64,000 bases of DNA from Phocaeicola coprocola DSM 17136. GTDB taxonomy: Bacteria; Bacteroidota; Bacteroidia; Bacteroidales; Bacteroidaceae. Under the pieces are notes generated by a model. The model made no database searches, was not told the DNA's origin, and saw only the letters and a program-made list of their open reading frames with translations. Both the position numbers and the translations under genes were made by a program. Positions 1 through 64,000 of the stretch are shown piece by piece. Each line of letters begins with the position of its first letter. Position 1 is the stretch's first letter. Where the stretch lies: the NCBI RefSeq assembly GCF_000154845.1, contig NZ_DS981430.1, forward strand, positions 1 to 64,000, written 5' to 3'.

Positions 1-513
1 TCAGACAGAACTGCGATGGATATAATAGACCCTATCGGTGATATGTTCAGAAATGAAGACTTGTTCCGCACAATGAAACTCAGCGGTGAGCAGATTAAGG
101 AAAAAAGACTTAAGCTTACGAGACCTATTCTTGAACGTATCCATCATAAGGTGGTCATGATGATGCAGGATACCAAACTCATGGCAAACGAACTGATGAG
201 AAAGGCTGTGAACTATACGATAAACCAGTGGAAATCCCTGAAAAATATCCTCAAGGACGGTTCTGCGGAAATATCGAACAACCTCTGTGAGCAAAGGATG
301 AAACCTGTAAAGCTGCTGCTCAAGAACTGTATGAACATAGGCAGTGAGGATGCAGCAGGAAACTCGGCATTCATCTTTTCTCTGATAGAAAGCTGCAAGC
401 TTAATGATATAGCCCCTCAGGATTACCTGAAGCACTTGTTTGAATGTATTCTTCATGGTAAGGACTGCGACAAGAAGGTCCTTCTGCCATGTTTTTATAA
501 ATCGGAATGTTAA
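1..513 (+). CDS. IS66-family transposase, C-terminal part (cut by window edge)
   Basis: The reading frame is open from base 1, so this is the 3' end of a longer gene. It shows the last catalytic region of IS66 DDE transposases (EISNNLCEQRMKPVKLLLKN; the Glu in CEQR is the likely third acidic residue) and the IS66 C-terminal segment with FSLIESCKLNDIAPQDYL. It is on the opposite strand to the mob genes and ends 27 bp from the small gene at 541. It is probably an insertion sequence that landed in the IME cargo region. Terminal repeats could not be assigned. Confidence 0.85.
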   Translation, partial: SDRTAMDIIDPIGDMFRNEDLFRTMKLSGEQIKEKRLKLTRPILERIHHKVVMMMQDTKLMANELMRKAVNYTINQWKSLKNILKDGSAEISNNLCEQRMKPVKLLLKNCMNIGSEDAAGNSAFIFSLIESCKLNDIAPQDYLKHLFECILHGKDCDKKVLLPCFYKSEC

Positions 514-540
514 AACTAAACTATTTTCTTGCGGACATTT

Positions 541-870
541 TTATTTTATCGGCTGAAAAACAGCCGATAAAATTGTCGTGGCGGAAAATAGAATGGTTAC
601 CCTTTCAATTGCAAAATCAATAGTATTCTTACATCTTCTACTAACTTCATCAGCATAGTTTTCTCTACTGTTTATGTGGGCATTTATGGTGTCGTTTACA
701 GCATTTACAATCGTTTCCTTTATCAATGAATTTAATTCTTGATTGTTCTCTGATTGCTGGGGCTGTTGAATATTCAAATGCTGAATATCTGTCCGTATGG
801 CCTTTATTTCATCTTTAAGTTCATTATATATGGATAGGAGAGCTGCTCCTTCAATTTCTTTCTTGATCAT
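541..870 (-). CDS. Small protein of the mobilization operon, unknown function
   Basis: 109 aa. The start overlaps the relaxase stop by 4 bp (ATGA type), so it is translationally coupled to mobA. The N-terminal half is charged and helical, the middle is Gln/Asn rich (LNIQQPQQSENNQ), and the last 25 residues are hydrophobic, ending SAVFQPIK. The final codons lie inside the hairpin 544-572. It is placed like auxiliary mob proteins, but no family was recognised. The nearby IS66 copy could have altered its 3' end. Confidence 0.6.
   Translation of the reverse strand: MIKKEIEGAALLSIYNELKDEIKAIRTDIQHLNIQQPQQSENNQELNSLIKETIVNAVNDTINAHINSRENYADEVSRRCKNTIDFAIERVTILFSATTILSAVFQPIK
544..572. terminator. 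Perfect 12-bp hairpin between IS66 gene and mob operon
   Basis: TTTTATCGGCTG, five A, then CAGCCGATAAAA form a perfect stem flanked by T/A runs. It can act as a terminator for both convergent genes. It contains the stop codon region of the 541-870 gene. Confidence 0.6.
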
Positions 871-1868
871 CTTCTTCTACTTCTAATATGTTCACGATTT
901 TTCCTTTTTCTTTCATCATCATCCAACTGGTTACTGTTTCCTCCACCACCTCCTGAAGAAATTACTGCATTAGGCTGAAGGAGTAAATCTGCAACAGCAT
1001 TTATGATTGAATTATCAGTAGGAGAGGTAACATCATTTTCATATATTTCCTCATGTTCTGTTAGTGTGACTGTATCCTTTTCTTGCTCCTGGATTTTGTC
1101 TTGCTGGGTATTTCCTAAGCTGTCCGATGTATCCAGACTGTTCTCATATTTGTTTAGCATATTAGATATTTTAAAATAACTCAGACTACGGTCTATCCTG
1201 GAACCGCTGAATGTATATTCGCCACGTGAAAAGACTATACCACATGGCTTACCTTTGCTGTCTGTTCTTATGGTAAAATGAATTTTGTCTCTGCTCAGTT
1301 TCTTTTGAAACTCGTTCCAATTATTACTTTTTTCTAAAGCCTTGCGTATGGCAAACATCATTTCATACTTATGCTTGTCTTTGCCACGAAGCCTATTATA
1401 CTTGACATTCTCTTTACCTTTCGGCATATACAGGCCATATTTTATTGTCAGTTCCCTGCATACTTTGTTGTTTCTTATGCGGTCATTGCTGTCGCTTATG
1501 GTTTTCCCGTCATTGTCCACACGGTTTATCACAAGATGTATATGAGGATGTTCTCTGTCGTAATGCCTTACAACAATATATTGTGTGTTTTTGATATTCA
1601 TCTTTTCCATATATTCCCCGGCAATCTTTACCATAAGGTCGTCAGTCAGTTTCCCCGAATCCTGATTCGAAAAGCTCAATGATATATGATAGACCGGAGT
1701 CCTGATTCTTGTATTTAAACTTGCCTGACAACTGAAACTTTCAGCTATATGCTGTTTGCTGTCTGAACGTACTCCTTCGGTAGCAAGTAGCTTGGATTTA
1801 TTGTTGCCTTTCATCGTATAATTTACAATCTTACCGAAGTCATTCCTTTTCATAATCTTTCCCATCAT
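867..1868 (-). CDS. mobA: Relaxase / mobilization nuclease
   Basis: 333 aa. Relaxase of the VirD2/MobA type (Pfam Relaxase): it nicks oriT and stays covalently bound to the transferred strand. The three-His metal motif is visible as HPHIH with H107, H109 and H111, preceded by RHYDRE. The likely nucleophile Tyr17 lies in the N-terminal motif IVNYTMK. The nuclease domain covers about residues 1-240; the rest is charged, low-complexity tail with a poly-Gly stretch. The start overlaps the mobC stop by 4 bp. A candidate oriT lies upstream of mobC. Confidence 0.88.
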   Translation of the reverse strand: MMGKIMKRNDFGKIVNYTMKGNNKSKLLATEGVRSDSKQHIAESFSCQASLNTRIRTPVYHISLSFSNQDSGKLTDDLMVKIAGEYMEKMNIKNTQYIVVRHYDREHPHIHLVINRVDNDGKTISDSNDRIRNNKVCRELTIKYGLYMPKGKENVKYNRLRGKDKHKYEMMFAIRKALEKSNNWNEFQKKLSRDKIHFTIRTDSKGKPCGIVFSRGEYTFSGSRIDRSLSYFKISNMLNKYENSLDTSDSLGNTQQDKIQEQEKDTVTLTEHEEIYENDVTSPTDNSIINAVADLLLQPNAVISSGGGGGNSNQLDDDERKRKNREHIRSRRR

Positions 1869-2230
1869 GCCTTTATCAGTTTAATGATTTTGTCTATTTC
1901 ATCAGCCAGTTCAGATACGGATTCTGACACTGAAGCATATCCGAAAGTATTTGCATTTTTAGCAAGCTGGTTTAGGTTGTTTGCCATGCCTGAAAGACTC
2001 CTTATCAGTTTTACATCTTCAGGTGTAAGGCGTGCTGTTATGTTTCCGTTTATGGCCGTATTTCTTATATACTCACCTAATGTAACACCGGCTGTCATGG
2101 CCTTACCGTTTATGATATGCCTCTCCAATACGGTACATTTGAATGATAATATCTCTGTACGTTTTTCCATCTTGTCCAGTGGAGGTCTGCCACCGATAGC
2201 CTTATTTTTGTTGTTGTTTTTTTGTTCCAT
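1865..2230 (-). CDS. mobC: Relaxosome accessory protein, MobC-like
   Basis: 121 aa. The N-terminus is basic (KNKAIGGRPPLDKMEKR), followed by a ribbon-helix-helix-like segment and the typical MobC end (LTPEDVKLIRSLSGMANNLN). Proteins of this family bind oriT next to the nick site and help the relaxase melt and cleave it. First gene of a mobC-mobA-small gene operon read leftward; it overlaps mobA by 4 bp. Assigned from motif and neighbourhood. Confidence 0.8.
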   Translation of the reverse strand: MEQKNNNKNKAIGGRPPLDKMEKRTEILSFKCTVLERHIINGKAMTAGVTLGEYIRNTAINGNITARLTPEDVKLIRSLSGMANNLNQLAKNANTFGYASVSESVSELADEIDKIIKLIKA

Positions 2231-2244
2231 TCTGTTGATTATTT

Positions 2245-2337
2245 TTTTTCGGTTTATAATTGATTTCTGTTAGGTACTTCTCGGATGGATTCAGAGGTTT
2301 TGGTATTACCAAAACATAAACTTGCCAACCGAAAAAA
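2245..2337. other. Candidate origin of transfer (oriT)
   Basis: Upstream of mobC there is a perfect 9-bp palindrome GTTTTGGTA-T-TACCAAAAC (2297-2315) nested inside an 11-bp inverted repeat TTTTTTCGGTT (2244-2254) / AACCGAAAAAA (2327-2337). An inverted repeat directly upstream of mobC-mobA is where oriT of Bacteroides mobilizable elements is usually found. The nick position cannot be read from sequence. Confidence 0.45.
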
Positions 2338-2397
2338 CTACATTCCTTTTGTCATTCCGTTTTTTCCTGAATATTGTTGGATATGGGTAACGTAGTT

Positions 2398-3453
2398 TTA
2401 TTGAGTACCGAAACCTGACAGCTCCAGGTCGAAAGTCTCGATCAAAAGTTTTAAGGCAGGATTCTTTCTTGTCATGGATTGGAGAACGGCTTCACCTGAT
2501 TTTACCCTTATAAGATAGTCGGCAATGTCGTATCCGTTCACCCTTTCAACATCATTTGCATTTTCTTCAAGATACTCGGAAATCTCAGTACGGATGTTTC
2601 TTTTTCTCATCTGCATACACTTTTCTTTCCATTCCTGTGTCATTCCGATATCAGGGAACAGAACAATATTCCGGCCTTTTAGTACGTCAAAATTCTGCTC
2701 GTTAAAGCATCCGTTTTTACCGCCCGTTGCAAGCCAGATATATTCCGGTATATAGAATGAAGCAATGATAGCGGTCTTTTCGCTTTCCACTATGGCAACG
2801 GGTTTTCTGCTGTTGTATAATAGATGTTCTCCAAAGTAGCATTGTTGTAAGTGGAATTCCGGTATATCAAGCTCTGTATGTACCCATGAAACATGGGCAT
2901 ATGGTTCTTTTATACGTTTTCCTGTCTCTGCATTATACTGCATGATTTTCCCGGTTCTTATTTTTCCGGATATGTCTGTTTGCCAGAATACCGTAGCATT
3001 TTCCCATTTCCTGGCGGTACCTACATGGTAAGTCTTCATCAGACGCAGTGCTGACTCATATCCCAGATGATTGGCAAGATACAGAAACAGGTTATTCTGT
3101 TCATAGCATTTCATTGTCTGCTGCATAATTTCATCTGGTATAAAAGATGTGTCGGTAAGCCGCCGTACAGGAGGGAGTCTTGGATGACATACAACAGGGT
3201 TCTTGTCTTTTACAACAGGGAATGATTTATTGTACTCTTTACATTCCGGATGTTCATCAAAATACATTGCAGGAGTATAGTGATAACCACAATTATTGAT
3301 TCTGTTACATTTTCCTACATATTCGGGAAAGGAGATAGCCCCTTGGGTATCGATATAACGGGTGAACTCACGATGCTTTCCGCACGAGGGGCAGGTGTAT
3401 CTGTTCCTCTGGTGCCTGTTGTACGGCTCCAATATAAATCTGAAGTTTTCCAT
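2398..3453 (-). CDS. Primase-like protein with zinc finger and TOPRIM-like domain (DUF6371 type)
   Basis: 351 aa. An N-terminal four-Cys zinc motif (C21, C24, C49, C55: CPSC and CNRINNC) is followed by a TOPRIM-like segment with the acidic motif IVESEKTA (E223) and FPDIG (Asp about 273). This build resembles CHC2/TOPRIM primases and is common beside DUF3987-type genes in Bacteroidales mobile elements. It probably helps replicate the excised or transferred single strand; catalytic activity is inference. It follows the DUF3987-like gene after 74 bp that include short repeats. Confidence 0.65.
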   Translation of the reverse strand: MENFRFILEPYNRHQRNRYTCPSCGKHREFTRYIDTQGAISFPEYVGKCNRINNCGYHYTPAMYFDEHPECKEYNKSFPVVKDKNPVVCHPRLPPVRRLTDTSFIPDEIMQQTMKCYEQNNLFLYLANHLGYESALRLMKTYHVGTARKWENATVFWQTDISGKIRTGKIMQYNAETGKRIKEPYAHVSWVHTELDIPEFHLQQCYFGEHLLYNSRKPVAIVESEKTAIIASFYIPEYIWLATGGKNGCFNEQNFDVLKGRNIVLFPDIGMTQEWKEKCMQMRKRNIRTEISEYLEENANDVERVNGYDIADYLIRVKSGEAVLQSMTRKNPALKLLIETFDLELSGFGTQ

Positions 3454-3527
3454 AATTTTCTGTTTTTAGTGATTGACAAAGTGACAAAGTGATAAAGTCA
3501 GCCTTAGTTTGTCACTTTATCACTTTG

Positions 3528-4898
3528 TCATTGTGCTTTTTTATAATTTCCATATTCGTGATAAAGGTAAGTTCCTGTTGCTTTTTTCAGGAAACGGTCA
3601 TACGTGCTGGTACTCCAGTTCATTGAGACGGCTACTTCCAATCCTTCAGAACGTGTAAACTTATCCGGCAGCTTTTCCAACAGTTCTGCCTGCTTGGGAG
3701 TGAGCATCACACCTTCAATCATGGAGCATATCTGCAGGGCAGTATTTTTAAAATAGGATACCAGACGTATGGATTTCAGTACACTGTCAAGATCGATGCA
3801 GTTTTTATCACCTTCATTACATACCCATTTGCACAGTTGTATAATCAGACAGAATCTATGAATGTAAGTCTCAAATTTGCTGTATATACTGCGTCTTTTA
3901 TCCGATTCCTCCATGTTCAACATATCTGCCCATTGATGCTGCCATTCCATAATCTTTCGTCTGGCTCCAGGTTCATATTCCAGTCTTGTAGGATTTATGT
4001 TTCCGTGCTCATCATGTTCTATTTTCATCCTGATGAACGATTGCATAATCGTGTTCCATTCATTGAAATGGCTCATGTCAATATCATCATCTTTCCAGTA
4101 TAGCTTATCCTGAATTTCAGGTATGGCAAAAAGAATACGGTCAAGGAAACCATTATTGCTTTTACTTCCTTTGAATGTATCGATAAGTATTTCCGGCTGG
4201 ATTGTACCTATCACATTGGAAAACGGAGAGTCAATCATGATATTGTTTGTATTCATTTTGCGGTCGGAAATATACATGTACCCATTGAACAGTGAAATGT
4301 AGAACTGTTCTTCCGAACCTTTGTTATAGCGTGTGAAATTATTGATCCATCCTTGCAGTTCATCCATGTAAAGACAAATGCCGCGCGGATTCTCTGATAT
4401 AGACTTTGCCATAGCTTCCTGTGTGATATCAGAAACCAGAAATCTGGTGCGCACAGGTTCCTTGGGAAACATATCAAATCCCTGTTCCAGACGTTCCTTT
4501 TTACTCAAGCTCATTATTGATTCATACTTTCTGTACTCTTCGTTATATATTTCCTTCTGCTCCTTATCAAATCTGAACAGAGGTTCGAAGGCCGTTTTCA
4601 GAGGATGGCTTTTATTAGCACCCGGCCTTCCGACGAGAGCCATATATATGATACACTTGATATCCCATCCCGTTTTGAAATGAAGGATATGTGTATTGCC
4701 TATACAAGTGGAAATGGCTGTCATCATGCTGCACGCAGTGTAGTCGATAGGAAATGCCAGGTACTCATACATATTCAGAATGATGTTTCTTATCTTATTG
4801 GGGAAAACATCAATAGGAAATGAAGAGTCGTTCATTTTGCCTATCATGCTGACAGCATCATTTATTATACCACTTGGAGTTATTCTACTTTCTCCCAT
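3528..4898 (-). CDS. DUF3987-family P-loop ATPase, probable replication helicase of the IME
   Basis: 456 aa. A Walker A motif GRPGANKS lies at residues 90-97 and a Walker B-like CLYMDELQGW near 175. The DUF3987 family accompanies primase-like proteins in Bacteroidales integrative elements and is thought to act in their replication. The C-terminal 60 residues look like a winged-helix (LLEKLPDKFTRSEGLEVAVS). Five bases separate it from the upstream HTH gene, so they are one operon. Confidence 0.7.
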   Translation of the reverse strand: MGESRITPSGIINDAVSMIGKMNDSSFPIDVFPNKIRNIILNMYEYLAFPIDYTACSMMTAISTCIGNTHILHFKTGWDIKCIIYMALVGRPGANKSHPLKTAFEPLFRFDKEQKEIYNEEYRKYESIMSLSKKERLEQGFDMFPKEPVRTRFLVSDITQEAMAKSISENPRGICLYMDELQGWINNFTRYNKGSEEQFYISLFNGYMYISDRKMNTNNIMIDSPFSNVIGTIQPEILIDTFKGSKSNNGFLDRILFAIPEIQDKLYWKDDDIDMSHFNEWNTIMQSFIRMKIEHDEHGNINPTRLEYEPGARRKIMEWQHQWADMLNMEESDKRRSIYSKFETYIHRFCLIIQLCKWVCNEGDKNCIDLDSVLKSIRLVSYFKNTALQICSMIEGVMLTPKQAELLEKLPDKFTRSEGLEVAVSMNWSTSTYDRFLKKATGTYLYHEYGNYKKAQ

Positions 4899-4903
4899 AC
4901 CTG

Positions 4904-5257
4904 TTAATCACGGTTTAATACCCTGAAAGACTCAATATGTGCTTCATCAGAGAGTTCATTAATACATTTCTTCTTGTGCATCTTCATCCATTCGAGAATC
5001 TCAGACCGGTAGAAATGGAGTGTATTGCCCTGCTTAGAATGAGGAATACTGTTTTGACAAGTATACCGGTAAATGGTACTCACGCTTTTCTTTATAAGAG
5101 AACTTACTTCTTCGATGGATATCTCATCATCTTCCACCGATATGTTATTTTTAGAATTCTGAGCCTGTTCCTCCATCATTTTTATGAGGTGCTCTACAGC
5201 CTGCGGCAAGTTATCATGTGTAACTTTGCCAAAAACATTGTTTTCGTTTTTCATCAT
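4904..5257 (-). CDS. Excisionase-like helix-turn-helix protein
   Basis: Start chosen at the Met-Met pair (5257) rather than 5320, because the upstream extension is hydrophobic and unlike this family. About 117 aa. The core reads ISIEEVSSLIKKSVSTIYRY, then IPHSKQGNTLHFYRSEILEW, the HTH_17/MerR-like fold of recombination directionality factors. The N-terminal part contains an acidic helix (HLIKMMEEQAQ). It heads the replication-mobilization operon and probably regulates excision, the operon, or both. Confidence 0.65.
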   Translation of the reverse strand: MMKNENNVFGKVTHDNLPQAVEHLIKMMEEQAQNSKNNISVEDDEISIEEVSSLIKKSVSTIYRYTCQNSIPHSKQGNTLHFYRSEILEWMKMHKKKCINELSDEAHIESFRVLNRD

Positions 5258-5432
5258 TTGTAAAAATTTGATTTCTCTGCAAAAGAATGGCAAATGATGG
5301 ATAAAAAAGCATGTCCTCATGAATTCCTCATGCGGTCCTCATGCTTTCCTCAAACTTTTAACAACTACAATGTAATATACTGTAATTCTGCGTGTTTATA
5401 CTATGATTTATATGTATCCGGCTGACATAAAA

Positions 5433-5474
5433 AAGATTCCCATAAAACTTTAAATTCAGTTTTACAGGAATCTT
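5433..5474. terminator. Hairpin downstream of the IME recombinase operon
   Basis: AAGATTCC / GGAATCTT outer stem (5433-5440, 5467-5474) with an inner stem TAAAACT / AGTTTTA. It sits 25 bp past the stop of the membrane-protein gene, in position to end the minus-strand integrase transcript. The remaining intergenic stretch to 5257 shows no other gene. Confidence 0.55.
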
Positions 5475-5498
5475 CAGTAATAAGGATTTTATTTGTTT

Positions 5499-6476
5499 CT
5501 ACTGGATTTCTTTCAGATATTCGCTGAAGAAATTGCTTTTTTTCATATTTATGGCCTCAATACGGGAATTGGTTGCCAATCTTGTACTGTTCTTGAATAA
5601 TACATTGGCAGTGCAGAAAGAAGCTGATATGAACTTCTGGCACCCATTGAAGAAATCGGTTTTCTTTAGGTCTGTTCTACAATAGTGGCACATTATATAG
5701 AGGTTATGAATGAAAGCTCCCAAGTCAGTCTTTGACATTCTGTAGATTTCAGAAATCGGGTATTGTATATCTTCCTCTATTGGCATACCTGTAATTTGAG
5801 CAAAGGCATACTTTTTAAAGTATTCAATCTCATAAGGCTTGAGACAATCGTCCAATTCCGTACTGATATAATTATAAATAAAGGAAAACAGTTTGCATAA
5901 TCTTGTAGATCTGTCATCGGCCGGATTATCATTGCCGTTATTCTCTATTGCATCCAGATAATACTGTAATGGTTTCTGGTCATTTACAAGAAGTTCCTCT
6001 ATCTTTTCGATTTGCTGTTGATGGCGGTTTTCCTGTTCTTTAAGTCGTACCATCAGCTCTTCGGCTACACTTTCATTGCCTACCTCATTTTTGTATTCTT
6101 CCAGCAGTTTTTTCTTGCACCGGTATAGATGTCCGTTTGTCTTGTTATATATCCTCAGATTGACATAGGTAAGTTCTTTATGTAACCATTCCTGATCATC
6201 CTTATGCTCATTCAGCACAAGAATGTATTTGTCCAGTTCACTTTGAATCTTCATATCGGAGATTTTCCGCACTATCATAATAATTATCGCTATAAGGCTG
6301 ATAGCGGCCAAAGAGTAGGAGACAACCGAGAGTATGGGACTGTATTTATACACCTTTGCTCCTGAACAGATAACACCAACGACTAATAGCAGAAGTACTG
6401 CTATTAGCCAGATATAACCGATATGCAACTTTTTTGCATATCGGAATGGATTGATTTTAGAAATTGCCTTTTTCAT
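5499..6476 (-). CDS. Membrane protein with coiled coil, unknown function
   Basis: 325 aa. Two adjacent transmembrane helices (about residues 20-38 and 48-69), then a long charged helical region (about 75-175) and a mixed C-terminal domain. The first 20 bp overlap the end of the integrase gene, so the two are translated together. Not recognised. The pairing with an integrase suggests a role specific to the element, for example host-membrane signalling or exclusion, but this is speculation. Confidence 0.6.
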   Translation of the reverse strand: MKKAISKINPFRYAKKLHIGYIWLIAVLLLLVVGVICSGAKVYKYSPILSVVSYSLAAISLIAIIIMIVRKISDMKIQSELDKYILVLNEHKDDQEWLHKELTYVNLRIYNKTNGHLYRCKKKLLEEYKNEVGNESVAEELMVRLKEQENRHQQQIEKIEELLVNDQKPLQYYLDAIENNGNDNPADDRSTRLCKLFSFIYNYISTELDDCLKPYEIEYFKKYAFAQITGMPIEEDIQYPISEIYRMSKTDLGAFIHNLYIMCHYCRTDLKKTDFFNGCQKFISASFCTANVLFKNSTRLATNSRIEAINMKKSNFFSEYLKEIQ

Positions 6477-7596
6477 ATTGTTCCGTGTTTTGACTGATTG
6501 TATTAATGCTTAATCGTTTTGCAGCTTGTTCCTTTAATGGGTTCACGACTTTGGTATATCGCATTGTGGTACTTTCCTGTTTATGTCCGAGTACATTCTT
6601 GATAGTAATAATATCTGTACCGAGGGCCAGTGACAGGGTAGCGTATGTATGACGTGTACAATGGAAGTGCAAGTCTTTCTTTATACCTATGCTTTTGAAC
6701 CATCTTTTCATCGGATAGGTCAGCATATATGTGGTAAGTCCGTTAAATACGAGTCCTTCACCACGTGGGCCGATAACTTCCATGAGATCGTCCCCAATAG
6801 GAACGTTTGCCATGTTCTTAGTTTTCTGCATACGTTTGAATACACACCATCCGCCTTTGGGCAATTCTTTGATGTCCTCCCATTTCAAGGCAAGTATGTC
6901 ACTTCTTCTGAAGCCTGTTATACAGGCGAAAATGATAGCCTTTCGCAATACCGGAATAGGGCATTCATTATTTATGATCAGTCCTAATTCATGTTCTGTC
7001 AGATAATTGATTTCTGTTTCCTCTTCCGGAATCCTGTCAAGAAAATCATTAATATTCTCTTTGAGCATTCGTTTCTTATAGGCCTCTTTCAACATTCCTC
7101 TGAATGTAGAAAAATATCCGGCAGCCGAGTTCTGTTTCAGCTTTTTACTGTCGTCTCTCAGCTTGGCAGTATTCAGCAGATAGGAACGGAATCTCTGGCA
7201 GAGAGCGACATTGATATCTGCAAAAGTACATTTGTTGTTTGTGAAGGCAGCAAAGTGCTGATACACATAAATCCACTTCTTATTGTGCTTGAGTGATTCA
7301 TTTTTGAAATAATCAAGAAAATCTGTTTTCTCAACAATCTTATCGTAAAAATCGAATTTCTCGTTTATTATCTGCTCCAGTACTCTCAGACGGAATATTT
7401 CCATCTTCTGCATAATACTTTTTACATGTTCACGTTCCGCAAATGATTTGGGCTTTTCCGGAAGATGTACATTGAGAAAATAGCGGCGTGTTGTTCTGTT
7501 AGTTCCAGGAATGAGAATAGGAGGGTAGAAGTCAAGATATAATGAAACTCTTCCCTTACTTATTTTCTTTTTTCTAAGATATACTTTTGAAATCAT
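6457..7596 (-). CDS. int: Tyrosine recombinase (IME integrase)
   Basis: 379 aa. The N-terminus is an arm-binding domain of the type seen in Bacteroidales integrases (KVYLRKKKISKGRVSLYLDF), followed by a SAM-like core-binding domain and a catalytic domain. All catalytic residues are visible: R230 (TGFRRSD), K260 (KTKN), H312 and R315 (FHCTRHT), H338 (LGHKQ) and Y347 (MRYTKV). It would integrate and excise the element. Its partner site may be the att-like sequence at 8887-8904, 1.3 kb upstream. Confidence 0.88.
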   Translation of the reverse strand: MISKVYLRKKKISKGRVSLYLDFYPPILIPGTNRTTRRYFLNVHLPEKPKSFAEREHVKSIMQKMEIFRLRVLEQIINEKFDFYDKIVEKTDFLDYFKNESLKHNKKWIYVYQHFAAFTNNKCTFADINVALCQRFRSYLLNTAKLRDDSKKLKQNSAAGYFSTFRGMLKEAYKKRMLKENINDFLDRIPEEETEINYLTEHELGLIINNECPIPVLRKAIIFACITGFRRSDILALKWEDIKELPKGGWCVFKRMQKTKNMANVPIGDDLMEVIGPRGEGLVFNGLTTYMLTYPMKRWFKSIGIKKDLHFHCTRHTYATLSLALGTDIITIKNVLGHKQESTTMRYTKVVNPLKEQAAKRLSINTISQNTEQYEKGNF

Positions 7597-7650
7597 GATA
7601 ATTCGGATCTGATAGGTGATACATTAGCGTTGTTTGTCATAGATTGCCGT

Positions 7651-8634
7651 TTACTCATGTGCGGCTATGGCAGGCTCATTAACATTATTTATGGCAATGT
7701 TTCCTGTACCAAACACCTTTCTGAGTCCTTCAATGCTTATAATGACATTCTTTCCCTTTGTCTTCTTGGGAATGTTGTACCATTTGCATCTGTTGTAGAT
7801 AGTGTCACGATCTACATTGAACAATGCACAAGCTTCGGGGACGGTTATATATCCGTCCTCTCCAATCCGGGCATTTTTGATTTCATCAACATGTTTCTTG
7901 GAATACAAGGTAGTATTCCCGGTCTTTTCCTTTTTCTTGGGAATTTTATACCTTGAGGTAAAGCTGTGTACGGCCTTTACCGTCATCTTGTAGATTTTCT
8001 GGATCTGTTCGATTGTGTACCACTCCGTTATTTCTTCAGCCTCCTTATATCCCAACTTCCTGAAATAGCGGTCAATATGTTCCATACTGAACAGCCTCTT
8101 TCCTGAAAGAGTGGCTGAAGGAATGTTGTTTTCTTTAGCAATCACATAAAGTCTGCTATAAGAAATCTGGTACTTTTCTTCTATCTCTTTTGCAGAGTAG
8201 AAATCAGTAATTGTTTTTGTAGACTTAATAGGTCTCTCTTGCATTGTTTTTACGCTTTTTAAATTCATCATAACCATTTCAACCTCTTTGCGTTTAACAA
8301 TAATTCTACTACCAATTTGTGAAAAAGGAATTTCATAAATCCGCATGTAAGTATAAATACTTTTTCTGCTTACCCCCAGATAAATGGCGAGTTGTTTCAG
8401 GCTGATAAATTCTCTCGCCTGTATAACTTCCAGTTCATCTACAGCCAGACGGATTCTTTTCTTCTTTTCCTCTTTCACTTCTTTTGTGACTGCATTATAG
8501 CGGTCACTTCTAATTAACTCCTTGTAATACTTGTCGTTACAAGCCTTACAACAGAAACGTGTCTTGCAGGTCTTTGCTATGAAAGTTTTCCCGCAAAATT
8601 CACAGATTCTTTCAATTCTTACCTTGTTACCCAT
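7651..8634 (-). CDS. Multi-HTH DNA-binding protein with zinc finger
   Basis: 327 aa. The N-terminal zinc motif has four Cys (CEFCGKTF...CCKAC). Three excisionase-like HTH units follow: ISLKQLAIYLGVSRKSIYTY, YSAKEIEEKYQISYSRLYVI and VPEACALFNVDRDTIYNR, plus a fourth weaker one (YTIEQIQKIYKMTVKAVHSF). Such repeat-HTH proteins occur at recombinase ends of Bacteroidales elements and may organise the attachment site or repress the integrase. It starts 31 bp from a triple 10-bp repeat that is a good candidate binding site. Confidence 0.65.
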   Translation of the reverse strand: MGNKVRIERICEFCGKTFIAKTCKTRFCCKACNDKYYKELIRSDRYNAVTKEVKEEKKKRIRLAVDELEVIQAREFISLKQLAIYLGVSRKSIYTYMRIYEIPFSQIGSRIIVKRKEVEMVMMNLKSVKTMQERPIKSTKTITDFYSAKEIEEKYQISYSRLYVIAKENNIPSATLSGKRLFSMEHIDRYFRKLGYKEAEEITEWYTIEQIQKIYKMTVKAVHSFTSRYKIPKKKEKTGNTTLYSKKHVDEIKNARIGEDGYITVPEACALFNVDRDTIYNRCKWYNIPKKTKGKNVIISIEGLRKVFGTGNIAINNVNEPAIAAHE

Positions 8635-8664
8635 ATTTTACTCTCCAAAACTCGCTGCGAAATA

Positions 8665-8694
8665 GTGTGTAAAGGTGTGTAATGATGTGTAAAT
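8665..8694. repeat. Three tandem 10-bp repeats upstream of the HTH gene
   Basis: GTGTGTAAAG, GTGTGTAATG and ATGTGTAAAT follow without spacing, one per helical turn. The position between the HTH gene and the att-like site suggests arm sites for the IME recombinase or operators for the multi-HTH protein. Confidence 0.55.
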
Positions 8695-8787
8695 ACCTTT
8701 TGTACTTCGCACACGTTGTTAGTGAAAAATTACTCTAATGAGTCAACAGGTACTTTCGGGGTACAAAAATATGCAAAACCGTGAAAA

Positions 8788-8822
8788 TAAACAATGTTAG
8801 CGTAGATTGCTAACATTGTTTA
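8788..8822. other. Perfect 14-bp inverted repeat near the IME end
   Basis: TAAACAATGTTAGC / GCTAACATTGTTTA with a 7-bp centre (GTAGATT). No T-run follows on either strand, so a protein-binding site is as likely as a terminator. It lies 65 bp from the att-like sequence. Confidence 0.6.
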
Positions 8823-8886
8823 ATATATTGATTATTAGACTTTTATTTGTTATTGTTTGCTGGCGTTTTTCATCGTTTTTCAGTCC

Positions 8887-8904
8887 TTATTTCCCGATGC
8901 AAAA
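8887..8904 (-). other. Prophage attachment site, distal copy (attL or attR)
   Basis: On the minus strand TTTTGCATCGGGAAATAA encodes F-C-I-G-K-stop, the same peptide as the end of mnmE at 61264-61281 (TTCTGCATCGGAAAGTAA). 15 of 18 bases match and the three differences are at third codon positions. It lies 62 bp from integrase arm repeats. It is probably also the boundary of the neighbouring IME. Confidence 0.75.
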
Positions 8905-8966
8905 TGTTCTTTATTTGATGTAATCTATTGGTTTATAAGATGTTTGTAGTTGTGAACGTGAGTGAG

Positions 8967-9048
8967 AGCAACAAATTAGCAACAAATTTGTAAAAGCACA
9001 TCTTTTTTTGTGTTGTTCTCAGGTCTCAAAGATACGGATTTTGTTGCT
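8967..9048. repeat. Integrase arm-type repeats, left end
   Basis: AGCAACAAA occurs at 8967-8975 and 8978-8986 in direct orientation and at 9040-9048 inverted. The longer pair GAGAGCAACAAA (8964-8975) and its complement (9040-9051) is a perfect 12-bp inverted repeat. The same unit occurs three times at the other prophage end with mirrored arrangement. Confidence 0.7.
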
Positions 9049-9159
9049 CTCCGCAAAATCATTAATCAAGGTTGGTTTATTCCCGATAACGTGTGTCATA
9101 AAGTCGCCCGTTATCTCTGCAAGAAAGAAGATGACTTCACGAAAACAGGGTGTCCGTAA
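9031..9159 (+). pseudogene. Possible gene remnant at the prophage end
   Basis: An open frame without ATG encodes 42 residues that look protein-like (DTDFVALRKIINQGWFIPDN, then CHKVARYLCKKEDDF) before a stop. It overlaps the arm repeats. It may be the tail of a gene lost from the phage end or chance. No family recognised. Confidence 0.25.
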
Positions 9160-9324
9160 CCCGTGAACACCCTGCCTTGCTATCTGAAAGTTATTTTCAT
9201 CGAATTTTCTGTATGTGCCGCCTAAATCTTTTATCGGTGTAAATTATCGTTGCCGGAATCATCGGGGCACATAGAACGCCATTCGGCGTTGGCTGACTTC
9301 TTGATGTTATTTCCGTATGTGTCT
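9146..9324. other. Non-coding stretch with hairpins before the lipoprotein gene
   Basis: CAGGGTGT / ACACCCTG (9146-9153, 9167-9174) and AACGCC-ATTC-GGCGTT (9275-9290) can form stem-loops. They probably end the minus-strand phage transcript. No gene was found here beyond the remnant at 9031-9159. Confidence 0.4.
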
Positions 9325-9657
9325 TTATTTGATAAATTCAGAAGCAACCCATAAATCTATTTCTTTATCCCAATCAACTTTTACTCGAATTTTATATTTG
9401 CCAAATTTAGCCTCAATCAATTTACAATCATTTGTTGGCTTTATTATAAAAACCTTTTCTGATAATATCATTTCTTTCAATCTGCTTTCGTCTTTTCTAT
9501 TGCATACCTTGTTTAATTCTGCAAAATCATCTTCACTGACAGCGGAAAGACATTCTTGAGCCACATAGACCTTATCTCCAATATTGGGAAGTTTCTTGCC
9601 GTTCCCACAAGAAAGGAACAGCCCCATAGATATAATTGATAAAATAATTAACTTCAT
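9325..9657 (-). CDS. Small lipoprotein, candidate lysogenic-conversion gene
   Basis: 110 aa. Signal peptide with a lipobox ending LSC (Cys17), so it should be lipid-anchored and exposed to the periplasm. The mature part is mixed alpha/beta with several Lys and Cys residues and no recognised domain. The start overlaps the stop of the HsdR-like gene by 4 bp. A small lipoprotein as last gene before the attachment site is a typical place for superinfection exclusion factors; that role is inference. Confidence 0.7.
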   Translation of the reverse strand: MKLIILSIISMGLFLSCGNGKKLPNIGDKVYVAQECLSAVSEDDFAELNKVCNRKDESRLKEMILSEKVFIIKPTNDCKLIEAKFGKYKIRVKVDWDKEIDLWVASEFIK

Positions 9658-10727
9658 AATAAATATTTGTTTGCTGCCTCAATCAAAGTGTCGGCATAGT
9701 TATAAATGTCATTGATTGAATTTAACTTATACATCTTCTCGCTTTTGTTTTCATCAATGATTGCAAGCCGTTTTCTTGTAGGAGGGTCAAAATAAAAGCG
9801 GCAGACGGTCTTCCGAACATTATTGTCTATGGAAACCCCGAAATAAGAACGTGTGTCTTTATAAGTGATTCGTTCAACCGGGAAAACGTTTCTCAGAAGT
9901 GATTTCACGATATAGAACGCTTCCAGTTCTTCCGCTGTGGTTACAATGCCGTTGTCGGGTTGTTCTTCATCTGTCGGCTGTTGAACTGTTGTGATGTTAT
10001 GTTCTGCTGGTTGTTCTTCGTCTTTTATGGCGGCTTTCAATCGGTCTGATATTATATCGCTAACATAGTTGTTGATTGTGCGTTTTACAAGCGTTGAGAA
10101 CTGTTCAAGCACTTTAGGGGTAAATACCCCATCATATACTTGTTTCCCGAAGAACCGAACAAAATCAGGGGATGGGTTCGTGAACTCTTTCCCGATGACG
10201 GTTCTCAGTTCCCCCATATATTTAAGTTCACTCGCTGAACTCAAAATCATATCAACATCAAAATACGATTTGTGGAACTTTTTCAACTCTTCTATTTGCG
10301 TGTCTTTCAGGTCAAGCATATTGATTTCCAAAAACGGCTTTTCATCCATAATATTAGGTTCTGAAAGGTCTGTGTAGAATCTATATGTTATACCGTTTGT
10401 CAGGACACCGAATTTAGCCTTTGAGACGTTGAAGTAACGCAACAGTTGATTGTCATGCAGGTTCAGGTCTTGCTCCCAATGTTTGCATTCAATAAGTATT
10501 ATCGGCTCGCCGTCTCTCATTATGGCGTAGTCAATTTTCTCGCCTTTCTTTGTGCCGATGTCACAACACATTTCAGGCAACACCTCCAAAGGGTTGAAGA
10601 CATCATAACCCAATGCGTTTATAAAAGGCATAATCAAAGCTGTCTTTGTCGCTTCTTCTGTCGGAAGATTGGCTTTGAGGGTATCAATGCGCTCCGAGAT
10701 TTGTTTAATTGAATCTTTGAAATCCAT
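9654..10727 (-). CDS. Nuclease with type I restriction HsdR N-terminal domain
   Basis: 357 aa. Residues 20-110 match the HsdR N-terminal domain (HSDR_N), a PD-(D/E)xK fold: KIDYAIMRDGEPIILIECKH with D66, E80 and K82. There is no helicase part and no HsdM or HsdS gene nearby, so this is not a complete restriction system. The C-terminal 100 residues form a separate alpha/beta domain (about 265-357). It shares a transcript with the lipoprotein. Stand-alone proteins like this are common in phages and plasmids; a defence or exclusion role is plausible but unproven. A long structured leader lies upstream. Confidence 0.7.
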   Translation of the reverse strand: MDFKDSIKQISERIDTLKANLPTEEATKTALIMPFINALGYDVFNPLEVLPEMCCDIGTKKGEKIDYAIMRDGEPIILIECKHWEQDLNLHDNQLLRYFNVSKAKFGVLTNGITYRFYTDLSEPNIMDEKPFLEINMLDLKDTQIEELKKFHKSYFDVDMILSSASELKYMGELRTVIGKEFTNPSPDFVRFFGKQVYDGVFTPKVLEQFSTLVKRTINNYVSDIISDRLKAAIKDEEQPAEHNITTVQQPTDEEQPDNGIVTTAEELEAFYIVKSLLRNVFPVERITYKDTRSYFGVSIDNNVRKTVCRFYFDPPTRKRLAIIDENKSEKMYKLNSINDIYNYADTLIEAANKYLL

Positions 10728-10760
10728 ATATCTGTTATTTAACGGTTCTCTTTATAGTGG

Positions 10761-10941
10761 TTGCCGTTGTTCACAGATACACACAAAAAACGTGGGCATT
10801 CCTCGTAGGTCAGAGGCATCGCCAAACGCCCGAAATCTCACAAGGAAATGCCCACGTATATGACGTGGGCATCTACCATTGCTTTTGAGATTTCTGAATA
10901 TTGGCGATTTTCTGACCTCAACGGCAATAGCAAACGCTATT
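10761..10941. ncRNA. Long nested inverted repeat; candidate structured RNA or leader
   Basis: Five paired blocks nest in order: TTGCCGTTG/CAACGGCAA (10761, 10919), AGGTCAGA/TCTGACCT (10807, 10911), ATCGCCAA/TTGGCGAT (10818, 10901), GAAATCTCA/TGAGATTTC (10832, 10886) and ATGCCCACGT/ACGTGGGCAT (10848, 10863). A second ACGTGGGCATT at 10790 can pair with the same partner, so two mutually exclusive hairpins are possible. On the minus strand the alternative one ends in six T. AATAGC-AAAC-GCTATT (10926-10941) adds a side hairpin. It could be the leader of the HsdR-like gene, a free RNA, or a MITE-like palindrome. Confidence 0.55.
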
Positions 10942-11025
10942 TATCTTTTTCAAATGTCGGTTCAAAGATAATCATAATTGCCAAAATTCCGATATAATTT
11001 CCGATTTTATTTCTTTATAAGATAA

Positions 11026-11517
11026 TCAGATAAGCCATTTTACAAGGGATAAAATCTTTTTCCTGTAAATAATCACAAGAATGAAAAGAATGACCCAAAA
11101 GCCGTAAATCTGTGTTTTCTGCCACCAAGTAAGGTCTCGGGGAACTTTCACGATTTCCGTCTCTGTTACGGTCTTTTTCTTATAAATAACGCTGTCTTTG
11201 CGTTCAACGGGCTTTTCAAACTCTACTGGTTTTTTCTGCGGCTTAGTCTTCAAGTTATGGTATAAAGTTCCGTCAGGGTTTATCCGTGCGTCAGACGTTG
11301 CGTAATCGTTTTCAAGATGCGATGTACTATCGGCTGTTTCACGTTCTGACGTTTGTGCCGGTATTTCAATAAAGACAGTATCGGGTACGTATTCAATACG
11401 GGTTTCAACCCTAATACCAACGCTGTCTTGTTGATGAACGTTTTCAGAAAGGCGGCGGCTTGAAGCACAGCCGCCTATAATGAATGTCAATAGTAAGAGC
11501 AAGGGAAGATGTTTCAT
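11026..11517 (-). CDS. Putative spanin-like lysis lipoprotein
   Basis: 163 aa. The N-terminal signal ends in a lipobox (IIGGC, Cys17), the middle is a charged, probably extended periplasmic region, and residues about 139-157 are a transmembrane helix followed by KKILSLVKWLI. An outer-membrane lipid anchor plus an inner-membrane helix in one chain is the layout of unimolecular spanins such as T1 gp11. It lies 3 bp after the endolysin gene, which fits a role in the last step of lysis. No sequence family recognised. Confidence 0.65.
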   Translation of the reverse strand: MKHLPLLLLLTFIIGGCASSRRLSENVHQQDSVGIRVETRIEYVPDTVFIEIPAQTSERETADSTSHLENDYATSDARINPDGTLYHNLKTKPQKKPVEFEKPVERKDSVIYKKKTVTETEIVKVPRDLTWWQKTQIYGFWVILFILVIIYRKKILSLVKWLI

Positions 11518-11520
11518 TTT

Positions 11521-12108
11521 TCAGATTGTCTTTAAGTAGTTGATAATACCTTTGACATGAAGACAGACAATCGTTTCTTTTCCCGCTTCTGACAGAAGAA
11601 ACGCCACGTCTTCTTTATTGTCTTGAAAAAGGTTTTCAGTCAGAACGGTGGGGCATTTTGTGTGTTTCAAGATATACAAATGCCCCTCTTTGTCGGGGTC
11701 TCCGTCCGTTGTGTCCTTTCTAATTTTGAAGTCTGTTTCCTCTGCCGCCTTATACAGACAGTCTGCCATTTTATCGGCGGCTGTCTGACCGACAGAAGTC
11801 CACGCTTCCCATCCACGTGCGTTCATCCATTGAGAACCGTTTCCCGCTGCATTACAATGAATAGAAACGAGAATGACGTTCTTCGTTCCTATTCTGTCAC
11901 AAATGGAATTTACACGCCGACACCGTTCGGATAGGCTGATGTCGTTTTCTTCTGTGACGATACGTTCAGCGTCAAAGCCTCGTTTCTTCAACTCTGATAC
12001 AACTTTTTCGGCGATTTCTCTTGTGTATTTGTACTCTCTCAAAGAGCCGTCAGGGGAACGCTTGCCCGCCGTGTCAACCCCGTGACCGTTGTCAATTAGA
12101 ATTTTCAT
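11521..12108 (-). CDS. Endolysin, N-acetylmuramoyl-L-alanine amidase
   Basis: 195 aa, an Amidase_3 domain over the full length. Zinc and catalytic residues are visible: H9 (IDNGHG), E25 (REYKYTR), H84 (SIHCNA) and E158 (VLTENLF). It cuts the amide bond between muramic acid and the stem peptide. There is no signal peptide, so it needs a holin or other export route; the membrane protein just upstream is the candidate. It is part of the lysis cassette. Confidence 0.9.
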   Translation of the reverse strand: MKILIDNGHGVDTAGKRSPDGSLREYKYTREIAEKVVSELKKRGFDAERIVTEENDISLSERCRRVNSICDRIGTKNVILVSIHCNAAGNGSQWMNARGWEAWTSVGQTAADKMADCLYKAAEETDFKIRKDTTDGDPDKEGHLYILKHTKCPTVLTENLFQDNKEDVAFLLSEAGKETIVCLHVKGIINYLKTI

Positions 12109-12116
12109 ACTCGTTC

Positions 12117-12719
12117 TTATTTATATTCGGGTAATAGGTATTGAATATTCATCGCACATCGGTGCATAATCTCTCTCGCTTCATCTTCTGATACATGAAT
12201 CGGGCGTGTAAACTCACAGAAAATAGAACCGACCCAATCATACTTGTTATCATTTAAACGCTTTACCACAGCCGCCTCGCATCCGTAACTTGATAGGATT
12301 GATTTTGCGTATTTGTCTTGAACCTGTGTGTCTATATCCGTGATATACATAAACATGTTTTTAACCATATCAGAACTGAATTTAGCCACGTCTGCGATAC
12401 GAAGATTTTGTACATGTGGTTTCATTGGCTCAACACCTTTACGCTTTACTTCATAATAGATTGATAACAGACTTTCATTGCCCAACGGGTGGGGCTGAAC
12501 AATATAAACTCTGTCAGCGTCAAGTTCGTAAAGAATGTTCCATAATTCCCCGTAAACGATAGAAGAATTATCGGCTCGGCGAATGCTTTTGATTTCTTCA
12601 TCCTTTCTGAACTTCTCAATTTTTAAGTCCGTGAGCTTGTTTTTCGTGTACTGATTATAAGCAAACCATGCGGCGATGATTGTGCCTATTGCGCTGATAA
12701 TAGCTGGTAAATATTCCAT
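12117..12719 (-). CDS. Membrane-anchored phage protein in holin position
   Basis: 200 aa. One N-terminal transmembrane helix (about residues 5-24), then a charged linker and a folded cytoplasmic or periplasmic domain (RVYIVQPHPLGN...LLSIYYEVKRKGV) that looks GAF-like. It precedes the endolysin by 8 bp. It is larger than a usual holin, so it may regulate lysis or sense a signal. It has its own promoter: TATATTTG at 12747-12740 (minus strand) just downstream of an operator dyad. Confidence 0.6.
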   Translation of the reverse strand: MEYLPAIISAIGTIIAAWFAYNQYTKNKLTDLKIEKFRKDEEIKSIRRADNSSIVYGELWNILYELDADRVYIVQPHPLGNESLLSIYYEVKRKGVEPMKPHVQNLRIADVAKFSSDMVKNMFMYITDIDTQVQDKYAKSILSSYGCEAAVVKRLNDNKYDWVGSIFCEFTRPIHVSEDEAREIMHRCAMNIQYLLPEYK

Positions 12720-12739
12720 AAGTCTTTGATTTTTATTTG

Positions 12740-12772
12740 CAAATATATATAAAATGATTATAATGTAATCAC
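12740..12772 (-). promoter_or_regulatory. Lysis promoter with operator dyad O1
   Basis: Dyad ATGATTAT-AAT-GTAATCAC (12754-12772) followed on the minus strand by a -7 box TATATTTGC (12747-12740) and the start codon at 12719. Member of an eight-copy family with consensus GTGATTAC-N3-GTAATCAC. Confidence 0.65.
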
Positions 12773-12800
12773 TTTTAGAGTTGTTTAATTGTAATCTCTT

Positions 12801-15800
12801 TTAATTCTGTCTATTGATTACTCTCGCTGTATAGGTCAGGGGATAACCGCCTTTGCTGCCACCTTTACTTGAATCATATATAAGTAACACCGTGAGACTG
12901 TCACCTGCTCCCATTGCCAAACTATCCCAATGATCGTTGTCCCAATGTACCAGATTGGGATATTCAGACGTATTCCACGGATAGGTGTTATCACTACTTT
13001 CCTTGCTGTTTCTTCCGTATATATCAAAAGTCTTTGAATCAAGGTCTGCGATAATTGTGAATTCCACACAGAACTTAGTGCTGCTTCCTATACTAAGAGC
13101 GTCCCTTACCTCTGAAAGTTTCGGCAGAGTGATGCCTGAATTATCCACGCTGCTATAAATTACCCATCGGTTATTATCTTTAAGATTTGAATAACCACTA
13201 TAAATAGTATTGGCACTTGTCAGATTATATTTGCTGTATTTGTAACCTCCTATCCATCCGTCCAAATTCCCGTTTCCGCTTCCTAAAAAAGCATGGTTAT
13301 AACGCCCGTTTTTTGCGGAGAACAAAGTTGCTATGTTCCTGTTCAATCCCCACCAATCGGACGTGTCCTCATTCTCAAATCTTGCTACGGCTCTCAATCC
13401 TGATGATGTCGGCAGCACGTTTCCTCCGATACCCGCAAAACATTTATGTGCGTCATTACGGAATATCACATACGCATCATTGTTAAACGGGGTATTTGTA
13501 AGCCCGTTTCCGCTGACACTGAACCCGGCTATCTTTGAACTCCCGGTAACTGTCAGGTGTTCCGCAACAAGTTCGGTCACTTTGACCAATTTGGCAAGCA
13601 AAGCCGCCGTGACAATAAGTTCAGCATTAATCAATGTCGTGTTGATTTTACCTCCTACAATGATGGTTTCATTAGCGGCGGCTTTCTTTTCCAAGTCAGC
13701 GAAATTTGTATATCCCAAGTCTTTCGCTATGGCGTTCTTTGCGCTCTCAACGGCGGCGTTGGCGGTGTTGAGAACCGAATCTGAATACCCCTTCAGCGTG
13801 TCTTGAATAGCTTTATTGGCGGCTTCTACGGCTGTGTTAAAGTCGGCATACGCACTGTTGAAAGTGGCATATTTGTTATCAACATTGTTTTTTTCGGTTA
13901 CAGTGGTTCTACCATCGGCGATAGCGGAATTGATTGCGCTGATAAGGTTTTCAATACTGCCCATAAGCGTAACCTTGGCATTCAGAAGCCCGGTTTTTGC
14001 CGTTCCCGTAAGATAGGCGTTTGTGTACAGTTTGTTATACGCAGCTTCCACGGCGGCTTTCGTGTTGTTCACTGTGTTGATGTACTTCTCAATCGCTTTC
14101 GCTTCCGCTTCCGTAATAATGCCGTCGGCGAACGCACCGTCCACATAGTCGTTTAAATCTCCAACGGCGGTATTGGCGTTCTTTGCGCTCTCAACGGCGG
14201 CGTTGGCGGTGTTGAGAACCGAATCTGAATACCCCTTCAGCGTGTCTTGAATAGCTTTATTGGCGGCTTCTACGGCTGTGTTAAAGTCGGCATACGCACT
14301 GTTGAAAGTGGCATATTTGTTATCAACATTGTTTTTTTCGGTTACAGTGGTTCTACCATCGGCGATAGCGGAATTGATTGCGCTGATAAGGTTTTCAATA
14401 CTGCCCATAAGCGTAACCTTGGCATTCAGAAGCCCGGTTTTTGCCGTTCCCGTAAGATAGGCGTTTGTGTACAGTTTGTTATACGCAGCTTCCACGGCGG
14501 CTTTCGTGTTGTTCACTGTGTTGATGTACTTCTCAATCGCTTTCGCTTCCGCTTCCGTAATAATGCCGTCGGCGAACGCACCGTCCACATAGTCGTTTAA
14601 ATCTCCAACGGCGGTATTGGCGTTCTTTGCGCTCTCAACGGCGGCGTTGGCGGTGTTCTGAGCCTGAGTTATCAAACCGTTCACGGCTTCCCATTCATCA
14701 AGTTCATATAAGCCCGATGAACCTGATTTGAACTTTATTTGCCCGGATATGATACCTTTCAATAAATCAAAATAAGTGTTCCCGTCTGTGGAAACAATCT
14801 TGTCTGTCGTGATACGCCCCGGAAGGATTTCTGTAAAACCGTACAGAGTGACAAAACTCCGTTCTTCATTGTATTCAGAGTTCAGGACACCGACAAGAAG
14901 ATGATAGAAACCTGAAACACCCTCTAATTTGATTGCGTTTTCAGACAGAATGAAAACACCTGTTTGTGCCGTCTTTGAAACTTTGGCATATAAATAATAC
15001 TTCTTCTTCCCGTCATCAAGCACTGCGCTTGTGTAGGCTGTCATATCCCAAAATTTGTATTCCGAAACCTTGTGTGATGCACTGACCGTATTGATGCCGA
15101 GGGTCATGTGTTGTATGATACCCGCTTCCGCTGTCAGTTGCTTCGTCTCATTGTCATAGACTATTCTGTGCGTAACCGGGACGGGGCTTGTCTTTGAGTT
15201 CACAAAACGGAATTGAAGACTTTCATCGCCTACAAGCATTGACATCGTTTGAACGGCAATCGGGTTGATTGAGTTCGTGAAGTTATCGAGCAGGGCTTCT
15301 TCCAACATGCTGATTGTTTCCTTTGCATCCCTGAACCGTCTTTTTGTGAATTGAATAGCGTCACGGTGTAGGTCATCAACGATGACTTCCTCACTTTTCA
15401 GGTCATTCAATGTTGATGAAACACTGCCGCTTACCGTTGTGTTTGAAAGTTCAATCACGGGGCTATGTGGTTTGTTGATATAATCTTTTATCCCCGTTAT
15501 ACGCACGAGAACACCGTCTTTCTGAAACTGATCGTCAGAGAAACGGATATATCCTCCGAGTTTGATGCGCCCCCCGATGTTTACCCAATCTTTTTTCGAC
15601 CATATCCCGTCAAGTTCCCCCGTGAAAGTGAATTTCAGGTCTTCATTATCAAACAGGTGTTTTACAGCCGCCCGGAACATATCCCATGATGCGCCTGTTT
15701 TCGTGGCGTTATCACAAATGTAAGCCGTGGGAAGCATACATTTGAATACGGCATATTTATCGCCCGATTTAGGGGCGAATGTGGTATTTGGCATGGTTTG

Positions 15801-16907
15801 CCCGTCTATGTCTGCGGGAACAATCTCAAAACGGCGTGCCGCCTTTCCTTTAACGGCATTATGATAATATTTAACCTCAAACTCCCGTCCGGCAAGCATA
15901 CCCGTCTGAAAAACAACGGTCATAGTTTCCCCCTCTATCAAGCATTCTTCATAATTCAGTGAAGACGGGATTGACGTGTCAACAATGTCATAAAAGTTGT
16001 TTTTCTCATCAACAACTACAACCGTGTTGACCGTACCGACACGTTTCGGGTAAATCTCAGAACAGTCAAGACTATCTTCGGCGAGTGATGACAGTTGTTT
16101 GTCATCACGGCGTATTGAAAGCCCTGCTTCATCAACGACATAACGGCGGGCGTTCTTGGCTATGAAGCCGTCTTCATCTTCAAAATGTTCGCCGTCATAA
16201 GCGAGTGTTTGGTTCTTGGGAAGAAGAAGCTCGGAAGAACCGTATTTTGACGGGTCTATATTGTCCGTACCGCCTTGAACGAACAAAATTTCCGTTGGCG
16301 GGTTGTCTCCCGTATTTGAACGTCCGACACCCGGCTTGAACCCGTTGCCACATCCATAAGACAGCGGGAGGGGGTTACTTTTGTTGTATTCAATCTTACG
16401 TAATGACACACGTTTTCCCGTAAACTCGTATTCTGTCTTGAACGTTGAAGCCATGCGGGTTAGAGCGTCAATACAAAAATCATGGTCATAGGCAATCAGG
16501 GTTTCAACACCGTCAATACATTCGCCAACCGTCCATCCTTTGTCACGGCGGTTCATATTGTCAACAAACATTTGAAGATGTTCATGCGGCTTTGCAGTCA
16601 ACGAAAATTTCAAACGTCCGTCAACCGGGTTTCTGAATTTCCAAACTTTTGCGTTTGCTTCGGGCGGGTCAAAAAGCACCGTGTATTCAAACAGTCTTTT
16701 ATGTTTCATCTTGAAATTCTCCGGGCGTTTGAGCGTGAACGTTTCGCCTTGAAACTCACAGTAAGAGCCTACTGGGATTTCAACGTGTTCAGGGAGCGAA
16801 TAGTACAACGTTAAACTATGGTCTCCCATGACAGCCCTATTACGATAACTGTTATCGTCAACCTCGATTTCAAGAACCTTGTTCCCGACATTATTGTAAA
16901 TTATCAT
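12801..16907 (-). CDS. Tail tip / baseplate hub protein fused to fibre with internal duplication
   Basis: 1368 aa. The N-terminal 500 residues resemble tail-associated hub proteins (ordered beta-rich start, YTVLFDPPEANAKVW, then a long central domain). Residues about 745-1075 are alanine-rich helical repeats including two identical 148-residue units (AAVESAKNANTAVGDLNDYV and onward). The last 290 residues carry a beta-rich receptor-contact region (KIAGFSVSGNGLTNTPF) and a unique C-terminus. It should sit at the distal tail end and contact the cell. Expressed from its own promoter region (O2). Confidence 0.8.
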   Translation of the reverse strand: MIIYNNVGNKVLEIEVDDNSYRNRAVMGDHSLTLYYSLPEHVEIPVGSYCEFQGETFTLKRPENFKMKHKRLFEYTVLFDPPEANAKVWKFRNPVDGRLKFSLTAKPHEHLQMFVDNMNRRDKGWTVGECIDGVETLIAYDHDFCIDALTRMASTFKTEYEFTGKRVSLRKIEYNKSNPLPLSYGCGNGFKPGVGRSNTGDNPPTEILFVQGGTDNIDPSKYGSSELLLPKNQTLAYDGEHFEDEDGFIAKNARRYVVDEAGLSIRRDDKQLSSLAEDSLDCSEIYPKRVGTVNTVVVVDEKNNFYDIVDTSIPSSLNYEECLIEGETMTVVFQTGMLAGREFEVKYYHNAVKGKAARRFEIVPADIDGQTMPNTTFAPKSGDKYAVFKCMLPTAYICDNATKTGASWDMFRAAVKHLFDNEDLKFTFTGELDGIWSKKDWVNIGGRIKLGGYIRFSDDQFQKDGVLVRITGIKDYINKPHSPVIELSNTTVSGSVSSTLNDLKSEEVIVDDLHRDAIQFTKRRFRDAKETISMLEEALLDNFTNSINPIAVQTMSMLVGDESLQFRFVNSKTSPVPVTHRIVYDNETKQLTAEAGIIQHMTLGINTVSASHKVSEYKFWDMTAYTSAVLDDGKKKYYLYAKVSKTAQTGVFILSENAIKLEGVSGFYHLLVGVLNSEYNEERSFVTLYGFTEILPGRITTDKIVSTDGNTYFDLLKGIISGQIKFKSGSSGLYELDEWEAVNGLITQAQNTANAAVESAKNANTAVGDLNDYVDGAFADGIITEAEAKAIEKYINTVNNTKAAVEAAYNKLYTNAYLTGTAKTGLLNAKVTLMGSIENLISAINSAIADGRTTVTEKNNVDNKYATFNSAYADFNTAVEAANKAIQDTLKGYSDSVLNTANAAVESAKNANTAVGDLNDYVDGAFADGIITEAEAKAIEKYINTVNNTKAAVEAAYNKLYTNAYLTGTAKTGLLNAKVTLMGSIENLISAINSAIADGRTTVTEKNNVDNKYATFNSAYADFNTAVEAANKAIQDTLKGYSDSVLNTANAAVESAKNAIAKDLGYTNFADLEKKAAANETIIVGGKINTTLINAELIVTAALLAKLVKVTELVAEHLTVTGSSKIAGFSVSGNGLTNTPFNNDAYVIFRNDAHKCFAGIGGNVLPTSSGLRAVARFENEDTSDWWGLNRNIATLFSAKNGRYNHAFLGSGNGNLDGWIGGYKYSKYNLTSANTIYSGYSNLKDNNRWVIYSSVDNSGITLPKLSEVRDALSIGSSTKFCVEFTIIADLDSKTFDIYGRNSKESSDNTYPWNTSEYPNLVHWDNDHWDSLAMGAGDSLTVLLIYDSSKGGSKGGYPLTYTARVINRQN
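13731..14658. repeat. Identical 444-bp tandem duplication in the tail gene
   Basis: Units 13731-14174 and 14175-14618 appear identical base for base, and a partial third copy runs to about 14658. The unit length is a multiple of three (148 codons), so the frame is kept. Absence of synonymous changes means the duplication is recent or is being homogenised. Confidence 0.9.
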
Positions 16908-16971
16908 ATTTCTAAACTTTGAGTTATTTTTCCCGAATTTCCCCGTGGTTGAACTTTCTTTTTAAAATAGT

Positions 16972-16990
16972 ATGATTATATTGTAATCAC
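16972..16990. promoter_or_regulatory. Operator dyad O2 upstream of the tail tip gene
   Basis: ATGATTAT-ATT-GTAATCAC, 65 bp upstream of the start codon at 16907. No clear TAnnTTTG box follows; TACTATTT on the minus strand is the nearest candidate. Confidence 0.6.
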
Positions 16991-17040
16991 TTTTTAGGCG
17001 TTCTACGGGGCTAAAAAAGGCTTTTTTAAGAATAATAATT

Positions 17041-17080
17041 CTTCCCGTCACATCTTATGCTTGAATAACGTGACGGGAAG
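17041..17080 (-). terminator. Terminator after the DGR operon
   Basis: CTTCCCGTCAC / GTGACGGGAAG is a perfect 11-bp stem with an 18-nt loop, 14 bp past the stop of the 17094 gene. An A/T-rich stretch follows on the minus strand. It separates the DGR transcript from the tail tip gene. Confidence 0.6.
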
Positions 17081-17093
17081 AGGTTTTTACAAG

Positions 17094-17507
17094 TTACAGA
17101 ATACCGTATTCAAGACAATCTGCATCCACTTGTGCTTTCAGGGTGGCACGCTCGGAAAGATAGGCTTTGTATGCCTCAATCTTTGCCTTGGCTTCCTCAC
17201 TTGACTTCGCGCCTCCAATCATACCGAGGTTCGCTGCGTTGAACTCATTCACAAGTTTTTGTTCCCGGTTGTTGTCCCACTTCTCCGTGATAACTGTTTC
17301 AGTTATCTTGTTTGAAGAAAGCGGAGCCCACACGGTAACTTCTTCACATTTCCATTGTTCCTGAACTGGGGCTTCATCATCAGAAGCGAGTTCGCTTGGT
17401 TCAACGGTGGCGGGTTTTTCAACTTTCTGAATGTTGAAGCGGTAAACGTAACTTCCGTTTCCGACAGCCTCCAATTTGGTCGGCTGATTGTCATAAAATG
17501 CTATCAT
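17094..17507 (-). CDS. Phage protein downstream of the DGR reverse transcriptase, unknown
   Basis: 137 aa. The N-terminal half is beta-like with an acidic linker (PSELASDDEAPVQEQ); the C-terminal half is a long helix (SSEEAKAKIEAYKAYLSERA). It overlaps the end of the RT gene by 17 bp. It does not look like the four-helix Avd accessory protein of other DGRs. A role in tail fibre assembly is possible from position only. Confidence 0.6.
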   Translation of the reverse strand: MIAFYDNQPTKLEAVGNGSYVYRFNIQKVEKPATVEPSELASDDEAPVQEQWKCEEVTVWAPLSSNKITETVITEKWDNNREQKLVNEFNAANLGMIGGAKSSEEAKAKIEAYKAYLSERATLKAQVDADCLEYGIL

Positions 17508-18516
17508 AATAACACGGTTTAATGATTGTTTTTAATAAATGTTTGCTATCACTATGTTTCGCCCAACCGAGCCACGGGGCGACAGCCTGCTTATAAGCCT
17601 TTGCGTCAAGCGGAGGTTTGCGGCGGTTCAGCCGTGCTGTGGCGTGGCAAAAATTCTTCTTAATGTTCTTTCGGATAAGTTTCTGTTCACGGAAGAACAT
17701 ATAACCGACATAATCAAGCGCACGCCCGTTTCTATCATAACGGTTCTTTGCGATAGGAAATATCTGATAATTTCCCTTTATTTTCAGCCTCAGTTCTTCT
17801 TCAAGTATTCTTTTTATCTCTTTGAACGCTTCCCGCAATTGTTCTTTTGATGTGGCGAAAAATGTGATGTCATCAGCGTATTCGGCTGCGTCAAGTTTCA
17901 ATACTTCATTCACACGGTGCATGAAATAGCACAAGAACAGGTTTGCGAGATATTGTGAGAGATAGTTCCCGATTGGAAGACCTTGTGCGCTGTCTATGAT
18001 TTCGTCAAGAAGCCATAAAAGGTCTTTGTCCTTTATCTTCCTGCGCACAATCTTTTTCAAGGTTTCATGGTCTATGGAGGGATAATATTTTGTTATGTCA
18101 ATTTTGAGACAGTACATGGGCTTTCCTCTGTATTTCTCAATGATTTTATCTATATGACGGGCACATCCCTCAATCCCACGCCCTTTAACGCATGAAAATG
18201 TATTGTGCGTGAAAGTCCTGACCCATATCGGTTCAAGAACATTCATAATTGCGTGATGTACTATTCTGTCGGGATAGTACGGAAGACGGAAAATAAGCCT
18301 TTCCTTTGGTTCAAAAATCGTGAAGACATCATAAGGAGAGGTTTTGAACGTCTTTGTCAGCAAGGCTTCATGTAAGGCAAGAATATTCGCTTCACGGTTC
18401 TTGTCGTGAACCCTGACCCCGTATGTGTGCGTTTTACCCTTGCGAGCCTTTCTGTCAGCTTCCCGCAAGTTCTCAACGGAGATTATGGTCTTATATAAGT
18501 TTCCTATTCTTTTCAT
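17491..18516 (-). CDS. Diversity-generating retroelement reverse transcriptase
   Basis: 341 aa. Reverse transcriptase blocks are in order: KIDITKYYPSIDH (first catalytic Asp D140), QGLPIGNYLSQ (178-188, the QGxxxGxxxSQ block typical of DGR and retron-type RTs), and YADD (213-216) followed by DITFF. It copies the TR RNA with errors at adenines and the cDNA replaces a VR. A TR and two VRs with adenine-only changes are present, which makes the DGR assignment firm. It overlaps the next gene by 17 bp. No maturase or endonuclease domain is visible, which argues against a group II intron. Confidence 0.95.
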   Translation of the reverse strand: MKRIGNLYKTIISVENLREADRKARKGKTHTYGVRVHDKNREANILALHEALLTKTFKTSPYDVFTIFEPKERLIFRLPYYPDRIVHHAIMNVLEPIWVRTFTHNTFSCVKGRGIEGCARHIDKIIEKYRGKPMYCLKIDITKYYPSIDHETLKKIVRRKIKDKDLLWLLDEIIDSAQGLPIGNYLSQYLANLFLCYFMHRVNEVLKLDAAEYADDITFFATSKEQLREAFKEIKRILEEELRLKIKGNYQIFPIAKNRYDRNGRALDYVGYMFFREQKLIRKNIKKNFCHATARLNRRKPPLDAKAYKQAVAPWLGWAKHSDSKHLLKTIIKPCYYDSIL

Positions 18517-18665
18517 GCTTCTGCTTTGCTTTTCTTAGTCAGAGTTTTCGGTAGCCCATACAACAGGCGTTCCTACCAACACTTTTAGGAGGTTTGCTTG
18601 AATTTTTTTGCCAAGTGGCAAGGCTGTCATTCTTTTATTTTGTTTCATATTGTCAAAACCAATTT

Positions 18666-18782
18666 TAAAGCATAGGTGAGAACCGATGTTCGCATTCGTA
18701 TTCGAGGGGGTGTTATTCGAATTCGCATAAGCGAGACCTGCATTCGCACTGTTATTCGCGTTACCGCCGAACAGGACACCAC
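18666..18782 (-). repeat. DGR template repeat (TR)
   Basis: 117 bp matching VR1 and, over 77 bp, VR2. Every position that differs in a VR is an adenine in the TR sense strand. The TR is rich in AAC/AAT-type codons when read in the target frame (NANNSANAGLAYANSNNTPS), the usual design that avoids stop codons. The non-coding transcript probably extends through the spacer to the RT gene. An open frame crosses the TR but is not taken as a gene. Confidence 0.95.
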
Positions 18783-18823
18783 AAGAATGACCCACCTTTT
18801 TATTTTGTTATTTCATTGTTTTC

Positions 18824-19192
18824 TTATTCAAAATAATATCTGTTACCGTTACCCCTCAAAGTAACTTTTCGGGGAAACTTATTCATTTCTTTGATTTTCT
18901 TCAAAACATAAAGAATGTCGGATGAACCAGTGAAAAATTTCTTGGCATCTGATTCCAAACTGTCTTTTGATGGCTTGATTTTTACAAGCGTCTGACCTTT
19001 TACTCCTTTAGCCTTGCTGAATCTTGTCGGAACTTCTTCAATGAAATCAACCACCCAAAACGTGGTGTTTACGAGTTTTGATTGTGTCGTTTCATCACAA
19101 TTGAAACTCCTGCTGTTTTCATCTCTCGGGATATTCAGGAAAGCGAGGCTTCCGTCATCTTCTTTTGGTATGTTGTTCATTTCTTCAATCAT
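18824..19192 (-). CDS. Small conserved-looking protein between VR1 and TR, possible DGR accessory
   Basis: 122 aa. It begins MIEEMNNIPKEDDGSLAFLN and ends KVTLRGNGNRYYFE, with a central beta-rich part (FWVVDFIEEVPTRF). It does not resemble Avd (a basic four-helix bundle) or HRDC proteins. It occupies the slot of the accessory gene in DGR loci, between target and template. It may bind nucleic acid or help target folding; no family recognised. Confidence 0.6.
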   Translation of the reverse strand: MIEEMNNIPKEDDGSLAFLNIPRDENSRSFNCDETTQSKLVNTTFWVVDFIEEVPTRFSKAKGVKGQTLVKIKPSKDSLESDAKKFFTGSSDILYVLKKIKEMNKFPRKVTLRGNGNRYYFE

Positions 19193-19216
19193 CGTTTTAT
19201 ACTGTTATTATTTGAA

Positions 19217-19239
19217 CCCTGCCCCACAAAGAGGCAGGG
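19217..19239 (-). terminator. GC-rich hairpin after the VR1 gene
   Basis: CCCTGCC / GGCAGGG with a 9-nt loop, between the adhesin stop and the accessory gene. Could attenuate the transcript or belong to the VR1 homing signals. Confidence 0.45.
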
Positions 19240-19256
19240 AAAAGGTTATCACTCAA

Positions 19257-19269
19257 AGCGTGTTACGCT
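19257..19269. other. Hairpin just downstream of VR1 (DGR homing signal candidate)
   Basis: AGCGT-GTT-ACGCT (plus strand), 10 bp beyond VR1 and covering the adhesin stop codon. A very similar AGCGTGT..CGCT stem lies 3 bp beyond VR2 and none lies beside the TR. DGRs need a stem-loop downstream of the VR for efficient retrohoming. Confidence 0.55.
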
Positions 19270-20699
19270 GACGTGGGTATAAAGCAAAGGCGAGAACCGA
19301 TGTTCGCATTCGCAGCCGAGGGGGCGTTAGTCGAATGCGCACAAGCGAGACCCGCAGACGCACCGTTAGCCGCGCTACCGCCGAACAGGACACCACGTAA
19401 CACTTCGCCTGAACTTGGTATGTTGGTATAGTGGTAATCACAGAAATAAGTCGTAGAACCGCCTCCGACAACATCAGGGATGATTTCGCCTCCCTCTCCG
19501 AAAATGACTGACTTCACATAAGACTCCGTGCGGGCTTCATTGCCGACATGGGAATAACCCGTATAATTGCTGTCATTGAACTTCTCGGGGTCATCTGTGA
19601 CGAAAACCTTACTCAGCCCTCCTGCGGCGGCTGACTGTATTTGAATGTTGATACCGTCCGTCCACTGCCAAATATGCCCAAACGGGTTTTCAATACCACG
19701 ATAACGGCACACTTTGACTTTCTTTGAAGAAGCGTCATATTCAGCGGGCATGGTGTATTCTTTTTCGCCTGTTCTGTTACCGAGTTCATCTGTATAGCCA
19801 CAAGGGATAAAAGGATAATAACCGTTGAACGTGTTCCATTTGCCGCTGTCAAGTGTTGTAACCCCGTCTCCGAGACCGCCTTGTGCGTAGCCGTTGCTGT
19901 CTTTTGCGGCGTTGTACGCCTTTTGTGAGTTGAGTGTGGCGTATTCAACGGCAAACAGCCAATAAATGTCTTTCTGAATGTCGTATGTCATACAGTTCCA
20001 TTCTTTTGTTGACAGCTTTCTTTTCCGGGCGTAGGCACGGAAGTTGGTACGTGAAATAGACGTTGCGGGTCTTCCAAGTACGGAACGGTATGTGTTGTCC
20101 CAATCTGACTGATTGCCACCGCCCCTGTAATCCGCACCGTCATTCACAACTGAACATAGTTTGGTTGTTGAACGCTGTACGGAAGCCTCATAAGCCGAAA
20201 CGTATTTCTTCTTCACTTGATGATAGCCGGGCAGAGGGTATTCAGAGAACTTCACACGGCGTTTGTTACCCTCTGTTTCAAACTTGCGATAATACATCGG
20301 AAGTTCAACCATGACTTGCCCACGTGAGCCGTCACGGGTCTGACCCGTCCAATCCGATGGGTTGAGATATTCAACCACGTTCCCGTTGTCATCAAGAAGA
20401 CAACCTTTCATGCGGTTGTGTACGGGCAGGGATTTATGAAGTGACATATTACCGATACGGGTAACGTCAGGGGATGATACCGTGACATCATATTCAATGC
20501 CGTACATACAGTTTTCTTCCATGTAGGGCAACATGGCTGCGAGAGCCGCTTTCTTGCTTTCCCCGTCTTCCAATACTTCACATAACAGTTTGAACGGGTT
20601 GTTGCCTGAAACGTCAGGCAGGTCACTCAATCGTTTTCCGTTTGTGAACGCTTCAATGATTTCCCTTACTTTGTTTTCTTCATCTGTTGATAGTGCCAT
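19263..20699 (-). CDS. DGR target: tail adhesin with C-terminal variable lectin-like region
   Basis: 478 aa. Helical N-terminus, then a long beta-rich domain (RDGSRGQVMVELPMYYRKFE) and a C-terminal C-type-lectin/FGE-like fold (NPFGHIWQWTDGINIQIQS). Residues about 435-474 are VR1, reading VLFGGSAANGASAGLACAHS and ending IGSRLCF. Such proteins display variable ligand-binding surfaces at the tail tip, so this is probably the receptor-binding protein. It follows the fibre gene at 20732 by 32 bp. The variable sites fall in the loop that forms the binding face in known DGR targets (family knowledge). Confidence 0.88.
   Translation of the reverse strand: MALSTDEENKVREIIEAFTNGKRLSDLPDVSGNNPFKLLCEVLEDGESKKAALAAMLPYMEENCMYGIEYDVTVSSPDVTRIGNMSLHKSLPVHNRMKGCLLDDNGNVVEYLNPSDWTGQTRDGSRGQVMVELPMYYRKFETEGNKRRVKFSEYPLPGYHQVKKKYVSAYEASVQRSTTKLCSVVNDGADYRGGGNQSDWDNTYRSVLGRPATSISRTNFRAYARKRKLSTKEWNCMTYDIQKDIYWLFAVEYATLNSQKAYNAAKDSNGYAQGGLGDGVTTLDSGKWNTFNGYYPFIPCGYTDELGNRTGEKEYTMPAEYDASSKKVKVCRYRGIENPFGHIWQWTDGINIQIQSAAAGGLSKVFVTDDPEKFNDSNYTGYSHVGNEARTESYVKSVIFGEGGEIIPDVVGGGSTTYFCDYHYTNIPSSGEVLRGVLFGGSAANGASAGLACAHSTNAPSAANANIGSRLCFIPTSA
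19280..19396 (-). repeat. DGR variable repeat VR1
   Basis: 117 bp aligned without gaps to the TR. 16 substitutions, all where the TR sense strand has A: mainly A to G or C, some A to T. 101 positions are identical, including the last 20 bp at the upstream edge. Confidence 0.95.
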
Positions 20700-20731
20700 A
20701 ATTTAAAAGTTTTATTTGTTGAAAAATTATT

Positions 20732-21487
20732 TTAATTGAACCTGAATTTGCCATTTGCGGTTAGGCGCAAAGTTGATTTCGTGCAAAGCCTGACAGACTG
20801 CGGAACGACTTCAATATCAATGGTTCGATAAATGCTTGTGTTTTCTGTCGGAATGACGTGTATTTTGCTTATGCCGACACTGTTCACGGTCAGAAAACCG
20901 TCAGGGGCAACGGAAACCGCTTTGTCATCGCCCAAGAAAAGGACATTGTTACCCGTTCCCGCCGGGGATAGGGTAGCTATTACTCTCAGAATGTCTTTGT
21001 TCCCTTTTGTTATTTTTTTAGGAAACTCTAATGTCATTCCCGTTGGCTGTTTACGGTCTTTAGCCGTGATTGTCTGTTCCAATTCTTCCAAACGGGCGAG
21101 GGCGGCGTTCATTTCAGCCACACTTACCGTTGCTTCTGCCGCCGCTTCTCCTGCGGCTGACGCTTGTTGTTGAGCGTTTGTGGCAGCGGTATTGGCTTGC
21201 GTTATTGCGGCATTCACACGCCCAGCCGCCGTATCTGCCGCCACAGCTTTTTCGTTTGCCAATGCAGCCGCATCGTTGGCTTTTTTTGCGGCTTCTGTGG
21301 CTTTTGTGCCCCGTGCGAGGCATTTCCACCAAGCGGTTTCAGTGACGGCGTGTCCCTTGTTATTGTCTTGTAACGACAAATAGGAACTGTCTTCCGTGTC
21401 AACAAAGTCAAACCGCTTGTAAGTCTTTCCGGCGTTATAAGAACCTGCGTCCGTAAACGCCACTTTTCCTAAAGGTATCTTTGTCAT
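20732..21487 (-). CDS. Tail fibre protein, coiled coil plus Ig-like domain
   Basis: 251 aa. Residues 1-60 form an attachment-like domain (KIPLGKVAFTDAGSYNAGKT), 60-125 an alanine-rich coiled coil (TEAAKKANDAAALANEKA), 140-235 a beta-rich Ig/BIG2-like domain (RVIATLSPAGTGNNVLFLG...FLTVNSVGISKIHVIP). It probably trimerises and supports the adhesin encoded next. Assigned from composition and position. Confidence 0.7.
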   Translation of the reverse strand: MTKIPLGKVAFTDAGSYNAGKTYKRFDFVDTEDSSYLSLQDNNKGHAVTETAWWKCLARGTKATEAAKKANDAAALANEKAVAADTAAGRVNAAITQANTAATNAQQQASAAGEAAAEATVSVAEMNAALARLEELEQTITAKDRKQPTGMTLEFPKKITKGNKDILRVIATLSPAGTGNNVLFLGDDKAVSVAPDGFLTVNSVGISKIHVIPTENTSIYRTIDIEVVPQSVRLCTKSTLRLTANGKFRFN

Positions 21488-21504
21488 ATTCGTGTAACTT
21501 TAAG

Positions 21505-22245
21505 TTATCCAACATTCAAATAAAGTTCTCCCGTCTGTTCATCAAACTTGATAAGTTTGTCGCTTACTTCATCTTCAAATTCCATGTATAGAATCATGTC
21601 ATCATCGTCTATGCTGAATGTCGGGTACAGCACGCCGCCTTTTGCGAGCACACCTGTATCGACATACTTTTTCTGAGCTTCATCCCATTTCCACCAATTT
21701 CCATTGTCTCCCATTTTGGGCGGGTTGTCAGCCTGCTCCTTTGCCCGGTCAGCTTGCGTGTCAGCGTTTCCCGCCGCCGTGTTTGCTTTCGTAGCCGCAC
21801 TGTTGGCAGAGGAAGCGGCACTGTTGGCTGAGTTGGTGGCGGTCACGGCGGCTTCCTTTATCTCTTCTAAATCTTCACGGGCATTGTCCGCATTGGAAGC
21901 GGCGGTATTTGCCTTTGTTGCCGCATTGTTTGCGTTGGTTGTGGCGGTATTTGCTGCTGCGGTTGCCTTGTCAGCGTTTCCCGCCGCCGTGTTTGCTTTC
22001 GTAGCCGCACTGTTGGCAGAGGAAGCGGCACTGTTGGCTGAACCCGCTGCGGTGTTCGCACTATTGGCGGCTGTCTCGGCTTTTTTCGTTGCGGCTACGG
22101 CATTTTCATAGGCGGTCTGAATGTGTTCCAGACTGACCTTGACGCTCGTTTGAACCCCATTTATCAGCTTAACGCCGATAGTGTATAATCCTTTCAGATT
22201 GTCGGAAAGGGTTAATTCGCTGATTTTAATTCTTTTCAATCCCAT
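21505..22245 (-). CDS. Tail fibre protein with repetitive Ala-rich coiled coil
   Basis: 246 aa. A short N-terminal anchor (LKRIKISELTLSDNLKGLY) leads into heptad-like repeats of the type AANSANTAAGSANSAASSAN (about 50-165), then a glycine/tryptophan turn (NPPKMGDNGNWWKWDE) and a beta-rich end. The DNA repeats are near-identical in places (e.g. 21760-21835 and 21965-22040), which favours length changes by recombination. It sits between the distal tail protein and the other fibre genes. Confidence 0.7.
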   Translation of the reverse strand: MGLKRIKISELTLSDNLKGLYTIGVKLINGVQTSVKVSLEHIQTAYENAVAATKKAETAANSANTAAGSANSAASSANSAATKANTAAGNADKATAAANTATTNANNAATKANTAASNADNAREDLEEIKEAAVTATNSANSAASSANSAATKANTAAGNADTQADRAKEQADNPPKMGDNGNWWKWDEAQKKYVDTGVLAKGGVLYPTFSIDDDDMILYMEFEDEVSDKLIKFDEQTGELYLNVG

Positions 22246-22249
22246 AATG

Positions 22250-23176
22250 TCATATTATTTTTCGTAAGTCAATCGCAAACTCCCCGTCTTCTGTCACAAC
22301 CAAATCCCGTGTTTCCGTGGCAAGCACAAATTCATCGTCTTCAAGCCTGAATGAAATGAAGCATACGGTAACGGTAAATTTGAGCCATATTTTATCAGAG
22401 GCGTAAAACTCGGACACGGAACAGCTTTTATAATGGCAGGGGTATTCATATCCCGTTTCATCAGAGTATAACAGCCGTTGTTCAGGACGCACAAGGTCAT
22501 ACAGCAGAGCGTTATAGTTGCGCCACAGTTCAGTCAGTGAGGCGGCTTTCATAAGGCAGTTTATCTTTACGTCCTTTGCCTTATAGGTCACTTTTTCCCC
22601 GTCATACAAAGCCCCGTTCAATTTGTTGATATTGCGCAGGAGGCTGGTCTTGACATTCGGCGATTTCTCTATTTCATTAAGCGTTCCCTCCAACACATGA
22701 ACCCCATAAACAGAGAACGGCTTCCCGTCAAGTTCATAATAATCAGAACCGGGAACAGTGCTTTCAGGTTCTTTGTAGGTGTACCCGTCCAAAGGGAAAT
22801 CATCGGCAAGCTTTATCGTGATGAAACCGAGATGCGTTGCCAAATCCGTGTTAGGGTTTGACACAAGACGAAGACGGTAAGTACGTCCTATCTCCCTGAA
22901 ATCAAACGTATGATAGGCTTTGTCTGACAATCGTTCTATGAAGCCTCCCCAACGGTAATCCATGCCTGAGAGAACAATTTTTAAGGAAAATTCCTTCGTG
23001 TTCAAGGTAGGTTCTGACAAGTCAGGTTCTATGCCGTCTTCTTCCTGCCAGTCGTTGCTTGTGACCGCTTTCAGAGGCGGGAACGCCACAAGTTCGTTGT
23101 AGCCCCCCTCCTGAACATAGATGCCGTACTCTGTGAACGCATCCTTACCGTCTATGTAAAATCGTCCTGACATCAT
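22250..23176 (-). CDS. Distal tail protein-like, two internal repeats
   Basis: 308 aa. Two halves start alike: FYIDGKDAFTEYGIYVQEGG and YELDGKPFSVYGVHVLEGT, suggesting an internal duplication. The beta-rich fold, size and place right after the tape measure region fit a Dit-like ring protein that joins the tail tube to the tip. It overlaps the upstream gene by 4 bp. Confidence 0.65.
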   Translation of the reverse strand: MMSGRFYIDGKDAFTEYGIYVQEGGYNELVAFPPLKAVTSNDWQEEDGIEPDLSEPTLNTKEFSLKIVLSGMDYRWGGFIERLSDKAYHTFDFREIGRTYRLRLVSNPNTDLATHLGFITIKLADDFPLDGYTYKEPESTVPGSDYYELDGKPFSVYGVHVLEGTLNEIEKSPNVKTSLLRNINKLNGALYDGEKVTYKAKDVKINCLMKAASLTELWRNYNALLYDLVRPEQRLLYSDETGYEYPCHYKSCSVSEFYASDKIWLKFTVTVCFISFRLEDDEFVLATETRDLVVTEDGEFAIDLRKII

Positions 23177-23658
23177 AATATTACCGCATTTCCTGACACG
23201 TTACGAATTTGTTGGCAACCCGTTGACCCCTTGACGGAAACAACCGCCCAGCCCGAGGCGTTGATGAACGCTTTAGCCCCGTGAAGAAGAAAAATTTCAT
23301 GGCGTTCAAGCGTGTCACAGTTTATCGTTGCGTTTGTACGCCCGATAAGAACCGCTTTTCCCGGGTTTCTCAGCGTGATTATACCCGCATCAATGTAAAC
23401 ACCGTACTTCTCGGGGTTGAACGGCTTGAACAGCCTGAAAGTCGCTATATTCGGGAAACGGTGTTTGATACAGAACTCCATACCTTGTGGGCTTGTGAAC
23501 AGCCGTATAAGGCTCTGTAAATCTTCCGTGCCTTTGAACATATCACACATACGGTATTTCTCTGCCATATTTGGCAGGGAACGGCTATCGCACTCCTGCC
23601 GGGCTTGCTCTTTGGCAACCCTCCATTGGGCGTAAACTTGTCTAATAATGTCTTCCAT
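23173..23658 (-). CDS. Tail-region protein, unknown
   Basis: 161 aa. Helical, charged N-terminal third; the C-terminal two thirds are short beta strands in a repeat-like pattern (GIITLRNPGKAVLIGRTNAT, HGAKAFINASGWAVVSVKG), like a small beta-solenoid. It lies 2 bp after the tape measure gene. Not recognised; probably a minor tail component. Confidence 0.6.
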   Translation of the reverse strand: MEDIIRQVYAQWRVAKEQARQECDSRSLPNMAEKYRMCDMFKGTEDLQSLIRLFTSPQGMEFCIKHRFPNIATFRLFKPFNPEKYGVYIDAGIITLRNPGKAVLIGRTNATINCDTLERHEIFLLHGAKAFINASGWAVVSVKGSTGCQQIRNVSGNAVIL

Positions 23659-23660
23659 AC

Positions 23661-26600
23661 TTATATCATTTTTATGCCTTTCAAGGCGAAATCGTTAACT
23701 GTATCTTTTGTCTCTTTGACTGAGCTTTCAATGCGTTCAATGCGTCCTGCCATGTTTTCGGTGTGTTTCTCAATGTTCAATACTGACTGTAAAATCATGT
23801 TCACGACAGAAAGAATGATTTTCGTGTTCTCAGCGATTGAATACGTGTGCCCCTGAATGGCTGTCGCACGTCCGTTCAATTCATCAACACTTTCTTGCGA
23901 AGCTGTGGCGATTCCTTTCTGAGAGGCTTCACGGGTTGCGTCTGCTGTTACCTCAAACATTGATTTGACGTTCTCAGGCAGGTTTTCCCATATCTTGGCG
24001 AAATCTGTTCCGACAGCGTTCAAGTCAGAAGCGAAACCACTCATGGATTGGATAACAGCGTCAAGACCGATAAACTGACCGTCCTTGAACCATTTAGCCT
24101 TGTACTTGTCGAATATCTCCCCAAGAGGTTCTTCAAGAAACTTGGAAACCAACATTCTTTTCATCACGTCAGCCACGATGTCTTTGACCTTATCGCCCCA
24201 TGCCTCGGCGTAATCTTCGCCAGCCTGAAACGCTTCAAAAAAAGCGTCTCCGAGTTCTTTGGCAATATCGGAACTTGAACCGCCGATGATGTCCTCAACC
24301 ATGTCATTGATGATGGCGACAGCCTGTGCGCCGAGTTCTTCAATTTTTCTGTTCCATTCATCAATCTTACCGTGGTCTGTTTTTTTCTTGTCTTCTTCAT
24401 TCCTGATTTGTTCTTGAATAAGAAGTTGCTGCTGGGCGAGGTTTTTAAGCTGTTCTTGGGCGTTGCTGTATTTCTCACCCCCGAGAGCCTTGTCAGCCGT
24501 GTAAGCGATATTTGCATACGCCGTGGCGAGTTTTTCTGCGGTCTTTTGAAGCAGTGCTGCGTTGTTTGAAACGTTGCTGAACAGAAGTCGCCAAGCCCCT
24601 GCTACGTCATTGACAGCGATTTTATTTCTCAGGAGTTCTTTGTAAGTCTCAGATAAAGCCCGTTTCACACGTTCAACCGCTTTTCCGCTATTTTCTTGTA
24701 ACCGCACAATATCTGCGTTGTCAAGTTCCCATTGGAGTTGGTCTATTCTATCCTGCAGGGCTTCAATTTCTTCTTGCTTCTTGTCATCATTGTTGAACAG
24801 GTTCACAATCTGCATGGCTATTGACATGGCAGCCGATATGATAGTCAGGATGACAGAAGCCTTTTCAACCGTTTGAATGGCTGTTGCTGCCGCTGTCGCT
24901 GTTCCCTGAATACCGGTGGCAGACATATTCACAAGCTGAACAATACCGTTTATCATTGACAGAGAAGCGGTCATGATGCTGCCAGCCGTTGAAATGATTT
25001 CGCCTGCCACGCCGCCGACCGTGTCGCCAATGCTCTCAAACTCCCGTTCACATTCTTGAAGCGTCTTGTACAAGTCCTCCCATTCTTTGATTGAGCGTTT
25101 GCCGGGATTTATATCATTTTTAGCCTGTGCTTTCTCAACATTCTTTTTGGCTGTTGCGACTTTGGCACGGGCAACAGCGATTTTATCAGAAGACCCGCCG
25201 TTCTTTTCAAGTTCGGCAAGTTCCTTTTCTGCCTCCGCTAATACATTCTTCAACTGTTTAAGGGTTAGTTCCGCTATTTCATCGCACCATGCCTGATACG
25301 TTTCTTCACGTTGTGCGAACTGTTCGTCTATGCCTTTATAGGCTTCCTGTTCAGCACGGTTCAGTTCGTCCACGTTTCCTTGTGTGACACCCTTACGGAG
25401 CTTCTTGTTGCCGTCTTTATCTGTTTCATAGAGGCTTTCACGTTTTTTCTCGTATTCCTCTGTTATTTTTAGACGTTGCTGTTCATAGGTCAGAATGTCT
25501 TTCATCATATCGTCAAGGGCTTGTTTGTTACCTTTGACTTGAATCTGCCTTGCAACTTCGGCATAAGACTTTAACATTGCTTGCTGCTCGGAAGAAAGGT
25601 CAGAGGTTGTCAGGTTCAAGGAAGCCCGGTATTCAAGCTGTTGTTCCTTTGTCGCTTTCGGGTTCTGATTGAGCCATTCAAGCACTTTTTTGTCTTTCAG
25701 GTCTTCAATCATTTTCTGCGCCCGTTTATCGTTCTCGGCGATAAGGCGGTCATAGTTCAACTGCACCTGCGCAACGGTCTTTTCATAACCGTCTTCAAGT
25801 TCGTTGATTTGAGCCTGACGGATGTCTATCTCGGCTTGTGAAACTGCTTCTGAAACCTTTGCTGAATACTCCTTGATTTTAGCCGTGCGTTGGGCTGTTT
25901 CATCGGCGATTTTTTGCTGTTCTTTAGCGAGTCTCTTTTCCTCGTTCTTTTCCTGCGTTGTCTTCTGGCTTGTACCCGCTTGTTCAAACAGTTTTTGAAA
26001 GTCAGATGAAACAGAGGTCATTTTCTCGGAATACTTGTTTATACGAGCGTCTATTTCGTTCAGAACAGGGTCATTGGCGATTGTCTGTTTGAACGCTTCG
26101 CGGGCTTTTCTCGCACCTGCCTCGGTGTAAACCCATGCTCCGTTGCGGTCAACGTATTCATAGCCTCCTTGTGTCGTGTGTGAATATCCCGGCACTTTGC
26201 TTCCCGCCTGAATCTTATCCATTTGGTCTTCAAGAGCCATTTGGCGTTCAACCCTCTTTGCGTAGGCTTCATCAAGACGGGATTGCCATGCGGCGGCTTC
26301 CGCACGTTTCTGAAATGCTTTCATCATCAAGGAAGTGTTCTTGACAAAGATGTTTTCAGCATCATTGACGCTGTTGACGGCAATTCCCAATTCTTTGAAC
26401 TTCGTCTGACTTTCTTTTATCCACTCACGCTTTTCATGGGCTGACTTGCATTTCTTGTATTCGTCTTGAAGACGTTTATACGTTGAAATGGCTTTGCCCG
26501 CTGATTCGCTAACCTGTTTGTTGAACGCTTCGGCTTCCTCACGTTCCTTTTTCAGAGCGTCAGCGGCTTCGTCCGTTGATTTTCTGAAAGCAAGGAAAGC

Positions 26601-27662
26601 TGTCACGGCGGCTGCAAGAACAGACAGAACCAAACCAAGCGGATTTGCTTTTACAGCCATGTTGAAAAGCAACATAGCGTCTTTGGCTGAACGTATAGAG
26701 GTTGTTAGAGACAGAAAAGCACTAACAGTTCCCCAAATGTTCATCAATTTATGTGCGGCTGCGACAGCGATAACGGCGGCTTTATATGCCCCGTATGTAG
26801 CGATGATTGTCAAAAGGATGTTACCGACTGTTTCCCAGTTCTCAATCAGGGTTGAGACAAGACCAAGAGAGGTGTTTATTACCCCCTCCTGTGACTGACC
26901 TATGGCATTGAACATTGTGTCGATTGCGTCCTCAATGTTTGAAATCTGCCCTGTGATTGTTTTTGACTGAGCTTCCATAAGACCGCCGAACTTACCGCCC
27001 TCGTTGGTCAGGTTCTCAATGGCTTTCTGAACTTCGGGGAATCCGACTTTTCCGTCTTCTACAAGTTGTTTGACCTGATTTTCAGCTACGCCGAACTGTT
27101 TTGCGAGTTCTTCCATAAGAGGAATACCACGCCCCAAGAATTGGTTCAGGTCTTGTGTGTACAAACGTCCTTGAACCATTGTCGTTCCGTACAGATAGGC
27201 AAGGTCGTTGATAGGGATTGAAAGCCCGGCGGCGATGTCCCCGAGGCGTATCAAAGTGCTGTTCACGTCATTTGCGGCGACACCGTATGCAAGAAGCTGT
27301 TTTGCGGCTTGACCGATGTCTTTCAGACCGAACGGAGTTGTGGCGGCTGTCTTGACAAGCTGGGTCATCAAAACATCTGCCTGACCCGCAGAGCCGAGCA
27401 TGGTTTTGAAAGCGATTTCAAGCTGTTGGAATTCTCCACGGACAGTCGCAACGTGCGTGATGAAATCTTTTATCTGAGACACGGCAAACACGCCTGCGAC
27501 AGTCCTGCCGATTCTTTTGAATGAATCGTCAATCCTTGCGCCTTCGTCAACCGCTGTCTGCCCTATGCCTTGGAGCAAACGCCGTGATTCGGCTACTCCT
27601 ACCCTTAACTGGGAGTTGTCAAGCCCGACACCGTAATTCAGTCTTCCTTTATCGTTGTTCAT
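23661..27662 (-). CDS. Tape measure protein
   Basis: 1333 aa. The N-terminus has the tape measure domain (FKTMLGSAGQADVLMTQL, TTPFGLKDIGQAAKQLLAYG), then hydrophobic segments around 280-350, long coiled coils (about 370-900), and a further hydrophobic zone around 940-1000. It fixes tail length and helps DNA ejection. The tail assembly chaperone pair with a frameshift lies directly upstream, the classical arrangement. Confidence 0.93.
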   Translation of the reverse strand: MNNDKGRLNYGVGLDNSQLRVGVAESRRLLQGIGQTAVDEGARIDDSFKRIGRTVAGVFAVSQIKDFITHVATVRGEFQQLEIAFKTMLGSAGQADVLMTQLVKTAATTPFGLKDIGQAAKQLLAYGVAANDVNSTLIRLGDIAAGLSIPINDLAYLYGTTMVQGRLYTQDLNQFLGRGIPLMEELAKQFGVAENQVKQLVEDGKVGFPEVQKAIENLTNEGGKFGGLMEAQSKTITGQISNIEDAIDTMFNAIGQSQEGVINTSLGLVSTLIENWETVGNILLTIIATYGAYKAAVIAVAAAHKLMNIWGTVSAFLSLTTSIRSAKDAMLLFNMAVKANPLGLVLSVLAAAVTAFLAFRKSTDEAADALKKEREEAEAFNKQVSESAGKAISTYKRLQDEYKKCKSAHEKREWIKESQTKFKELGIAVNSVNDAENIFVKNTSLMMKAFQKRAEAAAWQSRLDEAYAKRVERQMALEDQMDKIQAGSKVPGYSHTTQGGYEYVDRNGAWVYTEAGARKAREAFKQTIANDPVLNEIDARINKYSEKMTSVSSDFQKLFEQAGTSQKTTQEKNEEKRLAKEQQKIADETAQRTAKIKEYSAKVSEAVSQAEIDIRQAQINELEDGYEKTVAQVQLNYDRLIAENDKRAQKMIEDLKDKKVLEWLNQNPKATKEQQLEYRASLNLTTSDLSSEQQAMLKSYAEVARQIQVKGNKQALDDMMKDILTYEQQRLKITEEYEKKRESLYETDKDGNKKLRKGVTQGNVDELNRAEQEAYKGIDEQFAQREETYQAWCDEIAELTLKQLKNVLAEAEKELAELEKNGGSSDKIAVARAKVATAKKNVEKAQAKNDINPGKRSIKEWEDLYKTLQECEREFESIGDTVGGVAGEIISTAGSIMTASLSMINGIVQLVNMSATGIQGTATAAATAIQTVEKASVILTIISAAMSIAMQIVNLFNNDDKKQEEIEALQDRIDQLQWELDNADIVRLQENSGKAVERVKRALSETYKELLRNKIAVNDVAGAWRLLFSNVSNNAALLQKTAEKLATAYANIAYTADKALGGEKYSNAQEQLKNLAQQQLLIQEQIRNEEDKKKTDHGKIDEWNRKIEELGAQAVAIINDMVEDIIGGSSSDIAKELGDAFFEAFQAGEDYAEAWGDKVKDIVADVMKRMLVSKFLEEPLGEIFDKYKAKWFKDGQFIGLDAVIQSMSGFASDLNAVGTDFAKIWENLPENVKSMFEVTADATREASQKGIATASQESVDELNGRATAIQGHTYSIAENTKIILSVVNMILQSVLNIEKHTENMAGRIERIESSVKETKDTVNDFALKGIKMI

Positions 27663-27673
27663 TGTTTCTGCCT

Positions 27674-27970
27674 TTAATCACAGGTTTCAAAAAATTTCCT
27701 TACTTCTTCTTTGTTTCTTGGGTCATCTGCCTTGATAACTTTTTGTCCTTCATCCTTTTTTCCGTCATTTTTCTTTTTATCGTATGTCGGGAGAATAGCC
27801 CCGTACATTATCATGTTCGTATAGCTGATATTGTACAAAACATAGTCAAAGGTCAGATTGTAGCCTTTTGCAAAACCGCCTACGACAGCCCAAATGCTGT
27901 CATTTAGTTCTCCACTTTCCTCGGATGAAGAAGATTGAGTTCTGCAAGGAAAGTGGTAAGCCCGAAAAAA
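27674..27970 (-). CDS. Frameshift extension of the tail assembly chaperone (gpT-like part)
   Basis: The -1 frame after the slippery site stays open to a stop at 27674-27676, 12 bp before the tape measure start. It encodes about 97 residues, including VVGGFAKGYNLTFDYVLYNI and a Lys-rich end. It has no ATG near its beginning, so it is only reachable by frameshifting from the gene at 28419. The two together equal the gpG/gpGT pair that coats the tape measure during tail assembly. Confidence 0.75.
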   Translation of the reverse strand, partial: FFRAYHFPCRTQSSSSEESGELNDSIWAVVGGFAKGYNLTFDYVLYNISYTNMIMYGAILPTYDKKKNDGKKDEGQKVIKADDPRNKEEVRKFFETCD

Positions 27971-28419
27971 TCGGCTATCTGCATTCTTGATAAGATTTGG
28001 CTTACAATCAGGTTCAGTTCCCTCGGGGAGACATCTTCAAGAAGCTCTTTTGCGAGTTCCGCTTTCTTGTCAATGGTAATTTCAACTTCAACCGTGTATG
28101 GTCGGCGAATAAGCCCGCACAGATACCGTTTTTCTTTGATTTGCGGAACTTTTTTCTTTTCTGTGATGTTCTTTGCACCAAGAATGAGAATAGCCGCTAT
28201 ATCTCCGAGAATACGGCAGTCTTTCGCTACGGATAATGTTTCTTCAACGACCTTCTCCGTGTCAAGCGCAATATGTGGAAGTTGTGAAATCGCTTCTGAG
28301 ACAAGTATGAGGGTTGCCGTGCTTGCGGAGGCAACCTGATATGACTTTTCGCCTACCTTGACTTCAAAAGGTTGTTCAAGGATGGTTTCAGCAACCGTTT
28401 GTTCTATTGTCTTATTCAT
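27904..28419 (-). CDS. Tail assembly chaperone (gpG-like)
   Basis: 171 aa in the zero frame, ending HPRKVEN. Mostly helical, with a basic middle (KNITEKKKVPQIKEKRYLCG) and RELNLIVSQILSRMQIADFF near the end. Size and position between major tail protein and tape measure are those of lambda gpG. A heptamer TTTTTTC at 27970-27964 allows a fraction of ribosomes to shift -1 and make a longer fusion ending at 27674. Confidence 0.75.
   Translation of the reverse strand: MNKTIEQTVAETILEQPFEVKVGEKSYQVASASTATLILVSEAISQLPHIALDTEKVVEETLSVAKDCRILGDIAAILILGAKNITEKKKVPQIKEKRYLCGLIRRPYTVEVEITIDKKAELAKELLEDVSPRELNLIVSQILSRMQIADFFGLTTFLAELNLLHPRKVEN
27964..27970 (-). promoter_or_regulatory. Slippery heptamer for -1 frameshift
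   Basis: Read in frame as GAT TTT TTC, giving T-TTT-TTC, a canonical X-XXY-YYZ site. The zero frame has 19 more codons before its stop and the -1 frame is open for about 97 codons. Confidence 0.7.
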
Positions 28420-28448
28420 ATCTGACGAATTTCTAAGTTATGATTAGA

Positions 28449-28531
28449 GACGGGGGTCGGAATCGAACCGACATGCAACCGGGAAATGCGTTCAGGCTTC
28501 ACGGTGGATAAACCAGTGTATCAACCCCGCT
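28449..28531 (-). tRNA. tRNA-like sequence, no convincing anticodon arm
   Basis: A perfect T-arm (GTCGG-TTCGATT-CCGAC) is followed by CCCCGTC, which pairs with AGCGGGG at the other end except for one A-C mismatch. GATA-CACTGGTT-TATC can form a D-arm with GG in the loop. Between them, 40 nt do not fold into a standard 5-bp anticodon arm. The total is 83 nt, without encoded CCA. It may be a degraded tRNA or a tRNA-like structure. Confidence 0.4.
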
Positions 28532-28539
28532 GAAAATTC

Positions 28540-28998
28540 TTACTCACTCCCTTTTGTGTAAGGCTTAACGGTTTTGCCCGTCTTGGGTTTCAGGCAACGT
28601 GCAACGTAATGAAGCATTTTACCGTCAGCGGTTGAATAGCTTTCATCACAACGAACCACGGAACGGTCAATCTGTGCGCCCTCGCATTCTTCGTCTTCGG
28701 GAGTTATGCGGAAAGCGTGTTCTCCTGCGATTAACCCGTCATTGTCTTCAAACGGGCGTTCCGTACCTTTTTTGACAAACATGTCAAATTCGAGTGTATA
28801 AGTATTCTTTCCGTAACGGACATCAACAAGTTCGCCGCCCTCCTCTGTGGCGGTCTTCTCGGTTCCCGCCGTGGGGGTGATTTTCGTTGTGTCTTCTTTC
28901 GGCGTGTCAAGGGCTTTCCAAGCCTCCGGGGAAGTGGGTGCGCCATTTGTTGACGGGGTTGTTTCAATCTTACATTTACCCCATGATAAAACTGCCAT
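28540..28998 (-). CDS. Major tail tube protein
   Basis: 152 aa. Starts MAVLSWGKCKIETTPSTNGA; strongly beta-rich with KNTYTLEFDMFVKKG, as in long-tail tube proteins. It lies between the tail completion genes and the chaperone/tape measure genes, as expected. The C-terminal Thr/Lys-rich strand may be surface exposed. Confidence 0.75.
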   Translation of the reverse strand: MAVLSWGKCKIETTPSTNGAPTSPEAWKALDTPKEDTTKITPTAGTEKTATEEGGELVDVRYGKNTYTLEFDMFVKKGTERPFEDNDGLIAGEHAFRITPEDEECEGAQIDRSVVRCDESYSTADGKMLHYVARCLKPKTGKTVKPYTKGSE

Positions 28999-29026
28999 AA
29001 CTTCTTCGTTTTTAATGTTCTACAAT

Positions 29027-29467
29027 TTATTTGATATTTAGAGGCGCATCATCGCTGCCGAAGAACTCGTAATGAAGTTTCACAACGATGAAATGCTGAT
29101 TGATGTCAGGTTCAGCCTCCGTGTAAATGGTTTGTTGAAGCCTGAATTTATAACAGGACTTATCGGCGGTCAGGCTGTTGACCCAATCATTGGCGAGACG
29201 CTCAATTTCTTCTGTCCGTTGACCATCTTCAACGAGAACTCCGTTTCCGTACAAGTCAGTATCGGGTACATAGATATTCACGGTAACGACACCTGTCTGA
29301 ACTTCGTCAGGCAAGCCCGTTGTGAAGATTACCACCGCATCTTCTCTGTTACTGTCACGTGGGCGGTAACCGCTTCTGTAAACCTCGCCTGAAATCATTC
29401 CCGAAAGAACGCTGTCTTGCAGTAGTCGGTACACATCCCCTTGAATCTGTTTTGAAGTCTTAGCCAT
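29027..29467 (-). CDS. Tail terminator-like protein
   Basis: 146 aa, alpha/beta, with VTVNIYVPDTDLYGNGVL and IVVKLHYEFFGSDD. Length, fold pattern and order (after the HK97 gp10-like gene, before the tail tube gene) fit a tail terminator that caps the tube. No diagnostic motif. Confidence 0.6.
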   Translation of the reverse strand: MAKTSKQIQGDVYRLLQDSVLSGMISGEVYRSGYRPRDSNREDAVVIFTTGLPDEVQTGVVTVNIYVPDTDLYGNGVLVEDGQRTEEIERLANDWVNSLTADKSCYKFRLQQTIYTEAEPDINQHFIVVKLHYEFFGSDDAPLNIK

Positions 29468-29478
29468 ATAAATTCTGT

Positions 29479-29919
29479 TTAATGAAATCCGAGTTGCTTC
29501 AACATTTGCGGTACAAGACGCTCGGCAAGAAGTTCTGAACTGTCAAGAACGTCAAGCCCTTTTGCGGACACATAAGAAGCGTAGTTCATACCAGCCACGA
29601 CAATAAGGCAAATCCCCTGCGGGAATTTTCTTGCGAGGCTTTTCACATACGCTGCCCCCTTTGAAGAACCGTCCTTGCCTTGTTTCACGGTTTGGAAGCT
29701 GGATGAATGGATTATTCGCCCGTCAACCGTGATAACGTAGCCGATTGAACTTCTCAGGTTGCCCGTGCGGTCTTTGTAAGAATTGGTTGAACGTGCCCTG
29801 TTCAAGACTGTCTCCCCGATATACATCAGGTTTCGGATAAGAACTTGTTTCAGCCTTTCAAGCTGCTGTTCCGTGTATCTGTCAATCTCCGACATCGGTG
29901 TTAGTTGTGTGATAGGCAT
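29479..29919 (-). CDS. HK97 gp10-like head-tail connection protein
   Basis: 146 aa. Contains RARSTNSYKDRTGNLRSSIG and VAGMNYASYVSAKGLDVLDS, the signature layout of HK97 gp10 proteins (tail completion/neck). 11 bp before the terminator-like gene. A 109-bp gap to the upstream gene holds a short basic open frame without start codon. Confidence 0.75.
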   Translation of the reverse strand: MPITQLTPMSEIDRYTEQQLERLKQVLIRNLMYIGETVLNRARSTNSYKDRTGNLRSSIGYVITVDGRIIHSSSFQTVKQGKDGSSKGAAYVKSLARKFPQGICLIVVAGMNYASYVSAKGLDVLDSSELLAERLVPQMLKQLGFH

Positions 29920-30028
29920 ATTCTTCTCAGTTATTTTTTGCGAAATCGGCGCATGTGGCGTTTACTTTTCTTATTGGTATGTTTGACCGGGTTGAAAAAG
30001 AAAAGCCGACATACAGCCGCACATCGCT

Positions 30029-30352
30029 TTAGACCAAAATTCTTACTTCGCACACGGCTTCAAGCGGTTCTGCCTGAATGATTGAAAACGTGCCAATCTC
30101 TTTTCCTGACAAGTCTTTCAAGCGTAGCTGTTCCGATGGAACGGGCTGTTCTTCAATCAGGATTTCATAGGAAGCCACTGTGAAGTGTTCCCCCTTGATA
30201 ATTCCGAGTTGGTTGAACTTCTTCGCCTTGAATTGACATGGAACAGGTTCGCCCCATGCCACGGAAGACGGTTTGACGGGATAACCCGTTTCAGGGTCAA
30301 TCCCGCCCGCTGTCTTTGTCTTGAATTCGATTGTTCCGTTTTGAATAATCAT
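30029..30352 (-). CDS. Head closure-like protein
   Basis: 107 aa, small beta-barrel-like (IIQNGTIEFKTKTAGGIDPE, YEILIEEQPVPSEQLRLKD). It overlaps the connector gene by 4 bp. Position and size suggest the head closure (stopper) role; no specific motif. Confidence 0.6.
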   Translation of the reverse strand: MIIQNGTIEFKTKTAGGIDPETGYPVKPSSVAWGEPVPCQFKAKKFNQLGIIKGEHFTVASYEILIEEQPVPSEQLRLKDLSGKEIGTFSIIQAEPLEAVCEVRILV

Positions 30353-30681
30353 AGCCGAGAACCTTTATATCCGTAAATAGGTTTGTTTGCGCTGCCGCTG
30401 TCATCGTCAAAGTCTTTGTACAAGGCTTTAGCGTGATTGCGGAGTTGCGTTCTTTGTTCGTCCGTGAATGAATAGGACTGACCGCCCTGAGACACGTCAG
30501 GGGCGAAAGACAGCCACAGAAAGATGTCAGCGGCGGCAAGGTTGTATGCCTTTCCTTTCAGGATTTCCGCTGTCGTTTCCGTGTCAAGGTTCAGCCCCCG
30601 TTTCTCCGCTGTTTCAACGAGCGTGCGGAGAGGAACGGGGTACGAGTTCAGCCCTTTCAATGCTTCGATAACTTTTGCCAT
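30349..30681 (-). CDS. Head-tail connector (adaptor) protein
   Basis: 110 aa, helical, with LNSYPVPLRTLVETAEKRGL and YNLAAADIFLWLSFAPDVSQ, like gp6/gp15-type adaptors found in Bacteroidales phages. It directly follows the capsid gene (13 bp). Confidence 0.65.
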   Translation of the reverse strand: MAKVIEALKGLNSYPVPLRTLVETAEKRGLNLDTETTAEILKGKAYNLAAADIFLWLSFAPDVSQGGQSYSFTDEQRTQLRNHAKALYKDFDDDSGSANKPIYGYKGSRL

Positions 30682-30694
30682 AGGTCAACCGTCT

Positions 30695-31786
30695 TTAATC
30701 CCAATCTTGTGCGTCCGTTCTCACGTAGATGTTACGGTAAGCCGTATCAAATACGGGAATAGCGTCAGCCTGACCGATTGTAACCTCGCTCTTAGGCTCA
30801 ATCGTGCCGTACTTCTTCACGACTGTATGGGCACGCACGGCTCTCAGAATTGTTTCTTCATTTTCCTGAAGAATGTCATACTGCGTGGAACCGAGTATTT
30901 CACTTTCTGACAAAATCATACGGCTGTTCTCAAACGGGTTGCCAGAAGTCTGTGAACCGTCTGAAAATTCACGGGTGATGGTTTGGTCGATAACACGCAG
31001 TTGAATACCGTTCAGCCATGCTTGTTTTGCGAGCATGGTATTTACAGCAGCCAAGTCAGGTGTTTGAGAGATACCGAGGGCGTTGGCGGCGAAAGAAGCG
31101 CACTGTTTAATAATTTGTTCCGCAGAACAGATTTTGTACAGTTCATCCAAATTGATGAAAGCGTACTTCAAGTTCAGGTTATGCTCCTTACCCAACTTCA
31201 CGAATTTAGCAAGGTCGCCGATAATGTCAGCAGTTGACTTGCTGTTCCAATCAACGGATGATTTGGTTTTCATCTCATCATCCACGTCATAGTCAAGGTC
31301 AAATTCATTGGCATAGGTTGCGTTCGTGGTGGTTGTGAATTTAAGCACGCCAGCGTTTGAAGCAAGTTTCCATGCAATGTATTCTTCCTCAGACTGAACG
31401 CCGTTGAAACAGAAGTCAACATCATTGCCCCAATATTCAACAAGTTTGGTCGCATCTTCATCCTGAGCGAAAGCCAAAGCCGTTTGATAATCTTTGATTT
31501 CAGAACGTGAAAGTTCACGGCTGATAGAGATAAACGGAATATCTCCACGTGCGCTCTCGAATATCGGGCGGCGTTTACGCATGATAGTTCCGTTATCGGT
31601 ATGCAGGTCGGCGGCGACATTCTTCTTTTCAAGCTGGTTCGTTAAGGTTTTCCAGTTGAAGCCGTTGACTTTCTTAACGGGGAAGTGTTTCCCGAAAAGG
31701 AAGCCCGAAGCGTCAGCCGAGTTCAGACGGGCTTGAACCATTTGTTCGGTCAAACCCTGAATCATTGTATTTACAATAGTTCCCAT
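30695..31786 (-). CDS. Major capsid protein
   Basis: 363 aa. Starts GTIVNTMIQGLTEQMVQARL; contains FPVKKVNGFNWKTLTNQLEK, ISISRELSRSEIKDYQTALA and AVRAHTVVKKYGTIEPKSEV, matching the HK97-fold capsid group with an early E-loop (phage major capsid E type). Preceded by decoration-like and scaffold genes and followed by the connector. Confidence 0.85.
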   Translation of the reverse strand: MGTIVNTMIQGLTEQMVQARLNSADASGFLFGKHFPVKKVNGFNWKTLTNQLEKKNVAADLHTDNGTIMRKRRPIFESARGDIPFISISRELSRSEIKDYQTALAFAQDEDATKLVEYWGNDVDFCFNGVQSEEEYIAWKLASNAGVLKFTTTTNATYANEFDLDYDVDDEMKTKSSVDWNSKSTADIIGDLAKFVKLGKEHNLNLKYAFINLDELYKICSAEQIIKQCASFAANALGISQTPDLAAVNTMLAKQAWLNGIQLRVIDQTITREFSDGSQTSGNPFENSRMILSESEILGSTQYDILQENEETILRAVRAHTVVKKYGTIEPKSEVTIGQADAIPVFDTAYRNIYVRTDAQDWD

Positions 31787-31799
31787 AAATTACTTACGA

Positions 31800-32372
31800 T
31801 TAATAGTTTATGATACCTTTGAGGTGTTTCATCACGCATTCAGGAAGCGGGTTGCCCTTTGTCACGCCAATAAGCCAAGCGTCCGTGTCAAGGTTTGAGT
31901 TTTGCACGATGGGCTTGCCTGTTCCGACAAGTGAAAGCGGGGTGTATTTCAGTTTTGAGGTTTTCTCTGCCGATTCCGCTGCGGCTTCAATGATAAAGCC
32001 GCCTTTCTCAATCTTCACGCCGAGAGTGGTTCCGACCTTGATTGTGTCATGGGTTTTCTCTGTGGTTGTAATAGATGTGATAGCGTAAGCCTTGCCGCCC
32101 TCATCAGCCATGACGAAATCGCCTACTTTGAAATTGTGACCTTTATTTACTTTGATGTCAGTTGCGGTATCTGTCGCTTCTGCCGACAGAACGGCAATCT
32201 TCACAGCGTGGCAAATGCCGTTGTCGGGTGCGCTTAGTACTGCGCCCTCATTCAGAAAATCGCCGCCGAGTTCAGAAACCTTGACCGAAACACCGCCACG
32301 AATATCCGCTACTTTGTGCATAAAGACACGGGGGGTGCGGGTGTCCTTACGTCTTTGAACTGTCATTCCCAT
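31800..32372 (-). CDS. Head decoration / stabilisation protein
   Basis: 190 aa. N-terminus basic (VQRRKDTRTPRVFMHKVADI), then beta strands with KVNKGHNFKVGDFVMADEGG. It lies between scaffold and capsid genes, the standard place of decoration proteins. Assigned from position and composition. Confidence 0.6.
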   Translation of the reverse strand: MGMTVQRRKDTRTPRVFMHKVADIRGGVSVKVSELGGDFLNEGAVLSAPDNGICHAVKIAVLSAEATDTATDIKVNKGHNFKVGDFVMADEGGKAYAITSITTTEKTHDTIKVGTTLGVKIEKGGFIIEAAAESAEKTSKLKYTPLSLVGTGKPIVQNSNLDTDAWLIGVTKGNPLPECVMKHLKGIINY

Positions 32373-32397
32373 TTTGGTAAATTTTGAATGTTAAATA

Positions 32398-33108
32398 TTA
32401 GAACGGCTGACCGTCAGCGGGCTTGTTATCACGGTGTGATATAGCCTCTATTTGCTCTTTTGTCAGTTCGTTCCCTTGACTTGATGAACCGCCGTTCTGT
32501 GCGGCAGGTCTTCCGAAAACAGCCCCTTTTGCCCGTGTGTCATTGACAATGCCGTCCACTTCGGTAGTGATTTCGCCGACGAGCGTGTTGAACTGTTCAT
32601 CGGTCAGACCGTCAACAGGTGTACGCTCGTAAGCCTTGCGTAGATTTTCAGGCAGTTTTTCAATGATTGTGGAAAGTTGTTGCTTGCGGGTTGCAGTTGT
32701 ACGGTCACCATCCATTTTGTTCAAACGCTCGGTTATCGTCTTGTTGCTTTCGATAAGAGCCTGTGCCCAAGCCGGAACTTGCTCGACCCCTGCGGATTGT
32801 GTCTGAACGGTTTGCGTTCCTCCTTGCTGACCGCCCTGAGAGCCGCCACCGTTATCAATCTTTTGCCCGTCTTTCAGACCGTATTTGGTTTCATAGGTTT
32901 GTACGGCTGTCTGTTGGGCTTCTGTCGCACGGCTGTCGCCGTAGCTTTCAATGATTTCGATGAACTCTTTTGTCACCCCTGCAATAGCAGTTGTTACTTG
33001 TTCATCTGTGGTTACAGTCTTGGCGAGTTTATCGGCAATCCTGTTCAATACATTTGCGTTGACCCCCGGGAATTTGGCTTTCAACGCCTCTAAAATCTTT
33101 TGTTTCAT
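32398..33108 (-). CDS. Scaffold protein
   Basis: 236 aa, helical and charged with a Gly/Gln-rich middle (GGGSQGGQQGGTQTVQTQSA) and a DNK-rich C-terminus. It starts the head operon directly before the decoration and capsid genes. No protease gene is seen, so the scaffold may leave uncut. Its promoter TACCTTTG (33151-33144, minus strand) and operator dyad lie just upstream. Confidence 0.65.
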   Translation of the reverse strand: MKQKILEALKAKFPGVNANVLNRIADKLAKTVTTDEQVTTAIAGVTKEFIEIIESYGDSRATEAQQTAVQTYETKYGLKDGQKIDNGGGSQGGQQGGTQTVQTQSAGVEQVPAWAQALIESNKTITERLNKMDGDRTTATRKQQLSTIIEKLPENLRKAYERTPVDGLTDEQFNTLVGEITTEVDGIVNDTRAKGAVFGRPAAQNGGSSSQGNELTKEQIEAISHRDNKPADGQPF

Positions 33109-33143
33109 AATGAATGCTTTGTTTAACTGAAAAGTTTACGCAA

Positions 33144-33186
33144 CAAAGGTATGCTTTATTTCTTAAAGTGATTACAATATACTCAT
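33144..33186 (-). promoter_or_regulatory. Head operon promoter with operator dyad O3
   Basis: Dyad GTGATTAC-AAT-ATACTCAT (33168-33186) followed on the minus strand by -7 box TACCTTTG (33151-33144). The start codon of the scaffold gene is at 33108. The rest of the 33109-33427 gap is A/T-rich divergent promoter DNA without a gene. Confidence 0.6.
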
Positions 33187-33371
33187 AAAAATAATGCTTT
33201 TTTCTTGTTTGTCTCAGTTTTTATGCTATAAAATATGCTTTTAAGCTATTTTGAGGCTGTTTTTGAGATAATGGAGTTAAATACTACGGAAGTGGAGTTA
33301 AGTGGGGTTAAAAATAATCTGTCAAGTTAATTTTTATCCGAAAAAGTTGATTATTCCCAAAATACTTAACT

Positions 33372-33402
33372 TATATTTGCAACGTGATTAAGATGTAATC
33401 AC
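33372..33402 (+). promoter_or_regulatory. Plus-strand island promoter with operator dyad O4
   Basis: -7 box TATATTTGC (33372-33380) directly followed by GTGATTAA-GAT-GTAATCAC (33384-33402), so the dyad would cover the transcription start. A bound protein would block initiation. It drives the genes from 33428. Confidence 0.7.
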
Positions 33403-33427
33403 TTTTAAACCTCAAAAAAACAGAAAT

Positions 33428-33667
33428 ATGAAGACAGTGAGTTTAGCATACAGCACAAGAGAAATCAACCGTAATTTCAGAATTAAGGTTTCAGGCGTTG
33501 ACGGCGAGGGAAACAAGGTTCACAAGCTGGTTGGCGTTTCAGGGGCTATCGCTCTTATCGGTGTTGAAATGTTCAATAAACTTTTGAAGCGGGCTTTCAG
33601 CAGCGTTGAAGACAAATGCGTATGCAAACTCAGAAGAGGTATCAAATTTTCATTCTATATCAAATAA
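33428..33667 (+). CDS. Small phage protein, unknown
   Basis: 79 aa, basic: VSLAYSTREINRNFRIKVSG, then GVSGAIALIGVEMFNKLLKR and KLRRGIKFSFYIK. First gene of the plus-strand island, 26 bp after operator O4. Net positive charge fits nucleic-acid binding, but no family recognised. Confidence 0.65.
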   Translation: MKTVSLAYSTREINRNFRIKVSGVDGEGNKVHKLVGVSGAIALIGVEMFNKLLKRAFSSVEDKCVCKLRRGIKFSFYIK

Positions 33668-33683
33668 TCGGGAGGACAGAATT

Positions 33684-33920
33684 ATGATAGCAAGATTTCA
33701 CTACAACATTCCGAGACATCACGGGAAATACGGAACAGCCGTTTCAGTTTTCAATAACAGAGAGGAAATGCGCAACTGCGAACAGCCGGTTGCATATTAT
33801 AAAACTTATAAGCATCAGACCCCTGACGAAGAACGGGTTTGCGATGGCGACCGCCAAATTGAGGACTTAAAAGCAAAAGTTTTGAAGAATTTCCCAAACG
33901 TTGAATTTATAAATCTTTGA
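33684..33920 (+). CDS. Small phage protein, unknown
   Basis: 78 aa. Start chosen at 33684 because GGGAGG lies 9 bp upstream, an unusually good Shine-Dalgarno for this genome. Contains HYNIPRHHGKYGTAVSVFNN and a C-terminal helix (DRQIEDLKAKVLKNF). Function unknown. Confidence 0.6.
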   Translation: MIARFHYNIPRHHGKYGTAVSVFNNREEMRNCEQPVAYYKTYKHQTPDEERVCDGDRQIEDLKAKVLKNFPNVEFINL

Positions 33921-33923
33921 ACC

Positions 33924-34043
33924 ATGAAAGAAATCATTGAAGCAGCTTATATGTCAGGCTTTGAACCAAGTTCGGAAGACTTGACAGAAACCGCCTTGTA
34001 TGAGGAAGCAAAGGCGTATTTAGAAAAATCAATTCAGTATTAA
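33924..34043 (+). CDS. Small acidic protein, 39 aa
   Basis: Reads MKEIIEAAYMSGFEPSSEDL and ends LEKSIQY; starts 3 bp after the previous stop. Acidic and helical. Its tight spacing supports translation, but it is too short for family assignment. Confidence 0.5.
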   Translation: MKEIIEAAYMSGFEPSSEDLTETALYEEAKAYLEKSIQY

Positions 34044-34063
34044 CCCAAATAAAATTTTCAAGT

Positions 34064-35218
34064 ATGGAAACAATGACAGTGACAAACGAAAAGACCCTGC
34101 AACAGGGTTTGAATGATGTTGTAATCAACAAGGTTCAGAGAATGATAGACGGTAAATCCGTTGGGGTTCAAGCTACAATGGAGCGTCTTATCAGCGAGGG
34201 AAAGATAGCGCAGGACTATATCGCCCCGATAGGCGTTAACCTGAGACAGAAAGACCACAGCCCCGTGATAACATTCAACGGGGGAGAACGTCTGATGATG
34301 AATATGCCTGACGGTCAGTTCTCACTCCATGATAACGCCATAGGTCAGCTTGCCGACAGAATGGGAGTTCCGCAACGTTATCTCAGACAGCTTGCGCAAG
34401 GGGCTACATGGGCGAAAAGCCTTGCCGCAGAAATCCTGAACGAGCATAGCGGTTGGACGGAAAGAAGCCGTGTTCTTGTCAGAACCGTAGGGGAACAGGT
34501 TCGGGGCGTTCTCTCTGACAGTTATCGCCGTTTGAACAGTGTTGAAATCCTGACCGCCTTTGTTCAGGAAGCGGCAAAGCAAGGAGCGGTTATTTCGGAC
34601 GCTTATATGAACGACACAAAGGTTTGGGCTGAAACAATCCTGCCACAGCCACTTGTTATCCCGACAGCGAAGAACGGCGATGTTATTATATTCGCTGGCG
34701 CACGCTTCTCAACTTCTGATTACGGGGACGGGGCGGTTGATATGCGGGCGTTTCTTTTGAACGGGGCTTGTCTCAATGGCATGGTTCGTGAAAGCGTGAT
34801 GAAACAGGTTCACTTGGGTTCTAAACTGCCGGACAACCTGAAACTATCCAACAAAACGTATGAACTTGACACGAAGACCACAGTTTCAGCGGTCAAAGAC
34901 TTGACAAAGGGACTGTTCAGCAAAGAGAACCTGATGAAGAAAGCCTACGAGATACAGGGGGCTTCCGAAATTGATGTTGACTTCGAGCATGAGTTGAAGA
35001 ACCTGACGAAGAACGGAAGTCTTCTGAAACAGGAGGGGAAAGAGGTTGAAAAGATATTGATGCGCAATGACCCAGATGACGGCGTTCAGGGCGGTTCAAC
35101 CCTTTGGAAACTCACTCAGGCAATCACGGCTCACGCCCGTGAACTGACACCCGAAAGAAGCCGTGAACTACATGAAATTTCAGGGGCACTTCTCAACCGA
35201 GTGAAATTACAAGCATAA
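34064..35218 (+). CDS. DUF932-like phage/plasmid protein
   Basis: 384 aa. Core resembles DUF932: LADRMGVPQRYLRQLAQGAT, VRTVGEQVRGVLSDSYRRLN and VDMRAFLLNGACLNGMVRES. The family is widespread on plasmids and phages and lacks an established function. It is the largest gene of the plus-strand island, expressed from the O4 promoter with the preceding small genes. Confidence 0.65.
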   Translation: METMTVTNEKTLQQGLNDVVINKVQRMIDGKSVGVQATMERLISEGKIAQDYIAPIGVNLRQKDHSPVITFNGGERLMMNMPDGQFSLHDNAIGQLADRMGVPQRYLRQLAQGATWAKSLAAEILNEHSGWTERSRVLVRTVGEQVRGVLSDSYRRLNSVEILTAFVQEAAKQGAVISDAYMNDTKVWAETILPQPLVIPTAKNGDVIIFAGARFSTSDYGDGAVDMRAFLLNGACLNGMVRESVMKQVHLGSKLPDNLKLSNKTYELDTKTTVSAVKDLTKGLFSKENLMKKAYEIQGASEIDVDFEHELKNLTKNGSLLKQEGKEVEKILMRNDPDDGVQGGSTLWKLTQAITAHARELTPERSRELHEISGALLNRVKLQA

Positions 35219-35277
35219 ATTAACAATCTCCCGTGAACCTGTCAAAAGCGGCTTTGCGGGCTTAAAAATAGAATGCA

Positions 35278-35469
35278 ATGAAAAAGACAGATTTGACATT
35301 TATCGGTATTGACTGTTGGGACAGACCCGTTTACAGAGACACCAACGGCAAATTATGGAAAGACATTACGCTTGGGAGCGATACGCCTGAATTATATTCA
35401 GCTTGCAATAATGACTTTGAGGGAGAACCTGATATGCCTATTGAAATGACTTATCCCGATTTTGAATAG
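35278..35469 (+). CDS. Small acidic protein, unknown
   Basis: 63 aa, KKTDLTFIGIDCWDRPVYRD followed by GKLWKDITLGSDTPELYSAC; a small beta domain with acidic end (EMTYPDFE). Preceded by a 59-bp gap. Not recognised; similar small proteins are common in Bacteroidales phages. Confidence 0.6.
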   Translation: MKKTDLTFIGIDCWDRPVYRDTNGKLWKDITLGSDTPELYSACNNDFEGEPDMPIEMTYPDFE

Positions 35470-35544
35470 TTGACATGATGTTTAACCACGCCCGACAGAG
35501 AGCCGTAAAAGCCCTGTGTCGGGTTTAATAACTGAGAAACAACG

Positions 35545-36024
35545 ATGACAGACGAAAAGAAATTTGAGTTCAATGAAGATATTGAAAATGATTGTTTAAT
35601 GACATGGAAGAACGCCCGGACTTTGGGACGTTATAAGGCTCTCTGTAATGAACGTGATTCGGTTGATGTGAAGAAATACGATTGCTTCTTCGCTTTCGGT
35701 AATGAATCATTCGCAAGGGGTATGAAAGGAATACGCCCTTTGAATGACGGGGAGAAGATTTACAGTTTCGGCGCAGGGGGCTATGGTACAAAAGACGGTA
35801 TAGAACGCCTGTTCAAGTTTTACGAAGACATGGAAGCCCGAATAAAGAATGAATGTGACCCGCAGGAGGTTTATTGCTATGAATACAATAACCATGAATG
35901 TTGCATTGCCTTTGACGGGGATATAGAAGCTATCAGGCTTGTTGCCGGGATATGGGGTGTAGAGACAGCGAAAACAATCAAACGGAGGTCGGCTTTTTAT
36001 AGGGTTGAAGAGTTTTTCAATTGA
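35545..36024 (+). CDS. Hypothetical protein of the plus-strand island
   Basis: 159 aa. Contains CFFAFGNESFARGMKGIRPL, SFGAGGYGTKDGIERLFKFY and CYEYNNHECCIAFDGDIEAI. Alpha/beta, Cys-rich for this genome. A CCCGACA / TGTCGGG hairpin precedes it (35487-35524 region) and a structured non-coding stretch follows. No known family. Confidence 0.6.
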   Translation: MTDEKKFEFNEDIENDCLMTWKNARTLGRYKALCNERDSVDVKKYDCFFAFGNESFARGMKGIRPLNDGEKIYSFGAGGYGTKDGIERLFKFYEDMEARIKNECDPQEVYCYEYNNHECCIAFDGDIEAIRLVAGIWGVETAKTIKRRSAFYRVEEFFN

Positions 36025-36033
36025 AAAAGTAAT

Positions 36034-36071
36034 GTTTTCTACGAGATAATATATGTTTTCTCGTAGAAAAC
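36034..36071. other. Perfect 13-bp inverted repeat after the 36024 stop
   Basis: GTTTTCTACGAGA / TCTCGTAGAAAAC with a 12-nt loop. The GTTTTCT half recurs at 36086. No T-run, so either a binding site or an RNA hairpin. Confidence 0.5.
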
Positions 36072-36085
36072 TCTGTTTAATTAGT

Positions 36086-36128
36086 GTTTTCTGCGCAAGA
36101 AACCTCTAAAGGAGAGGAAAGAAAAGAA
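36086..36128. repeat. 43-bp copy of part of the replisome-organizer gene
   Basis: 41 of 43 bases match the minus strand at 51793-51751, inside the DUF4373-like gene. The fragment can be read FSAQETSKGEERKE versus FSAQETPKGEESKE there. It looks like a recombination scar. Confidence 0.75.
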
Positions 36129-36138
36129 TATAGAAAAA

Positions 36139-36196
36139 ATACTACTAACGTAGTATAAAAAAGACCCTGACGGGTCAGGCGCACACGCCGTTTTTT
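36139..36196 (+). terminator. Stacked terminator hairpins
   Basis: ATACTAC-TAAC-GTAGTAT followed by A6; GACCC-TGAC-GGGTC; then GGCG-CACA-CGCC-G-T6 (36178-36196), the last a clear rho-independent terminator on the plus strand. GTCAGGCG (36175 region) and CGCCTGAC (36206 region) can also pair. They separate the first part of the island from the 36246 gene. Confidence 0.65.
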
Positions 36197-36245
36197 GGAG
36201 GGGTTCGCCTGACACAAGGTTTGGGGCGTTAAACAGAAAAAGACT

Positions 36246-36500
36246 ATGGCGAAAGAGCAAAAGACGATTTACCGGGTTCAGTTCAAAGAACCGCCATTGA
36301 ACGATGACGAAAGAACAGAGTTCTTCTTCACGTCACTTGCGGCGATTTATGATGTCTTCACGGCAGAACAAATCGGCTGTAAGGTCAATCGCTTGTACAA
36401 CATCGGTCTGCCTGACGGTACGCCGTATGACGGGAAACGTTGCCTGATAACTCAGGAGGCGATTCACAGTAAGGCGCAAAAAAGCCCGTTCACAGGCTGA
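36246..36500 (+). CDS. Small hypothetical protein
   Basis: 84 aa: QKTIYRVQFKEPPLNDDERT, FFTSLAAIYDVFTAEQIGCK, YNIGLPDGTPYDGKRCLITQ. Looks like a compact alpha/beta domain. It lies between the terminator cluster and the HigBA promoter. Not recognised. Confidence 0.6.
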   Translation: MAKEQKTIYRVQFKEPPLNDDERTEFFFTSLAAIYDVFTAEQIGCKVNRLYNIGLPDGTPYDGKRCLITQEAIHSKAQKSPFTG

Positions 36501-36621
36501 TGATGAAAACAAGCCCAAATAAGCCGATTTAAGACGTGATTTTAGGTTGGCTTATAACTTGTACGAAATTGGATGCGAAAATTCAATAGCGGGGCTAAAA
36601 ACGGGCAAATCGGGGTTGTTT

Positions 36622-36719
36622 GTGATTATGGTGTAATCATGTTGTTCGGTTTACCCGTTTGAGGCTTCAAAAAAATATTCGCTTTTTTTGCGAACTCTCA
36701 GAAAAAGAACTTATCTTTG
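36622..36719 (+). promoter_or_regulatory. Operator dyad O5 and higBA promoter
   Basis: Dyad GTGATTAT-GGT-GTAATCAT (36622-36640). Further down, TTTG (36687-36690) and TATCTTTG (36712-36719) are spaced like the -33 and -7 boxes of Bacteroidales promoters, 20 bp before the higB start. The dyad is too far upstream to block this promoter directly. Confidence 0.5.
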
Positions 36720-36739
36720 CCGTAGAAAAAGAACTGAAT

Positions 36740-37054
36740 ATGGAAATAATCTTCAATGAAGAATATCTTCGGGAAATGTATAATACCGGGCGAACGGATA
36801 AGAAACACCGTTTTCAGCCTCAAATTATACGGAAATATATTCGTGTGATAGATTTGATGCGGGACACTTCAAATGTCTTGGGGTTAATGCGATACAACGC
36901 ATTGAATTACGAGAAATTGAAAGACGATAAAGCGGGGCTTTCTTCTGTGAGAGTGAATGACCAATATCGCATTGAATTCGAGGAACATACCAAAGACGGG
37001 GAAACCGTTGCCACGATATGCAATATAACAGATTTGTCAAACCATTATAAATGA
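36740..37054 (+). CDS. higB: HigB-like mRNA interferase toxin
   Basis: 104 aa from ATG 36740 (start chosen after the TATCTTTG box; upstream frame extension is not protein-like). RelE/HigB fold: LMRDTSNVLGLMRYNALNYE, SSVRVNDQYRIEFEEH and ICNITDLSNHYK. HigB toxins cleave ribosome-bound mRNA. Toxin first, antitoxin second is the HigBA order. It can stabilise the prophage or block competing phages. Confidence 0.8.
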   Translation: MEIIFNEEYLREMYNTGRTDKKHRFQPQIIRKYIRVIDLMRDTSNVLGLMRYNALNYEKLKDDKAGLSSVRVNDQYRIEFEEHTKDGETVATICNITDLSNHYK

Positions 37055-37060
37055 TTGATT

Positions 37061-37405
37061 ATGATAACAATACCGGGAGTTGACCCAAAAATGATTGCTA
37101 ACAATCTTGAACCTGCGTTTCCCACGCATCCGGGGGAAATCTTGAAAGAAGAAATCGAATACAGGGGGATTTCTCAACGCAAGTTGGCAGAACGGATGGG
37201 CATAGGCTATTCTGTTCTGAATGAGATATTGAACGCCCGCCGACCTGTCACTGAAAAAACAGCGATGATGTTTGAGGCTGCGCTGGGGGTTGAAGCTGAA
37301 CCGTTGATGCGTCTTCAAATGAGATACAATGTGCGTATCGCCCAAAAAGACAAATCTTTCATGCAGCGTTTGGATAATATCCGCAAAATTGCCGCCGTTC
37401 TTTAG
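37061..37405 (+). CDS. higA: HigA-like antitoxin
   Basis: 114 aa from ATG 37061. XRE HTH with the HigA hallmark FPTHPGEILKEEIEYRGISQ, then RKLAERMGIGYSVLNEILNA and EKTAMMFEAALGVEAEPLMR. It neutralises HigB and represses its own promoter. 6 bp after higB. Confidence 0.85.
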   Translation: MITIPGVDPKMIANNLEPAFPTHPGEILKEEIEYRGISQRKLAERMGIGYSVLNEILNARRPVTEKTAMMFEAALGVEAEPLMRLQMRYNVRIAQKDKSFMQRLDNIRKIAAVL

Positions 37406-37524
37406 TGGCGTTGCTATTGCGCCCGAATGCCGGGCGATAATTTAAAACGTGAAGACTTACACCAATTTGGAAAGTAAAGCGTTTGTACGTCAAATTCGGA
37501 GAAAATAACTTAACAAATCAGAGT

Positions 37525-37746
37525 ATGGAAACAGTTTTTGATTATAACATAACAGACAAAGAGCGTGAAGACATCGGAATATCTGACAAGGAGCGTTATT
37601 TGGCTATTGTGGGGGAAGATACTGCAAATTTAGACCTTGCCACCCTTTTTCATACCCGAGGGGATAATAACAGGATGGCAAGGTACGCTGATAAACTTCC
37701 GCTTGATATGAAGTTGGATTTTTATCGGACGGTTACGCACCCTTGA
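37525..37746 (+). CDS. Small acidic protein at the end of the plus-strand island
   Basis: 73 aa from ATG 37525. ETVFDYNITDKEREDIGISD, ERYLAIVGEDTANLDLATLF. Acidic helical protein. Its 3' end overlaps the convergent head morphogenesis gene by 14 bp, so both stop codons sit in shared DNA. Not recognised. Confidence 0.55.
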   Translation: METVFDYNITDKEREDIGISDKERYLAIVGEDTANLDLATLFHTRGDNNRMARYADKLPLDMKLDFYRTVTHP

Positions 37747-39640
37747 TGTTTCTTAGTGTTTCTGCAAATTCGCTTGAAGACATTCTGAGATTTTTAACAA
37801 GTTCTTTTGCTGTTTTCAAGTCATATTTACTTTTCGCTTGAACAAACTTCACGATTTCCTCGTGGATTTCTTCATACGGGGTTTTCAGAATGATGTCTTT
37901 GAAATGGGCGTGCGCTTCTGCTTGTGTGACGTTTATATGCTTCAATAGGTTTTGAAAATTAGAAACGAAACGCCCATAACCATAACCTCGTTCAATGATT
38001 TCTTTAGCGTTGACCGCCTTTCCTCCGAGGCTTTTCACAAAGTCACGGTATGAATGACGTGCGCAGAACTGATTGATAGTTTCCATTGAACGGCTTCTTA
38101 AATCAGTTTTGTTTCTCAGGTTTTTCCAACCGACAGCTTGCGCATGGCGTATTTCATGCCATAGGCTTTCAAGGGCGTATTCTTGTTTGAATGTCATATC
38201 AACACCCGTGGATATGGCTTTTAAAGCCCCCTTGACTTCTTCAAGCGGGTTGAATATCTCGCCGCTGACAAGCCTGAATTCCCGGTTAGCAATCTTGATT
38301 GTGTTCCCCGCCATGTTATAAGCCCCTGTGGAGTTCAGATAAGACCGGGAGTTTGCCATAAAGAAACTTACGCCTTTAGCCCGTGTTATCACGACATCTG
38401 TCAACCCGCCGAGGAATAAATCGGGGTTGTTCTGGGCAAAGGTCTTAATCGTGTTCTGAACCTCTTTGCCCGTGATATAGTTCGGGTCTTTGAGTTTCAG
38501 AAAGGCTTCTTTCAGGTTCTCAATAAGCCCCGCATCCTGACCGCCTTTCAGTGTCCCCATGTTCTGAATGAACCTTTCAGGAATAAACTTCACGTTATCA
38601 CGGATGAAGTACGGAACAGATGACATACGTTTCGCCCGGTCTTCATTATCAGCAAGCCATTGTTTGAAATTGTCGGGTACATCTTTGACCTCGTTCTTGC
38701 TTCCTTGAACGGGTTCTTCTCCCGCCATAATACGGCGGTTGTCCTCTGCCATTTCTTCCTCGGTCTTCAATACTGTTTCGGCATGACAGCGGCAATGTGG
38801 ATGCCACCCTGTGAACTTGAACGTTTTCGGGTAAAGCCCTTTCAGTTCATCGCAAATATCCCTGAACGCAATGCCGTTCAAAGTGTGGTTATTACTCAGC
38901 TTGATTTCAATCCCGACAACGAAATCAAGGTCTTGCCAGCGGGTATAGTCAGCCGTTCGATAAGCGATGTTCGTTTCTGTGGCGGCGAGGCGGCGGGCGT
39001 TCTTGAATGAAGAACGGTAAACGCCCTGACCGGGATGAAAAGTCGCCGCCCGCTTGGATAGCTGCAAAACCCCGTGTTCATCCCTGACACGTCTGAACAG
39101 TTTGTCGGGGAATTTAAGGTATTGACGCAGTTCTTTTGTCATGTCCTCGGCAGATACGCCGTTTCTCAAACTGACATCAAGCCCGAGTTCTATTTCCTCC
39201 TTGAACTGGTTCGTATAGTTCCATACGCGGTCTGATAGGTTCAGCCCGTTTGTCTTTCTCTGAATGAACGCTTCACGGGCTTCATCGTTCGTGGAGAAAT
39301 AACGGCGGTATTTAGCCTGAGAGAGTTTTCCCACGTTATCCCCGAAGACCTGACGGGCGAGTTCGTTGTTCTTGTTGTTTGATAGCGTCCAAGCGGAGTT
39401 TATGCCGTTGACTATCGCCGCCGACAACCCGCTTTTTAGCCCCGACAACAGCTTTTCTATTCTTTTGCGTGTAATTGGATAGTCGCTGAAAGAAAAAAGC
39501 CTGTCGGGGTTAAAATCGCTTATGGTCGCACCGATACGTGCGGCTTCCTTGACAGCAGCCTCGTAAATCTGTTCTATGCGTTTGTCAAGGGCTGACAGGT
39601 CTTTCAGGTGTTGACGTTCCCATTTATTCAACCTTGCCAT
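37733..39640 (-). CDS. Minor head (morphogenesis) protein fused to a zincin-like domain
   Basis: 635 aa. The N-terminal half is the SPP1 gp7/Mu gpF-like head morphogenesis domain, ending around 300 with NNHTLNGIAFRDICDELKGL and GWHPHCRCHAE. The C-terminal part contains HEIRH at 495-499 (ALESLWHEIRHAQAVGW), the HExxH zinc-protease signature, followed by acidic and His residues further on. The family normally ends after the morphogenesis domain. The extra domain could process head proteins or be an injected effector. Confidence 0.8.
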   Translation of the reverse strand: MARLNKWERQHLKDLSALDKRIEQIYEAAVKEAARIGATISDFNPDRLFSFSDYPITRKRIEKLLSGLKSGLSAAIVNGINSAWTLSNNKNNELARQVFGDNVGKLSQAKYRRYFSTNDEAREAFIQRKTNGLNLSDRVWNYTNQFKEEIELGLDVSLRNGVSAEDMTKELRQYLKFPDKLFRRVRDEHGVLQLSKRAATFHPGQGVYRSSFKNARRLAATETNIAYRTADYTRWQDLDFVVGIEIKLSNNHTLNGIAFRDICDELKGLYPKTFKFTGWHPHCRCHAETVLKTEEEMAEDNRRIMAGEEPVQGSKNEVKDVPDNFKQWLADNEDRAKRMSSVPYFIRDNVKFIPERFIQNMGTLKGGQDAGLIENLKEAFLKLKDPNYITGKEVQNTIKTFAQNNPDLFLGGLTDVVITRAKGVSFFMANSRSYLNSTGAYNMAGNTIKIANREFRLVSGEIFNPLEEVKGALKAISTGVDMTFKQEYALESLWHEIRHAQAVGWKNLRNKTDLRSRSMETINQFCARHSYRDFVKSLGGKAVNAKEIIERGYGYGRFVSNFQNLLKHINVTQAEAHAHFKDIILKTPYEEIHEEIVKFVQAKSKYDLKTAKELVKNLRMSSSEFAETLRNIKGA

Positions 39641-39848
39641 TGTTTACCTCCCGTTTGATGAAGTGTTCGCACTGAGGGGCTGAAAGAAAGCGACAGAACT
39701 TGCCTCCCGTGTAGAACGGGCAACGGCACATGAACGGTTTCCCGTTTGCTCCTATCTCATGCCAATCATAGCTGTGCCCGCAGTCACGGCATTGAAATTT
39801 CGGTTGTTCTTCGGTCTTTGGCGGTTGTCTTCTTCTTGATATAGCCAT
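39624..39848 (-). CDS. Small zinc-ribbon protein
   Basis: 74 aa with CRDCGHSYDW, then CRCPFYTGGKFC and CEHF: at least six Cys plus His suitable for zinc binding. It overlaps the head morphogenesis gene by 17 bp and follows the portal gene, so it is in the packaging operon. Function unknown. Confidence 0.65.
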   Translation of the reverse strand: MAISRRRQPPKTEEQPKFQCRDCGHSYDWHEIGANGKPFMCRCPFYTGGKFCRFLSAPQCEHFIKREVNNGKVE

Positions 39849-39865
39849 AATCTCCCCCTTTCTTG

Positions 39866-41254
39866 TTATTCAGTCATTTCAAGGTTATCGTACATTTCCT
39901 CTTCCTTAATTTCTTTTAGCGTCTTGTCAACGTCATCAGATTGCCCGTAACGCTCAATGGATTCACGCTGAGACATAAGAGGCTTGCCACCGTTGGCTGT
40001 CATCAGGTTGTTGATGTCATCCTTTTCATCCGATATTGTGAACGGGGTAATGATGATTTCAGCTTTCAGAGCGTCAATGTCGGCGGCGTAGCTTTCCCCG
40101 AAGACAATCTTTGCGTAAGCCTTGATAACGTTTATTTCACGGTCGAAGAACTCAATCAGCGGTCCTTTTTCATCGTTGACTTTCAGTTGTGCATCAATGA
40201 ACAGTTGTTTCCGGCTCTCTCCTGACAAGGCGACTTGCGACATCTTCTCATAAGACCAATCAGGGAGTTGAAGCATTGTGAAATAGAGGTTTCTCAACTC
40301 TGAGACGTGGAATTTCAGGTTCTCAACGGCTTGTTGCCAAGTGACATACTGCGCCGTTGAGCCTTTCGGGTATTGCATGACGGCACGGGCTTCCTTATCA
40401 GGGCTTTTTTCATCGCCGTAACTTATCGCTTCATCAGCGAAGACACAGAACAGTGGCTTTGAGTTCTCACGGATGTAATTACCGTTACGGCTCAAAGACC
40501 ATTCAATTTCGTAAACGGTATCTGACGTGAATTCCCAAATCGGGAAAGGACGGCAGGCGTAAATTGCGGGGATTTTCAAAAGCGTTATATCTTCATTCTC
40601 AATCTCCTGCCATGAACCGCTTTCAGAAGACCATTTGATGTGCTTGTTTGCCGTGTATGCGTCAAAGAACTTCACGTTCTTTCTCCCTTTCTTCCTTTGA
40701 TAGCCGACTGACATTGCTATCATGTCGCCGTATTCATCAAAAAGGGGGTATAGGTCATCGCCGAGCATGGGGGAGAACGTGCGACAACGGATTTTCAGGG
40801 GGCTTTTTCTTCCGTAAAGCGTGTTGTTCTGTTCAAGGGCGTACCATAACGTCATAATCTCGCAGCCGGCAAAGAACCTGTTCACACGGTCTATGTCAAC
40901 GCTGTCGATGCGGTTCTTGTCGAGGACGCTTGTGATGAATGTCGCCACTTCTTTCTGTTTGTCGTTCTCAGGCTTGAACACACGCTTGACAGGTATAGCC
41001 GTAACCAGCTCTGTCATTCTCTTTGATGCGAGTTTCTGAAAGCCGAGCGCAATGCGGGTCACGGGCTGAATCCCGTCTTCGTTCACGATGTCGGGGTATT
41101 TCTGTCTATCCATGACGGGATGAAACTTCGGGTTATACTCCATTTCAAGCCCTTTTCTGCCGCCCCAAACAGGGACGTTCACGGTCTTTTCACTCAGGGC
41201 GGCTATCTTCTGTTCTGCCGTCATGTCCGAATTTAAAATTTCTTCGATTGTCAT
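39866..41254 (-). CDS. Portal protein
   Basis: 462 aa. Resembles SPP1 gp6-type portals: RIALGFQKLASKRMTELVTA near the start, a stem/wing region around 200-330, and KLKVND-like crown helices (RKQLFIDAQLKVNDEKGPLI). The dodecameric portal is the DNA channel at the head vertex. It lies 33 bp after the terminase gene. Confidence 0.85.
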   Translation of the reverse strand: MTIEEILNSDMTAEQKIAALSEKTVNVPVWGGRKGLEMEYNPKFHPVMDRQKYPDIVNEDGIQPVTRIALGFQKLASKRMTELVTAIPVKRVFKPENDKQKEVATFITSVLDKNRIDSVDIDRVNRFFAGCEIMTLWYALEQNNTLYGRKSPLKIRCRTFSPMLGDDLYPLFDEYGDMIAMSVGYQRKKGRKNVKFFDAYTANKHIKWSSESGSWQEIENEDITLLKIPAIYACRPFPIWEFTSDTVYEIEWSLSRNGNYIRENSKPLFCVFADEAISYGDEKSPDKEARAVMQYPKGSTAQYVTWQQAVENLKFHVSELRNLYFTMLQLPDWSYEKMSQVALSGESRKQLFIDAQLKVNDEKGPLIEFFDREINVIKAYAKIVFGESYAADIDALKAEIIITPFTISDEKDDINNLMTANGGKPLMSQRESIERYGQSDDVDKTLKEIKEEEMYDNLEMTE

Positions 41255-41287
41255 TTTTGATATTTTTTGAATTGAACATTCTGTTTG

Positions 41288-42970
41288 TTATCTCCGTATC
41301 ATTTTCGCAATTCTGTTCACGTTGATAGGTTTCGCATACCGAACGGGATAGAACGTGTTAGCCAAAGCGTCAAACTTATCAGGGCTTCGCCCGAGGCGTT
41401 CTTTGATGTCTTCTTTCGGCTCAATATAAAGTTTGCCGTTTGACTTTACCGAGAACTTTATTTCCGTGGCTTCTTCGTCAAACTTGTCATCCGGAGGCAG
41501 CATGGCTCCCGTGTTGTTTCTTGGGTTCAGCCAATCACGGACAGCCCAAAACAGATAAGCACGCATATTGAAGAACTTGTTTTGCCCCGTGATGTCACTC
41601 AGTTCACGCCCGTTAGGGGTCTTTGCGCTCTCTGAATACTTGCAACTCAGGATATAATGGGGCTCGTCTTCAAGTTCAACGCAGCGGCTATAAACGCCCG
41701 CACCCTCTCCGATTGTGTCAATGCTGACGTAAAGACCGATGTTCTGTCGGCGGGCAACCATGATTTTACCAGCCACTTTCATGTGGTCTGCCACGCCGCC
41801 TGAATTGTGTGTGTCAAAGGAAGCCACCCAGTTGTCACGGCGAAGAACATAGCACGTTGCGTCACGCCCCATGCCCGCCACGTCAACACCGAGAATATTG
41901 AGGTCAGCCCGAAGCGGTTCACGCCCTTTGGCTTGTTTCCAACGTTCATGCGCTTCTTCAAGCCATTGACGGGGGATAAGCGTGTCTTCATCGACTTTCG
42001 GGAACAGACCGAGGACTTTCTTTCTGAACAGGTCTTCCGGGCGATACCATTGTCCCTCGAACTCAAAGTCATCCATTTCTGATATGATTTCATCAGGGGA
42101 TATTTTCTCACACCAATTTTCAAGTTTATCCAACACCCAATCGTAATCAACCTGACCGGGGATAATAATCTTCTTGCTCGCGATATTCGGGGCTGTCAGG
42201 CTGTTCAGACGGTATTTGTGCCAACGGTCGCCTTTCTGAGACTTGGCGGCATAACCTACCGTCTTGTTTGGGTTGAAGACAAGAAGAATACGGCTGTCGC
42301 CCTGCAGGTTTCCCTCTATGGCGGCAAACGTGTCATCCCCGATACCTGTTGCCTCGGTTACGACAAACATCGTGTGAACCGCATGAAAGCCTGACCACGC
42401 TTCATGGTTGTGTTCATCAGCCTTGAAGCCCGTCAGAAACCATTCATCGTTGTTTGTTCTTATGTCATAGGCGTTCAGTTTTCCGATAAGTTCAACGCCA
42501 CGGGCTTTGGCTCTGTTGAAAAGGCGGCTTATCTCAGGCATCATAATGTTTTTTACTTGACGGTCTGTTGGAGCAGTCAAAGCGACCTTGGTGTTTTCAA
42601 CAAGTTCAATTTCTCCCAAACTGTTCTTTCTCCAACGAGGTGTGAGATACAAGAAACAGATAGCGGCACAAGCCGCCACGAAGTCTTTTCCACGGGCTGT
42701 CCCCGATGCAACCGATGTTCGCCTGTTGTATTGAACGCTTGACAGTATTTCTTGCTGTTCTTTGTCAAGGGTCACTCCGAGGGCTTCACGGACAAACCTG
42801 TTCCAGTCTGCCCGCCATAGGTTCATCAGTTCAAGACCTTTCTTGCGGAGAATATCTTTATTCTGTTTCTTCATTGAGTTATTTTTTGCTGATTCGCCCT
42901 GTGCCGGGCTTTCGTTTTCAAATGGTAACTTTATACGAGTGAATGATTTCAGAGCCACATTCGGGCGCAA
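41288..42970 (-). CDS. terL: Terminase large subunit
   Basis: 560 aa. ATPase: a variant Walker A SVASGTARGKDF and FVVTEATGIGDDTFAAIEG as the Walker B/C-motif region. Nuclease: LGVDVAGMGRDATCYVL with the first Asp of the RNase H-like fold, and a C-terminal SPDKFDALANTF motif. It drives packaging and cuts concatemers. A shorter start at 42874 is possible. Confidence 0.9.
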   Translation of the reverse strand: MRPNVALKSFTRIKLPFENESPAQGESAKNNSMKKQNKDILRKKGLELMNLWRADWNRFVREALGVTLDKEQQEILSSVQYNRRTSVASGTARGKDFVAACAAICFLYLTPRWRKNSLGEIELVENTKVALTAPTDRQVKNIMMPEISRLFNRAKARGVELIGKLNAYDIRTNNDEWFLTGFKADEHNHEAWSGFHAVHTMFVVTEATGIGDDTFAAIEGNLQGDSRILLVFNPNKTVGYAAKSQKGDRWHKYRLNSLTAPNIASKKIIIPGQVDYDWVLDKLENWCEKISPDEIISEMDDFEFEGQWYRPEDLFRKKVLGLFPKVDEDTLIPRQWLEEAHERWKQAKGREPLRADLNILGVDVAGMGRDATCYVLRRDNWVASFDTHNSGGVADHMKVAGKIMVARRQNIGLYVSIDTIGEGAGVYSRCVELEDEPHYILSCKYSESAKTPNGRELSDITGQNKFFNMRAYLFWAVRDWLNPRNNTGAMLPPDDKFDEEATEIKFSVKSNGKLYIEPKEDIKERLGRSPDKFDALANTFYPVRYAKPINVNRIAKMIRR

Positions 42971-42976
42971 TCGGTG

Positions 42977-43555
42977 TTATTCTGCTTCGTCCTGCGTTTC
43001 GGGTTCATCCAACAAGCCGCTTTCAATCAGCAGAGAGGCGAAAGATACGTTTCCGTTGATGTCTTTCTTTTCGGGAGCGTAAAGACCAAGCAGCTTACGC
43101 CGTTCTTCAAGTTGTTTCCTGATTTCGGCGATATATGACGGGTCTCCGAGCATGATAACCTCTGTTTCCGTCCTTTCTGTCTGATACGTCCTGATTGAAG
43201 TCTGCCCCGTCTCGTTGTCACGGGCGGGAGAGCCTTTCTGCTTGCGTTGTGTCTTGTTGTAATCAGTCTTTGACTTTTCCCACTGTTCCCATAGTTCCCG
43301 GCAGGTTTCGTCAATGCGTTCAAGTTCAAGCGTCAGAGCAGCGTCCATATCTTCAATTCTGTTTTCCCGCCATTCGTCAAGAAGCGTCTGCACGTCTTTG
43401 TGAACCGTGGCGAGGGAATAAGAAGACAGTTCAAGCCGCTTCACGACTTCTGATTGAATTTTTCTGAGGCTGTAACCCCGCTTGTACATTCCCGCCACGA
43501 TTTCGAGACGGGCTTGTTTCAGTTGGTTTCTTTTCTTTTCCTGTGCCTTGCTCAT
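42977..43555 (-). CDS. terS: Terminase small subunit-like protein
   Basis: 192 aa. N-terminal HTH (MYKRGYSLRKIQSEVVKRLE), a central coiled coil and an acidic tail (LLDEPETQDEAE). Directly upstream of terL (6 bp). It should recognise the packaging site. Overlaps the AdoMet decarboxylase gene by 4 bp. Confidence 0.8.
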   Translation of the reverse strand: MSKAQEKKRNQLKQARLEIVAGMYKRGYSLRKIQSEVVKRLELSSYSLATVHKDVQTLLDEWRENRIEDMDAALTLELERIDETCRELWEQWEKSKTDYNKTQRKQKGSPARDNETGQTSIRTYQTERTETEVIMLGDPSYIAEIRKQLEERRKLLGLYAPEKKDINGNVSFASLLIESGLLDEPETQDEAE

Positions 43556-43842
43556 AGTTCTTTTGTCATTGAAAGAAAGTTCAGATAAAAGTCAAGGTTG
43601 CAGCTTGACAGTTCGATGTATGTTCGCCCGAACTCAGGAAACGTATGAACGGCAAAGTGGCTCTCGGAAAGCAGCCATAAAGCCGTGTAACCTTGTGGGC
43701 TGAAATGATGTTCCGTGCAACTCAGAACATTGAAACCCGCTTTACGAAGAAGTTCGTCAAACATTCCCCGCAGTGCTATCGGGTCGGTCTCTTTGACCCA
43801 TTGGGCGTGATTCCAGATTTTTGCTTGCATGGTCTTATTCAT
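43552..43842 (-). CDS. speD: S-adenosylmethionine decarboxylase-like proenzyme
   Basis: 96 aa from ATG 43842. The class 1 AdoMet decarboxylase signature LLSESHFAVHTFPEFG is intact: the self-cleavage pair Glu60-Ser61, His66 and Cys81 have the same spacing (5 and 15 residues) as Ser63, His68 and Cys83 of Thermotoga and Bacillus enzymes. It is shorter than free-standing enzymes (about 120-130 aa). The reaction makes decarboxylated AdoMet for spermidine synthesis. Lying between a methyltransferase and terminase genes, it could supply polyamine for packaging or drain AdoMet from host restriction systems; both are inference. Confidence 0.8.
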   Translation of the reverse strand: MNKTMQAKIWNHAQWVKETDPIALRGMFDELLRKAGFNVLSCTEHHFSPQGYTALWLLSESHFAVHTFPEFGRTYIELSSCNLDFYLNFLSMTKEL

Positions 43843-45391
43843 TTTCAGTTGTTTCACTCTCGGAAGAAGTTTCAGTGGCTTCAAACTGAACCATGTCTTC
43901 TTCTGTGTACTCAATTTTCGGGTATTCTTTCTTTATGTCTTTCGGGTTGCCTTTGAAGAACACGAGAATGTGCTGGTGCGTCTTTGCGACCTTTCTTGTC
44001 TCCATATACCGGGCGGCTCTCAGGGCTGTTGAAGCGGTTTGTTCAACAAGGATGATTTCATTATACAGAAGAACGCCCGCTTCTTTGAATATCCGCTTGA
44101 TGTCGCCGCAGAAGTCATAATAAAAGCCCGTCTTCCGGTCACGGACATCGCCCACACAGATAACGGCGAAACGGTTATTTTTCAGACAGCCGACAGCCGC
44201 CGTGAAAGCGTTCTTCAATATCTGAATGAAGTCTTCATAGCTGTCCTGATTGCTTGCGTCATTCGGGAGGTCTGAATACTTTTCAAGGTCAAAATATGGG
44301 GGACAACTGAACAGCAGGTCTTGGCTCTCGGGGTTGATGTGTTTTGCCACATTCTGACCGTCATCGCAAATGTAACGGGCTGTCATATCAGCCACACGCT
44401 CGTTGTTCAAGCTCGCTTGCTGTTCCCTGAGTTCAATACCCGTGAAGTCATTACCAAGATAAGCTGACACAAAGCCGAAGACACTATCGCCCGCAAAACA
44501 GTCAAACGTCTGACAGTTCTTGAACCCGAACCAACGGCAGACGATTTCAGCCATAACGGGGTCAAGGATAGAAACGCCCTGAGCAACGATTTTCGACTGT
44601 TCCCGTTCAAGCTCTTCTTTCGGAACGTACTTTTCGATGTACTCTTTGAATGAAATGCCAAGTTCTTTCCTGTGTTCACGGGTTCTTTGATACAAGTCTT
44701 TGTACTTGATTTCAAGGCTTGTCACAAGCGTATCATTACGGCTTTCTCCCATATCCCCGATGATGTCGTACCACTTCTTCTTGCGGTCTTGCCAATAGCC
44801 TTTACGTGTGTCAAGGATAGAGAACGGGGGAACGACAAAGCGGTCAAACAATGATGATTCGGGTGCGCTGTTCGGCAGGGAAGAAGAACTGTTCCCGCTT
44901 TCGCTATCTGATTTGTCTTCCCACAGGTCTAAGCCCCAATCAACAAGTTCTTCCGTGTCCCATTCATTGGCGAGAGCGTCCATGTCCCACTCTCCATACC
45001 CCACGTTGTCTTTGATGATGAACTCCCGCTGTTCTGCGTCTGTCAGTTCAGAAGCCTTGATAACATGGGCTGTTGGTCTGTCAAGCCACTTTTCCCAATG
45101 ACTGCGTAAAAGGTCTCGTTCTGCTTCTGTTTTCTGTGCGTATCCTGAACATTCCCCAAGCCGGGTGTTTATTTCAGCGGGAGACATTTCAGCGATAGCG
45201 GACAAAGCCCGAAGACGCATATTCCCACCAAGAACCGTGAACGTGTTGTCAACGACTATCGGGCGAAGTTCAAGCATCTTCGGGAGAATTAGAATAGACC
45301 TAATCAACTTTTCAAACTTGTCATTCTTGATTGTACGGGGATTCGCCCCGTTAACCTGAATTTGTGAAAGATGAATCGTTTCTGTTTTCAT
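43835..45391 (-). CDS. ParB-like nuclease domain fused to adenine/cytosine-N4 DNA methyltransferase
   Basis: 518 aa. N-terminal ParB/Srx-like domain (residues 1-130) with GGNMRLRALSA at 55-65. C-terminal DNA methyltransferase: AdoMet motif FDCFAGDSVFGF (296-307) and catalytic SCPPY (362-366). This fusion is frequent in phages next to terminase genes and may modify phage DNA against restriction. Promoter TATTTTTG and two operator dyads are upstream. Confidence 0.85.
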   Translation of the reverse strand: MKTETIHLSQIQVNGANPRTIKNDKFEKLIRSILILPKMLELRPIVVDNTFTVLGGNMRLRALSAIAEMSPAEINTRLGECSGYAQKTEAERDLLRSHWEKWLDRPTAHVIKASELTDAEQREFIIKDNVGYGEWDMDALANEWDTEELVDWGLDLWEDKSDSESGNSSSSLPNSAPESSLFDRFVVPPFSILDTRKGYWQDRKKKWYDIIGDMGESRNDTLVTSLEIKYKDLYQRTREHRKELGISFKEYIEKYVPKEELEREQSKIVAQGVSILDPVMAEIVCRWFGFKNCQTFDCFAGDSVFGFVSAYLGNDFTGIELREQQASLNNERVADMTARYICDDGQNVAKHINPESQDLLFSCPPYFDLEKYSDLPNDASNQDSYEDFIQILKNAFTAAVGCLKNNRFAVICVGDVRDRKTGFYYDFCGDIKRIFKEAGVLLYNEIILVEQTASTALRAARYMETRKVAKTHQHILVFFKGNPKDIKKEYPKIEYTEEDMVQFEATETSSESETTENE

Positions 45392-45405
45392 ACTCTTTTT
45401 GCTTA

Positions 45406-45457
45406 GTGATTACATTGTACGCACAAAAATATGAAAAAGTGAGTATAAGGTAATCGC
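45406..45457 (-). promoter_or_regulatory. Promoter flanked by two operator dyads (O6a, O6b)
   Basis: GTGAGTAT-AAG-GTAATCGC (45439-45457) and GTGATTAC-ATT-GTACGCAC (45406-45424) bracket a minus-strand -7 box TATTTTTG (45431-45424). Start codon at 45391. The only place with two copies of the dyad. Confidence 0.65.
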
Positions 45458-45479
45458 TTTTAGGCAAAAAAGGGGCTTT

Positions 45480-45857
45480 TTAAGGGGCAAAATCATTCAA
45501 AATGGCTGATTTCATCAAATCAAGGGTCTTTTTCTTGTACAAATCATCAGGCGTTGTTCTGAACACACGCCAGCCCATAAGTGTAGCTGTATTATACTTC
45601 TCAATGTCTCCGAGAAAACCTTTTGGGGAAGTGTGCCGCCCGCCCGTCCATACACCGCCCTCAACTTCAAGGGCGATTTTGTGTTCAGGCACGGCGTAAT
45701 CAAACCGCCACTTCCTGACGGGGTGAAATTTGAACTCTTTTACGCACTCTACTTTTAAATCGGTCTTACAAATAACCGTGAAAACGTCACGCAGGGGCGG
45801 TTTTGCCGCTGTCTGTCGGCTTTTCTTTGTTTTTGCGATACTTTTATCAGCTTTCAT
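45480..45857 (-). CDS. Vsr-like / DUF559-type endonuclease
   Basis: 125 aa. PD-(D/E)xK-superfamily core: WRFDYAVPEHKIALEVEGGV with D53, E64 and E66, then RHTSPKGFLGDIEKYN (H75, K87) and GWRVFRTT. Compact phage nucleases of this kind often act in replication or recombination intermediates. It ends 23 bp before the O6b operator. Confidence 0.7.
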   Translation of the reverse strand: MKADKSIAKTKKSRQTAAKPPLRDVFTVICKTDLKVECVKEFKFHPVRKWRFDYAVPEHKIALEVEGGVWTGGRHTSPKGFLGDIEKYNTATLMGWRVFRTTPDDLYKKKTLDLMKSAILNDFAP

Positions 45858-45943
45858 GTTTTAATGTGATTTTTGGGCTTGTTTAAAGGCAAGGAAAACA
45901 GAAAGGGGATTGCTCCCCTTTGCCTGTGTTTATTCTCATTTCA

Positions 45944-46318
45944 TCAGAATGGCAGGTCATCCGTATTTTCCACAGCTTGCGCCCCGTCAAAGGTTGAACC
46001 GACATTCATCTGTGGGGCGGCTTTCTTCACAAGCGGTCTCATGCCGCCGATAATCGGGAGGGCTTGCCTCTGTTCTTCTGATAAGGCTTCGTATATCTCC
46101 TTGTCAAGTGACTGTTTGATACAGTGTGTTTCTTTATACTGCGGGTTCTCCATTTCTATGGCTGTTAGGTTCAGATAAACGCCTTTTTCCCCGACATAAA
46201 GCCCGCTGTCATCAACCGGGATGACAAGACAGCGTTTTGTTTCCGTGCGCCCTTTGAAGTTTGTTATGAACGCCCCTTTCAGTTTCAGAAGGTCTTCTTT
46301 GATTGAAAAATTACCCAT
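45944..46318 (-). CDS. SSB-tailed small protein
   Basis: 124 aa. The N-terminal part is beta-rich (RCLVIPVDDSGLYVGEKGVY, LNLTAIEMENPQYK), and the last residues NTDDLPF match the acidic tip of bacterial SSB proteins (DDIPF), which recruits replication and repair partners. It may bind single-stranded DNA or mimic the SSB tail. It follows the early replication genes. Confidence 0.6.
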   Translation of the reverse strand: MGNFSIKEDLLKLKGAFITNFKGRTETKRCLVIPVDDSGLYVGEKGVYLNLTAIEMENPQYKETHCIKQSLDKEIYEALSEEQRQALPIIGGMRPLVKKAAPQMNVGSTFDGAQAVENTDDLPF

Positions 46319-46394
46319 AATTTCTTGTTTTTTATTCGATTAAATATCCGTTTTCTGTAATAAGTTCACTTCATTTGCGTTCAGGCTCTCAGGC

Positions 46395-46769
46395 TTAATG
46401 ATAGCCTTTTTTCTTCGGGTTGCTCCGGGTTCTGAGCCAATAGGGTTTCCGTTGCCAGTGCTTCCGGGGATGCAGCCGTTCCCTATATGGAGGGTAGGGG
46501 TCACGCTCTGCTGGTTCAGAACAGATTTTATAATCTTCAAGGCTTATTTTTTTCAGTTCATATTCCAAGCTGCGTTCAATAACTTGCTCCATCAGACATT
46601 CAGCCCCGAGCCTTGATATTTGTTCGATAGCCCGTTCAATCTCAGCGATAGACATTCCTAAAGATTCCTGAGCGTTTATCAAAGCCTCTTTTAACTCTTT
46701 TACCGCTTCATCAAGGAGACCCAACTTTTCTTGAAGACGGTCACAAACGTCATTCAGGCTGTTTCCCAT
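46395..46769 (-). CDS. Helical phage protein, unknown
   Basis: 124 aa. Residues 1-70 form a heptad-rich coiled coil (LLDEAVKELKEALINAQESL); the C-terminus is basic and Pro/Tyr-rich (YPPYRERLHPRKHWQRKPYW). It precedes the SSB-tailed gene. An alternative overlapping frame (46340-46540) was judged less likely. Confidence 0.55.
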   Translation of the reverse strand: MGNSLNDVCDRLQEKLGLLDEAVKELKEALINAQESLGMSIAEIERAIEQISRLGAECLMEQVIERSLEYELKKISLEDYKICSEPAERDPYPPYRERLHPRKHWQRKPYWLRTRSNPKKKGYH

Positions 46770-46772
46770 AAG

Positions 46773-47030
46773 TCAGCCCTCTTTTTCGTAAGCCCATCCG
46801 AGAAGACGGTCAAAGGGAAGCCCTATGCGATGATGTGTGTCTTTTTTTGAAAGACAGAAATCCCCGTCATCGTCAACCTCTCCGTCCGTGCATCCTCTGT
46901 AAATTTGCCCGTTATTGAAGACGAATAATGCCGTGCGGTTGCTGTCAATGCCGCCGATGTCTTCCGGGTCTCTCAATGTATAACGCTGACCGTTTGAAAG
47001 CGTTATTTTACACCGTGTCACGTTTTTCAT
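46773..47030 (-). CDS. Small hypothetical protein
   Basis: 85 aa: KITLSNGQRYTLRDPEDIGG, then DGEVDDDGDFCLSKKDTHH, GLPFDRLLGWAYEKEG. A small beta domain with an acidic loop. Overlaps the preceding gene by 4 bp. Confidence 0.6.
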   Translation of the reverse strand: MKNVTRCKITLSNGQRYTLRDPEDIGGIDSNRTALFVFNNGQIYRGCTDGEVDDDGDFCLSKKDTHHRIGLPFDRLLGWAYEKEG

Positions 47031-47224
47031 ACTTGTTTCTCCTTTCTTGTTTCTTGTGTGTCAGATGTTGTTCTGTCCTCGTATGAAAGCGTGATACCCG
47101 TCAGAACCCAGTTATCGTCACGTTTGAACAGAGCACGTTCAAGGTATATGCCTCCCTGCTCGAACTGTCTGTTAGAGGCTTCAAGAAAGCCCCTGACTTC
47201 TTCAATGTTTATTTTCCTGCCCAT
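47027..47224 (-). CDS. Small hypothetical protein
   Basis: 65 aa from ATG 47224 (GRKINIEEVRGFLEASNRQF). Longer upstream starts would run across the lipoprotein gene. Contains YLERALFKRDDNWVLTGITL and ends in a charged tail. Not recognised. Confidence 0.55.
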   Translation of the reverse strand: MGRKINIEEVRGFLEASNRQFEQGGIYLERALFKRDDNWVLTGITLSYEDRTTSDTQETRKEKQV

Positions 47225-47489
47225 TGTTGTTACACATTGTTTGAACCTTGACATTTTTTGTTGCTTTTCCAACCCTCTTTTGATAACTGTATTGAACATC
47301 GCCCGTTCTGTTTGTGAAGTAAACGTAACGGTCATTGTCACGGAAACGATAAACCGTGATACCGTCAACCGTGAACAGTTTTTCAACGGGGTATGATTGG
47401 TTAGAACTCGCCTTGACTTCTTCAACTTGTTTTGATTCGCACGCTGTCAGGGCTAAGAGTGCGATTGAAATGATGATAATCTTTTTCAT
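47202..47489 (-). CDS. DUF4884-like lipoprotein
   Basis: 95 aa. Signal with lipobox LTAC (Cys17), then SYPVEKLFTVDGITVYRFRD and NDRYVYFTNRTGDVQYSYQ, the compact domain of DUF4884 proteins of Bacteroides. An envelope lipoprotein encoded inside the early phage region may alter the host surface or block adsorption; unproven. Confidence 0.75.
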   Translation of the reverse strand: MKKIIIISIALLALTACESKQVEEVKASSNQSYPVEKLFTVDGITVYRFRDNDRYVYFTNRTGDVQYSYQKRVGKATKNVKVQTMCNNNGQENKH

Positions 47490-47494
47490 GTTTA

Positions 47495-47653
47495 TTAAAT
47501 TATTTCTTTATAAAAAATTACTGCTATAAACCACTCTTGTGCGAAGAAACTCTGTTCCACGGCTTTTATATCTACCTGAATAATCTCTATGTTTGTCCTA
47601 TTTACAAATTCTTCAAGTTCCACGGAACTTGTTATTATTTTTATCCGTTTCAT
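47495..47653 (-). CDS. Very small protein, 52 aa
   Basis: Reads MKRIKIITSSVELEEFVNRT with a hydrophobic end (WFIAVIFYKEII). It overlaps the next small gene by 4 bp (ATGA) and ends 6 bp before the lipoprotein start, so coupling supports it. Unknown function. Confidence 0.5.
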   Translation of the reverse strand: MKRIKIITSSVELEEFVNRTNIEIIQVDIKAVEQSFFAQEWFIAVIFYKEII

Positions 47654-47805
47654 TTTGTTGGTATTTTAGTGTTAAACACATCTTTGAGCCACTGTTTATA
47701 TGGGCTTACCGGCTTACCGTAGAAAGCCATATTAGCTTTGTAATTCTCATACATCTGTTTGCGGAAATCCGCAGGAATTTGTTTTTTCTGTTTTTGCATT
47801 TTCAT
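47650..47805 (-). CDS. Very small protein, 51 aa
   Basis: Reads MKMQKQKKQIPADFRKQMYE, then YGKPVSPYKQWLKDVF. Basic, helical. Tight spacing to both neighbours (8 bp and a 4-bp overlap). Unknown function. Confidence 0.55.
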   Translation of the reverse strand: MKMQKQKKQIPADFRKQMYENYKANMAFYGKPVSPYKQWLKDVFNTKIPTK

Positions 47806-47812
47806 GTTTATA

Positions 47813-48067
47813 TCAGTTTTTATAAGTGAATAAATTCAGTTGTACAGGTCTGTTCTTGACCGTTCTTTCATATATTGGGCAGCGGTCTTTGTAAAAGCAA
47901 CAACCGTTTTTTGCGGCTGAGAACCTTTCATCCCAAAGCCGCTTGCATTCATCTGTCCCCATTTCGGCTTCTGTGTTCAGAAACTGAACCAGCTTTATAC
48001 AGAAGAAGCCCCGTTCTTCTTGCTTTTCATCGTGAAGCGGTATCAAGCCGTTTCCTTTCGGTCTCAT
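47813..48067 (-). CDS. Small Cys-rich protein
   Basis: 84 aa. C-terminal CKRLWDERFSAAKNGCCFYK and DRCPIYERT could bind metal; ends PVQLNLFTYKN, similar to the end of the 48302 gene's internal PVQNDLFNYA. Overlaps the upstream gene by 4 bp. Confidence 0.6.
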   Translation of the reverse strand: MRPKGNGLIPLHDEKQEERGFFCIKLVQFLNTEAEMGTDECKRLWDERFSAAKNGCCFYKDRCPIYERTVKNRPVQLNLFTYKN

Positions 48068-48297
48068 GGTCTCAACTGTTTAAGAAGTCTTTCAAGACCC
48101 CGCCCGTCCTTTATGCTTTTTCCTGTTGCCCATCCGCTGTACGGGAAGAATGTCACTGTTTGCCCTTTGTGAATGAACTGTATCTGAGTGTTGTCACGCT
48201 GAACAATTTCAAAGCCGAGTTCCTGAATACGGCTGACAGCATATTCAATGCGTGTCGGTTCAAGCCGTTTTTGCCTTTCAATGTCTAATCTTGCCAT
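48064..48297 (-). CDS. Small phage protein, unknown
   Basis: 77 aa: RIEYAVSRIQELGFEIVQRD, then QFIHKGQTVTFFPYSGWATG and GRGLERLLKQLRP. Looks like a small alpha-beta fold of the kind common in phage early regions. Confidence 0.6.
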   Translation of the reverse strand: MARLDIERQKRLEPTRIEYAVSRIQELGFEIVQRDNTQIQFIHKGQTVTFFPYSGWATGKSIKDGRGLERLLKQLRP

Positions 48298-48301
48298 AAC
48301 T

Positions 48302-48745
48302 TTATCGATTTATCCATTCTTTAACCCTGTTTATGTATGTTGGAGGAACATAGTAGTTAAACTTCCCCTGTTCAAGAGCGTTTATTTCACTTTGTACGGT
48401 TTGAATTTTACTGTCTTGTTCCTGTTTAGCGTAGTTGAACAAGTCGTTCTGTACAGGCTTGTTTTGAAGCGTTTTCAGCTTTGTTCGCTTCGCTTTAAGT
48501 AGTGTTTTGCTTTTTTCTTCAATATATTCTTCCCCTTGCAGAAGTGTCTGAGGACAAATCGTTAGCTCTGTTTTACGGAGAGGGTTATTAACTTTGATAA
48601 GGGCTGCAAGGTATTCAAAATACCACCTCCATTTCTCAATCATAGAGACAGATAATTTGTTCCGATAATAAACCACTTCATCAGCGTGATGACCTTTGAA
48701 TATGGTTATCTTTACGCAAATCGGATTTTCAATCAATCTTACCAT
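48302..48745 (-). CDS. Hypothetical protein
   Basis: 147 aa. First half alpha/beta (ICVKITIFKGHHADEVVYYR, EKWRWYFEYLAALIKVNNPL), second half charged coiled coil (KSKTLLKAKRTKLKTLQNK). It starts inside the end of the 48739-48918 gene. Not recognised. Confidence 0.6.
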   Translation of the reverse strand: MVRLIENPICVKITIFKGHHADEVVYYRNKLSVSMIEKWRWYFEYLAALIKVNNPLRKTELTICPQTLLQGEEYIEEKSKTLLKAKRTKLKTLQNKPVQNDLFNYAKQEQDSKIQTVQSEINALEQGKFNYYVPPTYINRVKEWINR

Positions 48746-48918
48746 AACTTTGGGTTCTGTTTTTCGTGAATAATTCTTTGAACTCTTTCTATTTCGTCAT
48801 CAATGACCCGTTCAAGTCTCTTGCTTTCTGTCAGGGCTGAACTTGTCTTGGTCTTGAAATATTCCCGCTGTTTTTCTCTCATTCGGACAACAGCGTCAAA
48901 AAATTCTTTCGGCTTCAT
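48739..48918 (-). CDS. Small helical protein, 59 aa
   Basis: MKPKEFFDAVVRMREKQREY and ERVIDDEIERVQRIIHEKQN. One long charged helix. Overlaps the downstream gene start by 7 bp and lies 1 bp after the ASCH-like gene, so it fits the operon. Confidence 0.6.
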   Translation of the reverse strand: MKPKEFFDAVVRMREKQREYFKTKTSSALTESKRLERVIDDEIERVQRIIHEKQNPKLW

Positions 48919-48919
48919 G

Positions 48920-49405
48920 TCAATACCTGAATTTTGTGAAGTGAATAATCGCCATAGGCTGTTTTAAATCATAACTTTTAAACCAATCATACCAATCGTT
49001 GAACGATAAGCCGTCATTCGCCGCCAAATCAGGCAATTCAACCCTGTTTCCGTTTATCGTTGTGGGTCTGAATAAATCAATCATTTTCAGTTCTTGAATT
49101 CCAAGCCCGTCTTCATTTGTCAGTATGGCTATTTCTTCTTGCGGGCTTCTGTATGGTTTTCCCGTCCATTGTCTGACAGAGAGAACCGCCTTCCCGGCTT
49201 GAACCTCTGTGATGCGTTTCAGCCATAGCGGATAGTTTGACCGTATCGTGTGCTTCTTTGGGTGTCTGTATAAACACGCTGAACCTCTGTTGAAAACCTG
49301 TCCCGCATTGAAAGCGTCACGAAATGATGTCGGTTCTCCCTTGCGTATGTGTGTGGAGGGGAAGAACTTCGATAGTGTAAGAACATAAGTTTTAATCTTT
49401 TCCAT
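48920..49405 (-). CDS. ASCH/PUA-like RNA-binding domain protein
   Basis: 161 aa. KTYVLTLSKFFPSTHIRKGE near the start and HTIRSNYPLWLKRITEVQAG, the HTIR motif typical of ASCH domains, then VLSVRQWTGKPYRSPQEE. ASCH proteins bind RNA or modified nucleosides. The C-terminal third is extra. Located next to the primase-helicase gene. Confidence 0.6.
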   Translation of the reverse strand: MEKIKTYVLTLSKFFPSTHIRKGEPTSFRDAFNAGQVFNRGSACLYRHPKKHTIRSNYPLWLKRITEVQAGKAVLSVRQWTGKPYRSPQEEIAILTNEDGLGIQELKMIDLFRPTTINGNRVELPDLAANDGLSFNDWYDWFKSYDLKQPMAIIHFTKFRY

Positions 49406-49435
49406 TGTCTGTAAATTTATTTTGCTGTTAAATGG

Positions 49436-51259
49436 TTAAAACGGGCATTCTTCATCGGATGGCTGAAAGTCATCCCAGTTGAATTGAGAGGCTTCAAAGG
49501 CTTCCTGCTCACGCCGTTTGATTTCTTCCTGTAAATGGTTGCTGTTATCCCAAACGGGTTCTGTTCCGTTGACAAAGGGGCTGTAACGCCCGTTGTTCAA
49601 GTTATATTTGAACAGAGCCATTCCGCACTCTCCGAGGTGTCTGAACTTCACTTTCTTCACGTAGATTTCAACCGTGTTTTCAAGTCGGTTTCTGTGAACG
49701 ACAATACCGAAATCAGCCTTGTTGTAGAAGTTAGCCGAGCCGCTGATGTCATAAAGTGTCGGTATCTCAGGCTCGCCGTCTTTGTTCTTCTGCATCTTTG
49801 TTGGGTGCGCCATAAGGATAACCAACACATCGTGCTGCTGTGCGAAGTTTGTCAGTTTGTCAAGCAGCCTTGATATGTATTTAGTCTCGTTCTTGCCCTC
49901 GCTTTCATCTTCAAGCCTGTTATATGGGTCAATAACGAGAACTTTAATCCCCTTGCGTCTGACAAGGAATTTCGCCCTTTCGAGAATTGCGTCAACCCTG
50001 AAATCGCTTTTCGGGGATATGAAGAAGAAATTTGTTTCAAGGTGTTGTTTCACTTGTTTGTACTCCCCGTATGTCAGGTGTTCTTTGTCAAACTGTTTGC
50101 CCGTGAACTTCTCAATCAGTTTTGAGGCGTGATATTCCAGCGGGGCGTTCTCCGGGCTGAAATAAGCGAAACGCCAGCCGTAGCGGATATTCAATCGTTC
50201 TGCAATTTCGTCAATAAATTCAGACTTACCCGAACTCGGAACGCCCGTGATGATACACAGACGCTTCGTTTCAAAAGAGCACAATCGGTCGAAGTTGTCA
50301 TGCCCGATTGTTACCCCTTTCTGCAAGCCATGCTCAAACAGAGCGTCAAGGGATTGTTCAAAGTCTGACAGCGTGAAAACGCCTTCAATCTTTATTTCGG
50401 GAGCGTCAGCGATACATTTCAGAAGACTTTCACGCCCGTACTTCTGCAGGTGTTCGTTAGCGTCCTTGCATCCGTCCCCGTATTCAATTATCCGGCAACG
50501 TTCAGCCCCGAAACGCCTTATCAGTTCTTCTTTCAGAACAACGCCTTTCGTGTCCGTGTCGGATGCGATGTATATTGTCTCTTTGTCATCAAAGTATTCT
50601 TCGAGATAATCATCAAGGTAGTCAAGGTTTGAGTTAGCCCCGTTCGGAACGCTCACAACATCTGTCCGTCCGCATTCAAAGAATGACAGAGCGTCCATTT
50701 CGCCCTCTGTGATGATACATTCTTTCGTACCTTTGATGTTGTCAATCCCGTATGGGAGAAGTTCTGCGCCTGAACAGAGTTTGAAACATTTGTCTCCCGT
50801 TCTGAATTTCGTGTTGACAAGTTCCCCGTTATGGTAGTAGTTGAACTGAACCGTATTCGCTTTGCCGTTCTTCTGTGGCATCCATTCAAGCCCCTCGGTT
50901 ACTTTCATCGCAGTCAGGGTCTTTTCGCTGATACCCCGTCCCTTGAACCATTCAAGGGCTTTCCCTGAGATTGAAGAACAGTCCTGACGTGGGGCGGGTT
51001 TCTTGTAAACGGGTTTCTCGCGGCGTATGGGGGCGGCGTTGCGCCACGGGCGGTCTTCTTTTTCCCAAGGCTCTTTTTCCGCTGCACAGCCCGAGAAGCC
51101 GCAGTAATGACAGTTGAATTCGCCTGTTTCAAGGTTGATAGAAAGACTTTTGTCACGTTTGTCGTGACGCTGGTCATGGCACTGTGGGCAGAAAACCTTT
51201 CTGTTTCCTGAACGCCCGTAGGGGGCTTTTATCCCGTATCTTTCCCAATTTATGCTCAT
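49436..51259 (-). CDS. Primase-helicase
   Basis: 607 aa from ATG 51259, which overlaps the previous stop by 4 bp; the longer frame to 51292 is less likely. Zinc finger C24, C27, C50, C53; TOPRIM with TEGEMDA (E185) and DTDTKG (234-239); RecA-like helicase with Walker A GVPSSGKS (339-346) and LVIDPYNRLED as Walker B. Layout as T7 gp4: it primes and unwinds at the phage fork. Confidence 0.9.
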   Translation of the reverse strand: MSINWERYGIKAPYGRSGNRKVFCPQCHDQRHDKRDKSLSINLETGEFNCHYCGFSGCAAEKEPWEKEDRPWRNAAPIRREKPVYKKPAPRQDCSSISGKALEWFKGRGISEKTLTAMKVTEGLEWMPQKNGKANTVQFNYYHNGELVNTKFRTGDKCFKLCSGAELLPYGIDNIKGTKECIITEGEMDALSFFECGRTDVVSVPNGANSNLDYLDDYLEEYFDDKETIYIASDTDTKGVVLKEELIRRFGAERCRIIEYGDGCKDANEHLQKYGRESLLKCIADAPEIKIEGVFTLSDFEQSLDALFEHGLQKGVTIGHDNFDRLCSFETKRLCIITGVPSSGKSEFIDEIAERLNIRYGWRFAYFSPENAPLEYHASKLIEKFTGKQFDKEHLTYGEYKQVKQHLETNFFFISPKSDFRVDAILERAKFLVRRKGIKVLVIDPYNRLEDESEGKNETKYISRLLDKLTNFAQQHDVLVILMAHPTKMQKNKDGEPEIPTLYDISGSANFYNKADFGIVVHRNRLENTVEIYVKKVKFRHLGECGMALFKYNLNNGRYSPFVNGTEPVWDNSNHLQEEIKRREQEAFEASQFNWDDFQPSDEECPF

Positions 51260-52224
51260 AATAAAATCCAAGTGTTTGATGATGAATCCCAAGCGTGTCT
51301 GTCAGACGGACGGGGTGGGGCTGTAGGAGGTATTATTGCCTTACCTGAACCGTATGTCCTTCGCCCTGAGTTGTCATAGAACTCGCCGACACCGAGTTGA
51401 ACCTTTGTGACTTTTGAACCGTTCTGAACGCCGCTGCCTTTATCGTTGTCGTAGTTGCCCTCTTGAACCTTTATCCAGTTTGAACCGTTCTCAAAAATCC
51501 AATCGAATGTCGCCGTCCACGCCCTTTTGTTGGATTGCCGCCCGGTCAGGAAGTCGGAAGCCTGAACACGCTTGAAGATGTCTTCTGCGGTCTGTATCCA
51601 AGTCTCACGGCTTTTGCCCCATTCGTCACAACGGCATTTTATTTTTGTTCGCCTGTTGTCATTGAGTTTTTGAACTTTCGGCAGAGAAACACAGATTGAG
51701 TGCCACAAGGCGCATATATCCTGATAAGGATATTTTTCTTTGCTCTCCTTTTCTTTACTTTCCTCTCCTTTAGGGGTTTCTTGCGCAGAAAACCGTTCTT
51801 CATCCTGTGTTTTCTCGGAAGAAACTTTCTGTTCAGGCTGTTTCTTGTCTTCAAAACTGGGTTTTGACGGGAGGTTGGTGTTACGGGTTCTGTAAACATC
51901 TGAAAGGTTTCTGACAAAATTCGCAATCCATAAAACACGATGTTCGTTCCATAGCTCAATGTCAATTTTGTTTAGATTTATCAAGACGTTGATAATGTCT
52001 TTCGCCTTTTCCTCTGTGACACGTGTTTTGGCAAGAAGATACTCCCAATTTGAAGCGTTTGAACAATCATAGAAATGCCCCTCACTTTCCCCGAGAATTT
52101 CAAGGAGTTTGAACCAAAACGCATATCCGTCATTCCCGAACTTATTTTCAAGGATGAAAATCGTGCGCCCGCCCTTGACGAAGTGCGGGAAATAATCAAC
52201 GGTTTGTTTTTTCGGTCTTGCCAT
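51256..52224 (-). CDS. Replisome organizer / DUF4373-like replication initiator
   Basis: 322 aa. Residues 1-115 match the Lin1244/DUF4373 HTH domain (KQTVDYFPHFVKGGRTIFIL, FGNDGYAFWFKLLEILGESE). A charged linker (FSAQETPKGEESKEKESKEK, about 145-165) leads to a DnaD/DnaB-like C-terminal part with WTATFDWIFENGSNWIKVQE. It probably binds the phage origin and loads the helicase encoded next. Part of the linker DNA is duplicated at 36086-36128. Confidence 0.8.
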   Translation of the reverse strand: MARPKKQTVDYFPHFVKGGRTIFILENKFGNDGYAFWFKLLEILGESEGHFYDCSNASNWEYLLAKTRVTEEKAKDIINVLINLNKIDIELWNEHRVLWIANFVRNLSDVYRTRNTNLPSKPSFEDKKQPEQKVSSEKTQDEERFSAQETPKGEESKEKESKEKYPYQDICALWHSICVSLPKVQKLNDNRRTKIKCRCDEWGKSRETWIQTAEDIFKRVQASDFLTGRQSNKRAWTATFDWIFENGSNWIKVQEGNYDNDKGSGVQNGSKVTKVQLGVGEFYDNSGRRTYGSGKAIIPPTAPPRPSDRHAWDSSSNTWILL

Positions 52225-52236
52225 AGCCTGATGGAT

Positions 52237-53613
52237 TTATAGGGTTGTAAGAATTGATTTGCGGAGTTTCTCGTTCCTTGCGTTCCATTCAAAGGAGCGT
52301 ATCATCCATTGACGGTAATCAAGGGGAATGTCCGCTATTCTGTTCCCCTTATATTTGCCGAAAGGCATGATTTCAATCGGGGCTTCTGCCCGAGCGTCTA
52401 TCGCCCGTGTGTCTTCACGGGTGTAATGACCGATGTCCGAAATGGGTATGCCTGACAGAAGCCGCCCGCCCGTTCCGAACATTCGCCACATTTTACCCTG
52501 CTCAAACGTGATGTCTTCAACACGCCCGAAACGTTCAACATTGCCGCCGAGGTCAACAATCAAAGCGTCCGTTTTCTCGGGGTCAATACGTGTCGCACGT
52601 CCGATAATCTGATAATACAAGGCGATAGAAGCCGTAGAAACGCCTAAAACGATGCAGTCGATACCTGTATAGTCAAAGCCTGTCGAAAGCACTCTGACGT
52701 TAAATATGACCCGTATTTCGCCCGCCCTGAAACGTGTGATGACCTGAGAACGTTCCGTCTTATCCATTTCCCCGTAAATCACGGCTGAGTTTGGGTATTT
52801 CTTTGAAAGCGTTATAGCGTCCTCAACAGAGGGAACGAAGACAAGAATATGGCGGCGGTCTGAATGTCTGTCAAGGGCTTGAACAATCTGTTCAGACCCT
52901 CCGTTCGCATCATACGCCCGCTGAACGCTTTCTTCCGTGTATTCAGATTTTGAACTGTTGAAGACAAGAAGACTGCTGTCGAATCCCGTTGTCTCATATT
53001 GAAGCGGAGACCAAAAGCCGAGGCGAACCATTTCAGCCACCTGTCCGACATGAATGATTTCTTTGAAGAAGTTGCCTTTTTTTGAACGGGAGGTCAGCAT
53101 GACAAGTTTTGAGAAGTTCTGCCCGTCCTTATCCCGGTTCGTTTGCAGCTTCACGGGGGTAGCCGTGATTCCGAGAACGTGGGTTATACCGCTTTCTTTC
53201 AGGAAACGCCCGAGCATACTGTCAGCCTCACGGGGATAAAGGTGCGCTTCATCAATCAACATTTTTGTAAACCCGAGAGACTTGAATTTAGCCCCGAGGC
53301 TCTTTATTGAGCCTATCGTAGCGTAAGTTATATGGGCGATGTCCTTTCGCCCGAAACTTGCGCTGTAAATACCCGCATTCAAGGCGAAATTCCCGCATAG
53401 CGAGCAATATTTCAAATAGTTTTGTTCGAGCAACTCTTTCGAGGGTTGAAGAACAATCATTTTATCGTTGCTGTTCTTTGCGACAAAAGCCGTCAGTATT
53501 GATTTTCCCCAAGCGGTCGGGAGAACAATCAAACTCGGCTTCGGTTTCTTTTCCGTGAAGAACTGAATAGCCTTGTTTATCGGCTCTGTTTGGTTTTCTC
53601 TGAGTGTTATCAT
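52237..53613 (-). CDS. SF2 DEAD/DEAH helicase
   Basis: 458 aa. Walker A LPTAWGKS (31-38), DEAH (121-124), GITATP motif III, RVLSTGFDYTGID and IIGRATRIDP as motifs V and VI. RecG/UvsW-like phage helicases help recombination-dependent replication. The last 70 residues (MPFGKYKGNRIADIPLDYRQ) form a putative quorum/DUF3820-like tail found on replication proteins. Promoter and O7 upstream. Confidence 0.85.
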   Translation of the reverse strand: MITLRENQTEPINKAIQFFTEKKPKPSLIVLPTAWGKSILTAFVAKNSNDKMIVLQPSKELLEQNYLKYCSLCGNFALNAGIYSASFGRKDIAHITYATIGSIKSLGAKFKSLGFTKMLIDEAHLYPREADSMLGRFLKESGITHVLGITATPVKLQTNRDKDGQNFSKLVMLTSRSKKGNFFKEIIHVGQVAEMVRLGFWSPLQYETTGFDSSLLVFNSSKSEYTEESVQRAYDANGGSEQIVQALDRHSDRRHILVFVPSVEDAITLSKKYPNSAVIYGEMDKTERSQVITRFRAGEIRVIFNVRVLSTGFDYTGIDCIVLGVSTASIALYYQIIGRATRIDPEKTDALIVDLGGNVERFGRVEDITFEQGKMWRMFGTGGRLLSGIPISDIGHYTREDTRAIDARAEAPIEIMPFGKYKGNRIADIPLDYRQWMIRSFEWNARNEKLRKSILTTL

Positions 53614-53743
53614 ATTTGAGAGAATAAAACTCCGTATTTAGGGCTAACCACGCATAACAGCAAGCGTTTGAAAACCTTTCGGATGTTCAACCCATGTACG
53701 GAGTTTATATCGTTGTTTAACTGTCTTTTCATTTCGGTTATTG

Positions 53744-53771
53744 CAAAGATAAGTGATTACATTGTACTCAC
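53744..53771 (-). promoter_or_regulatory. Promoter with operator dyad O7
   Basis: GTGATTAC-ATT-GTACTCAC (53753-53771) followed on the minus strand by TATCTTTG (53751-53744). It drives the helicase gene (53613). The dyad overlaps the stop codon of the 53768 gene. Confidence 0.65.
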
Positions 53772-53977
53772 TTCAAATCATGAAGATTTTTTTTAAGGCT
53801 CTCAGAAAGTTCAGGCTTTGAAAGCGGCTGTTTCGCTTTCAGTTTCTTCACAAGGATATTTGCGAGGCGAACCTTGTTATAAGTCCGGGTGTCCTTTTCT
53901 TCAACCTGAACCCCGTCTTTCCATGCTTCGATATAGCTGATTATATCTTCCATTTGCTTATTTGAAATGATATACAT
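53768..53977 (-). CDS. Small basic protein, unknown
   Basis: 69 aa: YIISNKQMEDIISYIEAWKD, then TRTYNKVRLANILVKKLKAK and PELSESLKKNLHDLK. Helical and basic. It precedes an operator-promoter and may end the recombination operon. Confidence 0.6.
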   Translation of the reverse strand: MYIISNKQMEDIISYIEAWKDGVQVEEKDTRTYNKVRLANILVKKLKAKQPLSKPELSESLKKNLHDLK

Positions 53978-54008
53978 AACCGTCTGACCTTTCTTTGTTG
54001 ATTGAACC

Positions 54009-54950
54009 TTATTTTAACAGGAAGCGGCGTGCCCCCTGAACCTCCCTTGAGAACTCGGAAACCATTTCAGGGTGTGCGGCTTTGAAAGCCTTGTCATCAA
54101 ACTTCATTGACGGCTTGGGGGCTTTCCATGTGGCGAGCGTCTGACCTCCGTAGCTGATAGCCTCTGCGTCTCCGAAGCCGAGTTTAATGCGTTCTTCCAA
54201 CTCTGTCTTGATTTCATCAAGTTTATCCATCTCTTTCTTGACTTCTTTCAACTTTTGATAGTCTGAGAAAATAGCGTCATTCACTTCAACGATTTTCCCG
54301 TCCGTGTGACGGTTGAATTTCAGCAGAATGTCTTGAACCGATGTCGCTTCGGGTTCTTTCTTCCCTTGAATGTTGTCACGCCAAAACTTTTCAACTTCTT
54401 CAACTATCCATGCGTAGAAGTCAGGAACAAAAGACAGGTCTTTGTAGCCGAACTCACGTCCTGAACAGAGCCAAGCCAAACTGCCCTCTTTCAATTCTGC
54501 AACCCCGAGTTGATATTGAACCTGACAGAACCAATGCTTCGGCAGATCGTCAGAGGAAATTTTCATTTGGGTGGTCTTACATTCCAAAACACCTTTGTTT
54601 GAAGCGTTCTTCTTTTCTCCTGCGAGCCAATATGTACGGTCAGGGCTGACCTGTAGATAGGGGCGTTCATTATTTCTTATCAGCCAGTCCCCGGCTGATG
54701 ACTTGATTATTTCACGTCCCGTATCGTCATGCCAAAACTGCGCAACAGCGTCTTCGAGATAATGACCCGCTTTCATAGCAAATGTCTCTGTTTTAGGTTC
54801 ATCAAGACCAACCTTGCGTCTCCAAAGCTGATAAGGGGTTTCCCACGGGTTCAACCCGAGAATAGTTGCAACCTCACTGCTCCCGATACCTGACTTTCTA
54901 TGTTCAAGCCATTCGTTACGGTCTTTCGGTCTGATAATCGTGTAGCTCAT
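54009..54950 (-). CDS. YqaJ-family recombination exonuclease
   Basis: 313 aa. Lambda-exonuclease fold: GIGSSEVATILGLNPWETPY (21-40), E66, D104 (QVSPDRT), E123-C-K125 (VLECKTTQ) and CQVQYQLGVAEL. It resects double-strand ends for single-strand annealing. The C-terminal helices (KKEMDKLDEIKTELEERIKL) may bind the annealing partner, likely the 55912 product. Overlaps the upstream gene by 4 bp. Confidence 0.88.
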   Translation of the reverse strand: MSYTIIRPKDRNEWLEHRKSGIGSSEVATILGLNPWETPYQLWRRKVGLDEPKTETFAMKAGHYLEDAVAQFWHDDTGREIIKSSAGDWLIRNNERPYLQVSPDRTYWLAGEKKNASNKGVLECKTTQMKISSDDLPKHWFCQVQYQLGVAELKEGSLAWLCSGREFGYKDLSFVPDFYAWIVEEVEKFWRDNIQGKKEPEATSVQDILLKFNRHTDGKIVEVNDAIFSDYQKLKEVKKEMDKLDEIKTELEERIKLGFGDAEAISYGGQTLATWKAPKPSMKFDDKAFKAAHPEMVSEFSREVQGARRFLLK

Positions 54951-55258
54951 TTTCTTTCCTCCTGCTCTTTTGTGTTCAATACTGATTTCATCAAAGAATC
55001 AAGCATACTTAGAGAAGCAGCCCTCTTTAACAACTCACGTCCTTGGGGTTGTCTTATAAACCCGACTAAAGCGTGAACGACTTCTTCTTCATTTCCCATG
55101 ATAGACCCGGTTTGACGTGAGCTTTCCCCGTTTTCGTCAGGCTCAGAGGCGATGATAATTAAGGCGTGTCTCTTATCAGACTTTTCTATAAACTTCTGCA
55201 TTTCTTCTGAAAATGCGTCAACCTGTGACATAAATTCGCTGTTATTTTTAGTTTCCAT
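54947..55258 (-). CDS. Phage recombination-region protein, unknown
   Basis: 103 aa from ATG 55258; the upstream extension crosses the VR2 gene and is not credible. ETKNNSEFMSQVDAFSEEMQ, then IIIASEPDENGESSRQTGSI and ALVGFIRQPQGRELLKRAA. Helical. Coupled by a 4-bp overlap to the YqaJ gene. Confidence 0.6.
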   Translation of the reverse strand: METKNNSEFMSQVDAFSEEMQKFIEKSDKRHALIIIASEPDENGESSRQTGSIMGNEEEVVHALVGFIRQPQGRELLKRAASLSMLDSLMKSVLNTKEQEERK

Positions 55259-55296
55259 AAACTGTTGATATTTGAATGTTAAACATTTGTTGTTAC

Positions 55297-55905
55297 TCAC
55301 TTGCGGATAAGACAGAAGTATGCCCAGATGTTGATGAACTGTTTCCCGCAGTAAACGGCGAGCGTGTCGCTCTTTAAGCAAAGGCGAGAACCGAAGGCCG
55401 CAATCGTACTCGAGGGGGCGTAATGCGAACCCGCACAAGCGAGACCCGCATAACCTGTTTGATATTCGCCTGTTGACATTAAGCGGCGGTCTGTTTTTTC
55501 GTCTTCATCCATGTCATTGATTTCTTTCTGAGTATAGAGCCAAAACCAAGGATAATAACGCCATTCGTCCTCTGTGAATTGAGGCTCCCAGCCCTCGTTC
55601 AAGGCGGCGCAGATGATACGGAGTTTGAGGTATGCAAGTATGTCCGTATCGTTTTTATTGTTTTCGTGGATGTTGTTTGTATAACCGTTATATGACCTTA
55701 CAAATGGGTGTTCTTCCCCAAGTTCACGGCAAGCGTCTTCAAAGGTCTTTACACGCTCCATGATGTCTTTGGGTTTGAATGTATCTTCCCCGAAAACCTT
55801 GTGCATTTCGTTCTGAACCTGTTCTTTTGAAATTGCCGGGTAATTGGTTAATACCTGATAAAGTTCCCGCAAATCGTCTCTTTTGACTTCAATTACTTCT
55901 TTCAT
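55297..55905 (-). CDS. Second DGR target, early-region protein with variable C-terminal segment
   Basis: 202 aa. Residues 1-125 are alpha-rich (VLTNYPAISKEQVQNEMHKV, YLKLRIICAALNEGWEPQFT) with the aromatic segment WRYYPWFWLYTQKEIND. Residues about 152-177 are VR2 (YAGLACAGSHYAPSSTIAAF), followed by SRLCLKSDTLAVYCGKQFIN and a hydrophobic end. The VR lies in a region resembling the C-terminal lectin-like edge, but the protein is not fused to a tail module and sits between recombination genes. Its role is unknown; it may meet a varying host or rival partner inside the cell. Confidence 0.8.
   Translation of the reverse strand: MKEVIEVKRDDLRELYQVLTNYPAISKEQVQNEMHKVFGEDTFKPKDIMERVKTFEDACRELGEEHPFVRSYNGYTNNIHENNKNDTDILAYLKLRIICAALNEGWEPQFTEDEWRYYPWFWLYTQKEINDMDEDEKTDRRLMSTGEYQTGYAGLACAGSHYAPSSTIAAFGSRLCLKSDTLAVYCGKQFINIWAYFCLIRK
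55360..55372. other. Hairpin just downstream of VR2
   Basis: GAGCG-TGT-CGCTC (plus strand), 3 bp beyond VR2. It resembles the AGCGT-GTT-ACGCT stem beside VR1. Such a stem is absent at the TR. Confidence 0.55.
55376..55452 (-). repeat. DGR variable repeat VR2 (remote)
   Basis: 77 bp aligned without gaps to TR 18668-18744. 15 substitutions, every one at a TR adenine. Similarity stops sharply upstream (at 55453), so VR2 is shorter than VR1. Confidence 0.93.
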
Positions 55906-55911
55906 AATGTT

Positions 55912-56820
55912 TTACTTTTTAGATGTTGATGTTTTCTTTGACTTTTCTTCTTTGATTTCACCCGTTTCAGGGTCAACGTTGGCGGGTATCTCTCCCGTTG
56001 CTTGTGCGATAGCCGCTGCCGCCTTGTCAGCCGCCGAAGCGGTCTTTTTATTGGCTTCTTCTTGTGCTTTGGCTTCAAGTTGTGGTTTGACAAAGGTTTC
56101 CTGAACGGTTGTCGTTCCCTCTTTGATTGCGTTCCAAGTGGCTCTCAGTTCAAACAGACGTTCTTTGTCTATGTCTGCGATAGTCTTGATACCGAGATAT
56201 TGGCAAATCATGGCTTCCGTCACACCCGCTTTTGCGAAGTTTGCCAAACAGTTCTTGCGTGATGTCTCAACGTCAATTGCCTGACCGAGCGCAACCTTTT
56301 TAACTTCATTGATGACACGTTTTGTAACGGCTTTCGGTATGACCGCCAAGACTGCATTTCTGAAAGCGATTGAAGAGGCAGCGTTGCCTGTTACAACCTG
56401 CATATCGTCACTGTATGTTTTGCCCGTTTTCGTTGTTATCCGGCGGTCAACGGTCTTGCATACGGCGTAGTTTGTTTCAAGGTCATGGCAGACAGCCTGA
56501 GCCGTGATTTTACGCCCGTCATTCCCGATTATACGGGTCTGAACTCTCAGGTTTCCCCAAGCCCCTGCGATAATTTCTGCCATACGGATTGAAAGCCCTT
56601 CAATGGTGTTGTCATTACCGTTTGCGTCCTTTCTTCTGAGAACATAGAAGCAGTCTTCTGCCGTTTCCTTATCCATTGTGGCATAGGTGGCGATTTTGTT
56701 TAAGACTGTATTCAGGTCACGGGGATATTGCTTCGCCGTAGCAATCTGAATGTCAATTTCTGACCGGGTAATTCCCGCAAGCATTTCAGCTTGTTTGATT
56801 TCAATAATGTCATTTTCCAT
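55912..56820 (-). CDS. Probable single-strand annealing / recombination protein
   Basis: 302 aa. IEGLSIRMAEIIAGAWGNLR and SSIAFRNAVLAVIPKAVTKR resemble RecT/Erf-region annealing proteins, and TVQETFVKPQ leads to a Lys/Ala-rich tail. Partner of the YqaJ exonuclease by position. The specific family could not be fixed by eye. It heads a gene block that includes the second DGR target. Confidence 0.6.
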   Translation of the reverse strand: MENDIIEIKQAEMLAGITRSEIDIQIATAKQYPRDLNTVLNKIATYATMDKETAEDCFYVLRRKDANGNDNTIEGLSIRMAEIIAGAWGNLRVQTRIIGNDGRKITAQAVCHDLETNYAVCKTVDRRITTKTGKTYSDDMQVVTGNAASSIAFRNAVLAVIPKAVTKRVINEVKKVALGQAIDVETSRKNCLANFAKAGVTEAMICQYLGIKTIADIDKERLFELRATWNAIKEGTTTVQETFVKPQLEAKAQEEANKKTASAADKAAAAIAQATGEIPANVDPETGEIKEEKSKKTSTSKK

Positions 56821-56855
56821 AATGATGAAATTTGATTGTTAATAAAATGATTGAT

Positions 56856-57146
56856 TTAAATTTTATGGGTTGCTAAATATGTTGTAGCCTGACTTTGAAT
56901 TTCTTCTTCTGTCGGTATGCGCCGTTCAAGCATCCATTCTTCCAATTCTGACTTCTTGAAATATAGTTTGCGGTTTTTCTTGAAGTATGGTATTTGTCGG
57001 TTGCTTGTCAGGCGGTAAAGGTGTCCTTTGCTCAATCCCGTGAACAGAATCGTTTCTTCAAAGTCAAGAACCGTTTTTGAACTGATAAGCGTCAACCGTG
57101 AAAGGTTGTCTATCTTTTCGTTGAGTTGTTCCAAAGTGATTTCCAT
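56856..57146 (-). CDS. Excisionase-like HTH protein of the phage
   Basis: 96 aa from ATG 57146. HTH_17 core LFTGLSKGHLYRLTSNRQIP, then YFKKNRKLYFKKSELEEWML, as in recombination directionality factors. It may control prophage excision with the integrase 3 kb away, or regulate early genes. A longer frame to 57218 overlaps the membrane gene and was not used. Confidence 0.7.
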   Translation of the reverse strand: MEITLEQLNEKIDNLSRLTLISSKTVLDFEETILFTGLSKGHLYRLTSNRQIPYFKKNRKLYFKKSELEEWMLERRIPTEEEIQSQATTYLATHKI

Positions 57147-57148
57147 AT

Positions 57149-57376
57149 TCAATCCTCCTGCATGTTTATTTCCGGTAAAAGACCCTTTTTTGAGAGCCAT
57201 TTCCCGCATAGAATACAACCTGAAAAACTTGTTATCGCAAGGGCTTTAATCAGAAAGAAATCGCCCAATGTCATACATACCTCGGGGGCTTCTTCTCCTG
57301 CGAGAACCATGAATGAAACCATTCCCCAAAGACCGAGAACGGTCATCAGCCCCCATTGAATAATTTTCTTTTTCAT
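57149..57376 (-). CDS. Small two-helix membrane protein
   Basis: 75 aa with hydrophobic segments at about 5-25 (WGLMTVLGLWGMVSFMVLAG) and 38-58 (FFLIKALAITSFSGCILCGK). A short acidic stretch links them. Expressed in the early operon; superinfection exclusion or membrane modulation are possible but unsupported. Confidence 0.6.
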   Translation of the reverse strand: MKKKIIQWGLMTVLGLWGMVSFMVLAGEEAPEVCMTLGDFFLIKALAITSFSGCILCGKWLSKKGLLPEINMQED

Positions 57377-57777
57377 AATGACCTACAGTTTTCGATGTCA
57401 AACATTATCGCTTTCAATCCCGTTCTTACGATGTCTTGATATTTAATCAAGAGTTTTTGAAGACGGGCGTTTTCCGTGTTTATGGTCTTGTTAGCCGTTT
57501 CAAGAGCTTTGATATACTGTGCGTCAGACTGTCCGTTCCGGGAGACCGTTACCTCCGTGACGTGCGGTTCAGGAAAAAGCCATTCAAAAAGTTCTGTTTC
57601 TTTGACTGTAACGGTGCTCACAGTCTTTGTCGTTCTTTTTGTTGTCACAGTCTTTGTCTTTTCTGCCGCCGCTTTGGTCTCGTTTTTTCTCTTTTCAGCT
57701 TTGCGCTCCCAATATCTTTCCATGTACTTTTTATTGTACTCGGTCTTGATTTTTTGCGCCTCTTTACTTAGTGCCAT
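57373..57777 (-). CDS. Charged helical protein, unknown
   Basis: 134 aa: AQKIKTEYNKKYMERYWERK then Lys/Thr-rich, followed by a leucine-containing coiled coil (ALETANKTINTENARLQKLL). Overlaps the upstream gene by 14 bp and the downstream one by 4 bp. DNA binding is suggested by charge only. Confidence 0.55.
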   Translation of the reverse strand: MALSKEAQKIKTEYNKKYMERYWERKAEKRKNETKAAAEKTKTVTTKRTTKTVSTVTVKETELFEWLFPEPHVTEVTVSRNGQSDAQYIKALETANKTINTENARLQKLLIKYQDIVRTGLKAIMFDIENCRSL

Positions 57778-57997
57778 TTATACCCCCTTTCTGCGCTTCC
57801 AATTTCTTCTCCACACGGCGGCGAATCAAGTAAATAGTTCCTGCGCTGTGTATGTTATATTTCTTCATCAGGTGTTCTGTTACGAGCGTTTTACTCTGTC
57901 CCTCAACGGCAATCAGGGCGTTATACTCGTTGTAAATAGCCAAGTCACGGGTTTCCCGTTCTGTTTGGCAAGGTGTCTTAAAAATCATTGTTTCCAT
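57764..57997 (-). CDS. Small HTH-like protein
   Basis: 77 aa: LIAVEGQSKTLVTEHLMKKY, NIHSAGTIYLIRRRVEKKLE. The helix pattern resembles a winged-helix or Mor-like DNA-binding unit, without a firm match. Part of the early operon from the 58630 promoter. Confidence 0.55.
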   Translation of the reverse strand: METMIFKTPCQTERETRDLAIYNEYNALIAVEGQSKTLVTEHLMKKYNIHSAGTIYLIRRRVEKKLEAQKGGINGTK

Positions 57998-58001
57998 ATC
58001 G

Positions 58002-58541
58002 TCATTTGTTTGAAATTGCTTTTCTGTATGTCACGTCTTCCATACCATTTGATAGGGATAAAATGCGCATGAGTTCTTCAAGGTCTATTTCCTTGTCGCT
58101 TGCCTTGTCATCATCGTTAGGGGTACAGTCAAAGATGTTATGTTTGTTGACGAAAGCGTGGAGAATGTCTTTCATTAGGCGTTTTTTCTCTTTGTTAAAC
58201 TGAGACTTGAAGAACGCAACCATGTCGGATATTTCAGCATATTCCAAGTCTGTCAGGTCTATGTAGATTGTCTTCTTTGAAGCACTGTAAGTTGACCCAT
58301 TAAATGCTTCGCTCTTGCTACCAAGAACCGATAGGAAGACTTGAATGATAATCGTGCGTTCTTCTTTGTTCCTATACTTGAATGTCCTGCGTGAAATATT
58401 GTTTTCGCAGATGTCTTCAAGCGTCATACCGTATTTTCTCAGATGTTCTTCAAGAAGACGGCGGGCGTTCTCTGCCTCCCCACCGCATCCCCGTTCTGCG
58501 AGAGCGAGAAGTTTTTTGAGTTTGTCAGTAATTCTTTCCAT
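58002..58541 (-). CDS. DUF2786-like phage protein
   Basis: 179 aa. N-terminus ITDKLKKLLALAERGCGGEA and ARRLLEEHLRKYGMTLEDIC fit DUF2786 (short helical repeats seen in phage and plasmid proteins). First gene of the early operon, 82 bp after the TATATTTG box at 58630-58623. Function not established. Confidence 0.7.
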   Translation of the reverse strand: MERITDKLKKLLALAERGCGGEAENARRLLEEHLRKYGMTLEDICENNISRRTFKYRNKEERTIIIQVFLSVLGSKSEAFNGSTYSASKKTIYIDLTDLEYAEISDMVAFFKSQFNKEKKRLMKDILHAFVNKHNIFDCTPNDDDKASDKEIDLEELMRILSLSNGMEDVTYRKAISNK

Positions 58542-58588
58542 ATCAAAAATTTACTTATCAGTTTATTCCGATTTTATTTATTATTTCG

Positions 58589-58630
58589 TATATTTGTCCG
58601 CATACAAAATTGTATGACGATGCAAATATA
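58589..58630. promoter_or_regulatory. Divergent lysis-lysogeny control region
   Basis: Two -7 boxes face each other across a 7-bp inverted repeat CATACAA-AA-TTGTATG (58601-58616): TATATTTG on the plus strand (58589-58596) for the repressor genes and TATATTTG on the minus strand (58630-58623) for the early operon. A protein on the dyad would cover both starts. This site differs from the GTGATTAC dyads elsewhere. Confidence 0.65.
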
Positions 58631-58699
58631 AACAAAGTAATTATTTTAAAAGAGTAAATCGAAATTAAATTTATAATTTAACAATAATTATATTTACTA

Positions 58700-59128
58700 A
58701 TGGAACATCTTAGACGATTGAGAAAAGTTATAAATTGGCTTATTTTCAAGGAAATAGCGGAAAATGAAAGGGCTTTGGCTGAAACTCTGGGATATACAAA
58801 GTCTTCTTTCTCTCAGATTGCTACGGGTAAAGTACCTCTTTCTGAGAAGTTTATGAAGCGAATTTGTTCCCTTGATGAAAATATAAACTTTGTTTGGCTT
58901 CAATCAGGCGAGGGAGAAATGTTCCTTTCTAATAATCTGAACAGTGAAGACGGCGGGGTGGCTGTTCCTAAAGATGCTTGGGAAATCATCAAGCAGCAAG
59001 CGGAAAGCCTTTCAGCCCGTGACAAGCAAATAGATGAATTAATGGAAATGCTGAAAGAACAGATTCAGGAAAACAAAAAAATCAATGCCCGCCGGGAAGG
59101 GAATGCAAGCTCTGCCGTTGCCGTATAG
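58700..59128 (+). CDS. Repressor-type HTH regulator 1
   Basis: 142 aa. XRE HTH (ERALAETLGYTKSSFSQIAT) followed by NINFVWLQSGEGEMF, a motif common in Bacteroidales phage repressors, and a C-terminal coiled coil (DKQIDELMEMLKEQIQ). No S24 peptidase domain, so RecA-stimulated self-cleavage is unlikely. First of three related genes. Confidence 0.75.
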   Translation: MEHLRRLRKVINWLIFKEIAENERALAETLGYTKSSFSQIATGKVPLSEKFMKRICSLDENINFVWLQSGEGEMFLSNNLNSEDGGVAVPKDAWEIIKQQAESLSARDKQIDELMEMLKEQIQENKKINARREGNASSAVAV

Positions 59129-59164
59129 CGGTTGTCGGGAAAAGTGTTTTCAAAATACCTAAAT

Positions 59165-59647
59165 ATGGATATGAATAGAAGACTTCAAGATATTATAAAG
59201 TATAAGACTGGCGGGAGACAGACCGCCTTTGCAGCCCTTTTGAATTGGTCGCCGCAATATCTGTCTAAACTTCTGAAAGGTGTTGATTTCGGCTTGCAAC
59301 CCGTGGTCTCAATCATTGAGGCTTTGCCCGAGATAAACGCCCGTTGGTTCTTGACGGGGCAGGGGGAAATGCTGAGTGATGAGAAACAAGCGGACTTGCG
59401 CCGTGAAGCCCTTGAACACGTTTTTCAGGTCATGGAACTTGAACGTTTCATTCCCGTTATGACACCCGATGAACTCCGCATGTTTGAACGTCAAGTAAGA
59501 GAGGGGGAGAAAGCCGATTTCAGCCCCGACACGCTTCAATCATGGAGGGAACGCCTTAATCTCCGGGAGAGAGAAATTAACACCAAATTTGCAACCGCAG
59601 CCGCTAAATCAGATGAATTATGCAGACAGAAGACAGCCAAAAGGTAG
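59165..59647 (+). CDS. Repressor-type HTH regulator 2
   Basis: 160 aa from ATG 59165 (an earlier TTG at 59132 is possible). NRRLQDIIKYKTGGRQTAFA, HTH NWSPQYLSKLLKGVDFGL and INARWFLTGQGEML. The C-terminal half is charged. 36 bp after gene 1 and shares the same motif pattern, suggesting duplication. Confidence 0.75.
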   Translation: MDMNRRLQDIIKYKTGGRQTAFAALLNWSPQYLSKLLKGVDFGLQPVVSIIEALPEINARWFLTGQGEMLSDEKQADLRREALEHVFQVMELERFIPVMTPDELRMFERQVREGEKADFSPDTLQSWRERLNLREREINTKFATAAAKSDELCRQKTAKR

Positions 59648-59892
59648 TACGCCGTTTTTTTGAAGCTCTTTACCGCCTGAAAGATGACGGGAAGATAAGA
59701 GGAAAACAGACTTTTACACGTGAGTTTGATATAAATCGTTGGAATTTGAACAAACTTGAAAAGAACTTGGCAAGTGACATTTTTCAACCCGCTTGGTTGA
59801 CTTATATAGTGAAAGAATACAAGGTTTCCGCACGCTGGCTTCTGACAGGCGAGGGGGATTTCTATGAAACGAGGACGGGGGCAAAGCCGTGA
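59620..59892 (+). CDS. Repressor-type regulator 3
   Basis: 90 aa. RRFFEALYRLKDDGKIRGKQ, then VKEYKVSARWLLTGEGDFY: the third copy of the R-W-x-L-T-G-x-G pattern. The HTH is less clear. It overlaps gene 2 by 28 bp and converges with the integrase gene (16 bp gap). Possibly a Cro-like or co-regulator protein. Confidence 0.65.
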   Translation: MQTEDSQKVVRRFFEALYRLKDDGKIRGKQTFTREFDINRWNLNKLEKNLASDIFQPAWLTYIVKEYKVSARWLLTGEGDFYETRTGAKP

Positions 59893-59907
59893 AGCTGCCC
59901 CCGTCCC

Positions 59908-61074
59908 TTATTCCTTGTTGTCATCAGCCCCGAAAATATCGGGTATCATCGCAACCGCCTCCTGCTTTTTCTTATCAAGGATTTTCGCGTAAATCTGTGT
60001 TGTTGAAAGTTCCTTGTGCCCGAGAAGTTTCTGAACCGTGTAGATTTCTGCGCCGAGGTCAAGCATGAGGACAGCGAATGTGTGCCGCCCTGAATGGAAC
60101 GTGATGTCTTTTGTTATTCCCGCCCTATTTGCCCACATCCTTAACTCAGCTATCATATAGGCACTGTATTTGAAACCGACAAAAACCCGGTCATCAGGTT
60201 CACGGCGAACCCCCATGTATTGAACCGCTTGTTTATTGATGTCAAGGTATTCTTGCCCGCCCGTCTTCTTCTGTTTGAAGATTATCCGGGTAAAGTCTCC
60301 TTGCTGCTGAACTTCACGCCAACGGAGTTTCTCAATGTCTGATTTGCGAAGACCTGTCAGGCATGAGAACATGAACGCATTTTTCAAGGCTGGGTATTTG
60401 CATTGGGCAGCAGCCATCGCCTTGACTTCTTCCAATGTCAGATAACTTCTTTCCGTTTCAGCTTGTTTGAAACCCTCAATGCCACGAAGTGGGTTATGCG
60501 GTATTATCCTGTCTTCAAATGCTTGGTTGATGCAGGCACGGAGTTTGTTGAAGTAACTGACCTTGCTGTTTTGTGAAAGCGGCTTTGTCACTTCTTCCGT
60601 TGTGATAATCTTCCGTTTGTCTCTGCAACGGGCGTTCTTGTCAAGGTGTTCACGAAAACCGATTATCCATTCAGGTGTTATGTCCTTGAATGTGGTGTTA
60701 GGCTTGCAATACCGTTCAAGGTGTTTGAGGCAGCTATACCAATTACCCCAGTTTCCCCGGCTCTCGGGGTTGCCGTGACGTTTCTCACACATAGCCCGGT
60801 AATAGTCAAGAAAGTTCGTTTCAAGTTTGTAGGCGGCGTTAAAACCGTATTCTCCGTTTTGAAGTTCAACAACCCGCTTGGCTTTTATCGCCTCGGCGAG
60901 TTGAAGCGTCTGACGGTTCTTCTCCTTATCCTTTCTGTTCGTTTCAGGGATAAGATAGAGTTTCAAGTATTCATAAGACCTTTTCCCGTTCAGGTAGATG
61001 TCGAGGTATAACGTGATATTCCCCGAAGCGGTCTTTCTCTGTCTGAGCCTTATCGGTTCTTTCGATTTTCCCAT
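59908..61074 (-). CDS. int: Tyrosine recombinase (prophage integrase)
   Basis: 388 aa from ATG 61074 (GKSKEPIRLRQRKTASGNIT); the longer frame to 61116 would run through arm repeats. Arm-binding domain, SAM-like domain (HLDKNARCRDKRK), then catalytic motifs CLTGLRKSDIEKL, SGRHTFAVLMLD, LLGHKELSTTQIYAKI with all of R, H-x-x-R, H and Y present. It should act on the mnmE 3' att site. Arm repeats lie within 5-43 bp of its start. Confidence 0.9.
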   Translation of the reverse strand: MGKSKEPIRLRQRKTASGNITLYLDIYLNGKRSYEYLKLYLIPETNRKDKEKNRQTLQLAEAIKAKRVVELQNGEYGFNAAYKLETNFLDYYRAMCEKRHGNPESRGNWGNWYSCLKHLERYCKPNTTFKDITPEWIIGFREHLDKNARCRDKRKIITTEEVTKPLSQNSKVSYFNKLRACINQAFEDRIIPHNPLRGIEGFKQAETERSYLTLEEVKAMAAAQCKYPALKNAFMFSCLTGLRKSDIEKLRWREVQQQGDFTRIIFKQKKTGGQEYLDINKQAVQYMGVRREPDDRVFVGFKYSAYMIAELRMWANRAGITKDITFHSGRHTFAVLMLDLGAEIYTVQKLLGHKELSTTQIYAKILDKKKQEAVAMIPDIFGADDNKE

Positions 61075-61078
61075 AATT

Positions 61079-61117
61079 TTTGTTGCTTTTGTTGCTGTTT
61101 TCGATACGAGCAACAAA
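61079..61117. repeat. Integrase arm-type repeats, right end
   Basis: AGCAACAAA is inverted at 61079-61087 and 61088-61096 (tandem) and direct at 61109-61117, the mirror image of the left-end arrangement. The stretch 61118-61263 between here and mnmE holds no gene; it is A/T-rich attachment DNA. Confidence 0.7.
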
Positions 61118-61263
61118 ATAACAACAAAAAAATAATAAAACGAGTATAATCAGAGAAAAATTTTATATAAGTTTATATGGTGTGTAAAACATTGATTGAT
61201 TAACTGTTATCTATCATTGATTACACCCGTTTTGTATGCCTTTTGCTTTCCGTTTTACTTACT

Positions 61264-61281
61264 TTACTTTCCGATGCAGAA
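61264..61281 (-). other. Prophage attachment site, mnmE copy
   Basis: TTCTGCATCGGAAAGTAA, the last six codons of mnmE. The same 18-codon-end stretch of trmE/mnmE is the integration site of SGI1-type elements (established). The integrated phage keeps the gene intact. Confidence 0.75.
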
Positions 61282-62727
61282 GTGTTTAAATATATTCCCC
61301 AACACCTCATCGTTAGTGATTTCTCCACCAACAATTTCAGCCAGATGGAAAAGACATTCACGTAAATCCTGACTTACCAAATCACCAGAAAGTTGCATGG
61401 TCAGTCCATCTTGTACGCGATGAATCGCTTCCAGTGCACGACTTAGTGCTTCATAGTGACGAATGTTGCTGACTACCACATCATTTTGTGAAAGGTCGGG
61501 TAGGGCAGCGAAGTCCACCAACTGCTTCTGAAGTAGAGAAAGGCCCTCTTTCTGCTTGGCTGAAAGGGAAATGACACAAGCATCTTCAGGCAAATCAGGA
61601 AGAATAGCTTTCAGATCATCTATTGGCTTATGCATCGATGCCGTAGTATCGGTTACTGAACAAGATAAACTTTTTTCTGTTAACGGAAGCAGATCCGTCT
61701 TGTTGAGTACAATTACCAGGTGCTTGCCTTGGCAGCGTGGTAGAATCTTTTCGGCCAATTGGTGGTATTGTTCTTCTGCACAGGTTGCATCGATAACCCA
61801 TAGTACGATATTTGCCTGTTCCAGTTTCTGGAAACTTCGTTCAATTCCTAAACTTTCGATGGTATCAGTCGTTTCACGGATACCGGCTGTATCGATGAAG
61901 CGGAAAGTGACACCACCTAAATTCATAGTGTCCTCGATAACATCACGTGTTGTACCGTGGATGTCGCTCACGATAGCACGCTCTTCATTCAGGAGAGCAT
62001 TCAATAGGGTAGACTTTCCTGCATTGGTTTCTCCTACGATGGCAACCGGTACACCATTTTTCAGAGCATTACCGACACTAAATGTATCTACCAGATGGCT
62101 GATAACTTGTTCAATTTGTTGAGCTATTTCTTCCAGTTCTGAACGATCTGCAAATTCCAGTTCTTCGTGGTCGCTAAAGTCCAACTCCAACTCCATGAGT
62201 GAAGTCAGATGGAGCAGTTTCTCTCTTAAAGCAGATAATTCACGACTGAATCCTCCACGCATCTGATTCATTGCCATACGATGTGTAGCGGCAGAAGTCG
62301 AGGCAATCAGGTCTGCAACTGCTTCAGCCTGACTCAAGTCCATTTTACCATTCAAAAAGGCACGTTGGGTATATTCACCTGGTCCCGCAGCACGACATCC
62401 ATTCTTAATAAGGAGCTGCATTACTTGTTGCAGAATATATGATGATCCATGACAAGATATTTCTACTGAATCTTCACCTGTATAAGAATGAGGAACACGA
62501 AAAAGACTTACCAATACTTCATCTATTATCTCACCTGCAGGCGAAAGAATATGTCCGAATGTCAGGGTATATGGCTTACGTTCTGTCAGAGGTTTTCCCG
62601 ATATTGGAGTAAAAATACGGTCGGTTATGGCTATAGCCTGAGCCCCCGAAACACGGATCGTACCGATTGCTCCGCCTTGTGCGGTAGCAATGGCACAAAT
62701 AGTATCTTCTGTTTGTTGTATATTCAT
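61264..62727 (-). CDS. mnmE: tRNA modification GTPase MnmE
   Basis: 487 aa from ATG 62727. N-terminal folate-binding domain (DTICAIATAQGGAIGTIRVS), GTPase domain with GETNAGKS, DIHGTTRD (switch) and DTAGIRE, NKTD, and the C-terminal catalytic tail CIGK. With MnmG it installs the cmnm5 group at U34 of tRNAs. Full length, so integration did not damage it. Confidence 0.96.
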   Translation of the reverse strand: MNIQQTEDTICAIATAQGGAIGTIRVSGAQAIAITDRIFTPISGKPLTERKPYTLTFGHILSPAGEIIDEVLVSLFRVPHSYTGEDSVEISCHGSSYILQQVMQLLIKNGCRAAGPGEYTQRAFLNGKMDLSQAEAVADLIASTSAATHRMAMNQMRGGFSRELSALREKLLHLTSLMELELDFSDHEELEFADRSELEEIAQQIEQVISHLVDTFSVGNALKNGVPVAIVGETNAGKSTLLNALLNEERAIVSDIHGTTRDVIEDTMNLGGVTFRFIDTAGIRETTDTIESLGIERSFQKLEQANIVLWVIDATCAEEQYHQLAEKILPRCQGKHLVIVLNKTDLLPLTEKSLSCSVTDTTASMHKPIDDLKAILPDLPEDACVISLSAKQKEGLSLLQKQLVDFAALPDLSQNDVVVSNIRHYEALSRALEAIHRVQDGLTMQLSGDLVSQDLRECLFHLAEIVGGEITNDEVLGNIFKHFCIGK

Positions 62728-62798
62728 GATGTCTTTTGCTTTTAAATCATACAAAGATACGGCTTTTCAGCTTATATCCGGAAAAGTTTGGGTGATAA

Positions 62799-63293
62799 TT
62801 ATTCTTGAGTGTAAAGTTCTCTGATAAGAAGGTCTACTACTTTTTCAAGGTAAACCCGGTCAGTTTCATCGAACGTAGAAAGCTGATCACTGTCGATATC
62901 CAATACTCCTTTTACTTCTCCATTCACTATGATCGGAACGACAATTTCCGAACGGGAAAGCGAACTACAGGCGATATGTCCTGGGAATTGATCTACATCG
63001 GGGACAACTTGTGTACGGGCTTCCGACCATGCCGTGCCGCATACTCCACGTCCTTTTTTAATACGATAACATGCTACACTGCCCTGAAAAGGCCCCAAAT
63101 GAAGTTCACCGTCATGTACCAGATAGAAACCTACCCAGAAAAAGCCGAAAGCTTCCTTTAAGGCCGCACTGGTATTCGCCAATACACTGATTTCGTTTCT
63201 TTCACCTTCTATAAGGGATGTAAGTTGTGTAAGAAAAAATTGATATCTTTCTGCTTTGTTTAGTTTGCTATCTTGTTTAAAACTTGCTTCCAT
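62799..63293 (-). CDS. msrC: Free methionine (R)-sulfoxide reductase, GAF domain
   Basis: 164 aa from ATG 63293. GAF fold with the three catalytic Cys of the family: VACYRIKKGRGVCGTAW and HIACSSLSRSEIVVP. It reduces free Met-R-sulfoxide. A longer start at 63326 exists. Host gene upstream of mnmE in the same direction. Confidence 0.88.
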   Translation of the reverse strand: MEASFKQDSKLNKAERYQFFLTQLTSLIEGERNEISVLANTSAALKEAFGFFWVGFYLVHDGELHLGPFQGSVACYRIKKGRGVCGTAWSEARTQVVPDVDQFPGHIACSSLSRSEIVVPIIVNGEVKGVLDIDSDQLSTFDETDRVYLEKVVDLLIRELYTQE

Positions 63294-63327
63294 AAATATT
63301 CTAAATAGCTGTTGTTTTTTTGACAAA

Positions 63328-63360
63328 ACAGGTTCCTCTGCAATAAACAGAGGAACCTGT
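63328..63360 (-). terminator. Terminator after the uridine phosphorylase gene
   Basis: ACAGGTTCCTCTG / CAGAGGAACCTGT, a perfect 13-bp stem with loop CAATAAA, followed on the minus strand by TTTTGTC and a T-run. Confidence 0.85.
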
Positions 63361-63389
63361 ATATATAAAAAAAAGAAGAATTATAAATA

Positions 63390-64000
63390 TCAGATTCGCT
63401 CAAGCACTGTCTTTATCAGGTCGTCTATTTTGTTTTTATATCCTGTATTGGCTTCTTTGGCTACGCGATTGGCTATAACCATGCAGACAGTGGTAGCTTT
63501 ATGTCCTTGCAGACGTGCAAGCCCTGCAAGTGCTGAACTTTCCATTTCGAAGTTGGTTATGCGATGACCCTGATATTCGAAACTTTCAATCTTTTCATTC
63601 TGGTGAGGGTCGGCAAGTGGAATGCGGAGCTGTCTGCCTTGTGGACCGAAGAAACCTCCACAAGCTACTGTAACGCCGCGTACCATATCTGTTCCGGCAA
63701 TACGCTCAACCAGTTCCTTGTTGGCATGGATAACGTAAGGAGCCGGTGCACAGAGGTTTCCGCTCCATCCCAAGTGATTTAAAAGGGCACGTTCCATCGG
63801 AAGGTCGCAAACTGCATTCCTTCCTTCGTAGAAGTTTAGCAGTCCGTCGAACCCTACAGAGATTTCAGAGCATATATAAGTTCCCACGGGAGTATAAGGT
63901 TGCAATCCTCCACAAGTACCGATACGTACGATTTCCAGTTGCCGGAAGTTGTCATTTTCTTCACGAGTCTGAAAGTTGATATTAGCCAATGCATCCAGTT
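63390..64000 (-). CDS. udp: Uridine phosphorylase-like nucleoside phosphorylase (5' end outside window)
   Basis: At least 203 residues; the frame is open to the edge. PNP/UDP family motifs: EIVRIGTCGGLQPYTPVGTY and ITNFEMESSALAGLARLQGH. It splits uridine with phosphate for salvage. Separated from msrC by the strong terminator. Confidence 0.85.
   Translation of the reverse strand, partial: LDALANINFQTREENDNFRQLEIVRIGTCGGLQPYTPVGTYICSEISVGFDGLLNFYEGRNAVCDLPMERALLNHLGWSGNLCAPAPYVIHANKELVERIAGTDMVRGVTVACGGFFGPQGRQLRIPLADPHQNEKIESFEYQGHRITNFEMESSALAGLARLQGHKATTVCMVIANRVAKEANTGYKNKIDDLIKTVLERI

What the first reader, a model, noticed from the sequence alone, without database searches (positions are those of the whole stretch)
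55297..55905. The same DGR template feeds a second, remote target in the early gene region
A 77-bp VR2 lies 36 kb from the TR and differs from it at 15 sites, all TR adenines. Its gene sits between recombination genes and has no visible tail-anchoring module. DGR targets are usually surface adhesins; a diversified protein made early inside the cell would be new, for example one meeting varying defence proteins. It might also be a virion protein encoded out of place.
Basis: partly seen in the sequence, partly recalled or inferred. Interest (0 to 1): 0.92.

Follow-up and report, generated by a model that had tools for sequence, protein, structure and literature searches.

The report
Phage diversifies an early, non-tail protein
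A gut-bacterium prophage appears to use its built-in mutation machine not only on a tail protein but also on a small protein encoded among its DNA recombination genes; the second target is real and varies in nature, the idea was already published for a related phage, and what this protein binds is still unknown.

Summary
VR2 (55376-55452, minus strand) matches the TR over 77 nt with 15 differences, all at TR adenines (21 of 77 TR bases are A; P about 1.5e-11), and lies 36 kb away. It changes in nature: a near-identical contig differs from the window at 46 of 6044 positions, 12 of them inside VR2, all at TR adenines; in six LoVEphage-like genomes the TR is identical and every VR2 difference is at a TR adenine. 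The gene is of PHROG 11581 (28 of 28 homologues tested match). A template with mismatches mostly at adenines was found for 18 of 28 locus sets and 7 of 7 further contigs. The gene recurs among recombination and replication genes. The concept is not new: Benler et al. 2021 (PMC8008677) reported a distal, probably non-structural second target in Quimbyvirus, and PMC12629997 (2025) in four prophage species. Added here: a defined family, natural variation in several lineages, a recurrent recombination/replication setting, and an unrelated parallel in Bacuni phage. The function, a variable binder of host defence proteins, is inferred, not shown.

The parts
55297..55905 (-). second DGR target gene, 202 aa, PHROG 11581 (unknown function)
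   Evidence: translation; phrog_11581 E=2e-83; no Pfam, NCBIfam or PADLOC hit
55376..55452 (-). VR2: 77 nt, 15 differences from the TR, all at TR adenines; codes for residues 152-177
   Evidence: allele differs in L001 at 12 sites
18664..18782 (-). template repeat (TR)
   Evidence: in the VR2 frame no stop codon is reachable by changing As
19278..19396 (-). VR1 near the 3' end of the tail target
   Evidence: 17 of 17 mismatches over 119 nt at TR A
19263..20699 (-). first DGR target, tail protein (PHROG 5302)
   Evidence: phrog_5302 E=1.7e-152
17491..18516 (-). DGR reverse transcriptase
   Evidence: phrog_1423 E=1.1e-107; PF00078 E=3.3e-17
18824..19192 (-). 122-aa ORF between VR1 and TR, PHROG 19665 (unknown); possible accessory gene, not shown
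   Evidence: position only
55912..56820 (-). gene directly upstream of the VR2 gene, PHROG 3657 (function unknown; annealing protein is my guess)
   Evidence: 6 nt from the VR2 gene
54009..54950 (-). YqaJ-type recombination exonuclease
   Evidence: PF09588 E=7.8e-22, phrog_434 E=4.7e-81
52237..53613 (-). DNA helicase of the same cassette
   Evidence: phrog_16, PF00271
51256..52224 (-). O-like replication initiation protein
   Evidence: phrog_345
59908..61116 (-). integrase at the early end of the prophage
   Evidence: phrog_1
22250..42970 (-). structural module (TerL 41288-42970, portal 39866-41254, major head 30695-31786, tape measure 23661-27662, Dit-like 22250-23176); also holds some + strand ORFs

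Best explanation
The prophage carries one DGR (RT, one TR) with two targets. SHOWN from sequence: copies of the TR, changed at adenines, form the 3' part of both the tail gene (VR1) and, 36 kb away, the gene 55297-55905 (VR2), and VR2 alleles differ between near-identical phages at TR adenines. INFERRED from setting: the VR2 protein is made early, inside the cell, with the recombination/replication genes, and is not a virion part. INFERRED, weaker: its constant part presents a variable surface that binds a host (or rival element) protein that itself varies, most likely a defence factor acting on replicating or recombining phage DNA, so that the phage population always holds variants that fit. 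VR1 would then adapt entry and VR2 survival after entry.
For: TR/VR2 relation. Natural variation: L001, 12 of 46 differences inside VR2; six LoVEphage-like genomes, TR identical in 6 of 6, five VR2 alleles, every pairwise VR2 difference at a TR A, for example 18 of 18 against 2 in the other 490 nt of the gene; pairs with 14, 14, 9, 10 and 9 differences in the 84-nt VR stretch and none elsewhere in the gene (L220/L221, L222/L224, L234/L240, L234/L243, L240/L243). Conservation of the arrangement: template found for 18 of 28 sets and 7 of 7 contigs. Setting: within 5 kb of the gene in 117 family loci (near-duplicates included) YqaJ 37, upstream-gene homologue 34, helicase 29, O-like protein 22; this phage's TerL, portal, head and tape-measure proteins 0. 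In 35 loci lacking the YqaJ and upstream-gene markers, 127 neighbours include RecT 10, metal-dependent hydrolase 16, NinB 4, DnaD/DnaC-like loaders. No signal-like hydrophobic stretch in the first 40 residues of the aligned members by a simple hydropathy window. Independent case: Bacuni_F1 has an unrelated target in its replication module, 16 of 17 mismatches at TR A.
Against: No expression timing, localisation or binding data. In 10 of 28 sets no template was shown: 3 with only sister VR-like copies, 5 with nothing found, 2 whose match did not reach the VR. L125 keeps a VR-like pattern although its genome gave no RT match. 20 of 49 close pairs do not differ in the VR; 16 of them are identical throughout, 4 have 2 differences elsewhere. 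The VR shares similarity with tail PHROG 5302 (E=0.00068), and the Versailles homologue is annotated 'tail protein'. No C-lectin fold could be shown: the VR part of the model has pLDDT about 48-66 and no PDB chain passes E 0.001. The neighbours in this window are recombination genes, not known counter-defence genes. No PADLOC hit, though that library covers defence rather than counter-defence.
Confidence: 0.55

Rival explanations
1. Virion or tail-associated protein encoded out of place: a small adhesin or injected protein made with the early genes and packaged.
For: VR part resembles the tail target's VR; Versailles homologue annotated tail protein; most known phage DGR targets are tail proteins (PMC8144416, passages seen).
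Against: Homologues recur in recombination/replication cassettes; no TerL, portal, head or tape-measure homologue of this phage within 5 kb (such markers diverge fast, so this is weak; TerL is 5.1 kb away in L216/L217 and a head protein 6.0 kb away in L252). No head or tail family among the 25 of 78 PHROGs listed for 127 neighbours nor among the 25 Pfam families. The tail similarity covers only residues 143-180.
Confidence: 0.15
2. Host-factor adaptor: the variable loop docks the phage replication/recombination machinery onto replication or repair proteins of different host species, so VR2 widens host range inside the cell.
For: Neighbours are replication initiators, helicase loaders and recombinases; LoVEphage was induced from several species (PMC12629997, passage seen).
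Against: Core replication proteins change slowly (general knowledge), so near-random diversification seems excessive; no binding data.
Confidence: 0.15
3. Inter-phage or lysogeny role: the variable protein binds proteins of superinfecting phages or of co-resident prophages.
For: Carried by prophages and phages with integrases.
Against: Embedded with replication and recombination genes rather than with repressor genes.
Confidence: 0.1
4. By-product: a captured VR that the DGR keeps rewriting without benefit.
For: Retrohoming is thought to need mainly sequence match at the 3' end (recalled); function unproven.
Against: Frame kept, TR codons in this frame cannot give stops, rest of the gene constant (0 of 477-507 differences while the VR has 9-14), arrangement kept in many lineages; the member L117, whose genome gave no RT match, no longer shows the VR pattern, but L125, likewise without RT match, still does.
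Confidence: 0.05

Closest known systems
Quimbyvirus / LoVEphage DGR with distal second target (Benler et al. 2021, PMC8008677)
   Same: One RT, one TR, tail target plus distal non-structural target. The LoVEphage early gene is a homologue of P0001 (42% identity over query residues 52-202) and its VR differs from its TR at 10 sites, all adenines. Both phages match the same B. dorei prophage record according to passages of PMC8525569 and PMC8008677, so this gene is very probably the published second target (inference).
   Different: Neighbours there are methyltransferases, a tRNA ligase and other genes; here a YqaJ exonuclease, helicase and replication genes.
Four inducible gut prophage species with a second distal VR (PMC12629997)
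   Same: Second VR away from the RT cassette
   Different: Reported near counter-defence genes; the target family is not named in the passages I saw
Bacuni phages of B. uniformis (PMC8143477; MT635598)
   Same: Distant second target inside the replication module, 16 of 17 mismatches at TR A
   Different: Lcl_C/DUF1566-type domain, below the Pfam cut-off; no significant similarity to P0001; authors read both targets as adhesins
Bordetella phage BPP-1 Mtd (recalled; mentioned in passages of several papers)
   Same: Mutagenic retrohoming mechanism
   Different: Single tail target beside the RT

Membership tests
Diversity-generating retroelement | reverse transcriptase near the TR | tested here: met
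   phrog_1423, PF00078; YADD in the translation (motif recalled)
Diversity-generating retroelement | TR/VR pair with mismatches confined to TR adenines | tested here: met
   VR2 15 of 15, VR1 17 of 17
[quoted passage not shown]
   VR2 codes for residues 152-177 of 202 and 25 residues follow; VR1 ends a few codons before the stop
Diversity-generating retroelement | diversification of the VR | tested here: met
   allele differences between near-identical phages; not observed in a growing culture
Diversity-generating retroelement | fixed TR/VR differences at the 3' end (IMH-like, recalled from BPP-1) | tested here: inconclusive
   CAC and CTA in TR versus CGC and CTT in five of five VRs of this lineage; role not tested
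Diversity-generating retroelement | hairpin downstream of the VR as in BPP-1 (recalled) | tested here: inconclusive
   stem of 5 or more in 19 of 77 distinct tails versus 228 of 1792 control windows; not conserved
Diversity-generating retroelement | Avd-type accessory gene | not tested
   122-aa ORF in place, PHROG 19665 unknown
PHROG 11581 | profile match over the full length | tested here: met
   E=2e-83, residues 3-202; 28 of 28 aligned homologues match
Distal non-structural DGR target (Quimbyvirus kind) | second VR outside the structural module | tested here: met
Distal non-structural DGR target (Quimbyvirus kind) | counter-defence genes as neighbours | tested here: inconclusive
   recombination neighbours here; a methyltransferase gene lies about 10 kb away (43835-45391)
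C-type lectin fold DGR target | C-lectin fold around the VR | tested here: inconclusive
   model pLDDT 82 overall, about 48-66 in the VR part; no PDB match; compact homologue likewise
Phage tail protein | similarity to a tail protein outside the VR | tested here: not met
   the only tail PHROG hit covers residues 143-180
Phage tail protein | presence in the virion | not testable with these tools
   needs proteomics

The most novel reading that the evidence does not exclude
Bacteroidales phages have, at least twice and with unrelated target proteins (PHROG 11581 and the Bacuni Lcl_C-type protein), coupled one template to two tasks: a tail protein that meets varying receptors, and an intracellular variable binder, made with the replication/recombination genes, that meets varying host defence proteins; in effect a phage-encoded, antibody-like counter-defence repertoire.
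Probability: 0.4. Interest if true: 0.88.

Novelty: new member of a known kind. Interest (0 to 1): 0.62.

Why it matters
DGRs are usually read as tools for changing surface contacts. A recurrent family of small variable proteins encoded in the replication/recombination module of gut phages suggests that the same machinery also acts on something met inside the cell. The family, its natural alleles and cultured carriers (LoVEphage-like phages) make the question of what it binds directly testable, and a partner found with it could reveal host defences through their phage counterpart.

Tried and rejected
Conserved hairpin downstream of VR2 as a target signal: a 5-bp stem exists in the window, but such stems occur in 19 of 77 distinct tails against 228 of 1792 control windows; rejected as a conserved feature. 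Structure as guide to function: the AlphaFold model of P0001 from 57 sequences and of the compact homologue L301 from 37 sequences gave no PDB match at E 0.001 and no convincing VIA-align row; the viral library gives uncharacterised phage proteins at the top, one of the six under E 0.001 crAss-like. Sequence profile against solved structures: three matches, best E 0.21, taken as chance. Pfam on 57 members: scattered weak hits, best 0.0038. PADLOC: nothing; NCBIfam: only hits far under their cut-offs. Viral contigs with the LoVEphage protein: no relative. Megablast of 52-60 kb against phages: no match. Early idea that VR2 is a stray, inactive copy: rejected. Idea that the association is with one recombination system only: rejected, since YqaJ and RecT/hydrolase cassettes both occur.

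Rows dropped or limits before counts: tblastn hits ending before query residue 150 were skipped (so BT-TP2 and L126 were not tested); fifteen loci were given, with extra tiles for all but L111 and L121; for L028, L029, L111 and L121 the whole genome was searched afterwards, for cr60_1 only 16 kb of its 100 kb. In one search only pairs under 6% diverged outside the VR were kept (49 pairs); several zero pairs look like one phage assembled twice. In one search identical tails and short ORFs were left out. In one search, 35 loci were chosen by hand among those lacking the YqaJ and upstream-gene markers. One search kept 80 of 230 relatives. The 7 contigs were picked by comparing contig names by eye. 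In the LoVEphage set one VR1 (OY731444) has a 3-base length difference and off-adenine changes at its 5' edge, and all five VR1 copies differ from the TR at the last, non-A base of the window used.

Full report
WHAT IS THERE. The window (contig C87 of a 4.3-Mb genome in 90 contigs) holds a prophage transcribed mostly on the minus strand: integrase 59908-61116, early genes down to about 44 kb, terminase 41288-42970, portal, head, tape measure 23661-27662, Dit-like 22250-23176, and the DGR at 17.5-20.7 kb. The DGR has a reverse transcriptase (17491-18516), a TR (18664-18782) and VR1 (19278-19396) near the end of a tail protein of PHROG 5302. The third copy found by repeat search is VR2.

OBSERVATION CHECK. 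VR2 (55376-55452) matches the TR over 77 nt with 15 differences, all at TR adenines; 21 of 77 TR bases are A, so the chance of this under random placement is about 1.5e-11, and outside TR and VR1 no place in the window comes near (61 of 77 against 77 of 77). Among 43 minus-strand ORFs of 150 or more residues only the two target genes have such a partner. VR1 and VR2 use the same frame; in it the TR has seven AAY codons in the stretch shown, and no change of As can give a stop. Four of the 15 differences are shared by the five VRs of the lineage that I compared and look fixed, two of them at the 3' end, as one would expect of a template with a disabled homing signal (interpretation, from recall of BPP-1).

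VR2 VARIES IN NATURE. L001, an IMG/VR contig, is 99.2% identical to the window over 6044 bp. Of 46 differences, 12 lie between 55395 and 55452, all at TR adenine sites; 34 are spread over the rest; within the gene 12 of 13 are in VR2. L002 (84% identical protein) has another allele, with 15 of 15 mismatches at adenines of the TR on contig L030 from the same metagenome (that both contigs belong to one phage is inferred). In six LoVEphage-like genomes the TR is identical in 6 of 6, VR1 has five alleles in the five that could be read, and VR2 five alleles in six; all VR2 differences in the 15 pairs are at TR adenines (one pair has none). Among 49 pairs of family genes under 6% diverged outside the VR, 29 differ in the VR, five of these with 9 to 14 VR changes and no other change in the gene; of the 20 without VR change 16 are identical throughout and 4 have 2 changes elsewhere.

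THE FAMILY AND ITS SETTING. P0001 belongs to PHROG 11581, as do all 28 homologues of alignment A2. 20 of 399 genomes of the host's family carry a match, the own genome included, and a scan of IMG/VR gave 230 relatives, 80 kept. I looked for a template in 28 locus sets. 18 have one: with mismatches only at template adenines in window, LoVEphage, Versailles, L002+L030, L103, L104, L110, L118, L116, L122, L127, L028 and L029 (10 of 10 and 12 of 12); with 16 of 18, 15 of 16, 11 of 12, 11 of 13 and 14 of 15 at adenines in L112, L114, L119, L123 and L124. Three show only sister VR-like copies (L113, L120, L121; for L121 also genome-wide). Five show nothing: cr60_1 (16 of 100 kb searched), L111 (genome-wide), L115 (33.8-kb contig), and L117 and L125, whose genomes gave no RT match. 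Two could not be tested (BT-TP2, L126). A further 7 of 7 contigs that were in both the RT list and the family list have a template, with 0 or 1 mismatch off adenine. By my reckoning from the coordinates, the gene is 16 to 45 kb from the template in 13 of the 18, about 5 kb in L110 and L118, next to the RT in L103 and L104, and on a separate contig in L002+L030.

In 117 family loci (near-duplicates included) I counted homologues of this phage's proteins within 5 kb of the gene: YqaJ exonuclease 37, upstream gene 34, helicase 29, O-like protein 22, RT 10, and none of terminase, portal, head or tape-measure proteins. The last point is weak, since such markers diverge fast; TerL is 5.1 kb away in L216/L217 and a head protein 6.0 kb in L252. 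In 35 loci lacking the YqaJ and upstream-gene markers, 127 neighbouring proteins matched RecT (10), a metal-dependent hydrolase (16), NinB (4) and DnaD/DnaC-like loaders; no head or tail family is among the 25 of 78 PHROGs that the tool lists, nor among the 25 Pfam families. LoVEphage differs: methyltransferases, tRNA ligase and a restriction-alleviation gene. Versailles has the gene beside NinB, a recombination protein and, a little further, a replisome organiser.

STRUCTURE. The AlphaFold model of P0001 is helical with short strands, pLDDT 82, but about 48-66 around the VR. No solved structure matches; the viral library gives uncharacterised phage proteins. A compact homologue gave the same picture. 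So the C-type lectin domain that Benler et al. report for the Quimbyvirus targets could not be confirmed for this protein.

AN UNRELATED PARALLEL. Bacuni_F1 has two DUF1566-annotated proteins. One lies beside the RT; the other (22548-23222), which I take to be the distant target of the paper although the ORF numbers differ, lies next to a cytosine methyltransferase and, one small ORF away, DNA polymerase A. It matches the TR with 16 of 17 mismatches at A, shows no significant similarity to P0001 and carries an Lcl_C-type domain below the Pfam cut-off. The authors report that phages F1 and F2, which share a host strain, differ mainly in the secondary VR (PMC8143477, passages seen), which I take to be this one. 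That would fit a target that does not set adsorption, but it is two phages only.

WHAT IS KNOWN. Seen as passages: PMC8008677, PMC12629997, PMC8143477, PMC10743442, PMC8144416, PMC8525569, PMC9727126, PMC10053308. [quoted passage not shown] PMC12629997 reports a second distal VR in four prophage species; PMC8144416 notes that its survey would not detect remote targets. In the listings of searches and in these passages I saw no description of an association with recombination cassettes or of the PHROG 11581 family; preprints and most subscription journals are not held, and supplementary files were not open to me.

MECHANISM. Shown: one template, two rewritten genes. Inferred from setting: early, intracellular action. 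Inferred further: a variable binder in conflict with host defences. As judgements I put about 0.97 on the DGR target itself, 0.8 on a non-virion protein and about 0.5 on counter-defence. The alternatives are a host-factor adaptor, an inter-phage factor and a packaged protein.

VERDICT. A true second DGR target that varies in nature, of a kind published in 2021, with a wider and more regular distribution than the passages I saw describe. The open question is its partner.

Noticed in passing
window 18664-18782 versus VR1, VR2: Four TR adenines (GCA, ACC, CAC, CTA codons) carry the same substitution in the five VRs compared; two of the changes are synonymous. They look like fixed TR/VR differences rather than mutagenesis.
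   Followed up: partly
L306 (Bacuni_F1) 22548-23222: A second, A-specific DGR target lies in the replication module near DNA polymerase A; unrelated to P0001.
   Followed up: yes
L103 8895-9786, L104 8529-9458, L296-L303, L305: Compact members of the same family sit close upstream of the RT; in L103 there are two in tandem, both with VRs of one TR.
   Followed up: partly
L121 10913-11650, L123 9836-10576, L125 9789-10583: Family members with an extra C-terminal part of roughly 110 residues or more after the VR domain.
   Followed up: no
window 13730-14664: Repeats with 444-nt spacing (300 nt identical in two copies) inside a 1368-aa tail-like protein gene.
   Followed up: no
window 36086-36128 and 51751-51793: 43-nt inverted repeat, 95% complementary, 15.6 kb apart.
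   Followed up: no
window 33428-37746: Block of + strand ORFs inside the head module, including a 384-aa protein of PHROG 1362; possible cargo.
   Followed up: no
window 6457-7596 and 9654-10727: Second integrase and an endonuclease-type gene beyond the tail end of the prophage; perhaps another element.
   Followed up: no
L028: A MAG labelled Clostridia carries a 60% identical VR2 gene with the same recombination cassette and its own TR and RT; may be a misbinned Bacteroidales phage.
   Followed up: partly
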